The notes under the pieces: model-generated
Seen by the model: only the letters and a program-made list of their open reading frames with translations
Databases searched by the model: none
Told to the model about the DNA's origin: nothing
Assembly (NCBI GenBank): GCA_963556255.1
Contig: OY744604.1
Location: forward strand, 71,462,390 to 71,526,389
Direction: 5' to 3'
Length of the DNA: 64,000 nucleotides
From: Allolobophora icterica
Taxonomy: Eukaryota; Annelida; Clitellata; Crassiclitellata; Lumbricidae
Shown here: piece by piece, positions 1-64,000 of the stretch
How positions within the stretch are numbered: the stretch's first letter is position 1
How the letters are laid out: each line of letters opens with the position of its first letter
Position numbers and translations under genes: made by a program

Positions 1-26
1 TACTTTTTTGGACCAGTCTATTATAC

Positions 27-30
<4 letters not shown>

Positions 31-78
<48 letters not shown>
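31..78. repeat. (TA)n microsatellite
   Basis: An uninterrupted TA dinucleotide run directly left of a MITE. With the runs at 499-584 and 979-1031 it is probably one TA-rich locus split by two insertions. Confidence 0.95.
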
Positions 79-83
<5 letters not shown>

Positions 84-493
84 GTCAGCCGGGTAGACAT
101 TTTCTACCGAGTACCGGATCCGAGTATTTGGATGTACTATTTGCCGGATCCGGGTACGAACCGAGTACCATTTGTTCCATATGCGAAGCTTCACATTTTC
201 ATGTAGTGAAAAATTAATCATTAATTTAATTACTTTATTTAAATTTTTTAATATATTTTACTATTGTATATTGTGATTTCTGGCAAATCATAAATGATAC
301 AAAGTTTCACAAACAATGAATTACACTTTATTATATCATTTATATGTGTAAGTTTATTGAATAAGTTAAAAAAAAATATTGACAACTATTTGCTATTTGC
401 GTGTCCAGTATTTGCCGAGGCGAATACTTCCGAATAGTGCCGGAAAACGGGATATTCGGCCGAGGCAAATGTCCGAGGCGATTTCCGGCTGAT

Positions 494-498
<5 letters not shown>
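79..498. mobile_element. MITE with TAGGG(G/A)TCAGCCGG ends
   Basis: The left end reads TAGGGGTCAGCCGG and the right end, reverse-complemented, reads TAGGGATCAGCCGG. The element lies between (TA)n tracts, so the target duplication is TA-rich and cannot be read uniquely. The interior repeats CCGGATCCG-type and GAATA/CCGAGG motifs and has no coding capacity. Ends and size fit a non-autonomous hAT-like element; that assignment is inference. Confidence 0.65.

Positions 499-584
<86 letters not shown>
499..584. repeat. (TA)n microsatellite
   Basis: Long TA run between two MITEs. All ORFs crossing it are poly-(Tyr-Ile) artefacts. Confidence 0.95.
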
Positions 585-586
<2 letters not shown>

Positions 587-978
587 GTGGCGTCACTAGG
601 GTTGGTGTCACCCAGTGCGCCAAGTCTTGGCTCATGGCGTCACCCAAATGGACCTCCTCCCTTAATCCCTAACCAGACCATACAGTAGGCTATAATGGCT
701 ATAATGGCGGCATTTACCGAAGTGCATTAGAAGGTTCAAAAAATAAATTAGCATAGAGTTTCAGCTTTAGATAAATTGATACTGATACAGTACATGTAAG
801 CTGGGCTTACGAAAAATGTTTTTGTTGTTATCTGTTATTTGTTAATTTAAAAATAATATTTCTGCTGACACTCTGCACAGAATTTGTGTAGACAGTCATT
901 TTGTAATTTTGGTGTCACCCCTCTGAAGGTGTCACCCGGTGCGTCCCGCACCCCGGCACCCGCCTAGTGACGCCACTA
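585..978. mobile_element. hAT-like MITE, CAGTGGCGTCACTAGG ends
   Basis: The left end CAGTGGCGTCACTAGG matches the reverse complement of the right end (TAGTGGCGTCACTAGG) in 15 of 16 positions. The inner flanks also pair loosely (GGTGTCACCC occurs near both ends). It is 394 bp, non-coding and AT-rich in the middle. The CAGTGGCG start is typical of hAT elements. The target duplication is hidden in the TA repeat. Confidence 0.75.
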
Positions 979-990
979 TATATAATATAT

Positions 991-1030
<40 letters not shown>

Positions 1031-1031
1031 T
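979..1031. repeat. (TA)n microsatellite
   Basis: Imperfect TA run right of the 394-bp MITE. Confidence 0.9.
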
Positions 1032-2479
1032 GTGCCATGCAAGTCTGGAGTAGATGGGATTGAGTTGCCTGTAACCCGTGTACAGATTCATTTGTAGAGG
1101 CGGCAAAGGAATGATGAGTCGTGGGATATCATCATTGAACTAAAATAGCAAAAGGATAAAGAGTTTTAGAAGCTCTCGGACATGTCAGAGTTCTTGTTGC
1201 GGGATTTCTTGTTGGAGTTGAAATTCAAGACGAACAATCGACACAGAGAACAGGCAAACTCTAAAGTGAATGATAGGCCTAATTGTAAAAACTTCAACAT
1301 AATTTTAAAATTAAATTTCTCAGTAAGATACGATAGTTCGTCGTATATCTGAAAACTGTGTAAGCTGACATTTGAACCCGCGTGCGCCTAGCGACAATGA
1401 ACGAGCCAGAAGCAACTTCTAACAATATTTAAATACATATATCGGTTTGTATTTATAGGCTAATGTATATGATGCATTAATAAAAAATTATATTTGCTCG
1501 CTGCAGTGTACTTAGTTCAAGCATATTTATATAGTTCTGCCCAGGGTTTAGTTTCACGTCGGCTTGTCGGACACTTGATTTGGGTGTCCGATGTTTGTAC
1601 CCGTAATTGCATAACTGCCGACTTAAATTATAGCCTGTCCCTTTTTAGAACGACTCCAGGATGTTGGCACCGTGGTACGTAAGTTACATGTAGGTCATCA
1701 TGTTTTTACAATTTAGATTTACGACTTAATTGTGTAATGTGTATCGATGCAGTGATATTGTCCGAAGTGTTACGCTCGTTATATTGTCGCCTTTCTGTGT
1801 AACAGGCTTGTCAGTCACGGTAAACTGTGATATTTACATAATTAGTTACATTTATAGCTTTGATTAGACTTCTCCAAGGAATTATGCCTTTTGACTATTA
1901 ATTCACTTGAAAATTAGAATCAATTGATGCATTGTGCACTATGATTTCGGCGTTACATGAGTCGTTAGCTTAGATTTAGATTTTGGCTACTTTCGGTACG
2001 CGCTATATAAAAGAAGAGAAACGGCAGAACCATAGTTTAGTCACCTTCCATCAACCATGACATTAACAACTTTCAGGATTTGCAACCATAAACAAACAGT
2101 GACATTGGAAACGGCGTGGAAAGGGAGAATGAATTTAGTCCATACATTTTAAAGATAAAATTCAATTAGATTCTATGTTCGATATGCTTCAGATATAGCG
2201 GTTACAGGAGAACAATATTGTATTATATTTGGTTAGGCTATTTTAAAGTTTTTACTACTATTCTTAGCCATGCATGATGAGACAGTTTGAAAATTTTCTT
2301 ATTTTGAAAAGCTGACTGCGATGATAGATATTACAATATTTGTCTCTGTGATTGCTTATACAATTAGGCCTATAGTTGATTAGTCCCTGTTTGGTCGCAT
2401 TCAATAAAAATATTTGCTACATCAACATCTAGTTTAAAGTAAAAGCCCAAACTGCGCAATCAGTGCTTGGTCAGTGTTA
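1032..2479. other. Non-coding stretch, no gene seen
   Basis: AT-rich unique-looking sequence without a convincing ORF, splice pair or terminal repeat. TAGGCCTA occurs at 1274 and 2365. A GCGCTATATAA motif at about 2002 resembles the dispersed repeat seen at 4070 and elsewhere. Confidence 0.5.
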
Positions 2480-2850
2480 TCGGCTGAGTTTCCAGGTCAT
2501 AATCGTAATTTAGAATTTTCTAAAGCGCTAAAGCTTTAAGAGCAGGGCACCAGTTTTTTCGTGATTGCTTCCTCGTGTCAGAGGGATTGCACAGAGATTC
2601 CAAGTGGAGGCCTAAGTACGGTTGCCAGAAGACCAGGAAGGAAAGGAGGCAGAAGCTAATGCGAATTCGCCTGGTACGAGAAAGATTGGAAGGCGCAGAA
2701 CAGGAAGAATGCTCAGGGTAGGAATTCTTCAAGAAGTGAGACTCTAGTTTGAAGTGAGTGGTGATAGAGTAGAGTGAGGTAGGTGATGGTGGGTGATTGG
2801 CGAAATTGGTAGAGGCGATATGAGTAGAGGTTTTTGCCTAAATTTCCCTT
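2480..2850 (-). repeat. Retroposon 3' fragment (L2/CR1-like relative)
   Basis: The segment around 2680-2760 (AGATTGGAAGGC..CAGAACAGG..GGTGAGACT..AGTTTG.AGTG) matches the layout of 58670-58745, which belongs to an L2/CR1-like reverse transcriptase fragment on the - strand. The part near 2520-2600 (AGCGCTAAAG..CAGGGCACCAG) also matches 29240-29290. It is a short, diverged retroposon remnant. Confidence 0.5.
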
Positions 2851-2852
2851 AG

Positions 2853-2912
2853 CGAGAGAGAGGGAGACAGACAGACAGAGACAGAGACAGAGAGAGACAG
2901 AGAGAGACAGAC

Positions 2913-2954
<42 letters not shown>

Positions 2955-2971
2955 AGAAAGAGAGAGAGATA
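2853..2971. repeat. (GA)n/(CAGA)n microsatellite
   Basis: Purine-rich GA and CAGA run. The Ser/Leu- and Arg/Glu-rich ORFs across it are artefacts. Confidence 0.95.
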
Positions 2972-4069
2972 GCCCAGAAATTGTTGCTATGGTACAAGAT
3001 GAGCAAGAAAGCGAGGTCACCGATTATGCGTCAGATTAAATTACGCATAATGCAAAGGTTGAATGTGAAAGTATGACGAAGTATTTTCAAAATAAGTGAG
3101 CATTGTGTACTTGTGTTCAGTGATGGAAGTTTGTTCTAGATAATGGAGGTTGTCAATTCTTTTTTCAGACTTTTCCTTTGCGCAATAGTTATCTCTTTTG
3201 CAATACACATATTATGATAATTCTTTGGCAAATACCAACCTTAGTCAAAACTTGATGGGCAATATGAAGTGGGTTACGGTACCCTTCCCTTGTCCATAAC
3301 GTGGAGCAAAAAGGTATCCTTTACTTCCAGAAAATTACTCGTGCCTATGCTGAATTGAAACTATAGTGAAGAATTCCGTTTTAAAATAGTAGAGAAAGAA
3401 ACAATTTAATCTGACCCTCTGATCGGGGTTCTGTCCTGTAGCCCAGGTGGGTACTGGCTTAGTCCTTTGCTCAATTTGGCACTTGTGATATTCTTGACCA
3501 GCAGATGATTATTTTCAGTTATAGTGTTCAACTTAATACATTGAGAAATGTGCAGCAATGCACAGAAACCCCCCCCCCCCGATGAGATACTTGGCTGCTA
3601 TAGCCAAACCCCACTCACTAATGCAGGTAATCTCCGCATCACGAAGAGAACAATACCTCTTCCAAGTTGCTGAGATGAGGATTACCTATTTTATAGGGCT
3701 ATAATTAATTCATTGATTCGTTTCACATCATTTACCTTTTTCACACCACTTCACGCTCACAAACACAAGCGTACGTTCATATACTTCCGCATTCAATGCT
3801 GTACTTTCGCTCTGGAGAGAAAACGGTACTGGCCGATAAACCAGGCAGGTTGATCAACCTAGCCAGTTCAAACAAATCGACGTAAAAGCACAAAGCTATA
3901 AAGTAAACAATAGAAAATAGACCACCTTCTAGCAAATTACGAACAAACAGCTTGTGCTTCAGTAGTAGTAACTACACAGTAGAAACGGGAACAGCTACTA
4001 TAGTAAAGAGCACTTGCAACCAGGACCTATTCAATGTGAAACCCTACATTTTAAAAAGAATTCATTTTC
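2972..4069. other. Non-coding stretch, no gene seen
   Basis: No supported coding exon. A run of ten C lies at about 3570-3579. Otherwise nothing recognisable. Confidence 0.4.
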
Positions 4070-4135
4070 ATTTCATTCTTTTTTGATAATTTATATAGCG
4101 CCTCTTCAAGAAACCTACTCAGAGGTACTCCCTGT
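4070..4135 (+). repeat. Dispersed repeat ending in TATATAGCGCC..ACTCAGAGG
   Basis: TTTTGATAATTTATATAGCG followed by CCTCTTCAAGAAACCTACTC is repeated almost exactly at 34011-34060. Diverged copies lie at 4853-4905, 30310-30350 (inverted) and 30505-30545. The family sits beside CATT/CAAT-type microsatellites in several copies, a habit of microsatellite-associated MITEs or SINE-like elements in marine invertebrates. I cannot assign the class. Confidence 0.6.
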
Positions 4136-4798
4136 CCAGCTACGGTTAAAGAGAGAAGACTTAAGGAGGCGGTAGAAAGTAGGTGAACTGCCTCGTGGAA
4201 ATAAGCGCAAAGAAAGTGGGAGCCCATTGCACGTAGAGGGGCCAGCCACTGAGAAGACAAGACGCTGTTTAACTGAGAAGCGGGACCGAGGGACCAACAG
4301 CTCACCCCCAGTTGCAGAAAGCAGAACTCGACGGGACAGAGAGCGATGTGCACATAAGGATTTCCTGCCTCTTTGTGACATTCACGTATTTGTGCATGAA
4401 CTAAATATATCTGACTATCGTGTACAAAGTGATGCTCTGCTGTTGCCAGCACGGTCAATATTTTTTTATATTGGCATATTATAATATAATATATAATTTC
4501 ATTACTGCGGTATCGTATTTAACTACAACAAAGTATATTCTCAGTTTGTCGTACGAGTGAGTATTGAGAGTGAGTCCGGAGTTCGTGATGTTTGCTACTC
4601 TGGTGTTTAATTATAGAATTCATAGACTGTGTGAACAACTAACAGTTTCCTATTCCGGTCGCTCTCTCGAGTGGGTAACACATGCAAACTCCAGGCCCAC
4701 ATAAAAATTCTTGCTCTTTCGGGGAAACATGCCACATACATAGTATTATATTTCTGTTGTCAATCTCTTAGGCGCTGATGGTTGGTCTGTACTGCTAT
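4136..4798. other. Non-coding stretch
   Basis: Several overlapping ORFs on both strands (4051-4484) lack family signatures and start in the dispersed repeat. I see no gene. Confidence 0.4.
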
Positions 4799-4851
<53 letters not shown>

Positions 4852-4925
4852 CTGAAATTTGTGTAGCGTCCCTTCACGATCCTTACTCAGAGGCGCTCCC
4901 AACCCAGGCCAAGCGGAAGATGGTA
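4799..4925 (+). repeat. (CAAT)n plus dispersed GCGC repeat copy
   Basis: About 13 CAAT units (4799-4850) run straight into a diverged copy of the dispersed repeat (GTGTAGCGTCCCTTCACGAT, then CCTTACTCAGAGGCGCTCCC). The coupling of a tetranucleotide run to this repeat recurs at 30360-30560. Confidence 0.7.
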
Positions 4926-5694
4926 GCAAAAGAACTATTAGCGGAAACTAGGCTCTAGTTCGAGAAAACCGTGATAAGCCTAGCAAACCATGAAAAAAAA
5001 GCCTAAAGAAAACGAACAAGTTTTGAATCTGCCTAACCTAGCCGGTGTTGACACGTCGAGACGCAACTGGCTATGAGCTCCCTTGGATTTGTCCATTTTC
5101 AAAAATCTATGCAGTATAAGCATGGAAATGCTTATCTCAAAATCTCTGAGCGGTAACTTACCTTCTCATTCCAGCTCCTTCTTTCCACTCAGACTATCGT
5201 AAACTCCATTAACCGGAAATGCGTTTAACCCGCTATGGTTCTTGATTGCGATTTAACCAGTGGCGGCGCATTTGACCTGCCTATTTCACTCTTGACCTGC
5301 CTTATGACCTGCCTATTTTACTCTTGACCTTTGGAATTTTTAATATAATTTTTACATTTAAAACTTAATTATTAGATCTAAACGACTTTTTTACGTTTAA
5401 TCTAGTAGGCCTATATCAATAGAAGTCTTTGTTGTAAACTCAAAAATTGTCTATTCGGCTATAAACGTTCAATGGTTATTTCCTTCGTTTTATATATATC
5501 TAAGTTATACTGCTTAAGTTGAGGTTATGCTGCTTGATGCGTCAAACTCAAACATTAATTTCTTCGACCTGCTGAATAACTCCCATGACCTTGACTCCAA
5601 GCAACCATCGACCGATGTCTTTGGAATTTTTATATTATACTAGATCAGATAAGACATCTCAGGTGTCGATCATGACTTAATTTTTACCATCTTT
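4926..5694. other. Non-coding stretch with one possible hAT end
   Basis: CAGTGGCGGCGCA at 5258 resembles a hAT terminus, but I found no partner end. GACCTGCC(TAT) repeats several times at 5274-5335. No gene seen. Confidence 0.35.
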
Positions 5695-5864
5695 CAGGGG
5701 CGTCTACACCATAGAAACCTTGGAGCAAATGCTCCATCCAAGAAATAAGGGGGGAAAGATTTGTCAGTGTGTGTGCCACCAATTTAGGGGGGAAAGAACG
5801 GCGAGGGGGAAGAAGAGGGGGAAAGGACGTTGCTCCAATGACTTAAGGGGGATAGACGCCTCTG
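5695..5864. mobile_element. 170-bp MITE with 8-bp TSD CCATCTTT
   Basis: The ends CAGGGGCGTCTA and, reverse-complemented, CAGAGGCGTCTA form the inverted repeat. The element is flanked by perfect copies of CCATCTTT at 5687-5694 and 5865-5872. It is G/A-rich and non-coding. The 8-bp duplication and CAG..CTG ends fit a hAT-type element. Confidence 0.9.
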
Positions 5865-5872
5865 CCATCTTT

Positions 5873-6667
5873 AACATGTAGGATATTGGTGATAAAGAAG
5901 TTTTGAGATTAGAATTGGATTACCTATTGATCCAGTCAGAATTGTTGATTTAGAGGCCGAATTAGCTAACCATATTCTGCAGCCATTACTGCTGTCAACA
6001 CTCAAATAATATGACAAAATTGAGAAACCAAGTTCAACAACTTTCGCTTTATGCCCACGATTTCTGAGTTTACTGTTCTCGGCCATTCAGGAATACTTTC
6101 ACTATTTCAATGTAGTGATGCCGCATATAAATTATACGATAAACTATAGAAATCTGATTGAGGCTTGTTACGTCCTCAATAATCAGAGTTAGCTGTCAAT
6201 ATTAATTTGACGGGTTCGTGGAAATTTAACCTGTTGATTAAAGGCAGGGTGAGAATAGAGTCACTGCATGTAGCTGCATGAGATCATGTTTCTTTATACA
6301 GGCGTCCCTGCAGAGCCTTTCCAAGAGCGTGTTCCCTTGGATCTATTTTTGATCCAGGTCTTCCCAGGTGGACTCATTTCGGTACAGAATCTCTCGTGTA
6401 GAGTATGTTTTTCCCCAGATATATTTCATCGGCTGAGAATTCTCTATAGCAGATACAATTTGATAATTATCAATTACCGTCTACCCTTCAAATAATCGAA
6501 GGTTGGCCTTACTCTTATGAAAATAGCATACAGATCCAGTACTAGCTGTTATCATGAAGCCAGTACCAATGAAAGAAAGATGAGTAGATGGGCAGGTATA
6601 TAGGTTAGTATGCAGATTTGTATGTTACCCTATTACAATGTCCATATTTCTACATTATCTCCTCTAG
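5873..6667. other. Upstream region of the Mab-21-like gene
   Basis: No coding exon is convincing. A short ORF at 6286-6495 begins with a true ATG but has no recognised features. A pyrimidine-rich acceptor (TTATCTCCTCTAG) ends at 6667, so upstream exon(s) or a 5' UTR exon may lie here. Confidence 0.35.
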
Positions 6668-7277
6668 AATTCTCCCTGCCGGCCTGAGAGATCTAAGAGG
6701 ATATCGCGCGTTTGCTGTAAGTTGAAATTATTCAAAGTTGTTGTTCAGTGTTTTACGTCTTTCATAGCATCGCACACATTCGTCGGAGAAACAAGGTTGT
6801 TTCTCTCGGACCTCTTAAGTGACTTTGAACAAGAAATGGGAAGTATAGTAGACGAGTTTGTCTCTCGGATCCTCATGAAAACAACACAGTTTCAACTGAA
6901 AACAGATGTATTCGAATTGCTTGCTTTTGACAAAGAACTGAAGTCTTCGAATCGTTTTACTGGGGACGAGAAAACTGCGACCTTTTTCTTAACTGGAAGC
7001 AGTGCAGACCTTAAAATCAAACCATTGCACAGCTGCATAGATGACATTGATTTGATGTACAATACAAACGACGAAGTTGTGATACCAGCGTCTTTCGATA
7101 TTCCAAACGACAGCTTTCTCAAACAGCTGAGCGAAAGCGTCGTTCTGTATCGCATGAAGCAGATTGAGTATCCGGGATATATCCATTTACTCGTGGCTGG
7201 CAGGCTAAATTGGAACGAAATAACCAGAACATACGTCTACGAGCCACCAAAATTCAACGCATTCTTGAACGATCAGG
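6668..7277 (+). CDS. Mab-21/cGAS-like receptor, nucleotidyltransferase exon
   Basis: First recognised exon of a Mab-21 domain protein (cGAS-like receptor superfamily). The frame is open from the acceptor at 6667; the first in-frame ATG is at 6836. Visible nucleotidyltransferase motifs are GSS (codons 6995-7003) and D-D-I-D-L-M (7040-7054), which supplies two metal-binding acidic residues. Catalytically active members of the family make cyclic or linear dinucleotides on sensing nucleic acid; others are inactive. The exon ends GATCAGG|GTGAGT with phase 1 and splices in frame to 7643. The true start is uncertain: either the ATG at 6836 or an upstream exon joined at 6668. A downstream promoter or 5' UTR was not identified. 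I am confident of the family, but not that the enzyme is active. Confidence 0.8.
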
Positions 7278-7642
7278 GTGAGTTTAGCACTATATCTGTT
7301 TGCTAGATCTTCTTTCTCTGTATATATATATTTCTCTTTCATTGCAAACTGCCTTCGCTGGTTTTGACATTGAGTGGGTATGTGTGTGTGGGTCTACACG
7401 TGAAGTTAGTGACACCTTACGTTTCCTGGGTGAGAACTCGTCAACCGGAATTCAATGGGCGAGGATTTTCGAATTATGAGAGGATTTACGTTTCGTGTAG
7501 TTAAAGCATGTCACCGTTAACGCCTGTGTGCACACTGTAGCCGCTTGGATGCACACTCTAGCTACTTGGGTACACACTGTGGCCGCTTGGGTGAACACTG
7601 TTCAACCTGTTATATAAACTGGAGCATTATTTTTGAATTTAG
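7278..7642 (+). other. Intron of the Mab-21-like gene
   Basis: A 365-bp intron with GTGAGT donor and GAATTTAG acceptor. The last G of exon 1 plus GA of exon 2 restore one Gly codon, and the protein reads through in the family's expected order, so the junction is well supported. A short imperfect repeat (CACACTGTAGCCGCTTGG and relatives) lies at 7530-7600. Confidence 0.85.
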
Positions 7643-10284
7643 GATCCCATATGTGTACTTCATCCCCGATTTGCCTGGAAGAAACAGGACCTGCGATTCG
7701 AGACAACGATGGTTACGTTGAAGCGTCAATGGAAGGGCAGGAAGTGCACTACAATCTAGTATTTGATTTAGTCAAGAGCAAGCCTTGTCCTTACTGGCCT
7801 CCACAAGCGGATGACTTTGCTAGGCGTCGCAGAAGACACGGTTGGCCCAGTAAAAGCACCATAGATCAGATCGTCGGTCAAGGTTGTGATGTGGTCCACG
7901 TCTCTCATGCCTACCGTCGAAATACATCTGACAGGACACAATGGCGACTGTCCTTCTCCAGAGCAGAAACGATTCTGATACATTCTTGGACGCCTGTGCA
8001 GAAGATAATCTACCATATGTTAAGATACTTTTGTCGAAAACAGTTTTCCAAAGATGCTGCAATTTCCAGTTATCATCTGAAGACTCTGCTGCTCTGGAAT
8101 TGTGAAGAAAGACCTGCTGATTACTGGAAGTCATCTTGTCTTGTGCGCATTACAAGCGATCTTTTGTCACAGTTGGTTCAGAATATCAGAGAAAGGCGAC
8201 TGTTCAATTATTTTATTACGGATTGTAATCTGATGGTAAGCAAATTTGACTTGCATGATTCAAATGGACAGAGGTACGACTCTCTTATTACGAAATTATT
8301 TTCTTACACTCGAATGGAGACACTAGCGCAGTGGTTCTTTGAAAACTATATAGTACTAGCCGCAAATAAGTATTATGACAGACAATTGAATCAGTTTGTT
8401 GGCAAACTGGTCTCCCGCAAACTTACAGAAAGCGTAAATGATTCCACATTGCAGCAGGAATTTATCCGCCGATTTCTTAGTGAGTATGAGAAAGGAAAAG
8501 CGGCGAAGACGTGTGTGGAAATGGACCACTGCATTACAAATATTTTTAGTATATCTTCCAACAGTGGCATGTCCTTAGATCTGTGTAGGCTCATTTTGGA
8601 CAGATTACCTCGGATAGATTATCGATTTCTGGAGTTTTTTCGATCATTTATTTGCATGAAGGCTGCGTATCGAATAGATGAGACTGGGTGTTTGCCTGAC
8701 CACGAGACAATCAGTTTAGTTATTGAAGTCTTGCCTGTTCCTGAGAAAGTATATTTTTCGTCTTTGGATCAGTGCCACAGCGAAAGCGCAGGTTCATATT
8801 TCAGTCAAGCGTTGACGCTTCTTCTTATCGCCAGACAAACGCAAACCGAGAAGCAACTTTTGCTTGAACTAGGAAAAGCTTTCCTATTTAAATCTCTTGA
8901 GTGTGAAAATGCTAGTTCATTTTTCTGTGCAACAAGCGCTTATTTGGCTGCAATATTTTATCAAATGGAAGACTACGATAGAACGTTGGATTTTATTAAG
9001 CTTGTCTTAACAAAAGTGGATCACTCTGCTTGCGAATATTGCACAATGCAACCTTTTTTACCAATTATTGACCTTGTTCTGGGTTCCTTCGTGTCAATAT
9101 CTCCATTTGAAAATGCTGGTTTAGCACAGTGTTCTGTTCGTAATTCAGCCGATAGGTCGAGCCAGAATGATGTCACACCAGAGATGTTCGCGGATCTATT
9201 ATTAGCATACATCCCTTCCAATTGGGATCAGTTTGAGGAATTGTGCTGTGACGATGTATGCAAGAAGAAAATTCATTCTCACAAGCATTTCAGGTCACCG
9301 GATTCAGAGAGTAGAAATTCAAATTGCAGTGCAACTAAACTCAGGATATATCTTCGAGCAAATTCCGCGACACAAATTGTTGCTCAGAAGAGCGTAAATG
9401 AAACGTTTTCTGAGGATAGCATCAAAAGTCTGGTGTATTCACGTACTGGTCGAATTTACAACAGAATAAAATCTAATGCATGCGGTGAGTTCACTAAAGC
9501 AGGTGCGCCTGCAACGCGGCAATTTGAAATGTGCTACTCACGCACTGAGCATGAAGAAATATTAAAGCCTACGAAAAAGCTCAAATCTCCTGAGAATAAG
9601 AGTAAGCATTCTAAAGCGGACGTGTCTACGCAGCCTACTAGGAATCCGTGTTGGAAATTTGCGCGACAACATCATACGTTAATATCTGAAGTGGCTGCAG
9701 TTATACGACGAGACCTCATGAATGCTTTGATGAAAGTTAGTGTCATTCATATCAATACGTTTAACTTCGCCATTGAAAATGACGCAGACATATCAACAAC
9801 TGAATTTTTCCCACATCATTATATGGCACTGTATCATTTCAAATGTGGGTTGTTCCGTGAGGCCTTAGACATTTTTAGCGGCGTCCTAAGTTTAGGCCTA
9901 CAGGGCATGCTTTCTGTCCGATCCTCCTATACAGATATTATTTGTTCACCGCCATATTGGTTGCTATTGCCGGATGATCTCAAGGCGATACTAGAGGAAT
10001 ATAGAAGCACTGATGAATGCCTCACTATCGATGGACGAGTTATGGCGCTGTATATGAAGACTCAGTGCCTGGTGAACTTAGATCAACCGGCAATTGAAGT
10101 GGCTTCGACGCTGCTGCTTCTCCGCGGCTATGCTATACGGCATGAGGACGTCAGAACAGAGGCTCACGTGAAAATGTTTTCATACTTATACACGGAAGTA
10201 TTTCGAAGTTACAGAGGTATAATCACCGAAAACGAATCTAATGGTCTATCAGTGATTGAAAATGGACGTACGATAGTTATTTGG
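7643..10284 (+). CDS. Mab-21/cGAS-like receptor, large second exon
   Basis: Open for about 880 codons. The third catalytic-type Asp is in LVFDLVKS (codon 7765). Hallmarks of the Mab-21 C-lobe follow: PCPYWPPQADDFARR, a GWPS motif, GCDVVHVSHAYRR, QWRLSFSRAE and SWTPVQKIIYHMLRYF. Downstream (from about 8600) is a long helical extension; segments such as SAYLAAIFYQMEDYDRTLDF and YHFKCGLFREALDIFSGVLS look TPR-like and match the C-terminal part I know from invertebrate multi-domain members. TTG at 7633 is not a start, because the exon begins after AG at 7642. A strong donor (TTTGG|GTAAGT) follows at 10285; without splicing the frame would stop at 10338 after 18 more codons. No frameshift or premature stop is seen. 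Probable innate-immune nucleic-acid sensor or signalling protein, by family; activity is inference. Confidence 0.85.
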
Positions 10285-11225
10285 GTAAGTGTGTTGAATA
10301 TACCTGGAATAATTAAATATTATATTAAAAACATATGACAATAGCAAGTACGCATACAGTTGCTGTTAATGGGTCTTTGCATACTTATATTCCATGTTAT
10401 GTTAGCTATCGAACTGTAACATATTAAAGTATATTTAGCACTAATCAAGCCCAAACCAGTGCACTGTCAAACCCATTTCTGGGTTTTTCATACTTGTTGA
10501 GCGTTTTACCAGGCACGGTCAAATCAATACATTATACATCCTCTTCTTTTAAAACTTTCCGTCATTAATGAGATACTGTATGTTTAAATATTCCTAAGTG
10601 AAGATTAGTCCACATATGGTTGTACTGTTCAACTATGCCGTCCATCTAGTAGAGTATCTGCGTGTATAGTTGATGAATTTGGAAATTATAGCAACAGTCG
10701 TCACTTCATTCAACTGAGGGAAATTAAAAAGCTTAGTGGCAAACGCAAATCGCATCTTGAATGTTATCCCCATGACCACTTTGACACCGAATCAAAAGTC
10801 ATAATAATCTCTCTGAAGTTCCCTGCCGTTGCTGTTTATGTTTTTATTTTATAACTCTTAAATACATGTGTAGAGTTGTATACAGATGACATTTTTTAAA
10901 AGGGCCTTACCTATCGACAAGAAGACAACCTGAGTGTTGGGATTTCAGCGGCCTTCTTGAAGTTAGGCCTATTTCGTATATATGACCAATAAGAAATTAT
11001 TAAAGGCAGTTCAAAGGTTATGAATAAGATAAAACATTAGCTATTGCAACATTAATTTATTAGACAAAACGAAGCTCGGCAAGACGAAAAATGCATAATT
11101 ATTAGAAGTTCGCATAAGTCTTCGTCTGAAAGAAATAGCACGCGCTACAGTTGCTCTTTGTTTTAAAAGACGTCTCTTTCTATTATAATCGATTCGTGCA
11201 ACGCGTGAAATTATATGTCATCTGA
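10285..11225. other. Downstream/intronic sequence of the Mab-21-like gene
   Basis: Follows the GTAAGT donor at 10285. No next exon is clear. No terminal repeats recognised. Confidence 0.4.
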
Positions 11226-11233
11226 GTCATTTG

Positions 11234-11770
11234 CAGTAATGGGCACTAAACTATTTTCTTTTAGTTAAACTAAAACTATTTTCCAACTAAAAAAGTAGTT
11301 TAACTAAAGTTGGCAACTGATTTTGGAAATTAGTTAACTAAACTAAAAAAGTAGTTAAACTTTTTCCAACTTTTTAAAACAAACATTTTTCACAATAAAA
11401 GACGTTAAGTGAACTGTAATAATGCAAAGCGTCAATGACAATTTCACCTTCAAACTATGCAATGTGTACTGTTCTGGCATACAGTTACATGTGTACTGTA
11501 AGTAGTCTATGAATTTGAAAACACTAATGCTATAACCATGCAGTGTTAAAATGTTTTTTGCTGACAGTGTTCAATGTTCACTGTGGAAAAATAGTTGCAT
11601 ATTGCAGATTTTTTTAGTTAAACTTTTTAGTTAGCAACTATAATTTTTTAGTTAAACTATGGTTTTAACTAAACTATTTTTTTAGTTAAACTTCTTCCTT
11701 AACTAACAAATTTTAGCTAAACTAAAAGTTAGCAACTTTTTAGTTAACTATTGCCCAATGCCCATCACTG
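11234..11770. mobile_element. hAT-like MITE with iterated AGTTAACTAAA motifs, TSD GTCATTTG
   Basis: The left end CAGTAATGGGCA and right end (reverse complement CAGTGATGGGCA) are flanked by perfect GTCATTTG copies (11226-11233 and 11771-11778). Both subterminal regions are packed with AGTTAACT/TTTAGTTAAACT motifs in both orientations, while the middle is ordinary. Such arrays usually act as transposase-binding sites in hAT elements. It is 537 bp and non-coding. Confidence 0.92.
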
Positions 11771-11841
11771 GTCATTTGCTTTATTTCTGCAAAGACTTTT
11801 GTAAACAGACGTCAAGGGTTCTCCTATCATAACCTTTTCAG

Positions 11842-11960
11842 ACTGAGAATTCCGGCGACGAAATTCGTGTTCATAGAAAATGTTATTGGAGGTAGATGTA
11901 TTGCTGGGAGCATTGGAAATCAAGTACATGTATTCGTTTGTCCAAATAACAGCATCCAAA
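11842..11960 (+). CDS. Possible small exon (unassigned)
   Basis: Bounded by a good acceptor (CCTTTTCAG) and donor (CCAAA|GTAAGT). One frame is open throughout and reads FIENVIGGRCIAGSIGNQVH plus about 20 further residues. Its entry phase does not join directly to the donor at 10284, so at least one more exon would be needed if it belongs to the Mab-21-like gene. No family recognised. It could be a chance ORF. Confidence 0.25.
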
Positions 11961-12112
11961 GTAAGTTTTATTTATTTTAAATACACTCTTTGGCTAAGAG
12001 AATGGTATGAAAGTAATTAGCTAACTAAGTAGTACCAACAAGATTGCAATTGTTGAACTAGATCAAAGGTGGTATGCTAGGCCTATCCGCGATAATTTTG
12101 TATTGTGAATAG

Positions 12113-12914
12113 TGTAACGGACCAGGATGGAGCAAACTTTCATTATTGGGCGCTATAGAAGTTGTAGTAAGGTTGGTTAGGTGCTGTGGACCTCAAGGAA
12201 GGTCAATGGGTCCTGTGAGGCCCAGTTTGATACACCAGTGAGGCCTCGTGCCTCTGTGAGGCCTCGTGCCTCAGTGAGGTCCGATGCCCGGGGACTGATG
12301 CGCGGGAAGGCCCAGTGCCCGGGGACTGATGCGCGGGAAGGCCCAGTGCCCGGGGACTGATGCCCCAGTGAGGCCCAGTGCCTCAGTGAGGCCTCGGAAA
12401 CCATATAAAAGGGGCCTCGTGCTTTGAATCGAGGGAGACGATCGCCGGGGACTATTGTGGCGAAGCCCTTGTCGGATGCTGGGACATTTTATAGGAGAAG
12501 AAGGGGTTCTCGATAGAGCAGGGTGAGACGTTTTCTTCGTGAGGCATCGATGTAATTACTGCAATTAATTCTGTACACGAAAAGATTGTTTGTTTCGACA
12601 CGAGAAGTGTTATGGTTTTGTGATTCTCTGGAAATACCGAATTATTGTGAATTTCGTGATCACTTGGATCTTAATACAAGTCTTCAATCGTCATTCGTCT
12701 TGTCATTGTTTAGTCGATCGGTTGTAAGGAAACTCGCAAGTCCTTCGACGACATCGGAGGCCTTATCTACGCGTACACGTCCAGGGCCTTCTTAACCACT
12801 CGGCTGGCCTTGGAGGTATACGGTATATTGAGAGATATACCCCGGTGAGAGAGAGGTTCATTTCCGCCACACTGGCCCCACAAGTGGGGTAGCGAAGAGC
12901 TCATTTCCGCCACA
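12113..12914 (+). repeat. 5' LTR (802 bp)
   Basis: Begins TGTAACGG and ends CCGCCACA. It holds a G/C-rich minisatellite (GCCCGGGGACTGATGC and GTGAGGCC units, about 12230-12395), then a TATA box and a transcript leader. The last 45 bp contain an extra copy of the LTR-end/PBS-like motif (TTTCCGCCACACTGGCCCCA at about 12865), a tandem duplication of the LTR/PBS border present in both LTRs. Confidence 0.95.
12404..12410 (+). promoter_or_regulatory. TATA box of the 5' LTR
   Basis: TATAAAA in CCATATAAAAGGGGCCTC just after the minisatellite; it places transcription start near 12435 and so defines a U3 of about 320 bp. The same box is in the 3' LTR at 20815-20821. Confidence 0.7.
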
Positions 12915-12932
12915 CTGGCACCAGAAGTGTGG
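12915..12932 (+). other. Primer binding site
   Basis: CTGGCACCAGAAGTGTGG begins right after the 5' LTR; TGG pairs with the CCA end of a tRNA. I do not identify the tRNA. Confidence 0.65.
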
Positions 12933-12975
12933 TATTGAAAGGACGAGTTTTGATCGACAGCAACCGGAAAAAGCG

Positions 12976-15900
12976 ATGGAAGACGAGGAGGTGATCATTC
13001 GACGAAGACCGCGGGGCATCGAGGATCCGGTCTCGGGCACTTCAACTCCCGTGAGAAGACGGCAAACGACGGAGGCCTCACCAGAACGGAGTCCTTTCGA
13101 GGTCATTGACGATGGTGACCTGAGGCCCGATGAACTGAGCGGACGAGAAAGACCAGAAGAAACAATGTCGCCACAGAAATTGCTGGAAGGCATCGGGGGC
13201 CTTCTGAAGACGAGACCGATGCAGATGAAACCAGGGAAGTTCGACGGAACCGGATCGTTGGAGTCGTTCCTGGCTCAATTCGAGGTATGTGCAACACATA
13301 ACCGATGGACGGCCTCGGATAAGATCGACTTCCTCCGATGTGCATTGGAGAAAACTGCGACTCAGTTGTTATGGGACTTCGGCGCTCGACAGGATGTAAC
13401 ATATGAAGAATTGGTCGGACGTCTGAGACAACGGTATGGCATGGAAGGCCAGGCCGAGATGTTCCGTGCGCAGCTCTACTACCGACGTCAGCGAGCTGGT
13501 GAGAACCTTAGCGACCTTCTTCATGATATTCGGCGACTTGTGGTCCTCGCGTACCCGGTTCCATCCAATGAGACTACGCAGATCATCGCCAGGGACTCTT
13601 TCTTGGAAGCCATGCGGGACCTCAAGGTTCGCGAGCGAGAGCCAAAAAGTTTGGACGAGGCCTACCGGACGGCGCTTCGTCTCGAGGCCTACCGGCAGAC
13701 GACGGATACAGACGATCGGAGAAGGCAGCCGAACAGAGTGAGAGGAACGCAAGAAGCCGACCTCGACGCTCAGATCCAGTCACGGATAGACCGCTTTCTC
13801 GCTGAGCAACGCGAGGAGCAACGAAGATGGCAACGAGAGCTGGAGAGTAACATCGACCGACAACTCCGAGAACTGCGAGGCCCAGTTGCGACGACCGATG
13901 CAACCGGGCGAGATGCTCGGCCTCCGGAAGGCAACCAAGGAGTTTCACGGCGGACGGCGGCCTGCTTCAACTGTGGCCGACCCGGTCACTTCGCTCGCAA
14001 CTGCCGGCAAGGCCGCCGGCCCTTCAATCGTCAGCCAGCAACGGCAACGGTCGGTATGGAACCGACCGATGCAACGGAGGAAGTTGTCACTAACCACACG
14101 GCGCGGTCAAGGCTTCCGAACCGCGCAACCAACAACGCCATCTACATACGAGGTATAGTCAACGGACGACCGCAGACCTGCCTCATCGACACTGGATCAG
14201 AAGTAAGCCTGGTACCGCTTTCTACTGTTGAAGGGTTAGACTTACGTCCTTGTAATCGCTTTTTGATGGCTGCTAATGGGTCTAATATACGGGTCCTTGG
14301 AGAAGTAAACATCCCGATTAAAATTCGGACGGGTTTTGAAATTCACACGGGTTTTCTGGTCTCGGACCAAGTTGCTGAACCTTTGTTAGGTATGGATTGG
14401 CTAAGGGAGCACCGATGTCGCTTAGGGTTTGGTGCTGGGGCCTTGTTTGTTGGCCGTCGACGTGTCTCTCTTGTAAGGGGCAATGGGTCCATGTGGTGCC
14501 GGCGCGTGATCGTCGCTGAGGAGGTTGTGATATCGCCTAAGTGCCAGCAGGATGTGGTAGTTAAGACGCAGTATGGGGACTTAGCTACTAAAGCGCCTGC
14601 ATGGATGAATGAGGCCGTAGAGGTCCAGCCTGGTGTTCACTTAGCCCGAGTAGTAGTAGCAGATCATGTGGATACAACTCAGGTAAGGGTGGTAAACCTT
14701 AGTGAAGACCCGGTTAAGCTAAGTAGGGACCAACTGCTAGGAGGCTTACACCCAGTAGAGGTTGAATGCAGCAGTGTTAGCAAGGAAGGCAGAGGTCGGG
14801 TTGAGGGTGATTTTTCACTTGACTTTTTGCTAGAAGATCTTCCGGAAGAGGTGGGGCCGGATGATCGTATACAGCTGCGAAACTTGTTGGCAGAATATAA
14901 GGATATATTTTCTGCAACGGAAGGAGATCTTGGTAGAACGACCGTGACTACACATAAGATAGACACCGGTGATGCACGACCGGTAAGACAGCCTTTAAGG
15001 CGACAGCCATTGCCGTATAGGACTGCAGTAGATGAGCATCTGGATAGTATGTTGGCTGCTGGGACCATTGAACCTGCTGTTAGTGAATGGGCGTCCAATG
15101 TAGTGCTGGCCCGTAAGAAAGATGGCACCTTGAGATTCTGTATTGACTATAGACAGTTGAATGATAGGACTAAGAAGGACTCGTATCCGCTTCCACGGAT
15201 TGATGAATGTTTAGACGCACTTGCTGGTGGTGGGTGGTTCAGCACCCTGGATTTACGGAGCGGCTATCACCAGGTGGCCTTGGACCAGAAAGATGCAGAC
15301 AAGACTGCCTTTGTTACACGACGGGGTATCTTTCAATGGAATGTGATGCCGTTCGGGCTCTGTAATGCGCCAAGTACTTTTCAGAGGCTGATGGATATCG
15401 TCCTCTCCGGTTTAAACTTTGAGATTTGCCTAGTTTATCTGGACGATGTGATAATTTTCGGAAGCACTATAGAACAGCATCTCGACCGATTGAAGCAGGT
15501 GTTTCAGCGACTGAGAGAGGCTAATCTAAAGCTTAAGCCTAGCAAATGCCGTTTAATGCGCAGGGCAGTTAATTTCCTAGGACACATCATTACACCAGAA
15601 GGAGTGTCGATGGACCCGTCTAAGATACAGGATGTTGTTGAGTGGCCTACCCCTCAATGGTTGAGGGATGTACGAGCATTCGTAGGGTTGTGCTCCTACT
15701 ACAGGCGCTTCATTCGTGATTTTTCTATGATAGCGGCCCCGCTATTTGCTTTGACAAAGAAGGGTAGGGCCTTCGAATGGGATTTGACCTGCCAGGAAGC
15801 ATTTGAACGGTTGAAAACCGCCTTGACAACCGCACCAATTCTAGCTTTGCCTGGGGATGAAGGAGTTTACGTGCTGGATTGTGATGCATGTGACTTAGGC

Positions 15901-16134
15901 ATAGGAGCAGTTTTGTCTCAACGCATTGAAGGCGAGGAAAGGGTAATAGCTTATGGCAGTCGTCTTCTGTCCAATGCAGAAAGGAATTACTGTGTTACTC
16001 GTAGGGAGTTGCTTGCAATAGTACACTTTACGAAGTTGTATAGACAATACCTGTTGGGTCGTCCATTTGTGTTAAGGACGGACCACGCCGCCTTGCAATG
16101 GCTTCAGCGAACTCCGGAGCCTATTGGCCAATAG
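12976..16134 (+). CDS. Gag-Pol polyprotein (Gag, protease, RT, partial RNase H)
   Basis: ATG at 12976 is 61 bp after the LTR. About residues 75-235 form a retrotransposon Gag capsid region. A CCHC knuckle (CFNCGRPGHFARNC) sits at 330-343. The aspartic protease motif DTGS is at 405-408. The reverse transcriptase has YLDD at 821-824. RNase H starts near 965 with DCDACD. Gag and Pol share one frame without a frameshift. The frame stops at UAG (16132-16134) inside RNase H, and the same frame continues at once on the other side. Whether the stop is read through or is a disabling mutation is undecided; readthrough signals normally lie between domains, so a mutation is likelier. Confidence 0.93.
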   Translation: MEDEEVIIRRRPRGIEDPVSGTSTPVRRRQTTEASPERSPFEVIDDGDLRPDELSGRERPEETMSPQKLLEGIGGLLKTRPMQMKPGKFDGTGSLESFLAQFEVCATHNRWTASDKIDFLRCALEKTATQLLWDFGARQDVTYEELVGRLRQRYGMEGQAEMFRAQLYYRRQRAGENLSDLLHDIRRLVVLAYPVPSNETTQIIARDSFLEAMRDLKVREREPKSLDEAYRTALRLEAYRQTTDTDDRRRQPNRVRGTQEADLDAQIQSRIDRFLAEQREEQRRWQRELESNIDRQLRELRGPVATTDATGRDARPPEGNQGVSRRTAACFNCGRPGHFARNCRQGRRPFNRQPATATVGMEPTDATEEVVTNHTARSRLPNRATNNAIYIRGIVNGRPQTCLIDTGSEVSLVPLSTVEGLDLRPCNRFLMAANGSNIRVLGEVNIPIKIRTGFEIHTGFLVSDQVAEPLLGMDWLREHRCRLGFGAGALFVGRRRVSLVRGNGSMWCRRVIVAEEVVISPKCQQDVVVKTQYGDLATKAPAWMNEAVEVQPGVHLARVVVADHVDTTQVRVVNLSEDPVKLSRDQLLGGLHPVEVECSSVSKEGRGRVEGDFSLDFLLEDLPEEVGPDDRIQLRNLLAEYKDIFSATEGDLGRTTVTTHKIDTGDARPVRQPLRRQPLPYRTAVDEHLDSMLAAGTIEPAVSEWASNVVLARKKDGTLRFCIDYRQLNDRTKKDSYPLPRIDECLDALAGGGWFSTLDLRSGYHQVALDQKDADKTAFVTRRGIFQWNVMPFGLCNAPSTFQRLMDIVLSGLNFEICLVYLDDVIIFGSTIEQHLDRLKQVFQRLREANLKLKPSKCRLMRRAVNFLGHIITPEGVSMDPSKIQDVVEWPTPQWLRDVRAFVGLCSYYRRFIRDFSMIAAPLFALTKKGRAFEWDLTCQEAFERLKTALTTAPILALPGDEGVYVLDCDACDLGIGAVLSQRIEGEERVIAYGSRLLSNAERNYCVTRRELLAIVHFTKLYRQYLLGRPFVLRTDHAALQWLQRTPEPIGQ

Positions 16135-17712
16135 GGGCGTTGGTTGGAAAGGTTGGCTGAGTTCGAATTTCAGATAATACACCGACCGGGTCGACAGCAT
16201 GGAAACGCGGACGCGCTTTCCAGGAAGCCATGCCGTCAATGCGGCTATGAGACTTGGAGTGAGGTAGCCGCGGTGACTGAAGTGGCGGGGCCTGGTGTAG
16301 CAGATAATGAGCCCGGGACCCCGGAGTCATTAGATAAGGCACAGGAAGAAGACCCGGACCTTGGTATAGTGAGATCGTGGCTGAAGGAAGGTGGGCAGGT
16401 CCCCGATCTTGTACAAATCCTGTATGAGAATGCTGCTATAAAGACGTATTGGCATCAACGAGAACAGTTGTATTTGCTAGGAGGCGTCTTATATCGCCGA
16501 ACGCCTGACGATGTGGAACAGTTAGTAATGCCTAAGGTCCGACGCGAAGAGTTCCTTAGGCTGGCTCACACGGGAATTACGGGAGGTCATTTGGGGACCC
16601 GACGCACAAGATGGCAAATGCGACGTAGAGCATACTGGGTAGGTTGGTCTAAAGAGACCAAACGCTTTTGTCAGCGTTGTTCACAATGCGCCCAGTACCA
16701 CCGCGGACAACCTCCTCGGCAGGGCCCGCTGCAACCACTGCCTTGTGGGGAACCCTTTGAGCGACTAAGCCTAGACATTACCGGCCCTCACCCAAGGAGC
16801 CGACGGGGTCATGTTTATATTTTAACGGTCATGGACAATTTTACTAAATTTGTCGAGGCCATTCCCATGGGTAATCAGGAAGCGATATCGGTGGCTAGAG
16901 CGTTAGTCGAAAATGTAATTGTGAGGTACGGGGCCCCGTTGCAAATACTTACTGACCAGGGAACGAATTTTGATGGGAATCTTTTCCGGGAGCTCTGTAA
17001 AATATTGGGCATTGATAAGGTCAGAACCTCTGCTTACCACCCAAGCGGAAATGGGATGATCGAAAGGTTTCACAAAACTTTAAACGCCATGTTGGGGAAG
17101 GTTATATGCAGCCATCAAAGGGATTGGGACGACGTCTTGCCCCATGTCCTGGCCGCCTACCGGGCGTCGCTGCATGAAACGACGGGCTTCAGTCCGAACT
17201 TCCTCATGTTTGGTCGCGAGGCAAGAGCACCAGTGGATCTTGTCTACGGTCGACCTCCGGATGCCGATCGCACGGATGGTACCTACGTGAGCTATGTTCG
17301 GGACTTTGCTGAACGAATGGAGAATGCATATCGACTTGTCCGCGAACAGTTGAAAGTCACGGCGGAACGACGTCGCCATACATATGATCTTCGAGTTCGT
17401 CCCGCGCGGTTCAAGTCTGGGGACCGCGTATTCTACTTCACACCGCGTCGTCATCGAGGCCGCACTCCGAAATGGACCCGTATGTTCACGGGGCCATTTA
17501 CTGTGGTGGAGCAGCGAGGAGCTGTAAACTACGTAATCCGGAAGACAGCCAATTCCAGACCGTTTACAGTGCACGTCGACAAATTAAAGTTATGTTTCGA
17601 CGAAGGGATATCAAGGGAAGAAGAGGCGCCGCTGGATCAACCAACGAGCGAAGAGACGGATAGAGGCCGACCTCGGCGAGAGACTCGCCGGCCGGCACGT
17701 TATTGTCAGTAA
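16135..17712 (+). CDS. Pol continuation: RNase H end and integrase
   Basis: Same frame as gag-pol, directly after the UAG; the apparent start at 16144 is a TTG and not a real initiator. It begins with the C-terminal RNase H block (HRPGRQHGNADALSR). The integrase H2C2 zinc domain follows (His142/His149, Cys179/Cys182 counting from 16144), then the D,D35E core with D211, D271 and E307. A GPF-type module (FTGPFTVVEQRGAVNYVIRK) follows near the C-terminus. No chromodomain is evident. Its position after RNase H is the Ty3/gypsy order. Confidence 0.92.
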   Translation, partial: GRWLERLAEFEFQIIHRPGRQHGNADALSRKPCRQCGYETWSEVAAVTEVAGPGVADNEPGTPESLDKAQEEDPDLGIVRSWLKEGGQVPDLVQILYENAAIKTYWHQREQLYLLGGVLYRRTPDDVEQLVMPKVRREEFLRLAHTGITGGHLGTRRTRWQMRRRAYWVGWSKETKRFCQRCSQCAQYHRGQPPRQGPLQPLPCGEPFERLSLDITGPHPRSRRGHVYILTVMDNFTKFVEAIPMGNQEAISVARALVENVIVRYGAPLQILTDQGTNFDGNLFRELCKILGIDKVRTSAYHPSGNGMIERFHKTLNAMLGKVICSHQRDWDDVLPHVLAAYRASLHETTGFSPNFLMFGREARAPVDLVYGRPPDADRTDGTYVSYVRDFAERMENAYRLVREQLKVTAERRRHTYDLRVRPARFKSGDRVFYFTPRRHRGRTPKWTRMFTGPFTVVEQRGAVNYVIRKTANSRPFTVHVDKLKLCFDEGISREEEAPLDQPTSEETDRGRPRRETRRPARYCQ

Positions 17713-18002
17713 AGAGGTTGACGTTGGATGGCTCGGGCCTTGCGGTTACGCCCGGACGTCCGAAGTAATGTTCTGTAGTGCAGCTGGTTGGCAACTGCTG
17801 TGACGATGCTGATCTGATAATGTTTCTGTGTTGCAGGCAGCTGGGATACTGTTGCTGTCAAGCGAATTAGCAAGGAAAGCTAGAACACAGAATACCATTC
17901 TTAACGAGGCTTTGTATTGAAAAATTGTTGCTTATAGAATGTGTAATTTAGTTTTGCTGAAGTGAAGCATAATTTTGTAATTTTTGTTCATGTAGTGATG
18001 CA

Positions 18003-18350
18003 ATGGCTGATGAGATTGACCGCACCGAAGTGGTGAGAGAAATTCTTCCCTTTGAAGACAATGTCATAGATTTTCACCTCGACGAAATTGATCTGGTGGC
18101 TTTAATGGAGGATGAAATTGATACGAGTGAATTAGAATTATTTTTGGAGTGTGCTGATGAAGCTATGGAACCGCCCTTGTCGCCGGACTTGGCCGAGCTA
18201 GAGTTGTCATCACTATTTTTCTATGGTGTGGATGAGATTGATCTCTGTGGGTTAAACATGTCGTGTCCCGATGCCTTTGAAGATTATGCATTCTTAAACT
18301 GTTGTCTTAAGGGCATCTGGTGCCCTTACAATTGGTGCTCATCTTTTTAA
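18003..18350 (+). CDS. Accessory acidic protein with DEID motifs, 115 aa
   Basis: Lies between integrase and the 3' LTR. No homologue recognised. Strongly acidic. The motif DEID occurs four times (residues 3-6, 27-30, 37-40, 77-80), twice as DEIDL. A central ELSSLFFYGVDEIDL segment resembles DVDLSSLFPY in the second accessory ORF, hinting at a shared origin. The C-terminal 30 residues hold six of the protein's cysteines. No signal peptide or membrane span, so it is not an envelope. Acidic and hydrophobic repeats would suit a transactivation or protein-binding role; that is inference. Intact ATG-to-stop frame in an otherwise young element. Confidence 0.6.
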   Translation: MADEIDRTEVVREILPFEDNVIDFHLDEIDLVALMEDEIDTSELELFLECADEAMEPPLSPDLAELELSSLFFYGVDEIDLCGLNMSCPDAFEDYAFLNCCLKGIWCPYNWCSSF

Positions 18351-18470
18351 GAGTTAACTTGAGCGGTAGTCTGATAGATTTCTTTTAAGTTACCGTGTGC
18401 ACGAGAAATTAATACTTATGCGCTATATAAATGCAATGGCTTAATTATCGTTTGGGTTGACGTAAGAGAG

Positions 18471-18655
18471 TCGTAACAATTAACGGTTTTGAATTAGCAG
18501 CGTAAGTTTTATTGTGTGGCCAAAGTTAGAAATTTGGTGTTAGATGTTATTGTTTATTGATATTGTTGGTCATTGATTAATTTAGTAGGACCGGAATAAT
18601 TAACGGTTTGAATTAGCAGCGTAAGTTTTATTGTGTGGTTAAAGTTAGAAATTTA
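18471..18655 (+). repeat. Internal tandem duplication between accessory ORFs
   Basis: A block containing GAATTAGCAGCGTAAGTTTT and ATTGTGTGG..AAAGTTAGAAATTT occurs twice about 118 bp apart (about 18490 and 18608). Each copy includes a GTAAGT sequence that could act as a splice donor. Function unknown. Confidence 0.7.
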
Positions 18656-18990
18656 AGATGTGGTGCTGTTTAATTTCGAACAAAATGCTATTGTTCAGTG
18701 ATTGTGGCCGTACGCGTTCAGTGGGGCCTAGTGCTTCAGTGGGGCCTTAGTGCCCGAGACCTTAGTGCCTGGGCTTTAGTGTTCAAGGTCTTGTCGCCTG
18801 AGGTCCTAGTGCCCAGCGAGGTCCTAGTGCCCAGTGAGGTCCAGTGCCCGGGAGGGCCCATTGGTCCTAGTGCCTCGGGGTCTTATGCCTTACGTCTTGA
18901 GCATAAAAGACATAGATTCTTCTTTTGTGTATTATTACTGTGGTCAACCGGTTACAGATCGCTAAAGACTCTCACAGATTTATATCGATC

Positions 18991-19998
18991 ATGGATCGGC
19001 GTGGATTTCGACGCTGCTCGCAATGTTTTACTTTGTTCTCCGGAAAATATGCGGGGCATTCATTGGCGAAGCATTTGAAGCACTTCCATTCAGAGGTTGT
19101 GCGACGGGTCGTTGACACTGGAGAGGTTATGGAAGTCGAAGTTGAGGCCGGACCGAGCGGTCAACGGCCAAGGGAGACAATGAACGAAGAAAGGGACGAG
19201 CACTCGTCCGACCTTCTATGTTCCGAGACTCTGGAAAAACTGCCTGGCGCTTCGTCGCTGTCGGGCTTTGAAGATGTGGACCTTTCCTCCCTGTTTCCAT
19301 ACGTGCTGGGGGGTATGGAACAGTTCGATCCGTGGCGTGGACTAGCTGAAAGCCAGTCGGGCTCGACCGCACAATCGAAACATGGAGCTGATGAACTGCT
19401 GGTCAAAGTGATGGTTGCTACGCCTCAAAATACCAAGGATGACACTCCTACTGTGAATGTTACTCGTGCCATTTTGGAGTCAGATAACTGCCAGGAAATA
19501 ATGAATTCGAATGCGACCGATCCGACGTTTTCTTCAGTGGTTGCGGTTGCGGAAACCGGCGTGGGTACACCCGAACCGGTCCCTGGACCTTCATATTCAC
19601 CTATATCTTCGCCCAGTCACTCGGAAGAAGAATTCCCTCCTGCATCCATCGCAGTAGCCCGGTCTAAGGAGTTGGCCTTGCTCTGTGATAAGGCTAAGTC
19701 GTGGAACCGCACTTGCAACCCAGAAAGGTTCGGGCACTTGGTTGCGCCGAAACTGTCGACATTTTCTGTGGAAGAAGCCGAAGATGTATTCCGCTGGTAT
19801 CAGTCCCCAAAAGAATGTCTGATTGAAAGTGTGGATATAAACATTCCCCCACCTTCAACTCCGGACCTGCGTGTGAAAGAAGAAGAAGGAGTTAAAGTTG
19901 GAGCGAGCTTGGAGTTGTCAGAAACCATAGTTATCGAGTCTGACCCAGAAATAGAGATGGTTGTGATTAGTTCGGACGAGGAACCCGATTGTAAGTAA
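18991..19998 (+). CDS. Accessory protein with Cys2His2-like finger and C-terminal SIM-like motifs, 335 aa
   Basis: First true ATG is 18991; the frame is also open upstream, but only from a non-ATG codon. Residues 9-33 form a finger-like block: Cys9, Cys12, His28, His33, with a basic start (RRGFRRCSQC). The middle is acidic and Ser/Pro-rich, with DVDLSSLFPY near residue 97 echoing the first accessory ORF. The C-terminus carries two hydrophobic-acidic motifs (IVIESDPE at 313-320, VVISSDEE at 324-331) that look like SUMO-interacting motifs, and a VKEE sumoylation-type site just before. No membrane span. Position is where env lies in errantiviruses, but it is not an envelope. DNA binding or regulatory function is inference. 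Confidence 0.65.
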   Translation: MDRRGFRRCSQCFTLFSGKYAGHSLAKHLKHFHSEVVRRVVDTGEVMEVEVEAGPSGQRPRETMNEERDEHSSDLLCSETLEKLPGASSLSGFEDVDLSSLFPYVLGGMEQFDPWRGLAESQSGSTAQSKHGADELLVKVMVATPQNTKDDTPTVNVTRAILESDNCQEIMNSNATDPTFSSVVAVAETGVGTPEPVPGPSYSPISSPSHSEEEFPPASIAVARSKELALLCDKAKSWNRTCNPERFGHLVAPKLSTFSVEEAEDVFRWYQSPKECLIESVDINIPPPSTPDLRVKEEEGVKVGASLELSETIVIESDPEIEMVVISSDEEPDCK

Positions 19999-20523
19999 AC
20001 TGTGGTCTTGATACATACAGTAGAGTTTTTCATTGTAAAGTGATTGTGGCGAAGTGCCTTCTTTTGAGTTGCAAAATGTGATCATAGTAATCGCTAATAA
20101 CTTTTTAGTTCTACGAAGTGGTTCTGAATTGTATTGCATTCCGGGATGGTTTGAGGCTGTTCTTTTTTTAGTGTTGCACTGTGAGTTGAGGATGTTTTCT
20201 TTTGGGTGACTATTGATTGAGACACTTGCAGTAGATTGTCTCGGAGGGGCCTCAGTGCCCGAGACCTTAGTGCTTTGGGCCTTAGTGCCTCGGGACTTTA
20301 TGTTATGCCTTCAGCCTAGTGTTTTTCTTTAGGTTGTAAAATGCCATTGTATTGACTCATAGTAATTACTAATGACTTTTAGTTTTACGTGATAGTTTGA
20401 AACTGCTTTCGAGGTTGCCTTTAGTGCCGAGAATGTTTTCTCTTGAATGATGATTTAATTGGAACCTTTATAGTAAATTGTCTCAGAGGGTGGGGACACC
20501 CTCTCACCCTGGCCCCCGGAGAG
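19999..20523 (+). other. 3' non-coding part of the LTR element
   Basis: No ORF. It contains scattered GGCCTTAGTGCC/GAGACCTTAGTGC repeats (also at 18716-18880) akin to the LTR minisatellite. The purine run expected before the 3' LTR is weak: only GGAGAG directly precedes it. Confidence 0.6.
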
Positions 20524-21325
20524 TGTAACGGACCAGGATGGAGCAAACTTTCATTATTGGGCGCTATAGAAGTTGTAGTAAGGTTGGTTAGGTGCTGTGG
20601 ACCTCAAGGAAGGTCAATGGGTCCTGTGAGGCCCAGTTTGATACACCAGTGAGGCCTCGTGCCTCTATGAGGCCTCGTGCCTCAGTGAGGTCCGATGCCC
20701 GGGGACTGATGCGCGGGAAGGCCCAGTGCCCGGGGACTGATGCGCGGGAAGGCCCAGTGCCCGGGGACTGATGCCCCAGTGAGGCCCAGTGCCTCAGTGA
20801 GGCCTCGGAAACCATATAAAAGGGGCCTCGTGCTTTGAATCGAGGGAGACGATCGCCGGGGACTATTGTGGCGAAGCCCTTGTCGGATGCTGGGACATTT
20901 TATAGGAGAAGAAGGGGTTCTCGATAGAGCAGGGTGAGACGTTTTCTTCGTGAGGCATCAATGTAATTACTGCAATTAATTCTGTACACGAAAAGATTGT
21001 TTGTTTCGACACGAGAAGTGTTATGGTTTTGTGATTCTCTGGAAATACCGAATTATTGTGAATTTCGTGATCACTTGGATCTTAATACAAGTCTTCAATC
21101 GTCATTCGTCTTGTCATTGTTTAGTCGATCGGTTGTAAGGAAACTCGCAAGTCCTTCGACGACATCGGAGGCCTTATCTACGCGTACACGTCCAGGGCCT
21201 TCTTAACCACTCGGCTGGCCTTGGAGGTATACGGTATATTGAGAGATATACCCCGGTGAGAGAGAGGTTCATTTCCGCCACACTGGCCCCACAAGTGGGG
21301 TAGCGAAGAGCTCATTTCCGCCACA
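20524..21325 (+). repeat. 3' LTR (802 bp)
   Basis: Same length as the 5' LTR. Two differences seen by eye (GCCTCTATGAGG against GCCTCTGTGAGG; GCATCAATG against GCATCGATG). Followed by ATAG, matching the left flank. Confidence 0.95.
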
Positions 21326-21477
21326 ATAGGCGCATGAAATTTGAACGCGCCTGAGAAAATAGTCAAAACGTCGGAAATAACGAAGTTGGATTTGATACTG
21401 CATAAAAATGACTTGAATTTCTGAATTCTTTAGTGAAAATTGCATATTTTTACGCAGGTAGATAAGCTACCCTTACT

Positions 21478-22061
21478 CAGTGTTGGGTAAACTCACACAA
21501 GAAATGAGTTAAATCAAAACTCAACTCATGCACCTCAAAATGAGTTTAAACTCAAACTCAACTCATCCTAAGTGAAACGAGTTAACTCAAACTCAGTTGT
21601 TAAATGAGTTAACTCATAAAAAATCACACGTTTCATACTAGCACGTTCTAATCGAGCAACAATTTTTCATTCACGCCTACTTGCAACAGAAAAATATTTT
21701 CCATCAAGAATACACGGTACTTCAGCCATGTTGTTCTTAACTGTTCACAATATACAAAATATGTAGTGCTTAAATACTGTCCGCTAGCAGTGTTTACGAC
21801 TCTCCCTGCCGTCACCACTCACCAGTATGGAAAGCCGACGATATAAAAAAAGGCTTGTTTCAACATAATATGTGCCGAGTGCCGAAGAGTGAGTTGAGTT
21901 TAAAATAATTGACAGTTACAACTCAAACTCACAGAAAATATGAGTTAACTCAAACTCATAACCCACACTCTTTAAGGTGAGTTAACTCAAACTCATAAAT
22001 CACAGCAAGTGAGTTAACTCGTGAGTTTAAACTCATATGAGTTAACTCATACCCAACACTG
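21478..22061. mobile_element. hAT-like MITE with iterated GAGTTAACTC motifs, TSD CCCTTACT
   Basis: The ends CAGTGTTGGGTA and TACCCAACACTG are exact inverted repeats, flanked by perfect CCCTTACT (21470-21477 and 22062-22069). Both ends are filled with AACTCAAACTCA/GAGTTAACTC units. It is 584 bp and has the same architecture as 11234-11770 but a different motif. Confidence 0.93.
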
Positions 22062-22069
22062 CCCTTACT

Positions 22070-22500
22070 TGACACGCGACATAGTTGTACTTGTTCGTTA
22101 TTGCTACAAAATCCTTCTATCATTAGGGTCTAATACTAAGGTGTTATGGTTTTGTTTAGAATTATTCACTTAGGAAGAATAAATATAGAAAATATGATGA
22201 TTTCTACGATATTCGGTAATAGGAAACGAAAACAAAATAGCAATGCTCTTGTTGAAATATGGGAGAATAATATTTTAACGCCAGATAGCAATTTGTATCA
22301 TGCATAGTGAAAAAATAAGAGGTCGACACTTAAAAGGAAAAGAGGTTAAAGGAACATCATTCATATAGATGCTGTCATTTCGGTTGCTCAATGAACTAGA
22401 GTTGTAGGGTCTAAATCGGAGTGAATTGTATTGTAAATGTCCAATTACATTGTGCATTTCTGGATAAAATTATCCTAGCTGCTTCTGACTAGATATCAGA
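22070..22500. other. Non-coding stretch, nothing recognised
   Basis: AT-rich; no ORF with family features and no terminal repeats. Confidence 0.4.
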
Positions 22501-22508
22501 AGGCCACT

Positions 22509-23207
22509 CACTGGCGTAAACTTGTCCAAAATATTGGGGGGACTTTCGCACCTCTGGTCCAGACCAGAGGTGCGAAAAAAAGTTTTTTAAAGATGAAAGG
22601 TTTTTTTGTTGTTGTTTTTTTCTTTTTTTTCTTCTTACGGTTTTTGTTGTTTTGGTTGTTTTTAAGATTTTCGGATTTCGCATCATAAAAATCATTAGAA
22701 ATGGCATGAACAAGAGCTCAAACTCAGCTTAATTCAGTTGCGAATTCCGAAACTTAAAAATCATTAAATCAATGTTATTAAATACTTTCTACAGAATTAA
22801 GAAATTTATTTTAAAAACAAAAACAAAAATTTTGTGGTTTTCTTTTTCTCATGTTTTGGTTTAAAACCAAAAAAACGTTTTCTCCTCTGGTCTGGACAGT
22901 CAGCAGAGGCTTCCGGTGTTACGTTAATGCGTATGAAATAGGGCGTTTTATTTACATGTAAATTTGTTTCATATTGAAGATATTGAAGATAAAAATAAAT
23001 CTTTGTTTTCATTATGAATTTCTGATAGTATTTCAGTTCTGTGTCTCTGTTTTTCTATTTCTGAAGAAATTTGTCTATTTTGAAACATGATATTTTAATA
23101 TTTGAAGAAATTCTCCTCTCGATTTTTTTGGGGGGCATTGCCCCGGCTCCTCAATTATTGGGGGGCACGTGCCCCGGTTGCCCCCCCCCCCAGAGTCTAC
23201 GCCTATG
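22509..23207. mobile_element. hAT-like element, TSD AGGCCACT
   Basis: The left end CACTGGCGTAAACT and right end (reverse complement CATAGGCGTAGACT) are flanked by perfect AGGCCACT (22501-22508 and 23208-23215). Subterminal G-runs (GGGGGG) occur on both sides, and a 34-bp perfect hairpin lies near the left end. It is 699 bp and non-coding. Confidence 0.88.
22544..22577. repeat. Perfect 16-bp hairpin with 2-nt loop
   Basis: TTTCGCACCTCTGGTC, loop CA, then its exact reverse complement. It sits 35 bp inside the left end of the 699-bp element. A related CCTCTGGTCTGGAC occurs at 22876. Confidence 0.9.
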
Positions 23208-23215
23208 AGGCCACT

Positions 23216-24462
23216 ATCAAAAGGCACCATCGACCGCTGACGAAATAAAGGAAAAGGGAGAAAGCTGAGAAAGACCGAGATGCCTATGTCGCAAGTGAGG
23301 ATACTTGGCTCCCTGTTCTCGTATGTGAGACGTCGCAGTTACCATGATGCATTATGGAAGTACTGAACGGTTTGAAGGAGATTAAAACAAGTGGTTTTAA
23401 TTGAATTAAAGAAGATGGGTTGGGAAAAGGTGAAAGAAAACAGAATAAATAAACAAGGACAAATGTAACAAGAATAGGTAATAAAAATTGATTATACAAA
23501 TGCAGCAACAGACAGTAGGCATACAAGTAGTGTTTTAAATGCTTACGTTTTCAGCCCTATCGTGTCATGTTACCAACCAAAATGGCAGCCAAATGCAATA
23601 CAACATTGTTCGTTTACGCCTCGATGACTAACGAATCCTTTGGTGGAATTGAAGATTGTGACTACTGACTACAGAGGAAAATCTTTCGCAATGAACGTTC
23701 ATGACATTGTTTGCAGTATTAATACACGTTGTCACGGTAGTGCAGCAGCGTTAACGATCATTTAAATAGTCTTTATCTAGGTTTACTGTTGTAGTAGTAT
23801 GTTTTTTGTAATTAGTATTGTAGTAGTAAAGAATCAATATTAATGCAAACTTGAAATGTTTAGAAATAGGACCTGGTGTTGACGGCAGTGCAATTAAAAC
23901 GACATAGGAAAAGTACAAAATTTTGAACATCAAGCCTTACTGTTACGGAACAATTTAGCATACGGTTTCAAGCAATTATATGACATGATAACTTTGATTG
24001 ATTATTCGTTTATTTTCATCGCATGTTGACACACCGCCACATGTTATTCATACCATGGATTTTAATTAATTCAAAAGATATGTAATATGTGTTAGAATCA
24101 GTGCAACTTAGCCAGGAATGCTTAATAGCTCATCGCTCCTAATCTCAAACTCTGGTAATGTCCAGTGTTCACAGATACAGTACTGTCATGCATAATGTTC
24201 CACAAGCCTACAACTTCTACAGTGAAAAATTTCTGCCGTCAAGTTCCTTTTGGCTTCTTACATAATAATATTCATATTTTGCTTCCAGTCGTCTTAGTTG
24301 TTGTTGATTCAAAGAACCCTTCCCACTGCACTGACTCCTTTCCAGTGACAATCTAATAATCTATTAAGCGTTAATTAAGTCTTCTCTGCTCCTCACTCTC
24401 AACACGTTTTCAACTGTTTTCATAGATCCTTGTAGCACAGATTCTTGTCCTTATTATCACCT
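23216..24462. other. Non-coding stretch, no gene seen
   Basis: Small ORFs (23284-23526 -, 23751-23933 -, 24165-24356 +) lack any recognisable family, codon signal or splice support. Confidence 0.4.
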
Positions 24463-24857
24463 TTCGTCTGCAGTGGCGGCGCCAGGGGTGGGCTAGGGGG
24501 TGCTTAGCCCCCCCCCCCCAAATCTGGTTCAGCCCCCCCAAAGCAAAAGCGAGAAATCGCTTAAACTTTGAATGCCCACTTATAAAAAGCAGGCTCCATA
24601 GCACAAGAATTTCCCCAATTATTCTCAAAGAAATGATGCGTCAGAAACGTAGCTAGCTAGCCCACTGTGTATTGGCCCCTCTGCACTCATCCATCATCCA
24701 GTTAGGGTTGTACAGGCCATCGCAATGTATGAGGCTTGGCTAACGCTTGACACATGACCTTGTATAGCAAGTCTTAAGGCCAGAAGACCTGCGCTCGAGG
24801 TAGCTGGCCTCTGCGCTAGGCCTATATGCCTCTTTCGTCTCGCTCTCCCCACTCTCT

Positions 24858-24874
24858 CCACATCTCTCTCTCCA

Positions 24875-24906
<32 letters not shown>

Positions 24907-24932
24907 GCTGTCTGTCTGTCTGTCTCTCTGCA
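24858..24932. repeat. (TGTC)n microsatellite
   Basis: CTGT/TGTC tetranucleotide run with a few interruptions, inside the 3-kb hAT element. Confidence 0.9.
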
Positions 24933-24999
24933 TTTAGTAAACCAATACTTGTCGGTGGCCACGCACATAAGACCAATACAAGAAGACCAAGACCATTTT

Positions 25000-25138
25000 A
25001 TGAATTTATATATATATATATTATTTATAAATTTATATATATATATATATTTTTTATTTATAAATTTATATATATATATATATATATTATTTATAAATAT
25101 ATATTATTTATAAATTTATATATAATATTTTATATATG
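25000..25138. repeat. TA-rich tandem repeat (TTTATAAATTTATATATA)
   Basis: A repeat of TTTATAAATTTATAT plus TA runs, about four units. The Ile/Tyr-rich ORF across it is an artefact. Confidence 0.85.
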
Positions 25139-25324
25139 CCTACGTCTGAGCAAAATAAGGAAATTGTCAAGCTATACCGAAGTTTTTACTTATTTTAATT
25201 TTTACAACTCAATTACAAGAATGGGTAGTTGGAATTTAGCAATTATTGAATTACAGAATATGGGATTTCATTAAAGTGTAAAAAATATTTTGTAATTGAC
25301 ATTAGACAGACAGAAAGAGAGAGA

Positions 25325-25425
25325 GAGGTCCTTTATTACTACAAACATTTCATACATTTACAAAACTAAATAGCCAGACACACGTTGGATGGCACGACTG
25401 CGAAAGGAGCCTTACAAAACTTATG
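25325..25425 (-). repeat. Retroposon 3'-end remnant
   Basis: Begins CCTTTATTACTAC (an AATAAAG signal on the - strand) and contains GGCACGACTGCG..GCCTTACA, similar to the block at 49585-49675. Likely the 3' tail of a non-LTR retroposon. Confidence 0.4.
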
Positions 25426-25668
25426 GCTACAACCAGAGGCGTCTACCAATTAAAGGTGGGGTTTAGACTTTAGAGAACGATCTTCATCGAACTTCAACAG
25501 TGGAGGGTTGACATATGTTGGCCGAAAGTAAGGGTTTGCATTTTTCATGATATCTCTTTTGTCCCGTGTGATAATACAGCCTACATTAAGCCATTATCGG
25601 TTAACGCCTTTTTTTCCACATGGGATCGAAATCCTCTTGTTTCCATAACAGTAGCCAACGGTACAACA

Positions 25669-25710
25669 GGACACATACTGCACAGACGAGCTGCTGTGCA
25701 GTATGTGTCC
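25669..25710. repeat. Perfect 17-bp hairpin with 8-nt loop
   Basis: GGACACATACTGCACAG, loop ACGAGCTG, then the exact reverse complement. It lies just left of the nested hAT. Confidence 0.9.
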
Positions 25711-25783
25711 GTGATATCTACATCATCTCGTCTGCTGTACGAGCCTACGAGTAGGCTACGACCAACGGGCCAACGGCTTACGT

Positions 25784-26613
25784 CAGGGGTGGGCAACATA
25801 CGGCCCGCGGGCCGGATCCGGCCCCCGGGGACTTTTCAACCGGCCCTTGACATGTCTTTAATATTAGCATTGTATCTGGCACTTTTATCCGGCCCTACAT
25901 GAATGTCTGGATCTCTGTAATCTCTCTCAGGCCGAGATTAAAACATCTGTTTCTTATTTATTAAGAATCCAGCCTCTAGTCTAGTCAACTAATTCACTAC
26001 TCATTCATCAATGTAATTACTTTCTGCATGAAACAATACCACAGATTGGGTAGGTTCGAACGTTGGAAGCCATCTTCACTTAGATTTCATGCCCTGAGAA
26101 GCACCTATATTTGTGAAAAGTTCTTCTCAAAGATGAAACTAACAAAATGCAGAAGCAGATGCAGACTAACAAATGACAATCTTTCCAATGAAATTTGAAT
26201 TGCCACTTCGAACATTAAAGCAACCATACTGGATAAATTGTGTCGTGAGAAGAAGTGTCAGATTTCACATTAATCATTAAATATAGCACACCAAGCAAAT
26301 GGATACATTGTACACTAACAATTTTATGTATTTTTTTAACTGAAGAAACTTAACATATTTAGCATTTTATTGTAGTGTAGAACAGTAGGTAATTAGGATA
26401 ATTATGTTTTCATCATAAAATTATCTTCATTTAGTTTAACATAACTTTAACCGTAACGGTTATATCGCAATAGTTAGTTTGAATAAAATTAATATTATCT
26501 TGTTTTCTTGGGCAATTGAATCTGCAAAAATTAGCCCGCGATTGGCATGCGGCCCTTGAGCTGCCCTTAAAATCTTAGGTCGGCCCTCAGTTAAAAGAAG
26601 TTGCCCATGCCTG
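25784..26613 (+). mobile_element. Nested hAT element (CAGGGGTGGGCAAC type), TSD GCTTACGT
   Basis: Starts CAGGGGTGGGCAACATACGG followed by CCCGCGGGCCGGATCCGGCC, the typical start of Charlie-like hAT elements. It ends GTTGCCCATGCCTG. Perfect GCTTACGT lies on both sides (25776-25783 and 26614-26621). It keeps a transposase C-terminal fragment. It inserted into the older 3-kb element. Confidence 0.95.
26098..26270 (+). pseudogene. hAT transposase C-terminal remnant
   Basis: Reads STYICEKFFSKMKLTKCRSR then CRLTNDNLSNE before a stop at about 26200, followed in frame by IATSNIKATI. This is the hAT C-terminal dimerisation block (CE.xFSxMKxxK..xRxRLTxxxLxxxL.IATS). Everything upstream is deleted. Non-functional. 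Confidence 0.85.
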
Positions 26614-26722
26614 GCTTACGTGATCTACAGTTGGGGAGGGGGACCCCGGGGGTGAGGACCGTGAGTTTGCTTCTTTAATGACACGGCGGCCCAGACTGGC
26701 AGAGTTCTCCACTGCAACCTGC

Positions 26723-26797
26723 ATGTGTGTGTGTTTGTGTGTGTGTTTGTGTAGATGTGTGTGTGTAGGTGTGTGTGTAGGTGTGTGTGCGTGTCAT
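26723..26797. repeat. (TG)n microsatellite
   Basis: TG run with TAGG/TTTG interruptions; ORFs across it are Cys/Val or His/Thr artefacts. Confidence 0.9.
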
Positions 26798-27485
26798 CGC
26801 TCTGCTTGCCAAACTGGCATATATCTCGGACCTGTCCAGTGTCCAGTCAGTGTGTACATCTATAGGAGTAATAATATAGCCTACGTTGAACTCGCGAATA
26901 TATGAACGTGTTGCGAGTTGATTTAGATCACAGGTGTAGTAAATCATCTGCAGGATTATAATTTATCGTACAATCACTGGAATCACTAAAACTTGATTAT
27001 TTTGATGATTTATTCAGGGGTGGCGATAGTGGGTAGGGGACCGGTCCACCTTTAGCAGTGAGGGGGACACAGTATACAGTTGTCGCCCGATGTTTAAAGA
27101 AACTTTTTTATTGCTACTTTTGTTAAATAACTGGCAAGTGGAAACTTGATAACTGAGACCATGCAGCTGACACGTCAACACCAGCAACTAACAAAACTTA
27201 ATGAGTTTTTTACATATAATTCTGTTTATATTGTTTCGCAATAAGTAACTAACTAATAAAAATCAGATAAATTTATATTTGAATTAGTTTGAATGTAATT
27301 ATACAATTTTATGAAAATGCATAATCTACATGCCATTACAAAGTGCTTGCCCCTTGCTTTTTAAACGCATTTTTCGTGCACAAAAAAAGATCAAAAAATT
27401 TTTTCGCGCTCACGCGCGATTAAATATTCAGCGTGGAGCTCTAGCCCCCCAAACCTGAAATCCTGGCGCCGCCACTGTTCGTCTG

Positions 27486-29089
27486 TTGTTAAATGTCATG
27501 TTTCATGTATGGATACTATATCGCGATGCAGTATTCCAACTGTGCTTTTCGCACCATATAGTAAGTTGCACATTTTATAAGCACAACCTCAGTATTATAT
27601 CTTTGTCTCGCTGACTATTCTCTTATTCATAAATAGAGCTGAATTAGCCTCTCTTGTTGCTTCAGGACATAGCCTTTGAGGTTTTTACTCTTACGCATAA
27701 TCTCCCCCAAGATACATTCTTTCTGACCCCCTTTCAATACCTTATTCCCATTTCATTTGAAAACTTTTTTCTCTTCTCCATATGCATAACTGAGCTTTTT
27801 TCCAAATTAAGGAGCACCCGCAATTCGCAATCATTTTACTTTTACATGTCATGCGAAGTTCATATTGTATTGCCGTTAACATTCAGTAATAGATATTTTA
27901 TTCTTATACTAGGCTAGCGCTAAGGCACATGGTCCGAATGTTTCGTGCAGTCTCAGTAGAGAAATATAGAGCTACTCTCGATCAAATGTTGAATCGAGTT
28001 TAAGCATTTATTACATGTAAATATAAGTTCTCATAGCTTTGTAGTCTGGTCCTGTCGTGTGTATAAACTCAAAGGTATCCAAACTTCAAGTAGATGTTCT
28101 GTTTAAATATCAATGACAGTAGTTACTAACACCATTTATTGCAAATATCGCTTCATATCTGTAAAATATCGTTGCTTATGTTTGTAAACTTGTCTTTAGA
28201 CACGCTCAACACTAACTCGAACCTGCTTTATCGCACTTGATAAATCATGACTGATCATAATTACATGTGTCAGTTTTTAAAACGAACAGAAACTACTAGG
28301 TCCTGCTCCAAGTTCACAACTACAGGAGCATCGAGATCCTTGATAGTAGGATGGAACAACTGTTTTGAAATTAGTTCTGTGTTGGTTTACTGATTTCTGC
28401 GAAGTGAGAAGTCAACATGAAATAAATTCTAGTATTAATTATTAATATTAAACTAATGAAATGAAATTCCGCTATAAGTAGTCGAATAGAATGTCGTGGT
28501 CGAGGCATAACCTTTGCCATAGATATAGCATTGGCCACGGATTTACACCTCGTCTGCAGAGTAGCCTACTTGATATCAAGCAGCACATGTGAAACATATG
28601 TGTGAGGCAATATGAAGAAGCACACTGTAGACCAATTCTTTTTATAGCAACATAGGAAGCAGCACATTTTACACTGATTCATATTGTAACCGTAATCAGA
28701 CGGATTCCAACTGGAGAAATAGGAACGAGAGATCACTGACTGCTAAGACAAGAATGGACAGAGCCACGCTGACGACGAACAATATCTAAAAATACATTAT
28801 CTCCGATACGCTTCAGTCAAGTGTTCCGGTCGACCAATACGTAGGTAATACCGTAATGGAGAATCGATTGCACTCAGTATGTATAGACGTAAAGCCTATC
28901 ACGAAGCAATTGGACGACAAACAACCCTAAGGGTAGAGCGCAGACAGTAGCTGTTCGTGCATTTAGATTAGCTGTATACGCGTGCAGTCACTCAGACTAC
29001 ATCCCAACTACAAGATGTAAAACGTGTTCAAGCAGGTACGGGTTACTTAAAGGATATTTCACAACATCTGTTGGACAGCCAGAGGCAGT
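27486..29089. other. Non-coding stretch, no gene seen
   Basis: One ORF (27654-27917 +) has no recognisable features. No terminal repeats found. It may hold the promoter and 5' UTR of the exon at 29090. Confidence 0.35.
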
Positions 29090-29194
29090 ATGGGATCCTC
29101 TGCTTATATGTCTCGTAAGCGACGTGCTTTAATAATCTGTGTTTCCTTAGGCGCGTTCTGTGTATGGTTGGGAATCTGCCGCTTTCGACAAAAG
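29090..29194 (+). CDS. Possible first coding exon of a type II membrane protein
   Basis: ATG at 29090 (second ATG at 29108, same frame). It encodes a short cytoplasmic tail with SRKRR, a hydrophobic span (ALIICVSLGAFCVWLGIC) and a basic stop-transfer RFRQK. This is the layout of a type II signal anchor, as in Golgi glycosyl- and sulfotransferases. The exon could end CAAAAG|GTACAC in phase 0; unspliced, the frame stops after six more codons. It joins in frame to the candidate exon at 29971. No catalytic domain was found downstream, so the protein type is inference. Confidence 0.4.
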
Positions 29195-29229
29195 GTACAC
29201 ACTGCTTGTAAATAAATCGTAATCGTAAA

Positions 29230-29420
29230 CTCCAAATTTATAAAGCGCCACTCTAGAGTTAAGCTCAGGGCACCAGCTTATTCAGGAGCGCTGTGTCGTA
29301 TCAGATATCGATATCCAGAGATCGATGTCCAGTGGAGGTCTCGTTCCGGTTGACAGAGACCAGATAGGGAAGGCAGGCAGCTGCTAATGTGAGTGACGTA
29401 TTTAGCAAGAAAGCTCCGTG
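29230..29420. repeat. Diverged dispersed repeat
   Basis: AAAGCGCC..AGCTCAGGGCACCAG and the following CAGTGGAGG..AGGCAGCTGCTAATG match 2520-2670 in order. A retroposon fragment related to the one at 2480. Confidence 0.45.
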
Positions 29421-29962
29421 TCCGTTTGAGAGATTTCACACACCATTATATGTGGTTATCACTGTAAAGAAAACATCAATGCTGGGATATGACATCAATC
29501 TGATCAGGTAGGACTGCAGGCCTGGCAGGAAATTGTGCAGTAGACTGAGTAGGAGGTGCAGACTCACTGTCTCAAATAAATGTGTATGACATATTTTATT
29601 TAGTTGATTTACTCTGAGTTGAAACAACGTTTGAGAAGAATTCCAATCTAACCATAATTTTATTTCATGTAAGCTGCAATGTCGATAAGACATTTAAACA
29701 GACTTATTTAATGGCCCACCTACCAGCCCAGTATGTCCAATTGATGGAAAACGGCTAGGGCTGTGCTTACTACGGTTTACTACAACTAGCGCTCGTGAAT
29801 AGGCTGGTGCCCTGCGCTTGGTCTTCGACTGGCGCTTTAGAAGTTTGTAGATTACGATTACGATTACGGTTTCAACTGACCATCGATTGATGCCTTGTGT
29901 ATTATGATACATGTAAAGGCGCTATAGAAGTCACTTGATTAGATAATTAACTGTCGTTGTTA
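29421..29962. other. Intronic or intergenic sequence
   Basis: ORFs 29436-29693 and 29694-29912 on the - strand have no family signature. The end carries an AGGCGCTATAGAAG motif of the dispersed repeat family. Confidence 0.35.
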
Positions 29963-29970
29963 TTCTGCAG

Positions 29971-30042
29971 AATGTCCTTCCTCTGTCAACCAGTTCGACA
30001 AAGCAGGAGAAGGAATTGTCTTCTAAATGCTTTTGGAGCAGC
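29971..30042 (+). CDS. Possible second exon of the membrane protein
   Basis: Acceptor TTGTTATTCTGCAG ends at 29970 and donor AGCAGC|GTACGT starts at 30043. The 72-bp exon is open in phase 0, matching the donor at 29194. It encodes a Ser/Thr/Lys-rich stretch (NVLPLSTSSTKQEKELSSKC) that would suit a luminal stem. The downstream exon was not found within the transposon-rich sequence that follows. Confidence 0.4.
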
Positions 30043-30299
30043 GTACGTCAATCATACATTTTATTCAGTGTATATTACGTATCAGCGCAGCTTTGATATA
30101 CGTAGACAAATGCATGTGTGAACATCTACATGTATATAACGCTATCCTCTAACTATCACCAGCGCCATGAACATGACTATCTAACATCTTTATAGATGTA
30201 AGTTAAGATTAAAACGAATGCAAATTGAGCTATCTGGACTCTGCATACACCGTTTGCAAGGATCTGAGAACTACAGTTCTTTATCGCTGGAGTTGGGCA

Positions 30300-30560
30300 T
30301 GCATGGGAGCGCCTCTGAGTAGGTATCTTGGAGGGGCGCTATATACATGTAAGTCTTCTGAATGAATGAATGAATGAATGAATGAATGAATGAATGAATG
30401 AATGAGCCAGAAAGGGCAAAGTCAGAGTTCTATGTGTGTGATGGAAAATGAAAATCTGCGAAAGAACGTGTCAATTCATTCATTCATTCATTCATTCAGC
30501 TGAGCATTTATGAAGCGTCTCTCCAAGAGGCACTCCAAGCCCATCACAACACCGGCGGAA
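30300..30560. repeat. Inverted pair of dispersed GCGC repeats around (GAAT)n/(ATTC)n
   Basis: An inverted copy (GGAGCGCCTCTGAGTAGGTA..GGCGCTATAT, 30310-30350) followed by (GAAT)n at 30360-30405 faces (ATTC)n at 30475-30498 and a forward copy (AGCGTCTCTCCAAGAGGCAC, from 30512). The two form a large imperfect palindrome. Confidence 0.65.
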
Positions 30561-30789
30561 AGAATCGTATTTACAGCGTTTTTAAAATGTGGGTACAGAA
30601 CTCCCGCTGGTAGGACATCGCGCTGATCCAACAGGGAATCAGTTCCAGGTAAATGGCAAAACCACTGAAAAGTCCAACGCTGCTAATAGTGGGGGGCCGT
30701 GCTTGAGCATTTTGCTCTAGTCATTTCAAGTTGATGTGAAAGTTTCATTTTCAGTACCAATTTGAAGGTAAGGGTCTATAGAACAATTT

Positions 30790-31170
30790 TGGTCCGAGGG
30801 GAAAGCACTCAGATAAAAAATGAGACTTCTGGAAGCGTGGGGGTTCGAAACCCCCAACTAGGCCGATGCGAAATATGTAAACTGTTATAACTTTTGATCG
30901 GATGGTCCGATCTGAACACATTTGGTATGTATGGATTCAGTATCAGGAGCTGATCCGAGGGGAAAGCACTCAGATAAAGAAAATGAGAATTCTGGAAGCG
31001 TGGGGGTTGGAAACCCCCAACTAGGCCTATGCGAAATATGTAAACTGTTATAACGTTTGATCGGGTGGTCCGATCTGAACACATTTGGTATGTATGGATT
31101 CAGTATCAGGAGCTGGTCCGAGGGGAAAGCACTCAGATAAAGAAAATGAGAATTCTGGAAGCGTGGGGGT
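30790..31170 (+). repeat. 162-bp satellite array, left part
   Basis: Units begin (G/A)TCCGAGGGGAAAGCACTCAG (30792, 30953, 31116) and contain GGGGGTT(C/G)GAAACCCCC and ACTGTTATAACTTTTGATCG. The array is cut at 31170 by the TAGGGTG element and resumes at 34867. Confidence 0.9.
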
Positions 31171-31381
31171 TAGGGTGCCACTCAAAAATAAAATTTGTAA
31201 TTTTTATCGTCCCACCATCCAAATGTGTTCCTAATGTTAAAAAAGTTAAGCTCACAAAATTTGGATGCATTCTAATAATATTTACTGGTAGCTCAACATC
31301 GATGAAGTTTTACAATATGTGGCATTTTTCCGATATTATCATACTAGCTGGATTACCCGGCGTTGCCCGGGGTTATAATTT

Positions 31382-31406
31382 TCACACCACCACCACCACC
31401 ACCACC

Positions 31407-31438
<32 letters not shown>

Positions 31439-31449
31439 CAACAACAACG
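31382..31449. repeat. (CAC)n/(CAA)n microsatellite
   Basis: ACC and then AAC triplet runs after CCCGGCGTTGCCCGGGG; ORFs are poly-Pro/Thr or poly-Val/Leu artefacts. Confidence 0.9.
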
Positions 31450-32185
31450 ACTGCTTGGCAATCTTGGCAGTCGCCCTCTGGCGGCGACTGCTTGGCAGTC
31501 TTGGAGGCCCTTGTGGCGTCTGGCGACCTGTGGCGGAGACTGCTTCGAAAGTCTTGTAGACGCCTTCTGGCATCTAGCGACCTCTGCCGTGGAGTGACTG
31601 CTTCGCAGTCGCCCTCTGGCGGCGACTGCTTCGCAGTCTTGGATGCCCTTGTGGCGTCTGGCGACGTCTGGCGGAGACTGCTTCGCAGTCTTGTAGACGC
31701 CTTCTGGCGTCTAGCGACCTCTGCCGTGGAGTGACTGCTTCGCAGTCGACCTCTGGCGGCGACTGCTTCACAGTCTTGGAGGCCCTTGTGGCGTCTGGCG
31801 ACCTCTGGCGGAGACTGCTTCGCAGTCTTGTAAACGCCTTCTGGCGTCTAGCGACCTCTGCCGTGGAGTGACTGCTTCGCAGTCGCCCTCTGGCGGCGAC
31901 TGCTTCGCAGTCTTGGAGGCCCTTGTGGCGTGTGGCGACCTGTGGGGGAGACTGCTTCGCAGTCTTGTAGACGCCTTCTGGCGTACAGCGGAGACTGCTT
32001 CGCAGTCTTGTATACGCCTTCTGGCGTCTAGCGACCTCTGCCGTGAAGTGACTGCTTCGCAGTCGCCCTCTGGCGGCGACTGCTTCGCAGTCTTGGAGGC
32101 CCTTGTGGCGTCTGGCGACCTGTGGGGGAGACTGCTGCGCAGTCTCCCGTGGACTGACTGCTTCGCAGTCGAAGAGGGTGAACCG
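31450..32185. repeat. Minisatellite with GACTGCTTCGCAGTC hairpins
   Basis: Higher-order repeat of about 120-130 bp: GACTGCTTCGCAGTC, CGCCCTCTGGCGGC, CTTGGAGGCCCTTGTGGCGT, CTGGCGACCT and TAGACGCCTTCTGGCG. Six or so partial units. Several segments are short palindromes. ORFs in it (31065-31734, 31868-32221) follow the repeat and are not genes. Confidence 0.9.
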
Positions 32186-32360
32186 GGCGTTGGCGTGTTA
32201 AAGAAAACGCCAGAAATCTAGCCCTCGCTGCCGGTCTGTAGTCGGCCTCGCCCTTAGATCTTTGTCTTTGAACATACATGTGTTAAAATTTTGCTGTAAA
32301 ACGATGAATATACTTCGAATCAATCGTCATTATATTTTGTGCGAAAGTAAACAACTTACG

Positions 32361-32468
32361 CGCATTATTAGTGACGTTGGGGAATACCGGCGCCATAAAT
32401 AGAACCGCGGTGTCGTTAAGCGGATTATTAATGACGTTGGGGAATACCGGCGCCATAAATAGAACCGC
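32361..32468. repeat. 60-bp direct duplication
   Basis: ATTATTA(G/A)TGACGTTGGG followed by GAATACCGGCGCCATAAATA and GAACCGC occurs twice, 60 bp apart. Confidence 0.9.
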
Positions 32469-32655
32469 TTGGCAGTGGAATAGGCGAGCTTGCGCGTTAT
32501 GGACGGTCGGGTGGGTAGCGTTTTGGGGCATTTTCACCATGGTAGGGTTGAAAACGGAGGACGCGAACCCCTCCACTGGGTGTCCGAAGCCGAGGCCGAC
32601 ACATTAGTGAAGGTTTCGAGTGAAAAGGTGCAAAATTGTAGAAGTTAAGCCCGGT

Positions 32656-32700
32656 CAAACAGACAGACAGACAGACAGACAGACACACAGACACACAGAA
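32656..32700. repeat. (CAGA)n microsatellite
   Basis: CAGA run followed by AGCTGGCTTTATTTATATAG. Confidence 0.9.
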
Positions 32701-32929
32701 AGCTGGCTTTATTTATATAGATAATGTAAGTTTTAACACCAGAAGTCAGAAGACTCAGAATATTATAAAAATACTCAAAAGGAGGTCAATGGCTGTTGCT
32801 AATTACTGCAGAATTCCAAAAGTTACTAATACTGTAGTGTGTATTGTGTGTGACTGTGTGTAATAATCAACACATGATACTATTAGTTTCACACAAACAG
32901 TGACAGAAAATGTCAGAAATGTTAATCAT

Positions 32930-34503
32930 TTGTCTCCGCGGATGCTGATGTTCCTGCTGCACTATAGCTGTAGTAACGACTTGTTTGGATTAGAAAAGTC
33001 ATGTCGGTGTTTCTCTACGACTTGCAACAAGAACTGTTTCTGTTCCTCCTGATTTGTTAGGACTCCATTGAAACTCTGAATCAAAGCCACTCAGCTCTCG
33101 GCTGCATCATTGACAACTTTCAGACTTCTCACTCTCTGTTGGGCAACAATGTAGTCGTTGTCACTGCCCCATGTATCTGAATTGTTGGCTAGGAAATGTT
33201 GTGGTATATCCATTGCTGTGAATAGTTGCCTGGTGTGTTGCGACACAAAGTCAGACAGCTGCGTCTGATGTAGCGTTGTAGTGAAGGCAATGCATCGAGG
33301 ATGATCTGTTGTTTTGACAACTAGCACTGCAACCATGGCAGACTTCATATCAGCGGAAACTTCAGAGTCAAAGAAGGCGAGACCTACCAGAATTTCACTC
33401 ACTTACCAAAAGTGACCAGCAAAATGATATTATAGCAGCTTTAACAACAGCATCGTTTGTCTTCTTGTAGCTGTCTAACTCACAGAGTAACCGAAGATCA
33501 TTCCTTGGAGCAGACGAAGCACATGCACTTGTAAACCAGTCTTTCAGATAGACCTTCAGTATGAATATGCTAAATTGACCGAGAGCTGACAATCCACATA
33601 CAGTCAGTCGGAATTTGGAGCGAAAAAGGAAACCCTTCAAACTGTACATAAGCTTTGCTATCCACCTAGCTCGGTGGAAGGGTCCGGGTGACTGAATGAG
33701 TACACTCGCACTACCTGACTCGGACTCTACTCGAAGAAATAGAAGTGACAGTTGCAGAAGCTCTAGGTATTCATCCATTGGCTGAAACTCTGTTAGTTGC
33801 TGCTCAATGAACTGTATGAGGTCATCCCGAACTGGATTTTGAGCCGATGCGATAGAATCTACCTTCAATCTACTTTCGTACTCTGATCGGTCAATCGAGC
33901 CCTAATACTCGCCAAATCTCTGGAACAACTTGATGTTTGGTCTACTAGATTGTCCCATCAATGTATCAAACACCTTGGCTACCATTAGTTCCATGATTTC
34001 ATATCATTACATTTTGATAATTTATATAGCGCCTCTTCAAGAATCCTACTCAGAGGTGATGCTTTTCTTCCTAAAGTATGCAGGCGCCGGCATGAACTCC
34101 TGTGTTACTGGCTGTTATATCAAATGACATGAACTTAATACAATAAGCAAGGTTCCATTCCTGAATAAGATTAGATACGGCCGTCACCTCTGCCTGTCCA
34201 GTTCCATTTGGCAATTTCGGCACTCCCAGCAGCTTCATTGTTCTATCTCCAGACCCCAGAACTGCAAGACGATCAACTAAATTCTTTTACATTAAAGCAG
34301 GCAACAGAAGTCTGAGGTGGAATGGAATCATCATCAGGATCGCTACTGATTTTAGACTCATGTCCACGGCTGCTGCTCAACTCAGCAGTCATAGCTGATT
34401 GTTTCATCCGGTCAGCCTCCTTTGCCCTGCATCTCTCATTGTTCAATTGCTGTTTTCGATGCCTTTCTTCTTTCCGAGCCAGCACCATGTCAACTGGACC
34501 CAT
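32930..34503 (-). pseudogene. Decayed transposase-like gene of the TAGGGTG family
   Basis: Read on the - strand: a basic N-terminal helix then Ser/Asp-rich acidic linker (34503-34273); LLGVPKLPNGTGQAEV and MSFDITASNTGVHAGACIL (34270-34072); VFDTLMGQSSRPNIKLFQRF (about 33970-33910); GPFHRARWIAKLMYSLKGFL (about 33690-33630); ILVGLAFFDSEVSADMKSAM (33400-33340); VVNDAAES (33110-33090); and NQEEQKQFLLQVVEKHRHDF (about 33060-33000). I know this order from repeat-encoded, uncharacterised proteins of many invertebrates. Stops and frame changes (near 33900, 33410, 33090) and a dispersed repeat at 34005-34065 break it. The FD.TASNTG block may be part of an RNase H-like core; that is inference. Confidence 0.75.
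34005..34066 (+). repeat. Dispersed GCGC repeat copy inside the pseudogene
   Basis: ATTTTGATAATTTATATAGC then GCCTCTTCAAGAATCCTACT, nearly identical to 4080-4125. It splits the transposase-like frame. Confidence 0.8.
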
Positions 34504-34866
34504 GCTGCCACGTCTCCCATTCTCTCTCTCTCAATCTGCAGCTCAGTAATGAGTATACATAGCAGAAAAGAATGTGAATTTCAAGAACACTGTCACTGGA
34601 GGAACATTAAAATTACAATAATACTCAGTTACTCACTCAGGAATTAATTTACTCAGGTGAAGAAAAATTTGAATAAAAAAATACATTTTATCGCAACAAA
34701 CGTGCATAATATTAAAAATGTGAGCACATTGAGCTACCAGTAAACATTAATATATCTCAATGAAACTTAGCATAGTTACTATGCATCATAAAGGGAACAG
34801 AATGAGGGAGTGGGACCTGGAATATGCTAAACTGTTATTTTTTGCATTACATTGATTGGCACCCTA

Positions 34867-35310
34867 GTGGGGGTTGGAAACCCCCAACTAGGCCTATGCG
34901 AAATATGTAAACTGTTATAACTTTTGATCGGGTGGTCCGATCTGAACACATTTGGTATGTATGCATTCAGTATCAGGAGCTGATCCGAGGGGAAAGCACT
35001 CAGATCAAGAAAATGAGAATTCTGGAAGCGTGGGGGTTGGAAACCCCCAACTAGCCTATGCGAAATATGTAAACTGTTATAACTTTTGATCGGGTGGTCC
35101 GATCTGAACACATTTGGTATGTATGGATTCAGTATCAGGAGCTAGTCCAAGGGGAAAGCACTCAGATAAAAAAAATGAGACTTCTGGAAGCGTGGGGGTT
35201 CGAAACCCCCAACTAGGCCTATGCGAAATATGTAAACTGTTATAACTTTTGATCGGGTGGTCCGATCTGAACAAATTTGGTATGTATGGATTCAGTATCA
35301 GAAACTGTCA
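34867..35310 (+). repeat. 162-bp satellite array, right part
   Basis: Continuation of the array at 30790-31170 after the inserted transposon; units start at about 34983 and 35144. Confidence 0.9.
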
Positions 35311-35477
35311 ATTATATTAACATGCATATTGCTCATAAAAGCAGTGATGTTGCCGGTATTGGTGTATATCCACAAAAATAGAGAAAGGTTCATAAGAAAG
35401 TTGCTAATTAACCGGCTATAACAAATCGAACGTACATATGGTAAGCATTGCATATTGTTCTTATCCAGCTACTTCGC

Positions 35478-36930
35478 TCATGTGCGCTTGCACAGACGTT
35501 TGCACTTCAATTTTGCCTTCATGCACTTGCACAGAGAGCAGGTACTTGCGCAAGTGCACTTCACATCTAGGTGGAATACATCCCTGGCGAGGGGCACATC
35601 CTTTTCATCAGGGAACTTATCGTCGGATATCTTTTCCGACAGGAATGAGAACAGTTCCTTCTTGTTATCAACGTTAGCCAGGGACTTCTGCCAATTTCCT
35701 GGGACTTCGACAGTAGCAGATACGCGTTGTCGGGTGCCTGTTCCTAGTTTTCCCTTGTCTCTCCTTTTATTGTCAGTGCACGATTCTGGTCCCAGACAAT
35801 GTCTACTCTTGACGATTGTTTCAATTCGTGGCAAACTCATGGGCAGAAAAACTTGTGAAAATATGAATCAAAGGTCGTGCCTTGGATATTTGTACCAGGA
35901 ACTGAATGTATCAGTACTCCACCGTCAATAAATATATGAAGTCGAGAAAATCTGGCGCAACTAGCTGCTCATCGACAGAAATGGCGCTACTCGTACTGGC
36001 TTCCATGATATATACCAACAAATCAGACTGTACAGAAGTTGAGGGACCCTGCGGATGACAACGCAGGTGGGTTTGGAGAAAATTCGTGACGAACAAATTC
36101 CTCCAAATTCCCCCCTCGGCTGTCTAGTACAACAAAAGCTTGGCCATAAAGCCCTGAGCGATCTTTGTAATGTTGCATTTTCAGCTTCATTGCTGTCTTC
36201 CTCTGCGTTTTCTTATGGAACAACAGTAAGTTGTTTCTCTTGATGGGTGCTGTCAGAAGTGTTTCACTTGAGTCAGGCACACTCTTCCTGAAGTTGTTGT
36301 ACTGGTTTTGTTCCAATGACTCGACTTCGTGGACAGATTGGGCAGCAGCCGCAGACTCACATACCTGGTTTTCTAACGTTACCAGGTCTTCACTGTCCTC
36401 CTCAAAAGGATTCCCCTTGCTCATCAACACCTCCGTCAGGTCTTTGACATTGCCCTGAAATTGTTGCTGAGATGCATATACCTCCTCATGATGAGGGAGT
36501 TCTTCATCATCAATGTTGTGTTCACCACTAAACTGTCCAACGATACGGCAGATTTCCAGGTCAGTCACGATCCAGCGTTCTAGCATGGAAGAGTTCACTG
36601 TGAGACTGATCATGCCAACAACTCCTTCCACTCGTTTGTTGGCTTACTTCGAGTTATCATCCAGTGTCCCTTGTCAAACTCTACCTTGATACTGTATTGG
36701 AGAACTTCCAGGTCTGGGATACGGATTGGCATCCATCTGCCGAAATTCTGGTGATCGAGAACAAAGAAAAGAGGTACAACTTAAGCTTCCGCAGGGTAGT
36801 GATCATGAGTTGAAACTTTCGTTCTGGATGTGCCCAGATGAACATGAATATGATCTGTTGATACTTGTGTATGAGTAACCAGAACTTGAATGTTGGTCCT
36901 GTTGAGAAGTTACCACGACCCAATCGTCAA
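35478..36930 (-). pseudogene. Uncharacterised repeat-encoded protein, decayed
   Basis: The - strand fragment 36631-36023 encodes GMISLTVNSSMLERWIVTDL, GNPFEEDSEDLVTLENQVCE, IKRNNLLLFHKKTQRKTAMK and GLYGQAFVVLDSRGGNLEEF. Fragment 35840-35478 encodes RVSATVEVPGNWQKSLANVD, NKKELFSFLSEKI and a Cys-rich tail (CTCASTCSLCKCMKAKLKCK). I recognise this block order from uncharacterised, multi-copy proteins in cnidarian and other invertebrate genomes. The part between the two fragments and everything after FPDEK except the Cys tail is missing. It would be the gene carried by the long-TIR element. Confidence 0.65.
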
Positions 36931-37294
36931 AGGTCATCTCGATTCCGAAGACTTTTCTGTCCCGAAGATGTCAGGGAAGGTCTACTGCATTTTTTGGAGA
37001 GGTCATAAAGTGGTTGGTCCACTACCAACACAGGGACTTGGTGTGGGTTGAGGTGCTCAGTTGAGTGCTTCACTAGGTCCATTCCATGTTGAATCATTTC
37101 TGGAGTGGCTGATTTCTAATGGAAAAGTGACAGGAGGGCTTCATTGAATTTTTCCGGTTATCCAGCAGCATCTGATGGATGTGGGCGTCCACACGAATTT
37201 TTAGAGGAGATTTTTATGGGGGCAAAATTTTTTAGAGGGGTGGGCAAAATAACGAAAAATTATCAAGGGCTTTACCTAAATAATTAAGTGTATT

Positions 37295-37597
37295 GAAAGT
37301 CATTAAGGGACTGTTGTAATAATCAATAATCATAATGATCAAAAGATTTTATTTATAAAAATATTTGTAAAATTAAGGAGGTAAATGTCCCCTACGAAAG
37401 TCATTAAGGGACTGTTGTAATAATCAATAATCATAATGATCAAAAGATTTTATTTATAAAAATATTTGTAAAATTAAGGAGGTAAATGTCCCCTACGAAA
37501 GTCATTAAGGGACTGTTGTAATAATCAATAATCATAATGATCAAAAGATTTTATTTATAAAAATATTTGTAAAATTAAGGAGGTAAATGTCCCCTAC
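37295..37597. repeat. 101-bp tandem repeat, three identical units
   Basis: Units start GAAAGTCATTAAGGGACTGT at 37295, 37396 and 37497 and end CCCCTAC. They look identical, so the expansion is recent. Confidence 0.97.
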
Positions 37598-37639
37598 GAA
37601 CGCCAATGCTGATGGAGCAGCATCGAATGAATACAATGC

Positions 37640-38245
37640 CATAGGGAGAAAATTAACTGAGATTTTTTTAGGATTTTCAGTCATGAGGCGTAATGTTAAA
37701 AACAGAAATTGGCAGTCATCTTGGAATTTTTGGCATACGAGAATATTCAAAACACCAATTTTTTGACTTCATGTGATTCATCATTCAGTATTAGCTTTAT
37801 AAAATTGCAATAAATGTTTTAACACAAATGAGCTTTTTAAAAAACCAAAGTGTATGCCTATTTCACGATTTTCGATGGCGGCCATTTTGAAAATTAGGCC
37901 AAAACACCCTTCCTCATCTGAGTTCATGGAATTTCAAGCTCATCTTTTTCACAGTCCAACAATACCATAGGGAGAAAACTTACAGAGATATTTATTTGAG
38001 GGATTTCAATAGCCACTTCAGTTGTGAGGCGTAATGCTAAAAAGAATTGGCAGCCATCTTGAAATTTTTGGCATACCAGAATATATTCGAAACATCAATA
38101 TTTTGACTTCATGTGGTTCCTTATTCAGTAATAGCTTTATAAAATTGCAATAACAGTTTTAATACGCATGAACATTTACAAAAAAACAAAGTGTATGCCT
38201 ATTTCACGATTTCCGATGGCGGCCATTTTGAAAATTGGGCCAAAG
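37640..38245. repeat. About 310-bp tandem duplication, two diverged units
   Basis: CCATAGGGAGAAAA..GAGGCGTAATG..GGCATAC..TTGACTTCATGTG..GTGTATGCCTATTTCACGAT..GGCGGCCATTTTGAAAATT appears at 37640-37905 and again at 37965-38245. Just inside the right terminal repeat of the long-TIR element. Confidence 0.85.
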
Positions 38246-38374
38246 TACCAATTTCTCATCTGAGTCCTTTCCCCTCGGATCAAAATTGGTCTACATACAC
38301 TTACCCTCAAATTAGTAATGCAAACGAAACTTTCACATCAATTTGAAATGACTGAGTGTTCGGGAACCCCACTA

Positions 38375-38801
38375 TAAGTCAGAGTGGGTCCAAAAGGAGC
38401 AGCCAGTTCATCACAAGCAGTAGAACGAAAGATTTCAATGGCCAGCCGAACCTGAAATGGGGCAGCACAGTTCACGTAAATTGCAAAGGACAGTCTTCAA
38501 TTGATATCGCCAAAGAAAAACCATCGAAATCTTAAATTCAATACGCTCAAAAGGCTAAAGCGTTACCTCTAAGAACGAAATACTATGATTGAAATTGTTT
38601 ATCGGTATAGAATTAGGATTTTCCAGACTGTGTGTGTTGAATATGATCAACCTTTAGAAATGCAGTTTGAATGCGAATCTAATTTCATCGTAACAAGTAT
38701 AGGCAATTAGGTCAGCGTTTTGCAGTTCTATTTAAGGATTAGCGTAACTGTTTACAAAGCACTGCATAGAATCTTCGTTTTCATTGGTATACATCTTAAG
38801 T
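38375..38801. other. Spacer between two transposons
   Basis: No ORF or repeat recognised. Confidence 0.4.
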
Positions 38802-39025
38802 CTTAAGTCCAGGCTTGGACTGGCCCACCGGGATACCGGGAAATTCCCGGTGGGCCGGTCACCCAGGCTTGGACGCTAAAAAAGAAAGAAATATGAGTTT
38901 AAAATATTATTATATTCTAGTTCTAATTCCTAATATACCAAGAAACTTGCACTGCCATGTGAAACGTGCGGCTTCGTTCGTGGTAATGTTCACTTTAACT
39001 CACCGTTGATTATAGCGCATGCAAT

Positions 39026-39305
39026 CAGGCCCGGCTCACGGCATTTGGCGGCCCTAGGCAAAAACTTATGATTAAAACTTAACGGTGAACCCTACCTTAA
39101 TAGAACATAATTTATTGCACCAACACTATAAATACTTCCATCTAGCAAATAATAAGATTTAATTAAAAAATAATCCAACGTTTCATTTATGAATTTCAGA
39201 AATTATTATTTTTTATTTATTTCGGAAAAATGGGAAATTGGCCTCCCCTAAAAATCGGCGGCCCTAGGCGGCTGCCTAGTTTGCCTAACGGACGAACCGG
39301 GCCTG
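39026..39305. mobile_element. 280-bp hAT-like MITE, TSD CATGCAAT
   Basis: The left end CAGGCCCGGCTCA and right end (reverse complement CAGGCCCGGTTCG) are flanked by perfect CATGCAAT. Subterminal TTGGCGGCCCTAGGC also appears near the right end as CGGCGGCCCTAGGC. It inserted into one copy of a tandem repeat, and the other copy (39353-39400) keeps the empty site. Confidence 0.95.
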
Positions 39306-39589
39306 CATGCAATAAAGAAACAGATTTGATCGATTTCTTGTTGCCTACAGATGTTCACTTTAACTCACCGTTGATCATAGCGCATGCAATAAATAAACAG
39401 ATTTGACCGATTTCTTGTAGCCTACAGATGTGATCGATTTCTTGTATACCCTACACAGACATGCTACAACACGCTTTCATTAGGCCCTATATTTCTGAAT
39501 CAAACAAATTTAACAATCCCACATAGACATGCTACAACATGGTTTCATGATATTTCTGAATAAAACTAATTTAACAATGATGTCCGGTG

Positions 39590-41575
39590 CAGAGCGAAAA
39601 CTCTCTTAGATTCTTTGACAAGTTTTGAATTTCTTTGACAGCGCAATTGTTGTTGAAAGTGTTAGAACACACAACTCCATTATCTCAATATTTTCAAACA
39701 AACGGCATGGTCATCCTACAAGCCTATAAGATAGTTCAAAAATACTATCAATAAATTAAGCCAAATGCATCTAACTTTTGATGTAATTTTTGAAGCAGCT
39801 ATACACAGTTTTCAAGTGGCGTACCGAACGGGGGGCAGAGGGGGCGAGTCGCCCCGGGCGGCACTTTTCTAGGGGCGGCAAAATAGGGTAAAAGAAAAAG
39901 AAAAAGAGTGAATTTTGGATATAAAAAGGAAAAAGTAGGAGAGAAAAAAAGAAAAAGAAGGAAAGAAAGAAACTGTCATTTTAGTCAAGTCAGCGTGGCT
40001 TCCGTTGATCGTTAGGGGCGACATCACACTCTCTACATTAAACACTAAACGGAATTGCAGTAAAGGAAGCAGAATCGCATTATCTAGTAAACAGCTAGAG
40101 TAACAGACTACATACAGCATACTTTAAAGTATATTCTTGTTTTTTGCCGCCCTTCATAATCATTATATATATATATACACACACACATATATATCATATG
40201 TATAGGTATCTACACGAATTAATTACTTAGAATAAAATTTAATCACAAACTATCAATATCGCCACCACAGCATTTCACCACCTCTATAGTTTAGACCTCT
40301 TTTTAAAATTAATATTAAAATTTTATCTGGTTTTACCAGAAATTGACTGCATTATTTTGTCATTAATTTTGAGATGATCACTTATTGAAGTCTTATTCTT
40401 TCAACATATCACAGTGAGTCAGCGACAGTCGTAGGTCATGCAATAAAATGTTTTAAATTATTTAATAAAATACATTTCAGTAAGTTGAAAATGTATAGCT
40501 AAAACGGATAATTACAAAATAAATACAGTGAAAAGTGAAAAGGACCCTATAAATTGCACAAATAAAATTGAATAGCCTATGTAATATGATCGTTATGCAA
40601 TATCTTCGAGAAAATAGCATATAGAAAATTAAGTGTCCAAGGGCGGAATATTGGGCCCTCGCCCCGGGCGGCATTTCAGCTCCGTACGCCACTGCAGTTT
40701 TCAGAACTTGCTAACAGTGAATTAGATATAAGAAATCTCGACATTGATTTTGAGACTGCTTTGAAACAGAAAAGAATCAGATATTAAAAAATTGCCAGGT
40801 GATTCTGCTAAAGACCAGCCAAATGAAAATGCGAAAGATAAATTTCGAGTAAATGTTCACAACATGGTAGGCCTAATGGATCAAGTTATTAGTAGTCTGA
40901 AACAGAGATTCTCCGAGCACGGTAATCTTTATGCTGATTTGTCTTGTTTAGATCCAAACAATTTTGCAGAAATTTCAGAATAAGGATTCCCAGTGATGGA
41001 TTAGGTACAGCACCTGAGTGAATTGATAAAAATGTGATTACAGATTGACAAAAGAGCAACTGCAAAGTGAATTAGTGGACTTTGCCAGAAAATGAGACTA
41101 TATTTTGCTATATGACATTGAAATAACAGACACAGTCTCAGAAAACGCCAAGCAGTCTGAATCCATACGAAGTGAAACAATCCCAATTACAGAAAACAGC
41201 AGCAGGAACAGAAATCAACGAAAATCTTGAAGAAAATATATAGTTTCTGTTACCACGTTCGCCTCAAGTTCAATTTTCATAGTCTGGCTTATTCACGTTT
41301 GTTTTTGGCTTACAAATTCGTCTTGACATTATGCTCATCACAAGTTTCTTTTCGAAATTGAAATACATTTTGAACAGATTAAGAGATTTGCTAAGTCAGT
41401 GCATGAAGTTTATAGTCATGCTGATGGCTTGTGAAAAGGACCTTCTTCTCGGAATTAATAATGATGAAATCCTTGACTTTTTTGCCTCAACTTATGATAC
41501 GATGAAAAAATGCTATACTAAGTGCTTGTGTGAAGTTGTTTTTTCTAATTCTATCACGATGTTAAGTTTTTGAAA
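39590..41575 (+). pseudogene. ZMYM1-like hAT transposase, decayed and interrupted
   Basis: Fragments in order: TPLSQYFQTNGMVILQAYKI (about 39672-39731), a break at the nested MITE, DSAKDQPNENAKDKFRVNVH and LKQRFSEHGNLYADLSCLDP (40801-40960), and the C-terminal dimerisation region SFFSKLKYILNRLRDLLSQC followed by CEKDLLLGINNDEILDFFAS (41335-41500). This is the order of ZMYM1/DUF4371-type hAT transposases. Internal stops and a large deletion between 40985 and 41330 make it non-functional. Confidence 0.88.
39814..40694. mobile_element. 881-bp hAT-like element, TSD CAGTTTTC
   Basis: The left end AAGTGGCGTAC and right end (reverse complement CAGTGGCGTAC) are flanked by perfect CAGTTTTC (39806-39813 and 40695-40702). 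Subterminal GTCGCCCCGGGCGGCA occurs at both ends (GCCCCGGGCGGCAT on the right). It interrupts the transposase pseudogene cleanly. No coding. Confidence 0.93.
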
Positions 41576-42335
41576 TAAACTAAACTGTTCACTGTGCACT
41601 ACACAATGTAACAGTTGGTTCCAAATATAATTACCGATTTACGACAAATGAAAAATTAAAATGTATATGACATTGTGTTAATTTCTTAATCTTCTAAATT
41701 TAACAATATTATGCCATTTGGCCCAATAATAACTAAAAATGTCCTCCATTTTATGTTAAATGTTACAAAAAGCATTGGCAGGCACCACAAAGGCCCCCTA
41801 TCCTGAAAGGTTTCGTGCCTTCGGCACTCGATTATGTGGGCCGCCCCGACCAAATTTCCCGGGCCGCTTTTGCAAGCCCTGCTTAAGTCTCAATCTCATA
41901 CCACTCATCTTTAGAAATATTTACCTCAGACTATCAAAGCCCGAACAGAGGTACGTGAAACGAAATGGCGACCACTTAAACGGACAGGGCAATGACGAAT
42001 TTAGCCCGAAAGTCTCAAAAAAATATATATAGGGACCTGCGAATCACAAATTTTCAGTCGAATCGAATCTCGAATCGAATCGGAGGTAAAGATTCGAATT
42101 CGAATCGAATCTTGATTCGAATCAGCGGGTACCAGTTTCATATTAATGAAGCTTGATTGCACAGGCGTACCACAGTATCAATAACTTTTCTGCAGTTTAA
42201 AATCAATTAAACTAAACATTAAGCTCTTTTTACAGAATTAAAAATAACACAAAGAGTTAATTAAGTATATTCTTTGTGCCAATCGCATAGCCGCACTTTG
42301 GTGTACATACATCTTAGCGGAGTCTATGCATTATG

Positions 42336-42803
42336 CAGAGCTTCTCATTTGAGGCGAGCGATCGATTGCTCTCCTTGGTCGCTCGCCTACCAAAGGTCCC
42401 GGCGAGCGGTACATCGCTCGCCTTGCCGGAGGTGTCACACAGTCGGTCATCGTTCGATGAGCTTAAGTTAGACTCCAAGACGATAGACGGAACTGGAAGC
42501 AGACAATTATTTTATTTATCTAATTTACATTACATTAATTTATTTACTTGCGGCAGCGGTGAATGCGTGCCGCGACCTAATGACTGCTGAGTGATCACTT
42601 TAAGTTCATACGATATGATTGGCCATAACAACACGGTCGACACCTCACGCCGCATGACTTCATTCGTAAAGTCATTAATTATATGCAGCTATATAAAATA
42701 GGCTGTACACAAAAGCTCTAGAGGTCGACCGCGCATCGCTTACCTAATCAATCCAGCGCGATCGATTTTCAAACCGCCGACTATTTTCAAATGAGAAGCT
42801 CTG
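42336..42803. mobile_element. Possible nested MITE, CAGAGCTTCTCATTTGA ends
   Basis: CAGAGCTTCTCATTTGA at 42336 and its reverse complement ending at 42803 form a 17-bp perfect inverted repeat; inner GAGCGATCGATTG and GATCGATTTTC also pair partly. No clear target duplication was found, so the boundaries may differ. Confidence 0.55.
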
Positions 42804-42943
42804 AGTAGGCCTATAGCATTCTAATAAACCATTTTCAGAGGGTTTGCTGTCGTCGCGTGCCGCGTTTCACGCAGAAATTCAACAACCAATCCACACGCAG
42901 TAAATAATTAGACCAATTAGTTTACAGCAAATTACGTCAAGGG

Positions 42944-43662
42944 TGTCGCGTGAGGAGATCGACGACAACGACGAGATGTCATTATCATCATGATGGAGTC
43001 GTCGTTGGCGGTCGAGATGGAATGATGACGGACGAAAGCCAGTCTCCACTTGGTCAACAATGAAGGCAGCGAGGCCGAGGTGTAATCGGACACCACACAG
43101 CCAAGGTGTAATAGGACACCTCGCGGCTAAGGTGAAACCAGACACCGCCCGCGCTGCAGGCGAGCGACGACCCGCGTCTCGAAGAGCAATCTGACACTAA
43201 TTGGCGATAGTATGACGTGGGGAGGGGGCGGACCGACGGACGCTGGAGTTCCTACTTAACAGAAGGAAAAGGAGAATACGGGACTTGTACTACTGACGAG
43301 CGCGACGTGTGAACAGCGGTCGAGCGATCAACAGCGAGAGGAACGACCAGCGGCGGCAGAGTAAAGTCCGTCAGATTGAGAGACTGACGCGAAGAACGAT
43401 CTGTAGTTAGGCTGTACGAAGCAACATTGAGATAGTCCGATTTAATATCTAAACGCTTTAATACTACGTGGAAGCTCCCGTAGAGTTATTGTATATATTT
43501 GTTTCTTTAATTAAATTCATTTATTAATTAAACAAAGTTCGTCGTGAATCTTCTATAGAAAAGTTAGGCACGTTAAATAAAAGTGCAAGTAAAAGAACAA
43601 GCGAGTCGAGGGTCGACATCAACACACGGCAAACACACGACAGGCCACATTCGATCGCGACA
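42944..43662 (+). repeat. 5' LTR (719 bp)
   Basis: TGTCGCGTGAGG to GATCGCGACA. It contains repeats of GGTGTAAT(C/A)GGACACC. AATAAA (AAATAAAAG) near 43575 is a possible poly(A) signal. Confidence 0.95.
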
Positions 43663-43680
43663 TTGGCGCAGTCGACAGGG
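43663..43680 (+). other. Primer binding site
   Basis: TTGGCGCAGTCGACAGGG directly follows the 5' LTR; TGGCGCAGTCG is a common PBS in animal Ty3/gypsy elements. Confidence 0.75.
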
Positions 43681-43965
43681 TTTTCAACCGAAGACGTCAC
43701 GACCAAGAGCGGAACCGGAAACGGAAGAGAGGAATCTCAACAGATCGGGACCAGCGGCGAATACAACCCTTCGCAACTGGAGAAATCGAGTGCCGGACTC
43801 CGGAGACGAAGGACTCGAAGGAACCGACAGCAACAGGCAAGGACGAGGAACAAGAGCGCCGACGGACGACCGACCATCGCTAGCAACGACGGACGGGAGT
43901 GGCAACGGAGGACAGCGGATCAGCCAAGATACCAAAAGACGGAGCACGCTCGACGTATTCAGAGG

Positions 43966-44171
43966 GTAAGTCCTTACTGGTAGTCGTGGTAATCTGTGAG
44001 GTTGCGGTTGAGGTCTGGATGAGGATTGGTGTGCGAATAGCCGAGGCTTTTGCGTAGCTCCTTTTGCTCAGTTCTGTTCTTGTTGTATTTTGGTAGAATT
44101 TTAGGACATTGTTTTCTTTGATTTCTGACCAGCGGTGACTCTCCTCTAACTTACTTATCTTTTTCTCTTAG
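43966..44171 (+). other. Candidate intron in the retroelement leader
   Basis: Donor CAGAGG|GTAAGT and acceptor TATCTTTTTCTCTTAG bracket 206 bp. The leader upstream (43663-43965) contains no ATG, and after removal of the intron the first ATG is 44190, the start of the Gag-like ORF. Confidence 0.5.
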
Positions 44172-44189
44172 TGAGCGGACTGTTGGAAG

Positions 44190-45467
44190 ATGGATAAGTT
44201 GTCGGTAGGGAAAAGAGTGAGGGTGCAGAACATGCCCCATCACAGACTAGTCGCATATCTGATAAAGATGGGACTAAGAGAGGAGGAATTGGATTCCATG
44301 AGTATGGACCAGCTCCGAGAGGCTAGTGCTGAAATAATTGTTTCTGGGCGGGAAACCCCGCCAGAAGTAAGTGAGGAAGTAAGCGCAGGTAGCCTAGATA
44401 GCAGTATTAGCTCGGCATTGCTGATGCAGCTAGTCGAGCCAAAACGATTAAAATACCGGTACGAGAAAGAGGAAGTAAAGAGACTCAGATGGCTTGAGGA
44501 GAAGCAGGCTGAGAAGCTCAGGCTGCTGGAGGAGAAGCAGAGGAGGGAAGAGAAAGAGGAAGCGGAAGGACTGAGGAAGGAAGTAAGTGAGGAAGTAAAC
44601 ACAGGTAGCCTAGAAGGCAATATTAGCTCGGCAGTGCAAATGCAGCGGGTTATGTCAGAACTAATAAAATACAAGAGAAGAGAAGCGGAGAGAGCGGTGA
44701 GGAGAAGCAGAGAAGAGAAACTCAGGCTGCTCGAAGAGAGACTCAGAGTGCTAGAGGAAAAGCAGGCTGAGAAGCTCAGGCTTCAGGAGGAGAAACGGAG
44801 GAGAGAAGAAAAAGAGGGAGCGGAGAGATTGAGGAGAGAAGAAAAGGAGGAAACAGAGAGACTCAGAATGCTAGAGGAAAAGCAGGCTGAGAAGCTCAGG
44901 CTTCAGGGGGAGAAGCAGAGGAGAGAAGAGAAAGAGGAAGCGGAAAGATTGAGGAAAGAACAAAAGGAGGAGGCTGAGAAGCTGAGGCTTCGGGAGGAGA
45001 AGCAACGAAGAGAAGAGAAAGAGGAAGCAGAGAAATTAAGGCTTCAGGAGGAGAAGCAGAGGAGAGAAGCGAAGGAGGAAGCGGAAAGACTGAGGAAAGA
45101 AGAGAAGGAGGAGGCTGAGAAGCTGAGGCTTCGGGAGGAGAAGCAGCGAAGAGAAGAGAAAGAGGAAGCAGAGAAATTAAGGCTTCAGGAGGAGAAGCAG
45201 AGGAGAGAAGAGAAAGAGGAAGCGGAGAAACGGAGGAGAGAAGAGAAAGAGGAAGCAGAAAAATTAAGGCTTCAGGAGGAGAAGCAGAGGAGAGAGGAAA
45301 AAGAGGAAGCGGAGAAACGGAGGAGAGAAGAGAAAGAGGAAGCAGAAAAATTAAGGCTTCGGGAGGAGAAGCGGAGGAGAGAAGAAAAGGAGGAGGCGGA
45401 GAAGAGAGAAGGAAGTCCGAGAGGAAAGGGACGCAGAGAGGAGACTCAGAGACGAAAGGGACTATAA
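44190..45467 (+). CDS. Gag-like protein with long charged coiled coil, 425 aa
   Basis: ATG at 44190. The N-terminus (HHRLVAYLIKMGLREEELDS, then MSMDQLREA) is a short SAP-like helical block known from the N-terminus of some animal gypsy Gag proteins. From about residue 90 to the end the protein is a coiled coil of repeats such as EAEKLRLQEEKQRREEKEEA (roughly ten units), coded by an imperfect 45-90 bp tandem repeat. No zinc knuckle. The real Gag capsid region follows in another frame at 45493. It may still make particles or be a truncated Gag; the intact frame suggests recent use. Confidence 0.65.
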   Translation: MDKLSVGKRVRVQNMPHHRLVAYLIKMGLREEELDSMSMDQLREASAEIIVSGRETPPEVSEEVSAGSLDSSISSALLMQLVEPKRLKYRYEKEEVKRLRWLEEKQAEKLRLLEEKQRREEKEEAEGLRKEVSEEVNTGSLEGNISSAVQMQRVMSELIKYKRREAERAVRRSREEKLRLLEERLRVLEEKQAEKLRLQEEKRRREEKEGAERLRREEKEETERLRMLEEKQAEKLRLQGEKQRREEKEEAERLRKEQKEEAEKLRLREEKQRREEKEEAEKLRLQEEKQRREAKEEAERLRKEEKEEAEKLRLREEKQRREEKEEAEKLRLQEEKQRREEKEEAEKRRREEKEEAEKLRLQEEKQRREEKEEAEKRRREEKEEAEKLRLREEKRRREEKEEAEKREGSPRGKGRREETQRRKGL

Positions 45468-46049
45468 CTTAAGGCATTCGGTCGTAGGACGAATGAAAAC
45501 GTATAATGAAAGCTTGCGAGGACTCTTACCGAGATTCCCAAGCGACCATTCGCAAATCCCTGGTTTCTTTGGACATTGTGAAAGGTTATTCGACTCTTGC
45601 GCTGTCCCGGACGACCTACGAAGCAGATTACTCTTGACCTGTCTAGATAATCATGCCAGAACTGAGACAGCCAGAATTCTCACTGACTTGACCCAGAAAT
45701 CGGTGCCTGCTAAGATACCCTGGCGAGCTGAACACCAAAAGGCGCTAGATAAACTTACGCACGATTTGAATAACGCGGTATGTTTGCAGACAATTGACTA
45801 CGGCAGAGAGTTTGGTCTATCGACTGACGCTTCAGACAAAGCAGTCGGTTGCTGCTTATTCCAAATTCAAGACGATGGAACAGAACGGCCAATATGTTTC
45901 GCCAGTTCTAAATTAGATGCTACGCAAGCGCGTTGGTCCACTGTGGAACGCGAAGCGTATACTGTGATTTTTGCGTTGAAGAAGTTTAGGAATTGGATTT
46001 TTATGTCAAGGACCACCCTCTATTCTGATCACAACCCCTTGACTTTCCT

Positions 46050-46751
46050 GGTAAACGGACACTTACCCCCCTGGACATATTCCCCCGGACAGTTTCCCCC
46101 CCCGGACAGTTTCCCCCTGGACAATTTCCCCCCCATACTAGGACATTTCCCCCCAGTGCAACATACACAAAGCTTTCTGTTTTAATGATCAAAACATATA
46201 TACATACATGCATACATAGTTACATGCATACATGCATGCATACATGTTTGCATACATGCTTGCATACATACTTACATACATACTTACATCCATGAATACC
46301 TACATGCATGCATACATACATACTTGTATACATGCTTACATTCATGCAAACATACATGCATACATACATACATACATACTTACATAGATACTTACATGCA
46401 TGCATACATACATGCATACATACATACATATATACATACATACTTACATACATACTTACATACATGCATGCATACATATATACATACTTACATACATACT
46501 TACATGCATGCATACATACATGCATACATACATATATACGTACATACTTACATACATGCATACATACTTGCATACATACATGCATATATACACATATACA
46601 TACATACATACATAAATCCACAAAGGGGGAATTTGTCCGGGGGGGAAAATGACCTACCTAGATTCGGGGGGGGGAAGTGTCCGGGGGATAACTGTCCGGG
46701 GGGGAATATGTCCGGGGGGAAACTGTCCAGGGGGGTAACTGTCCGGCATTC
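46050..46751. mobile_element. Foldback-like element with GGACA-NTTNCCCCC repeats, 9-bp TSD
   Basis: Flanked by perfect GACTTTCCT (46041-46049 and 46752-46760). The ends pair as CGGACA(C/G)TTACCCCCCTG. Each side carries four to six iterations of GGACA..TT.CCCCCC, facing inward. The core is a (TACA)n microsatellite. A 9-bp duplication suggests a Mutator-like (MULE) or related mechanism; inference. Confidence 0.8.
46196..46620. repeat. (TACA)n/(TGCA) microsatellite
   Basis: Over 400 bp of TACATACATGCATACTT-type repeats inside the foldback element; ORFs are His/Tyr/Thr or Met/Tyr/Cys artefacts. Confidence 0.95.
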
Positions 46752-46887
46752 GACTTTCCTAACTGCTTCTACGCCCACAAGTGCTAAACCTGCGAGATTG
46801 GCTCTGGCACTCCAGGACTTCGATATTTCCTTTGAATATCGACCTGGATCGATGAATATTCCCGCTGATCTTTTGTCCAGACTATGA

Positions 46888-47080
46888 TTGAGGAGAGGGC
46901 GGACTACCATGTAAGGCACCGCGACAACTGTAAATAATAATTTCTAATTGTGCTGTTATTTTTGTAATTTTCATGGGAACGACGAGGACATGGTCTGGAG
47001 GAAATCAATGGAGGGAACGACATCATTCTCAGCCGGGAGGCGAACCAATGACTGGCTTTGTCCTCCCCCGGGAAGGGAGG
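46888..47080 (+). other. 3' internal region and polypurine tract
   Basis: Non-coding after RNase H. GGGAAGGGAGG (47070-47080) directly before the 3' LTR is the polypurine tract. Confidence 0.75.
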
Positions 47081-47797
47081 TGTCGCGTGAGGAGATCGAC
47101 GACAACGACGAGATGTCATTATCATCATGATGGAGTCGTCGTTGGCGGTCGAGATGGAATGATGACGGACGAAAGCCAGTCTCCACTTGGTCAACAATGA
47201 AGGCAGCGAGGCCGAGGTGTAATCGGACACCACACAGCCAAGGTGTAATAGGACACCTCGCGGCTAAGGTGAAACCAGACACCGCCCGCGCTGCAGGCGA
47301 GCGACGACCCGCGTCTCGAAGAGCAATCTGACACTAATTGGCGATAGTATGACGTGGGGAGGGGGCGGACCGACGGACGCTGGAGTTCCTACTTAACAGA
47401 AGGAAAAGGAGAATACGGGACTTGTACTACTGACGAGCGCGACGTGTGAACAGCGGTCGAGCGATCAACAGCGAGAGGAACGACCAGCGGCGGCAGAGTA
47501 AAGTCCGTCAGATTGAGAGACTGACGCGAAGAACGATCTGTAGTTAGGCTGTACGAAGCAACATTGAGATAGTCCGATTTAATATCTAAACGCTTTAATA
47601 CTACGTGGAAGCTCCCGTAGAGTTATTGTATATATTTGTTTCTTTAATTAAATTCATTTATTAATTAAACAAAGTTCGTCGTGAATCTTCTATAGAAAAG
47701 TTAGGCACGTTAAATAAAAGTGCAAGTAAAAGAACAAGCGAGTCGAGGGTCGACATCAACACACGGCAAACACACGACAGGCGACCTTCGAGCGACA
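47081..47797 (+). repeat. 3' LTR (717 bp)
   Basis: Matches the 5' LTR base for base by eye until the final 20 bp, which read GGCGACCTTCGAGCGACA in place of GGCCACATTCGATCGCGACA. Confidence 0.95.
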
Positions 47798-47937
47798 AAG
47801 GGCTAATCATTTTTTCCGGAAAATGAATCGAAATTTTTCGAATCATTACATCATTTTCGAATCGAATCGAATACCGCCTTCTTATTCGTTTTGCAATCGA
47901 ATATCGAAGCTTCGCAGGTCCATAATATATATATAAA

Positions 47938-48192
<255 letters not shown>

Positions 48193-48450
48193 TATAAGGG
48201 ACCTGCGATCGGAATGGAAATTACAGATGATAAACTGTCCAGATGTTCGTATACGTCAGGACTGAACTTTAGAAATCAACGTCTATGTACTATGTATGTA
48301 TGTTTATATGTGTGTATGCATGAATGAAAGCGTTAAGCATGTATTTGAGTGTATGTATGTACATGTGTACGTGGGCATGCACATGTGTACGTAGGCTTGT
48401 TTGTAATGCATGCATGCATGTACTTAGCCACTTAAAATGGCGCCTTTTGC

Positions 48451-48523
48451 GGGGTCCATAGAGTAGTGGTAACATAACTGGCGTGAAGTGCAGTAGGTAG
48501 CGGGATCGCCTCCCGTAGCCCTC
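48451..48523 (+). ncRNA. tRNA-derived SINE head
   Basis: GGGGTCCATAGAGTAGTGGT then AACATAACTGGCGTGAAGTG, CAGTAGGTAGCGGGATCGCC, TCCCGTAGC. An A-box-like TAGAGTAGTGG and a T-arm (CGGG ATCGCCT CCCG) are visible. A second copy lies inverted at 49819-49896. Both are too diverged for a working tRNA. Confidence 0.65.
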
Positions 48524-49084
48524 CCAAGGTCCACTCAGCCAATCATTCTCGAGATGGCGCGTTTGTGAAAATGACATGTAGGACGTGATGTGCGCCTTGC
48601 AAGGCTGCCGTATACAGTTAAATTCGACTCCTGTAATAACTTGTGATCATCCGTTCATATTGATTTGTAATCATGCGGCGTAATTGTCAGTTTGAAGATT
48701 TTAAACGAAGGTTATTATCATTTAGACAGCTGCTGCTTAAAGAGCTGTTTTTGTCAGCCTAAGTGGTATCAAAGTTACCATGAACAACAGGTTCATTCGT
48801 AAGAAACTATATTTCATAGAACTAGAAAACTATGTATGTCTGTCAGACGGTTTGCCTCTCTGTCTTGTCTCTGTGCTTGTCTATGAATCTGCTGGCATTC
48901 TGTCTGGTTGCCTGCCTGTTATGCAGCCCATAGATTTCCTTATTGACGCATACATTTAAGGAAACGTTTTATTTTCATACATTTGCTTTTAGTGAAATGT
49001 AACCTTATGTTTGTGATACCAGTTTTATTCTCTTCATCTTCTCTTTCTCTCCGCTCTGATTCTAAGCACCATTCACCTGAACCA

Positions 49085-49189
<105 letters not shown>

Positions 49190-49269
49190 GTGTTCGTCTA
49201 GGAATCTTGCTTTCTGTTCGGTGTCTGTAAATGCGATTTGAAACTGTCGATTTTCTTTTTATTGAGCAA

Positions 49270-49308
49270 AATGAATGAATGAATGAATGAATGAATGAAC
49301 GAATGAAT
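49270..49308. repeat. (GAAT)n microsatellite
   Basis: Short GAAT run. GAT-rich low-complexity sequence follows to 49580. Confidence 0.85.
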
Positions 49309-49584
49309 ATGAAGCTGGTGTACAGTTGATAATGAAGGTTATTGTGGTTATGTGGATGACGGTGAGGATGGTGAGGATGACGGAAGTTATGGTGGTTGAT
49401 GATGATTTTGATGATGACGAGGGTGAGGCTGAGAATGAATCTAATGTTCATGATTATGTTATTATAAACGCTGTTGATGATTCATTATGATATTGTTGCT
49501 CATGATGGTGTTATGGTGATGATGATGATAATAATAATAATAACAATATTATTAATAATAATAATGATAATAATAATAATCTTT

Positions 49585-49690
49585 TCTTTATTTAATCGCC
49601 TGCTAACAGCACTGCGCTGTACAGTGAACATACACATAGTAGAAACGGCAGTCACGCAGGGCGCCTTACATAAATGTGTACAGTAGAAGC
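49585..49690 (-). repeat. Retroposon 3'-end remnant
   Basis: Starts CTTTTCTTTATTTAATC (AATAAAG on the - strand), with GGCAGTCACGCAGGGCGCCT further in, related to 25325-25425. Confidence 0.4.
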
Positions 49691-49818
49691 ACATGATAAC
49701 AATTTTACAGGAGTCGAATATAAGTGTTTTTAACGGCAGCCATTAGGGCGCCATCACGGCCTACTATTCATTTAACCACCGCCGCCATCTAGCGAGTGGA
49801 AGGCTGAATAAACCTAAC

Positions 49819-49896
49819 GGGGTCTACGGGAATCGATCTTGCATGGTACCTACTGTTCTTCACGCCAGTGTGTTATCCATTACTCTACGGGACCCC
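49819..49896 (-). ncRNA. tRNA-derived SINE head, second copy
   Basis: On the - strand: GGGGTCCCGTAGAGTAATGG, ATAACACACTGGCGTGAAG, then ATCGATTCCCGTAGACCCC. Ends pair as a 6-bp acceptor-like stem, and GATCGATTCCC resembles a B box. It matches the copy at 48451. Intact tRNA function unlikely: the T stem is mispaired. Confidence 0.65.
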
Positions 49897-49904
49897 CCGT
49901 GGAT

Positions 49905-49930
49905 GTGGATGACGATGATGGTGATGATTG

Positions 49931-50005
<75 letters not shown>

Positions 50006-50069
50006 CGACGATGATGATGATGATGACGACGACGACGGTGATGGTGGTGGTGATGATGATGATGATGAC

Positions 50070-50167
<98 letters not shown>

Positions 50168-50190
50168 CGACGATGATGATAGTGGTGATG
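49905..50190. repeat. (GAT)n microsatellite
   Basis: Nearly 280 bp of GAT triplets; gives poly-Asp, poly-Met and poly-Ser ORFs, none real. The copy-2 counterpart (52898-52963) is shorter. Confidence 0.97.
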
Positions 50191-50488
50191 GTGATTCTAA
50201 CGAGGCCTTCGTCTTCAAGATCATGGGCATCATTCAGAACATGACAATATCCAAATCCAGTTCCTGTTTGTAACAGGGTGGCATTCCGGCATTCTGTTCA
50301 AGGCTCCGGCCTGAGGCATAAAAATAATCTTTGAATTCGAGTTGTAGCGGCTGTAGCCTATTGTAGAGTAGAGTCGTGTCAACTTCCTGCAGGCTGTGTG
50401 TAAGAAGTCAAATATTCCGCCACCTTAGTCCTTTAATGAAAATTGAAGCAAATTATCTCCCAAAATCGAAATTATACCATGGAATAAT

Positions 50489-50743
50489 TCAGAGGTGGTT
50501 TTTAGCGACATCTAGATATCGATAGTAGGACGTATTAAAGTCTCGATTGCCGAGCACCTCTTCCTGCGTCCTGTTGAAGATGAGTTCCTCTAGGCAGTCG
50601 AGAGCCAGAGGCTGGTAGTCCAGATGGAATTTATTGGCGATTAAATGTGGAGTGGCTGCCAACACAGGCAGGTCTCCGATGCCGAAGATGCAGATCCAGT
50701 GAACGAATTTTCCGTGACATGGCGAATTGCTTTGTTCCCATAT
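50489..50743 (-). CDS. GCNT terminal exon, distal copy
   Basis: Terminal exon read on the - strand from 50743 (acceptor TTTTCATTTGCAG) to the TGA at 50489. 84 codons in phase 0, encoding CHGKFVHWICIFGIGDLPVL, HLIANKFHLDYQPLALDCLE and ELIFNRTQEE, the C-terminal signature of core-2-type N-acetylglucosaminyltransferases. It differs from the proximal copy at ten positions by my count, six of them amino-acid changing. It joins in phase to the main exon ending at 56318. Open frame, so it may be an alternative last exon of the gene; expression unproven. Confidence 0.8.
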   Translation of the reverse strand: MWEQSNSPCHGKFVHWICIFGIGDLPVLAATPHLIANKFHLDYQPLALDCLEELIFNRTQEEVLGNRDFNTSYYRYLDVAKNHL

Positions 50744-51390
50744 CTGCAAATGAAAACATAACTGAACTGAGGACAGATAACCAGTGCTTTGTTCTAGAAA
50801 CAAAGTTCCGGAACAGAACAATTATGGAAGGGCTAAAATCCCGAGAAAAACGGGATTCGGGGTTAGGAGGGGTCTCAATAAACACTAAAAACAGTTCACA
50901 ACACTGAAACTGAATGAAAATAACTAAATCGTTGTTTTCATCATTAAAGTAAATAAATTATTATTTAGTAGCTGAAAAAAGGCGCAGAAAAGCCTTTCCG
51001 GCTGAAAAAAAAACACTGGTAATAGCCTAGCTATTGAAACCTTGCAATGCTCGGCAATTTGGGGCAAATTGTTGCAACATTTCCCTTTGTATAGTTAAGC
51101 GTTTTGTAGTGTTTAGCTGTGTAGTGTAATATATAGTGTTGTTTATTGTAGTTCAATGCAGTTCTACTACATATTGCATTGTATTTTTTTTTTATTCTGT
51201 ACTCTGGAAACTTTTGTGGCGAAAGAATTGAATAGCTCTTCATTTCTACACAAAATCTTGTTGTGAAAATGCGGTTTTGGGAAAATCCCTCTCACTGCAA
51301 AAAAGTTTGGAGGACAAAGTGGAGGAATAGGTAGAGGAAGAGGTGGATGAAGAAGAGGAGGAGGAGATGAAGAAACAGATAACCCTAGTC

Positions 51391-52348
51391 CAGTGATATT
51401 TTCGTTAACGAAAACTAAAATTAGAAGTAAAAATAAATGATTTCGTTAACGAAAACTAGAAGTAAAAGTAGGAATTATTTCAGCAGAAAAAACGAAATTA
51501 GGAATTGAATTAGAAATTATTTGCCGAACTAAAATTATGAACGAAATTAACAATTATTTTAAGAAGTAAAATCATTTTACTTCTTGTGGTGCTTAACTTA
51601 AATTGAGATGAAGGAGAGTAAAATTGCACGTGATCCAAACGCATAATCCATTGGAAAACTTTGGTGATATGAAGTCCCTGCGCATACCATTCATTTTTCT
51701 CTTTGGTCTTCGTTGTCTAAATAGCCTATAGTTTGTCTCTCTTGCATACCAAGGATTCTAGCTTGCGTACCAAGGACCTTTTAGCCTATACAAGAAGGAA
51801 AAGAGCACTAATATAGAATCCTTGCTTGCGTACTAACGACCTCAGTTTCATACGCCATTTTTTTAAATATAGGTTCGATCGTTAAATTGTAAAATTATGA
51901 GTTTATCGAGAATGTTGGCTGGAAGGAAGCGAGATAGGCCGCTTTTGGATTTTTCATTTTGACGAAGATGCAACAGATCTACATGCCAAGAACCAACTGA
52001 GAAAATCCCGGACTTTGTGGAACAGCACTTGCCAGAAAAAATAAAAGCATTACAAGTCTTGGGAGGGGAATAGTTGCTGCATTGCTAGACGTTCCACCCC
52101 TTGTTTTACTTCAGTTGTTTCTTTCAAATTTGGCGCGTTTTTGCATGCAAGCGATGCAAATTTTTACAGCGCGGAAATTAATAATTATTTGGAAAACTAA
52201 AATAAGAAGTAAAATTATTTGAGAACTAAAATAGGAATGAGAAGTAAAATTATTTGTGAAGTAAACTTAGAATTAGAAGTAAAATTCAAGAGCTCAGAAC
52301 TGAATTAGAACTGAATTAGGAATTATTTTTAGAAGTAAAATATCACTG
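51391..52348. mobile_element. hAT-like element with iterated AGAAGTAAAA motifs, TSD CCCTAGTC
   Basis: The ends CAGTGATATTTT and AAAATATCACTG are exact inverted repeats flanked by perfect CCCTAGTC (51383-51390 and 52349-52356). The left also has GTTAACGAAAACTA repeats; both ends repeat TTAGAAGTAAAA/GAATTAGGAATTA. It is 958 bp, non-coding, and lies between the two GCNT duplicates. Confidence 0.93.
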
Positions 52349-52896
52349 CCCTAGTCCTTAGACTCCTTACCCTAACCCTAACCCAAACACGCATTTGAAA
52401 TGCGATTGAACTGTGAACCGCGATTGAAGTTTTATTTGTAATCCTGTTATATTTCGTCTATCCGAGTGGAGCAATGAGTCTTTCGCATAGGCTACATGTC
52501 ATGAATTTATCATTCGAGGTTTTACTTACTCAAAACGGCGTTCCCCCGTCGGGTTTTTTTCCCTGCACGGAATAATTGCTGTTAATGCTTAAAAAGCCCG
52601 GCGCTCGAAGCTCAGTGGTCGCTTAATTGGATTTAGATTGTCTAATACACGAACAAACGGTTCTGGAAAAGGTGGAACTGAATGGTACGGGAGAGGAACG
52701 AATGGAATGGAAAAGGAGAAAAGATTAAAGGTGACGATAGCACGGAAATTACATGTAGGTTGATATGGAAATTATAGACGTGAAACTGTCCAGATGTTCG
52801 TATACGTTAGGGTTGAACTATATATGTGTCTTTTGGGTGTATGCATGTATGAAAGCGTTATGCATGTATTTGAGTGTATGCATGAACGTGTGTACG

Positions 52897-52897
<1 letters not shown>

Positions 52898-52935
<38 letters not shown>

Positions 52936-52963
52936 CGATGATGATGATGATGATGATGATGAT
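52898..52963. repeat. (GAT)n microsatellite
   Basis: GAT run matching the longer one in copy 1. Confidence 0.95.
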
Positions 52964-53261
52964 AACAAGGCCCTAACAAGGCCTTCATCTTCAAGATCAT
53001 GAGCATCATTCAGAACATGACATTACCCAAACCCAACCCAGTACCTGTTTGTAACAGGGTGGCATTCCCCATTCTGTTCAAGGCTCCAGCCTGAGGCATA
53101 AAATATAATCTTTGAATTCGAGGTGTAGCCTATTGTAGAGTAGAGTGGTGTCAACTTCCTGCAGGCTGTGTGTAAGAAGGCAAATATTCCGCCACCTTAG
53201 TCCTTTAATGAAAACATGAAGCAAATTACCTCCCAAAATCAACAATGCACCATGGAATGAC

Positions 53262-53516
53262 TCAGATGTGGTTTTTAGCGACATTTAGATTTCGGTAGTA
53301 GGACGTATTAAAGTCTCGATTGCCGAGCACCTCTTCCTGCGTCCTGTTGAAGATGAGTTCCTCTAGGCAGTCGAGAGCCAGAGGCTGGTGATCCAGATGG
53401 AATTTATTGGCGATTAAGTGTGGAGTGGCTGCCAACACAGGCAGGTCTCCGACGCCGAAGATGCAGATCCAGTGAACGAACTTTCCGTGACATGGCGATT
53501 TGCTTTGTTCCCATAT
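53262..53516 (-). CDS. GCNT terminal exon, proximal copy
   Basis: Read on the - strand from 53516 (acceptor TTTTTCATTTCAAG) to the TGA at 53262: 84 codons, phase 0, same length as the distal copy. It encodes CHGKFVHWICIFGVGDLPVL, HLIANKFHLDHQPLALDCLE and ends VAKNHI. Its acceptor is weaker (AAG rather than CAG). Nearest to the main exon, with an intron of about 2.8 kb (53517-56317) enlarged by two transposons. Confidence 0.82.
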   Translation of the reverse strand: MWEQSKSPCHGKFVHWICIFGVGDLPVLAATPHLIANKFHLDHQPLALDCLEELIFNRTQEEVLGNRDFNTSYYRNLNVAKNHI

Positions 53517-53633
53517 CTTGAAATGAAAAACATAACTGAACTGAGGACCGATAAATGAAAATAATCATCAGTGTGATGGGAGTAATTTTATAATAACCAG
53601 TGCTTTTTTCTAGAAAAAAAAAGGTTCCGGAAC

Positions 53634-54013
53634 CAGGGCTGTAGTGGTAAAATTAGAGGTGAGTACACGCTACTGGTTAGTTTTCCTAATCAAATTACAG
53701 GTGAGTATACGGTACAGAATTTTGTGAGTATACGCTACAGTATTTTGATGATATTCGTTTTATTGATTCACCAGATGACAAACCGCACCGTGGCTTACAG
53801 AAATGAGTCAAATAAGATAAGATAAAAAAAGATTTAACTAAAGTGTTTAGAACGTTAAGTTTTAAATTTGTTTTTGGCTTAGATGGTTTAAATACTTAAG
53901 TAAAGCCCTTGGATTTTAATATAAATAAATAAAAATATTTTGTGAGGTGAGTATACGGTCTCTAGAGGTGAGTACACGCTGTATACCCGCGTATATCCTC
54001 GACTACAGCCCTG
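53634..54013. mobile_element. 380-bp hAT-like MITE, TSD TCCGGAAC
   Basis: The ends CAGGGCTGTAGTGG and (reverse complement) CAGGGCTGTAGTCG are flanked by perfect TCCGGAAC (53626-53633 and 54014-54021). The interior repeats GGTGAGTA(C/T)ACG(C/G). The uninterrupted site is in copy 1 at 50807-50814. Confidence 0.95.
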
Positions 54014-54043
54014 TCCGGAACCGAACAATTATGGAAGCGTTAA

Positions 54044-55062
54044 CCCTCAGGCTACCAAGGTTTTTTTGCGACACCGGCTAAAAAGGGGGGTGGTTACCAC
54101 CCCCCCGGAATTTCGTGTTTGGTTTAAGATATCATATCATTTAATACAGCATTTGATTCAGCATTCATTTATGAAAAGAATGGTATATTTAGTTGTAAAA
54201 TATATGAATGCATCTCGAAATTATATAGTTTTTAACACAGGCACCGGTCCATTTAACGATATCTGATATTATCCCACACGATTTGTACTATTTGGATAAA
54301 AAGATATAAATGATGTGGGTTTTGAAAATGAACTATGTATCCAAGAATATTCTAAATATAATAAATATAATGAGGCTTAATTTTCAGCAATACAAACTAT
54401 TCCAAAGTCTGTTTTAGTTACAGGCAAAACCTAAAGGCGTGCAGCTATATCAACATGAAACAAGAAATTATGTAATTTTTCCCTGCAGTCAAAAACGTCA
54501 GTGGTCCTTGGAGTTATTGCAAGTTACTTTCATTGTTTTGTGCGAATGCTTCCTGCAAACCGGCTTCTTGAACACTTCACAGCACTGCTTTACTCTGTTA
54601 GTATTCTGCTTCAACTGTTTATAGCCCTTCCCCATACCCAACCATATCGGTTTACGTTGTGATGTTGCATCAGTGATTTTCACACTGAAAAAGCGTATTA
54701 TTATTCATTATGATCACTTCCGGTTATCAAAAGACAAACAACTAAGCAAGTAAATATAGCCCTACATTCCCTCTAAAGAATGGCATAGTTGTTTCTCTTC
54801 CAGAAAGAATAATGAATACCTTTATAGTTGACAACAGCTAACAGCTGATGAGAGAAATTCCTGATTTCATAAGTGGTACCTAGGGTATATCGGGTATAAC
54901 TTTTTTATGGCGTGGGATATCATCACGACTTTTACCTCAAAATTTGCGCAAATGGACCCCCTACAGCTACCTAAAATGTCAAAATTATATTCCATGTGCT
55001 AAAAATAAATTTTCACGAAAAACGTAGGGGGTGGTAACCACCCCCCCTTGGTAGCCCGAGGG
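54044..55062. mobile_element. piggyBac-like MITE, TTAA target
   Basis: The ends CCCTCAGGCTACCAAGG and (reverse complement) CCCTCGGGCTACCAAGG are flanked by TTAA (54040-54043 and 55063-55066). Subterminal GGGGGTGGTTACCACCCCC is present at both ends. On the - strand (54683-54498) a fragment with CCEVFKKPVCRKHSHKTMKV resembles the Cys-rich tail of piggyBac transposases. The site in copy 1 (CTAA at 50833-50836) is empty. Confidence 0.9.
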
Positions 55063-55515
55063 TTAAAATCCCGAGAAAAACGGGATTGGGGGTTGTGAGG
55101 GGTCTCAATAAACACTAAGAATAGTTCAGAACACTGAAATTAAATGAAAAAACTAAATCGTTGTTTTCATTATTAAAATAAATTAATTATTTTTTAGTTT
55201 CTGAAAAAAGGCGACGAAACGCCTTTCCGGCTGAAAAAATGCACCAGTAATAGCTATTGAAACCTTGCAATGCTGGGCAATTTGTTGCAATTTGTTGCAA
55301 CATTTCCCTGTGTAGTTAAGCGTTTTGTAGTTTTTAGTTGTGTAGTGTAATATATAGTGCTGTTTAGTGTAGTTCAGTGCAGTGCTACATATTGCATTGT
55401 ATTAACAAAATTCTGTATTCTTGAAACTTTTGTGGCGAATGCAATAGCTCGTCGTTTCTACACAAAATCTCGTTGTGGAAATGCGGTTTTAGGAAAAGCC
55501 CCTTGAATGCAACAT

Positions 55516-56002
55516 GGCGCAGTATTACTTTTACCCATAGTAGTTAGGCGTAGTACAGTGTAGTGCTTAGTTGGATAATTCGGCTGTGTTTACCGTTGCA
55601 CAGTGTCACAAAAATTATTTTACTGTGGAAACTTTTGTGGTTCAAGGCGTCAATCCATTGTCTTTTTACACAAAATCTCATCCTGAAATGCGGGTTTGGT
55701 AAGCAGTTATAAATTCGAACAAATTGACCAATGAGAAGAAATGATTCTAACAATCTTGGGAAGAATCCGTCGATTTCGTTTTTTTTAATAATCGGTTGGT
55801 TATTAACAGTTATTATTGAATGAAAAATCTTTCTGACTGAAAGATTATCGTTCACTGCAACAATGAACTTGAGAATGATGATATATGACCGGCTGAAACT
55901 TTAAAGGACAGAAAGAATTTCATCTACATGAAACACTTATTAATCAAGAACAAATTGAGGTTTACTGGTGTCTCTATTGAACCATGTATCAACTACTTAA
56001 AA
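55516..56002. other. Intron sequence of the GCNT gene
   Basis: No exon or repeat recognised. Confidence 0.4.
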
Positions 56003-56006
56003 TAAT

Positions 56007-56298
56007 GACTGACTGACTGACTGACTGACCGACTGACTGACTAAATGACTGACTGACTGACTGACTGACTGACTGAATGACTGACTGACTGACTGAATGA
56101 ATGACTGACTGACTGAATGACTGACCGACCGACCGACAGACCGACCGACTGACTGACTGACTGACTCAGTCATTCAATCAGTCAATCACTTAATCACTCT
56201 GCTTTAGGGACTGACTGACTGAATGAATGAATAAATGACTGGTTGACTCAGTGTCTGACTGGTAGGCTGACTGGCTGACTGACTAGCTGACTGACTAC
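56007..56298. repeat. (GACT)n microsatellite
   Basis: CTGACTGA tetranucleotide run ending 20 bp from the GCNT exon's donor site, thus at the very start of the intron. Confidence 0.95.
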
Positions 56299-56317
56299 CT
56301 CAATGGTGGTCGCTCAC

Positions 56318-57310
56318 CTTGTATCGACTGATCTGCGGATATCTTATTGCATTGGTTTCTGGTTTGCCCAGGTAAGTTCCTGGAATCCTCAGTTGCGGAT
56401 TGTGATTGAGGGTCGAAAAGAAGATTTCGCTCGCATGTGGAATCAATTTCGACCAGTTCAACAGCTTCTGGGCATTCTCGTTGTTGACTGCGTACTCCAC
56501 GAACTCTCTCCTGGCCAAGATGTGCACGGGTCCCTTGATGGGGGTCACGTCGATCGGCGGAGGAGGTCTACCAGCAAGGCGCTCAGGATTTCCAAACTTG
56601 ATTGTTGCCCCGATTAAATTCGTATCGTTGAGAACCTTGAGGATCTGGACAAGCTCCCGGTTCGTTCTAAGCGGAAACTCCTGACCAGTGAGATTTATAA
56701 AGTACTTCCACTTCTTGTACTTTAGCAAGGCTTCCATGCACAGGATATCCGGTTCGATGACTGAATATGTACCCCAGGTAACTTCGATATTGTTTGTCAG
56801 AACAAAGACGTTGTCTAAGCATCCGGCTATTTTTCCGACTGCTGTGTGCAGACTTGAATCGGCCTTTTTGTCGACGTGAACGCAGTAGAAGTTTTGTGGA
56901 CGATAGATAGCTCTTAGAAGTCTCTCGAAGAGTTCGATGTCCTTGAAGACAAGCAGATCAAACGCCAAAGGAAAATTCTTCTCTTCTTCACTAGAGGGCG
57001 ATGTGATGTAACCCCGAGTTTCAACGAACTTCTCACAGTCGCCGGCCATGTTGATGTATTCTTCATTTGTAATCGCCTTCTTTGGGTGATTTTTCTGGTA
57101 CTCCTCTGCCCAGCGCAGTTCCACTTCATCTCCTTTCATCAAGCGGACACAGTCGACTGGAGAACGGACACGGCTGAATGCTTTGATCGGATTTCTCTTA
57201 AGATTGTACAGTCTTTGATCATTTTTTCGGTCGATCTTATATAGGCCTACCATAAGCCACACAGCTAAGATTCCAAAGAGGAACTTCACTGCTCTTCGAA
57301 TTGATAACAT
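56318..57310 (-). CDS. Core-2/GCNT-type beta-1,6-N-acetylglucosaminyltransferase, main exon
   Basis: ATG at 57310. It would add GlcNAc in beta-1,6 linkage to glycans (mucin core 2 or branching) in the Golgi. 331 residues on this exon plus 84 from a terminal exon give 415, close to the usual length of about 430. Residues 8-24 form the type II signal anchor. The catalytic part starts near 115 (PLAFDLLVFKDIELFERLLR, NFYCVHVDKKAD), continues with VTWGTYSVIEPDILCMEAL and YFINLTGQEFPLRTNREL, and reaches Glu295 in HASEIFF, the place of the catalytic Glu (SPDE in mammals). The exon ends CGATACAAG|GTGAGC in phase 0 and joins either terminal exon. Acceptor specificity cannot be told from sequence. Confidence 0.92.
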
Positions 57311-57657
57311 TGCTAGGGCCTACATAATTTTAAACGTTTCTCTGATCTTATCACACACTGTGGGGTCAGATGATCATTGATAATCATTTAGTGACTGGTG
57401 ACTTCAAACGTACGTTCATTGGTGGTCTTTCGTCCTGGACACGCCTTTGTGATGTACTGAAAAATGCGATTAAGTGTCCTGCATGATACAATCACACAGA
57501 CATCCTTGCGGTACATAACACGAGTACACTAACAGTCAATGCCGGATTCGGGCATCAGCTTAAAAACTACAGCTTAGGGTCTCACAATCCGCATGGGCCT
57601 AAATATTCAGTGTATATATATATATACATATGTATATGTACAAACACATATTTATAT
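57311..57657. other. Upstream region of the GCNT gene
   Basis: Would hold the 5' UTR or promoter of the - strand gene; no clear TATA box or other motif. A short TA run sits at 57613-57630. Confidence 0.4.
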
Positions 57658-58235
57658 TAGGGTGATTAAGAAAAATGGAAAATCTTATATTTGTTGTGCT
57701 CTTGCTTTTTTCTGTTCCTTTTGGTAAAGAAATAAGCCACAAAAAATTTCAATGAATTTGGATGATGTTTAGTACTGCCTCAACGGCTTTGAAATTAGTT
57801 AGCTTTAACTCGTTTTGTCCAAAAAAATCGAATTTCAGTAAACAACCAATTTTACTGAAAAACTCAACAGTCAAGTCTAAAAAACAATGTAGCCCGGCCT
57901 AAGAAGCCATATCTATGACCATAGGCATTAGGGTGGAGTGAAAATGTCCAAAAAAACTTTTTTTTAAGCAAACGTTTTCTAATAGCGATGGAAAGTTGCC
58001 AGCATGTGAGTGTAAATAATGCTCAAAATATTGTTGATTTTACTTTGCGTCTTCTGCCCTCTACCGACGGTTTTATATTTACCATGTATAAAATTCCTTA
58101 AATAACGTCAATGTGGTGCATTATTGTTCTTTTTCTTCAACTGACTGTCTTCGAACGGTTACAATTCATGAAATACACGTTCAAATCAGTTGCGGAAATC
58201 GCCTCTGGTGTGTTACAGGATTATATAATTGTAAC

Positions 58236-58433
58236 CAGGGGCGTAACGTTGGTCTTAAAAGGTGGGGGTACCAATTTCTTACAGGAAGCAAGGCGTTGAC
58301 TGCGATCTCTGGGAAGGCAAAATAATAAGATATTGATTGGCATTGAGCATAAAGTGGGGGGGTACGATACCCCAGCCCAAAGAGTGGTGTGGGGTACGGT
58401 TACCCCTCGTTCCCCCAACTAATTACGCTTATG
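58236..58433. mobile_element. 198-bp MITE nested in the TAGGGTGGAGTG element
   Basis: The ends CAGGGGCGTAACG and (reverse complement) CATAAGCGTAATT are imperfect inverted repeats. Flanks ATTGTAAC and ATTGTAGC agree at 7 of 8 bases. It is G-rich with GGGGTACGG-type motifs on both sides. Confidence 0.7.
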
Positions 58434-58499
58434 ATTGTAGCGCCTAATGAATGCAGCGACATTACTGAAAGGAAGAAAATTAGGAGAGAACGACAGAAG

Positions 58500-59560
58500 T
58501 ACCAAAGCTCTGTTCAAGCAGGATGCGCCAGCATACGACTGTGAGTGTTGATGGGGTTTTCCAGAGAGTAATCCAAAAGAGGTCCGAGTCTGGTTTGGGG
58601 GGGGGGTGTGGGCAGATCAAGAGAGGACGCAGAGCAGCTGTGAAGGTGGGTGTTATTTAGGGCAAGGAGAATTGGAAGGCAGAGGATCAAATGAGTCAGG
58701 GTAGGAGTAGGCCCTACTTGAAAAGGTGAGACTTCAGTTTGGAGTGGAAAGCCCGTAGATGGATAGAGGAACGTGAGGAGAAGGATGGAGGACGGGTTGG
58801 AATGATGATGGAGGAACCAAGAATCTGCGGAATTCAAGGGGAGATCGTTCCAGAGGCGTGGTGCTCTGTTGGATATGGCTGGGTTGGAGAACTTGAGATG
58901 AGTAGTGACCGGAGATCGAGAAAGACTGAAATAGGAGGAGGATCGGGTGGTGCGGGTTGCCTGGATGGTGAAGAGACCACGGAGGTACTTGGGCTGGATA
59001 TATTGTAGGGAATTATAGGTTAGTGATAGGACTTTGAAGTGGATTCACTCTGGGATTTTTACCCAATGTAGTGATTTGAGATGAGAGTGATATGATGATG
59101 TTTGGGCATTCTCGTGACAGCCCTGGCTAGTGACTTTTGGATAAGTTGCAGACTCTTGATTTGGGTGGATTCAAGGTTGAGGAAGAGGGAATTGCTGTAG
59201 TCAATGAACAATAGAGGTAACAATGGTAGAGGCAGTTTTAAGGTCGATCTTGGGCCAGATGCGACGAAGGTCACAAATGTGCCTGAAGCAGGAGCGAGAG
59301 GTTGGAGATGTGGTTAGAGAAGGAGAGGTGTGGATCACAAGTAATGGACGGGGGAGGGGTGTCCGATGTGAAAGTTAAGAAGCGATGAGTTAGTCGATAG
59401 GTGTATGGAAGGGTTAGGGCTTGTCTTGATATGATCAGGAAGGCCTGGGATTATGAATTCTGTTTTGGAAAGGTTAAGGCAGATGAGATTGGATGACATC
59501 CATTGTGATATTAGGTTAATCACGTTGAAATATTGCATCGACGGTAGAGGGTGGAAGATG
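58500..59560 (-). pseudogene. L2/CR1-like reverse transcriptase 3' fragment
   Basis: On the - strand: WMSSNLICLNLSKTEFIIPG (about 59500-59440), FIDYSNSLFLNLESTQIKSL (about 59205-59145), SYHSHLKSLHWVKIPE (about 59090-59045), then FSNPAISNRAPRLWNDLPLN (about 58890-58830). This order (thumb region, YCNSLL-like, LHWLP-like, APxLWNxLP-like) is the C-terminal end of L2/CR1-clade RT ORFs. Stops and frame changes show decay. Confidence 0.85.
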
Positions 59561-59806
59561 TCATTTGAAATTTAAATATTTGGTGTGTTTCTTACTCTAC
59601 CTAAGTTACATCTTTTGCCCACTATTAGAATTCATTTATTTAAAAATCATTTTTTCACTCCACCCTAATAGGCATAGCCACATTGATAAATTTTATATTT
59701 CAAATATTTTCAGTGGGTTATACCTCCGTACTACTAATACTCCTGGATGTCTCCCGGAGTTGCCTCCTCTTGAATTTAAGTCTGGCTGCGTCCTTGTCTA
59801 TAACTT

Positions 59807-61201
59807 TTAATGCCAATATGTTTCTAATGAATTAAAATGAAACTCGTTGGAAAGTATACAATTATAAGTTCCCAATTTCTTTACTGTACGGTATTTACTA
59901 GAAAAATTAGTGACTACGACTACATTCAGGAAAAAGTGCTTTTTGTTTGAATTTGGAAATTGTTTCCGATGGTCTTCTACAATATGGAACAAGAATTGTT
60001 TTTGATCTTCTTGCTTCGTCAAGGCTGAGCTGAAGGTTAGTGCTAGTGCAATCCCTCTTTCCGCACTGTCATTGACAACTTAAACATTTGCAGAACATAT
60101 GAATCGATTAATAATCTGGTTCTTCGAATGCTGCTGAACGAAAGTGATGAATTGGATAAAACGGATACATTAGCGTTGCCATGAGTTCAGTTCTTCGCTG
60201 CCGCTGAAATGCAGGTTGCCTCTCTGTTGTTGACATTTGTTCGATCCAGTGCAGAAGCAAGATTTGGTGGAAAGATATTCGCAGAACTGAACTCATTTTG
60301 TCTGACTCTCATAGTCAGATATCGATGGAATTGGAGTTTTCGCACATTGTTCCTCCACAAAATTTGAAAACTTTTCATTAGTACTCATCTTCTGAATCAC
60401 TGTCATCTGACTGACTTTCAAAACTTGATGTAGACAACTGTTTGTGACTTAGATATTCCGCTGCTTTTTCTTTCCTTTCTTCCTCTTTTATACACCTTAA
60501 GTTATCTTTTTTTCTTCTTTCTTGGCCAAATTTGCACGCAGTGGTATATTTCTTTCTGATCACTTATCCACAAAAAATGTTCTGTCTTCTTCAATTTCAA
60601 TTTTAGGTACTTGTCGGTTTCACGACCCCCAAATTTTAATCGTTCATCCCGCTTCTAGTTTAACATTTTAATCATTCATCCCGCTTCTAGTTTCATTAAC
60701 ATTTTAATCATTCATCCCGCTTGCAGTTTAATTTCCATTTTAATTTACATTTTAATCGTCATCCCGTATCTAGTTTAATTTACATTTTAATCGTTCATCC
60801 CGCTTGCAGTTTAATTAACATTTTAATCGTTCATCCCGCTTCTAGTTTAATTAACATTTTAATCGTTCATCATGCTGCTAGTTTAATAACGTGAAATATA
60901 AAGTTAACTTCATGTAGTGGTGTTTTCTTTCGGTGTGTTTGGGGGTCGTGAAACCGACAAGTACCCAATTTTACTCATGGCATCATGATGAGCAGTATCA
61001 GAGAGAATATTAATTGATTTAACAAAATCATCTTCTTTAGCTTGCTCTGTCATTTCCCCCGCGATTCTGGTTACAACAGATACTTTATATCTTGCTAGTA
61101 ATGCATCTAGCTTGCGAGCAATGTTTCTGTCTTCTGCAATTGAAATCCTAGCTCTAGCCCAGATTTCGCTCACCTCTTGAACTACATTTTTCACTGTTCA
61201 T
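59807..61201 (-). pseudogene. Decayed transposase-like gene, second copy
   Basis: The N-terminal part 61201-60967 (VQEVSEIWARARISIAEDRN, KLDALLARYKVSVVTRIAGE) ends at a nested MITE and continues at 60600-60380 with a basic helix and an acidic Ser/Asp tract (SQSDDSDSEDEY). The central LLGVPKL/SNTG part is deleted. The C-terminal VVNDSAERGIAL (about 60085-60050) and QEDQKQFLFHIVEDHRKQFP (60015-59956) match the copy at 32930-34503. Confidence 0.75.
60606..60965. mobile_element. 360-bp MITE with long perfect TIR and internal minisatellite, TSD CAATTTTA
   Basis: The inverted repeat is 25 bp, starting GGTACTTGTCGGTTTCACGA, and is perfect. Flanked by CAATTTTA (60598-60605 and 60966-60973). The interior is a run of about seven units of ATTTTAATCGTTCATCCCGC plus (T)TCTAGTTTAATTAAC (60632-60890). 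It interrupts the transposase-like frame. Confidence 0.93.
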
Positions 61202-61693
61202 CTTTCTGATAAAGTTTATCTTTCTTGTGATGAATAAAATAAACTTTTAAAACATACTAATTTGTAGGCAATACTTTATTTCAGAACGTTTTCTGAGGTT
61301 CTCCAATAAGATGAATGGATGTCTTTGACCTGGTTTCAGCCATAATATTATTTCCTTTATTTATTAAACAATGCTAAAAAGTATTTCTCAAATAGTTTCC
61401 AATATTTTCTTTTTCATAAATTATAGTAATATTTTATATTCTTTTTAGTTCTTTATAAAGAAATAAGTAAGTAAGTATTACTGAGCAATTTAAAATGCTT
61501 TACAATAAAAATATTAAATTGAATAAAATTTATATTCCAAATAAATATTAGAATCTTTGAGGCAGTTCTAAATCCAAACCAATTTCAGCCACATTTCACA
61601 GTTTTGTTCTATGGACAAAAGGAACAAAAAAAGTAAAGAGCCTCTTTTAATTGTTTACTTTTATTTTTTTTCTACAGAACTTGAATCACCCTA

Positions 61694-62440
61694 ATATATA
61701 TATATAAAAATCACACCAGAAGGTCTCGCAAAACTTAAAAATTTAATTACTTAATAGCAAAGCATTTATAGTGAAAAATTCAAATTATTTCTAAATGAAT
61801 GCATTTACTAAGGCGAGATGGAAGTTGCTACACCAGGCGTTTAAAAAGGTTCTACATAATATATATATATATATATATATGTATGTATACATATCGCTAT
61901 ATTAAGTGTTCACAAGTCAGTCTACAGATTGGTCAGCATATTCGAGATAGCCATGCCAGGGAAGGGATATAATATAGAATAGAATATTCTTTATTGGAAC
62001 CAATTGCAAACCGCATTTTGGTGTACAGCAACGTTAACATGTTTATACAGATAATAATTATACTAATAATATGTTAATATTAGCTACTAATATATATAAT
62101 ATATATATACATAAAATATAGAATTCAGGAAGAGAGGAGATTGGAACAGAAGGGTAGAAGACATTCGGGTCGCAGGCTTGGGAGATGGGACAGGTCGATG
62201 CGTGGCTGAGGGGCGCCAGGCACGTAGGCCTACAGGATCACAGACATCACAGACGACAAGGACAAAAAAGAACAGACTTAGATACTTGGCACTTTGATCA
62301 CACTCGAACACTCTGTACGAACTCTGGAGTCAAAACAATAAACGTGTGAAGAAAAATTCTTCTCCGCACAGAGGCCTGACGAATACATATCCGCCATCAC
62401 AACATGCAGAATATACATATCCATTAGACAATGGGGAACA
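61694..62440. other. Non-coding, AT-rich, with short TA runs
   Basis: (TA)n at 61858-61880 and 62089-62110. ATTCTTTATTGGAAC at 61990 (AATAAAG on the - strand) could be a retroposon 3' end. The - strand ORF at 62087-62311 is not recognised. Confidence 0.4.
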
Positions 62441-62447
62441 GTCTTAC

Positions 62448-62690
62448 ACGTACATACATACATACATACATACGTACGTACGTACGTACATACATACATA
62501 CATACATACATACATACATACATACATACGTACGTACGTACATATATACATACATACGTACGTGCGTACGTACGTACGTACGTACGTACATACATGCATG
62601 CATACATACATGCATAACATAACATAACATTACATACATACATACAATCATACGTACGTACGTACATACATACATACATACATACATACA

Positions 62691-62724
<34 letters not shown>

Positions 62725-62848
62725 CATACATACGTATGTACGTACATACATACATACGTACATACATACATACATACATACATACATACATACATACATA
62801 CATAACATAACATAACATAACATAACATAACATAACATAGCATAACAT
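62448..62848. repeat. (TACA)n/(TACG)n/(AACAT)n microsatellite
   Basis: 400 bp of TACA and TACG tetramers ending in AACAT pentamers; all ORFs across it are artefacts. Confidence 0.97.
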
Positions 62849-63829
62849 CTTTCTTTATTGCATCCAATGACTACATTTATCAATCAATTCCAACTAATAA
62901 GATAACATGGATAATACAAAATAATGCTGTAAACTCAACCACTGTAAAGTACTAGTGATGAGGAATCATACATATCTAACACTCAAAAGGAAAGCAATGA
63001 ATTCCAATTAGATTCAGTTGAGCTTATACAATAGGGAAAACTCGTTGGGTCAGAGGAGACAATGGGCGCCCCTAAGGGACCATGGTTCCACTAACCGGGG
63101 ATGCCCTGCTGGATGCTAATACATTTTCAGTGATGGCACACCACAGTTCCCCCCCCCCTTGCGGTAGCACAATCCATAAACTATCTCAGTCCTTTTACTT
63201 CCTCACCGCTTGGGGCCTGCATAATCGATAGCTTAACTAAAATTAACTAACTAACCTAAAGTAACCTCACATATAATACAAGCCGGGTCTCGGGTCCACC
63301 CCTCCACCAAAAACCACATCACTACATATTAACTAATCATTTCAAACACGGCACCCTTTCTAAGAACCATTCACCAGACGGCACATTGCATTTATGGTAG
63401 AGTACTTGTACAAACAATATATACTGAATATATATATATATATATATAATATTTTATTTATTGAAGAAAACTGGATGGCACACCGCGCCCAGGAACATTA
63501 ACATGGAAATCATAGCGACATAATAATATGGATTGCTAAAGCAGAAAACTAAGTTATATATATATATACATATATATAAATTTGGTATGCACACTAATTC
63601 ATTTTAATTTATAAAATCTGATAAAGTAACGTTTATTTATCCACTTAGATACAATGTTTTGTGTCTATAACTGTGTATTAATGATAAAACAATGTCATTA
63701 TGATGATCATGTCAACGTCAGTATTGATATGAAAATCAGGAATTGTCAGCCGTCGTTTTAAAAACTAGATAACCGGGACAAATTAATTAAAATCAGACTA
63801 TAACCAGGAAGGAAAACCATGGCTAATGG
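62849..63829. other. Non-coding stretch with TA runs
   Basis: TCTTTATTGC at 62853 and TTTTATTTATTG at 63451 may be - strand 3' ends of retroposons. (TA)n at 63429-63447 and 63555-63577. A C8 tract at 63150. No gene seen. Confidence 0.4.
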
Positions 63830-64000
63830 GACGGTTGATCTTGCAAAGAATGTGAAATTGGGTCAAAATGAGCTTGAAGGGCGGTTGACAAGCACACTCC
63901 TAAGTCATTTTCAACTGTTTCGTTTTGATTTGTGTCATTTCTGAAAATGCCTTTTCGCACTGCCAAATAGTGCAGAAGGGCAGCAGTATGCCGAAAGCTT
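63830..64000 (-). pseudogene. ZBED-type hAT transposase C-terminal remnant (runs off the window)
   Basis: On the - strand CEKAFSEMTQIKTKQLKMT (about 63956-63900) is the hAT C-terminal motif CExxFSxMxxIKTKxRxxLT. In another frame NDLGVCLSTALQAHFDPISH then SLQDQPSH continues (about 63907-63825). The frame change means it is broken. The rest would lie beyond 64000. Confidence 0.7.

Follow-up and report, generated by a model that had tools for sequence, protein, structure and literature searches.

The window, a stretch of 64,000 nucleotides, contains a 9.2-kb Ty3/gypsy element in which two intact ORFs of 115 and 335 amino acids, here ORF1 and ORF2, lie between integrase and the 3' LTR (Table 1), which confirmed the arrangement described in the original prediction. 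The pol order protease-RT-RNase H-integrase, the TG...CA ends of the LTRs and a target duplication within 4-6 bp (ATAG) are those of Ty3/gypsy (Metaviridae) elements. The Troyka lineage was rejected, since CG...CG ends and 3-bp duplications are given for it in the available text of PMC12440569. The two LTRs are nearly identical, as had been claimed, with mismatches at 12256 and 12549. The pol of the window copy is interrupted by an in-frame stop (16132-16134), and copies L050 and L051 are open there; this stop and the third-gene remnant at 17832-17870 had both been overlooked. No tRNA was found by ARAGORN, and a search of the window against Rfam at gathering thresholds gave no match.

Table 1. 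Features of the element, with their positions in the window.
Feature	Position	Strand	Remarks
Target-site duplication ATAG	12109..12112	.	partner copy 21326-21329
5' LTR	12113..12914	+	U3 GC-rich repeats; TATA box (TATAAA at 12404)
gag-pol frame: CCHC, protease, RT, RNase H	12976..16134	+	terminates at in-frame stop
Integrase portion of pol	16144..17712	+	same frame as gag-pol
3'-splice-acceptor-like tract	17823..17836	+	after integrase; rank 2 of 528 AG sites
ZCCHC24-like remnant	17832..17870	+	last 12 codons and stop; residue of deletion
Acceptor-like tract just 5' of ORF1 ATG	17982..17995	+	rank 6 of 528; GTAG kept in most of 40 copies
ORF1, 115 aa	18003..18350	+	30 acidic, 3 basic residues
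ORF1 signature ELELSSLF	18195..18218	+	sequence pattern
Internal GC-rich array, resembles LTR U3	18717..18880	+	5' of ORF2
TATA-like box CATAAA	18902..18907	+	89 nt 5' of ORF2 ATG
ORF2, 335 aa from ATG	18991..19998	+	ORF call; alignment of copies
ORF2 Cys/His finger, residues 9-33	19015..19089	+	conserved across ORF2 types
ORF2 segment EDVDLSSLF	19270..19296	+	same kind as ORF1 ELELSSLF
SIM-like motifs IVIESDPE, VVISSDEE	19927..19983	+	start at residues 313 and 324
3' LTR	20524..21325	+	vs 5' LTR: 2 differences in 802 bp

ORF1 is as acidic as predicted, and its four DEID motifs (residues 3, 27, 37 and 77) are a number reached in none of 100,000 shuffles. This acidity is constant: each of the 33 open ORF1s contains between 28 and 33 acidic residues and between 1 and 4 basic ones. 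ORF2 would measure 357 amino acids if counted from the TTG start chosen by the gene finder. The Cys2His2-like finger attributed to it is conserved, with residues C9, C12, H23, H28 and H33 invariant among four full ORF2s aligned and a Cys/His spacing that is C2H2-like by eye, but its class was not supported by the HMM search, in which ORF2 had no Pfam match at E <= 1, zinc-finger models included, and only one of five ORF2 members matched one C2H2 model (best E 1.1). ORF1 likewise matched no Pfam model at E <= 1, sequence searches of the PDB yielded nothing at E <= 0.05, and the AlphaFold single-sequence models of the two ORFs were unusable (mean pLDDT 33 and 37). The maximum 19-residue hydropathy was 0.95 for ORF1 and 0.74 for ORF2, so that neither protein has a membrane span; both are thus of the non-envelope nature proposed for them and differ from the membrane-spanning third ORF of errantivirus-type elements.

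The segment reported as common to both proteins is real, given that a (D/E)LSSLF-type pattern, defined post hoc after the two segments were seen, had only these 2 matches in 52,559 six-frame residues (stretches of at least 40), and arose in 13 of 20,000 ORF1 shuffles and 8 of 20,000 ORF2 shuffles. The further suggestion that one ORF arose from the other was not supported, as the two have only this one short motif in common. Descent over the full length was rejected, since 15 of 500 shuffles aligned as well as the best ORF1-ORF2 alignment, in which the LSSLF segments are not paired.

The relatives of the window copy have a third gene 5' of ORF1, which encodes a ZCCHC24-like zinc protein of 245 amino acids, and the window copy is a deletion derivative of this three-gene element. 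Accordingly, the accessory pair of the original prediction consists of two real genes but is incomplete, belonging to a three-gene cassette whose first gene is deleted here. In all three ZCCHC24-like proteins searched, the zf-CCHC_2 (30.5-32.1 bits) and Zn_ribbon_3CxxC_2 (63.9-65.7 bits) domains exceeded the Pfam cut-offs of 27, and the ZCCHC24 C-terminal domain scored 18.6-23.6 bits against a cut-off of 27. The likeness to cellular ZCCHC24, as far as the excerpt of PMC11624195 describes it, lies in the zinc knuckle and the 3CxxC ribbon, with a weakly similar C-terminus; the element version differs in that many copies carry it as one uninterrupted open frame. Of 293 candidate stretches in this genome 150 were scored, cellular and mobile ones pooled, and all of them matched the gene. 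It was lost or reduced to 12 codons in the window copy and in 8 more of the fetched copies. One deletion junction is common to the window copy and L009, and another to L019, L020 and L045, which indicates that copies without the ZCCHC24-like gene were multiplied.

Portions of the cassette are found again in diverged element families, and the window copy's own family shows purifying selection on them. Of 40 fetched copies, counting that of the window, 33 have an open ORF1 frame, and homologues exist in other families, so that the refuting condition of the original prediction (ORFs absent or broken in other copies, or a host fragment confined to this place) does not apply to ORF1. Neutral substitution-only simulations kept ORF1 open in 10-20% of cases, and its openness by itself is only modest evidence for selection; the median dN/dS was 0.19 (376 pairs of 29 distinct open sequences), in agreement with the purifying selection predicted. 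To ORF2 the refuting condition applies in part, since this frame is open and full length in only 6 of 40 copies (window copy counted) and deleted in many; its dN/dS was 0.21-0.61 in the 13 pairs used, which supports the predicted purifying selection. For the ZCCHC24-like portion, dN/dS was 0.20. ORF1 homologues follow a ZCCHC24-like gene in two further, diverged element families, and the scores of the window ORF1 against L070 and L071 exceeded those of 1000 of 1000 shuffles. With the L070 ORF1, 83 ORF1-like places were found, at least 69 of which have a ZCCHC24-like gene at most 2.2 kb upstream, on comparison with rows 1-104 of the 150 scored. A fragment unique to this locus was rejected on the basis of these 83 places and the 150 ZCCHC24-like stretches. 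Moreover, the ORF2 homologues read at two more loci have both this finger and the SIM-like tail; that of L074 beat 300 of 300 shuffles with and without the finger, and that of L075 only with it.

The region 5' of ORF2 has the appearance of a promoter. The alignment score between the internal array and the LTR was 90, compared with a maximum of 55 among 100 shuffles, and the region 3' of ORF2 showed no likeness to the LTR above shuffles. All five ORF2 types read (a, b, c, L074 and L075) have a GC-rich array and a TATA-like box ahead of the gene, and the combination was present at only 2 of the window's other 1260 plus-strand ATGs, both within LTRs, when the box was sought 55-100 nt from the ATG. 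The L075 box, at 44 nt, falls outside this control range, and L074 has only 2 matches to the array motifs derived from the window, with a different GC-rich repeat visible by eye. ORF2 types and LTR types went together: all 7 copies with a type a ORF2 (full or partial) have type I LTRs, and all 7 with a type b ORF2 (full or remnant) have type II LTRs, an association for which adjacency alone can account. Acceptor-like sites were ranked among the 528 AG sites of the element interior with a weight matrix, and that 5' of ORF2 was weak (rank 51).

Accessory regulatory genes with an internal promoter are familiar from complex retroviruses. As judged from the sequence, the array and TATA-like box 5' of ORF2 would favour an action on LTR transcription, and we infer a regulatory function for the cassette. 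We tentatively propose, with somewhat less than even confidence, that ORF1 and ORF2 are the remaining two thirds of a ZCCHC24-like gene-ORF1-ORF2 cassette, in which ORF2 would be a DNA-binding regulator with an internal U3-like promoter, in the manner of foamy-virus Tas, and ORF1 its acidic cofactor. ORF2, as a putative zinc-finger protein expressed from its own array and TATA-like box, would bind the array repeats at the internal promoter and in the LTR U3 and thereby drive LTR transcription, its output being tuned through SUMO-type contacts of the C-terminus. ORF1, probably made from mRNA spliced at the acceptors just upstream, would be activation-domain-like and may share a partner with ORF2 through the common (D/E)LSSLF motif. 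The ZCCHC24-like protein would be a captured RNA-binding zinc protein with targets among element or host mRNAs. As these proteins could work in trans, a copy without the first or the third gene may still be multiplied, and the window copy, lacking the first, would be an example.

The model for this layout is Bel1/Tas of foamy viruses, whose internal promoter shares elements with the LTR (PMC517496, from the portion available). The likeness would be one of layout, in that a regulatory gene lies close to the 3' end and is preceded by a promoter-like unit sharing LTR elements, an order that is present here in the sequence. In contrast to foamy viruses as described there, this is a gypsy element with no env and a putative promoter, and no homology of ORF2 to Tas was found by Pfam or in protein or viral-contig searches.

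A different, rather unlikely explanation is that the cassette counters silencing by the host, the tail and finger of ORF2 engaging SUMO or chromatin factors at the copies and ORF1 serving as an acidic decoy, which would protect transcription rather than activate it. The strong acidity of ORF1 would fit, as would the two predicted C-terminal SIM-like motifs, which are present, and the SIM-like tails of all five ORF2 types read; however, as many such motifs occurred in 6.5% of 20,000 ORF2 shuffles, which makes them unremarkable from composition alone. The two main types agree much less in ORF2 (44% identity) than in ORF1 (about 80%), as might result from an arms race, but ORF2 dN/dS was below 1 in 13 of 13 pairs used, and transcriptional feedback accounts better for the internal array and TATA-like box.

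Less probable still is an action on element RNA, in its unspliced export, translation or packaging, with the ZCCHC24-like protein as RNA binder. Its zinc knuckle and ribbon agree with this, as does the binding and stabilisation of mRNAs by cellular ZCCHC24 reported in the accessible part of PMC11624195; the Cer1 retrotransposon of C. elegans, also an LTR element with an additional protein, requires CERV for genomic RNA export, according to the excerpt of PMC10309623. The two high-ranking acceptor-like sites likewise suggest spliced RNAs needing management. Against this, nine copies including that of the window lack the gene or keep 12 codons of it, and some were multiplied; RNA binding by the acidic ORF1 itself seems unlikely; and enrichment of the published ZCCHC24 target motif UGUWHWWA was rejected, as there was none in four element parts tested and no occurrence in the accessory region. 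It is very improbable that the extra ORFs are simply an env-like gene of the usual kind, or host fragments that were captured and have no present role: third ORFs are frequent in LTR elements (PMC5408684, in the part available) and the ZCCHC24-like gene resembles a cellular one, but this reading is already contradicted by the purifying selection and by the gene order recurring in other families, and ORF1 and ORF2 have no membrane span.

Returning to transcriptional feedback, it is possible, although we hold it more doubtful than the local proposal, that an animal gypsy lineage independently built a regulatory layer like that of complex retroviruses without env, made up of an RNA-binding protein acquired by capture, a cofactor of acidic composition, and a zinc-finger transactivator that is expressed from its own promoter and whose gene is paired with its U3 type, with feedback control and trans support for deletion derivatives. 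If true, a conserved three-gene cassette of this layout would mean that such regulation can evolve in env-less elements, the deletion derivatives and matched ORF2/U3 types would be natural experiments on its working, and the ZCCHC24-like protein would be indicated as a recurrent retroelement gene. Bdelloid rotifer LTR retrotransposons carry captured ORF3s (GDSL esterase, DEDDy exonuclease), which are likewise non-envelope genes acquired after pol, modular and shared among element types, as summarised in the available text of PMC5408684; those ORF3s are enzymatic, whereas in the present elements an internal U3-like array is accompanied by as many as three small genes of regulatory appearance, one of them ZCCHC24-like. 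Ty3/gypsy elements of Phalaenopsis encode an AlkB-type m6A demethylase of demonstrated activity (PMC9289625, in excerpt), also a gypsy capture of a cellular-type gene acting on RNA, and differ in gene, host and number of accessory genes; the present case is known from sequence alone.

No description of this cassette was found in the literature searched, judging by titles or abstract openings. ORF1 alone or ORF2 alone had no relative at E <= 0.01 among about 5.8 billion protein sequences, and none was found in a scan of viral contigs. An alignment search with ORF2, in which scoring was confined to the 7998 candidates that had the most words in common with the query, gave one protein of 219 amino acids (P0001), 37% identical over 47% of ORF2. 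By eye, the start of P0001 resembles that of type b ORF2.

The element in the window is a Ty3/gypsy LTR retrotransposon whose CCHC, protease, RT, RNase H and integrase domains stand in gypsy order and whose target duplication is ATAG. As described in the original prediction, two open frames, ORF1 (115 aa) and ORF2 (335 aa), lie between integrase and the 3' LTR. The pol frame of this young copy is interrupted between RNase H and integrase by one in-frame stop (16132-16134), a point at which the pol of two further copies from the same genome (L050 and L051) is open. At 45493-46182 the window contains another gypsy-like RNase H fragment (E 3e-28), beyond which the sequence is rich in repeats.

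LTRs and accessory frames of the element (window positions)
Feature	Position	Remark
5' LTR / 3' LTR	12113-12914 / 20524-21325	2 mismatches in 802 bp
ORF1	18003-18350	
ORF2	18991-19998	

An ORF1 DNA search of the window's own genome gave 46 candidates, and 40 of the 40 scored matched at 79-100% identity. All 40 were fetched with flanks, the window copy (L048) among them, and ORF1 ran from ATG to stop over 109-116 aa in 33 (accepted range 105-118), the other seven (L030, L031, L034, L036, L038, L043 and L046) falling outside this criterion. L030 holds, after its broken ORF1, a 619-aa open frame (1780-3636 as oriented) that by eye is like a non-LTR reverse transcriptase. Because this sample was biased by ORF1 being the query, integrase was used as a second query, and 33 of the best 40 scored of its 208 candidates had an ORF1 match 0.4-1.5 kb downstream. 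Among the loci without a listed ORF1 match, L067 contains the whole of a ZCCHC24-like gene and ORF1 up to residue 58; in the remaining six, the 1.7 kb read gave no match to ORF1 or ORF2, and blocks of the surrounding accessory DNA persist there.

The ZCCHC24-like gene (zinc gene) is a third accessory gene, encoding 245 aa in full and located between integrase and ORF1. Its protein has a zinc knuckle and a 3CxxC ribbon above the Pfam cut-off and a ZCCHC24 C-terminal domain below it, and residues 1-245 were matched without a stop at 26 places of the window's family. Of the 40 ORF1 copies, 25 keep this frame open to its stop directly upstream of ORF1, the fetched stretches covering only about the last 140-150 codons, and metal-ligand-type Cys/His of knuckle and ribbon were retained in 24 or 25 of these 25. 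One of them, L026, is broken farther upstream, since the full-length search gives two pieces in different frames. The gene is truncated, broken, extended or incompletely fetched in L017, L021, L039, L041, L042 and L044, is reduced to a 12-codon remnant in L009, L036 and L048, and had no match upstream of ORF1 in L011, L019, L020, L033, L034 and L045. By eye, at least five distinct junctions are seen among copies lacking it, located in short repeats (GCAGCT, for example). The window copy has lost the gene body, and an acceptor-like tract ending at 17836 directly joins the last codons. L041 and L042 (C8:23184874-23196251) are on one strand, separated by 7.7 kb, and their ORF1s are identical; they are probably a tandem pair with a common LTR, because gag restarts after LTR sequence in L041.

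ORF2 was open and full length in only 6 of the 40 ORF1 copies, its DNA search giving 8 candidates and 10 matches, 6 of them full length. The six among the ORF1 copies comprise type a (335 aa; L009, L016, L017, L020 and L048) and the diverged type b (364 aa; L026), and a type c (L062) has 56% identity over the aligned part and shifts frame past residue 33. ORF2 is broken in L014 and L040, internally deleted in L015, and retained at one end alone in L021, L022, L024, L031 and L035; type I copies (named for their LTR U3) without ORF2 have several distinct deletion end points, often near flanking GC-rich arrays by eye. Some copies have all three frames open.

Selection was estimated by Nei-Gojobori dN/dS for pairs with dS > 0.05, using open frames only, which biases the values downward. 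The median was 0.19 for ORF1 (range 0-0.50; 29 distinct sequences, 376 pairs), 0.20 for the ZCCHC24-like part (0.06-0.78; 23 distinct, 228 pairs) and 0.29 for ORF2 (0.21-0.61; 6 sequences, 13 of 15 pairs), the type a-b pairs of ORF2 being near saturation (dS 1.7-2.1). In substitution-only simulations, ORF1 survived as an open frame in 20% of runs with 40 changes and in 10% with 60, which makes its openness alone modest evidence; for ORF2 the share was 7% with 73 changes and 0.1% with 200.

The 33 open ORF1s form two main groups in a tree (n = 14 and n = 19). A type I U3 start accompanies 13 of the 14 in group 1 (exception L045) and is missing from 18 of the 19 in group 2. The exception in the latter, L014, appears by eye to be recombinant within ORF1, its N-terminal half being group-2-like and its C-terminal half group-1-like. 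Two copies bearing the zinc gene, L017 and L024, compared with upstream pieces included, show a boundary at ORF1: their identity per 100 columns is 93-100% from near the gag end through that gene, then falls to 88% just 5' of ORF1, 78-84% within it and 61-72% beyond. ORF2 and LTR types were concordant in 14 of 14 copies holding ORF2 or a remnant, for which linkage could suffice because the two adjoin.

The accessory genes extend to diverged families. All 150 scored stretches (of 293 candidates) matched the ZCCHC24-like protein, with a stop within the match in 11, and identities clustered near 100-82, 56-52, 51-45 and 43-40%, with others in between. Beyond the window's family, four loci were read. 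At L070 (zinc gene 54%), the zinc gene is accompanied by a 128-aa homologue of ORF1 and by integrase that agrees with the window's at 88% of the 137 compared residues. At L071, integrase is present in degenerate pieces, together with a zinc gene whose identity was 48-49% in the genome search and 43% in local tblastn, and with an ORF1 homologue of 144 aa that contains two LFFY motifs. Both homologues scored against the window ORF1 above all 1000 shuffles. At L072 (C1:92642867-92646220) and L073 (C7:51252657-51255986), with zinc genes at about 40%, neither integrase nor ORF1 was matched within 3.3 kb; both loci are copies of a single multicopy repeat distinct from the window element, and many of the 40-43% rows may belong to that repeat. 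With the L070 ORF1 as query, 129 candidates yielded 83 places, and 33 of the 35 rows spanning residues 1-128 were free of stops. A zinc gene no more than 2.2 kb upstream was present at 69 of these 83 places and absent at 14, counting zinc-gene rows 1-104 of the 150; the 69 involve 62 distinct zinc-gene loci, certain ORF1s being counted as two pieces.

Searching with the ORF2 protein yielded 38 places out of 64 candidates, some of them matching the finger alone (residues ~1-42). Such finger-only matches fell in four open frames in the 54% group, 379-384 aa long and about 0.5-0.7 kb past the end of the ORF1 homologue, and in five frames of 294-304 aa elsewhere. One locus of each sort was read: L074 encodes a 377-aa ORF2 homologue whose tail contains IVIESDDD and TIIISSESDSD, and at L075 a 113-aa ORF resembles ORF1 by eye, while a 283-aa ORF resembles ORF2, its tail containing VVVISSGSENEDD and its similarity beyond the finger being no higher than in shuffles.

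The region 5' of ORF2, a promoter-like unit inside the element, aligned to the LTR with a score of 90 (100 shuffles: mean 34, maximum 55), and that 3' of ORF2 scored 43, within its shuffles (maximum 61). Each of the eight sequences examined (window, L016, L020, L026, L040, L062, L074 and L075) has a TATA-like box (TATAAA, CATAAA or TATATA) 44-90 nt upstream of its ORF2 ATG. In a control for boxes 55-100 nt upstream, a range that excludes the L075 box (44 nt), 35 of the window's 663 host ATGs and 2 of the 122 in the element interior had one. Of 1260 other plus-strand ATGs, only 2 combine the box with the array, a GC-rich tract resembling the LTR U3, and these 2 lie within LTRs; the array motif set, picked after seeing the window, had 2 hits in L074 and 11 in L075. 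Acceptor-like sites at 17836, 17995 and 18957 (before ORF2) ranked 2, 6 and 51 of 528 by weight matrix, and the LTR has donor-like sites at 12523 and 12845 that ranked 4 and 6 of 555; these ranks reflect matches to a consensus and do not constitute evidence for splicing.

We propose that ORF2 would be a DNA-binding regulator of array-bearing promoters, ORF1 a putative acidic cofactor and the zinc gene product a candidate RNA binder. As judged from sequence alone, the accessory layout resembles that of foamy viruses, whose Bel1/Tas binds both internal and LTR promoters (PMC517496); Pfam, protein and viral-contig searches found no homology to Bel1/Tas. Elsewhere in the window, a single 901-aa frame with Mab-21 domains spans 7633-10335, and a Core-2/I-branching enzyme domain (E 2e-35) lies on the minus strand at 56303-57310.
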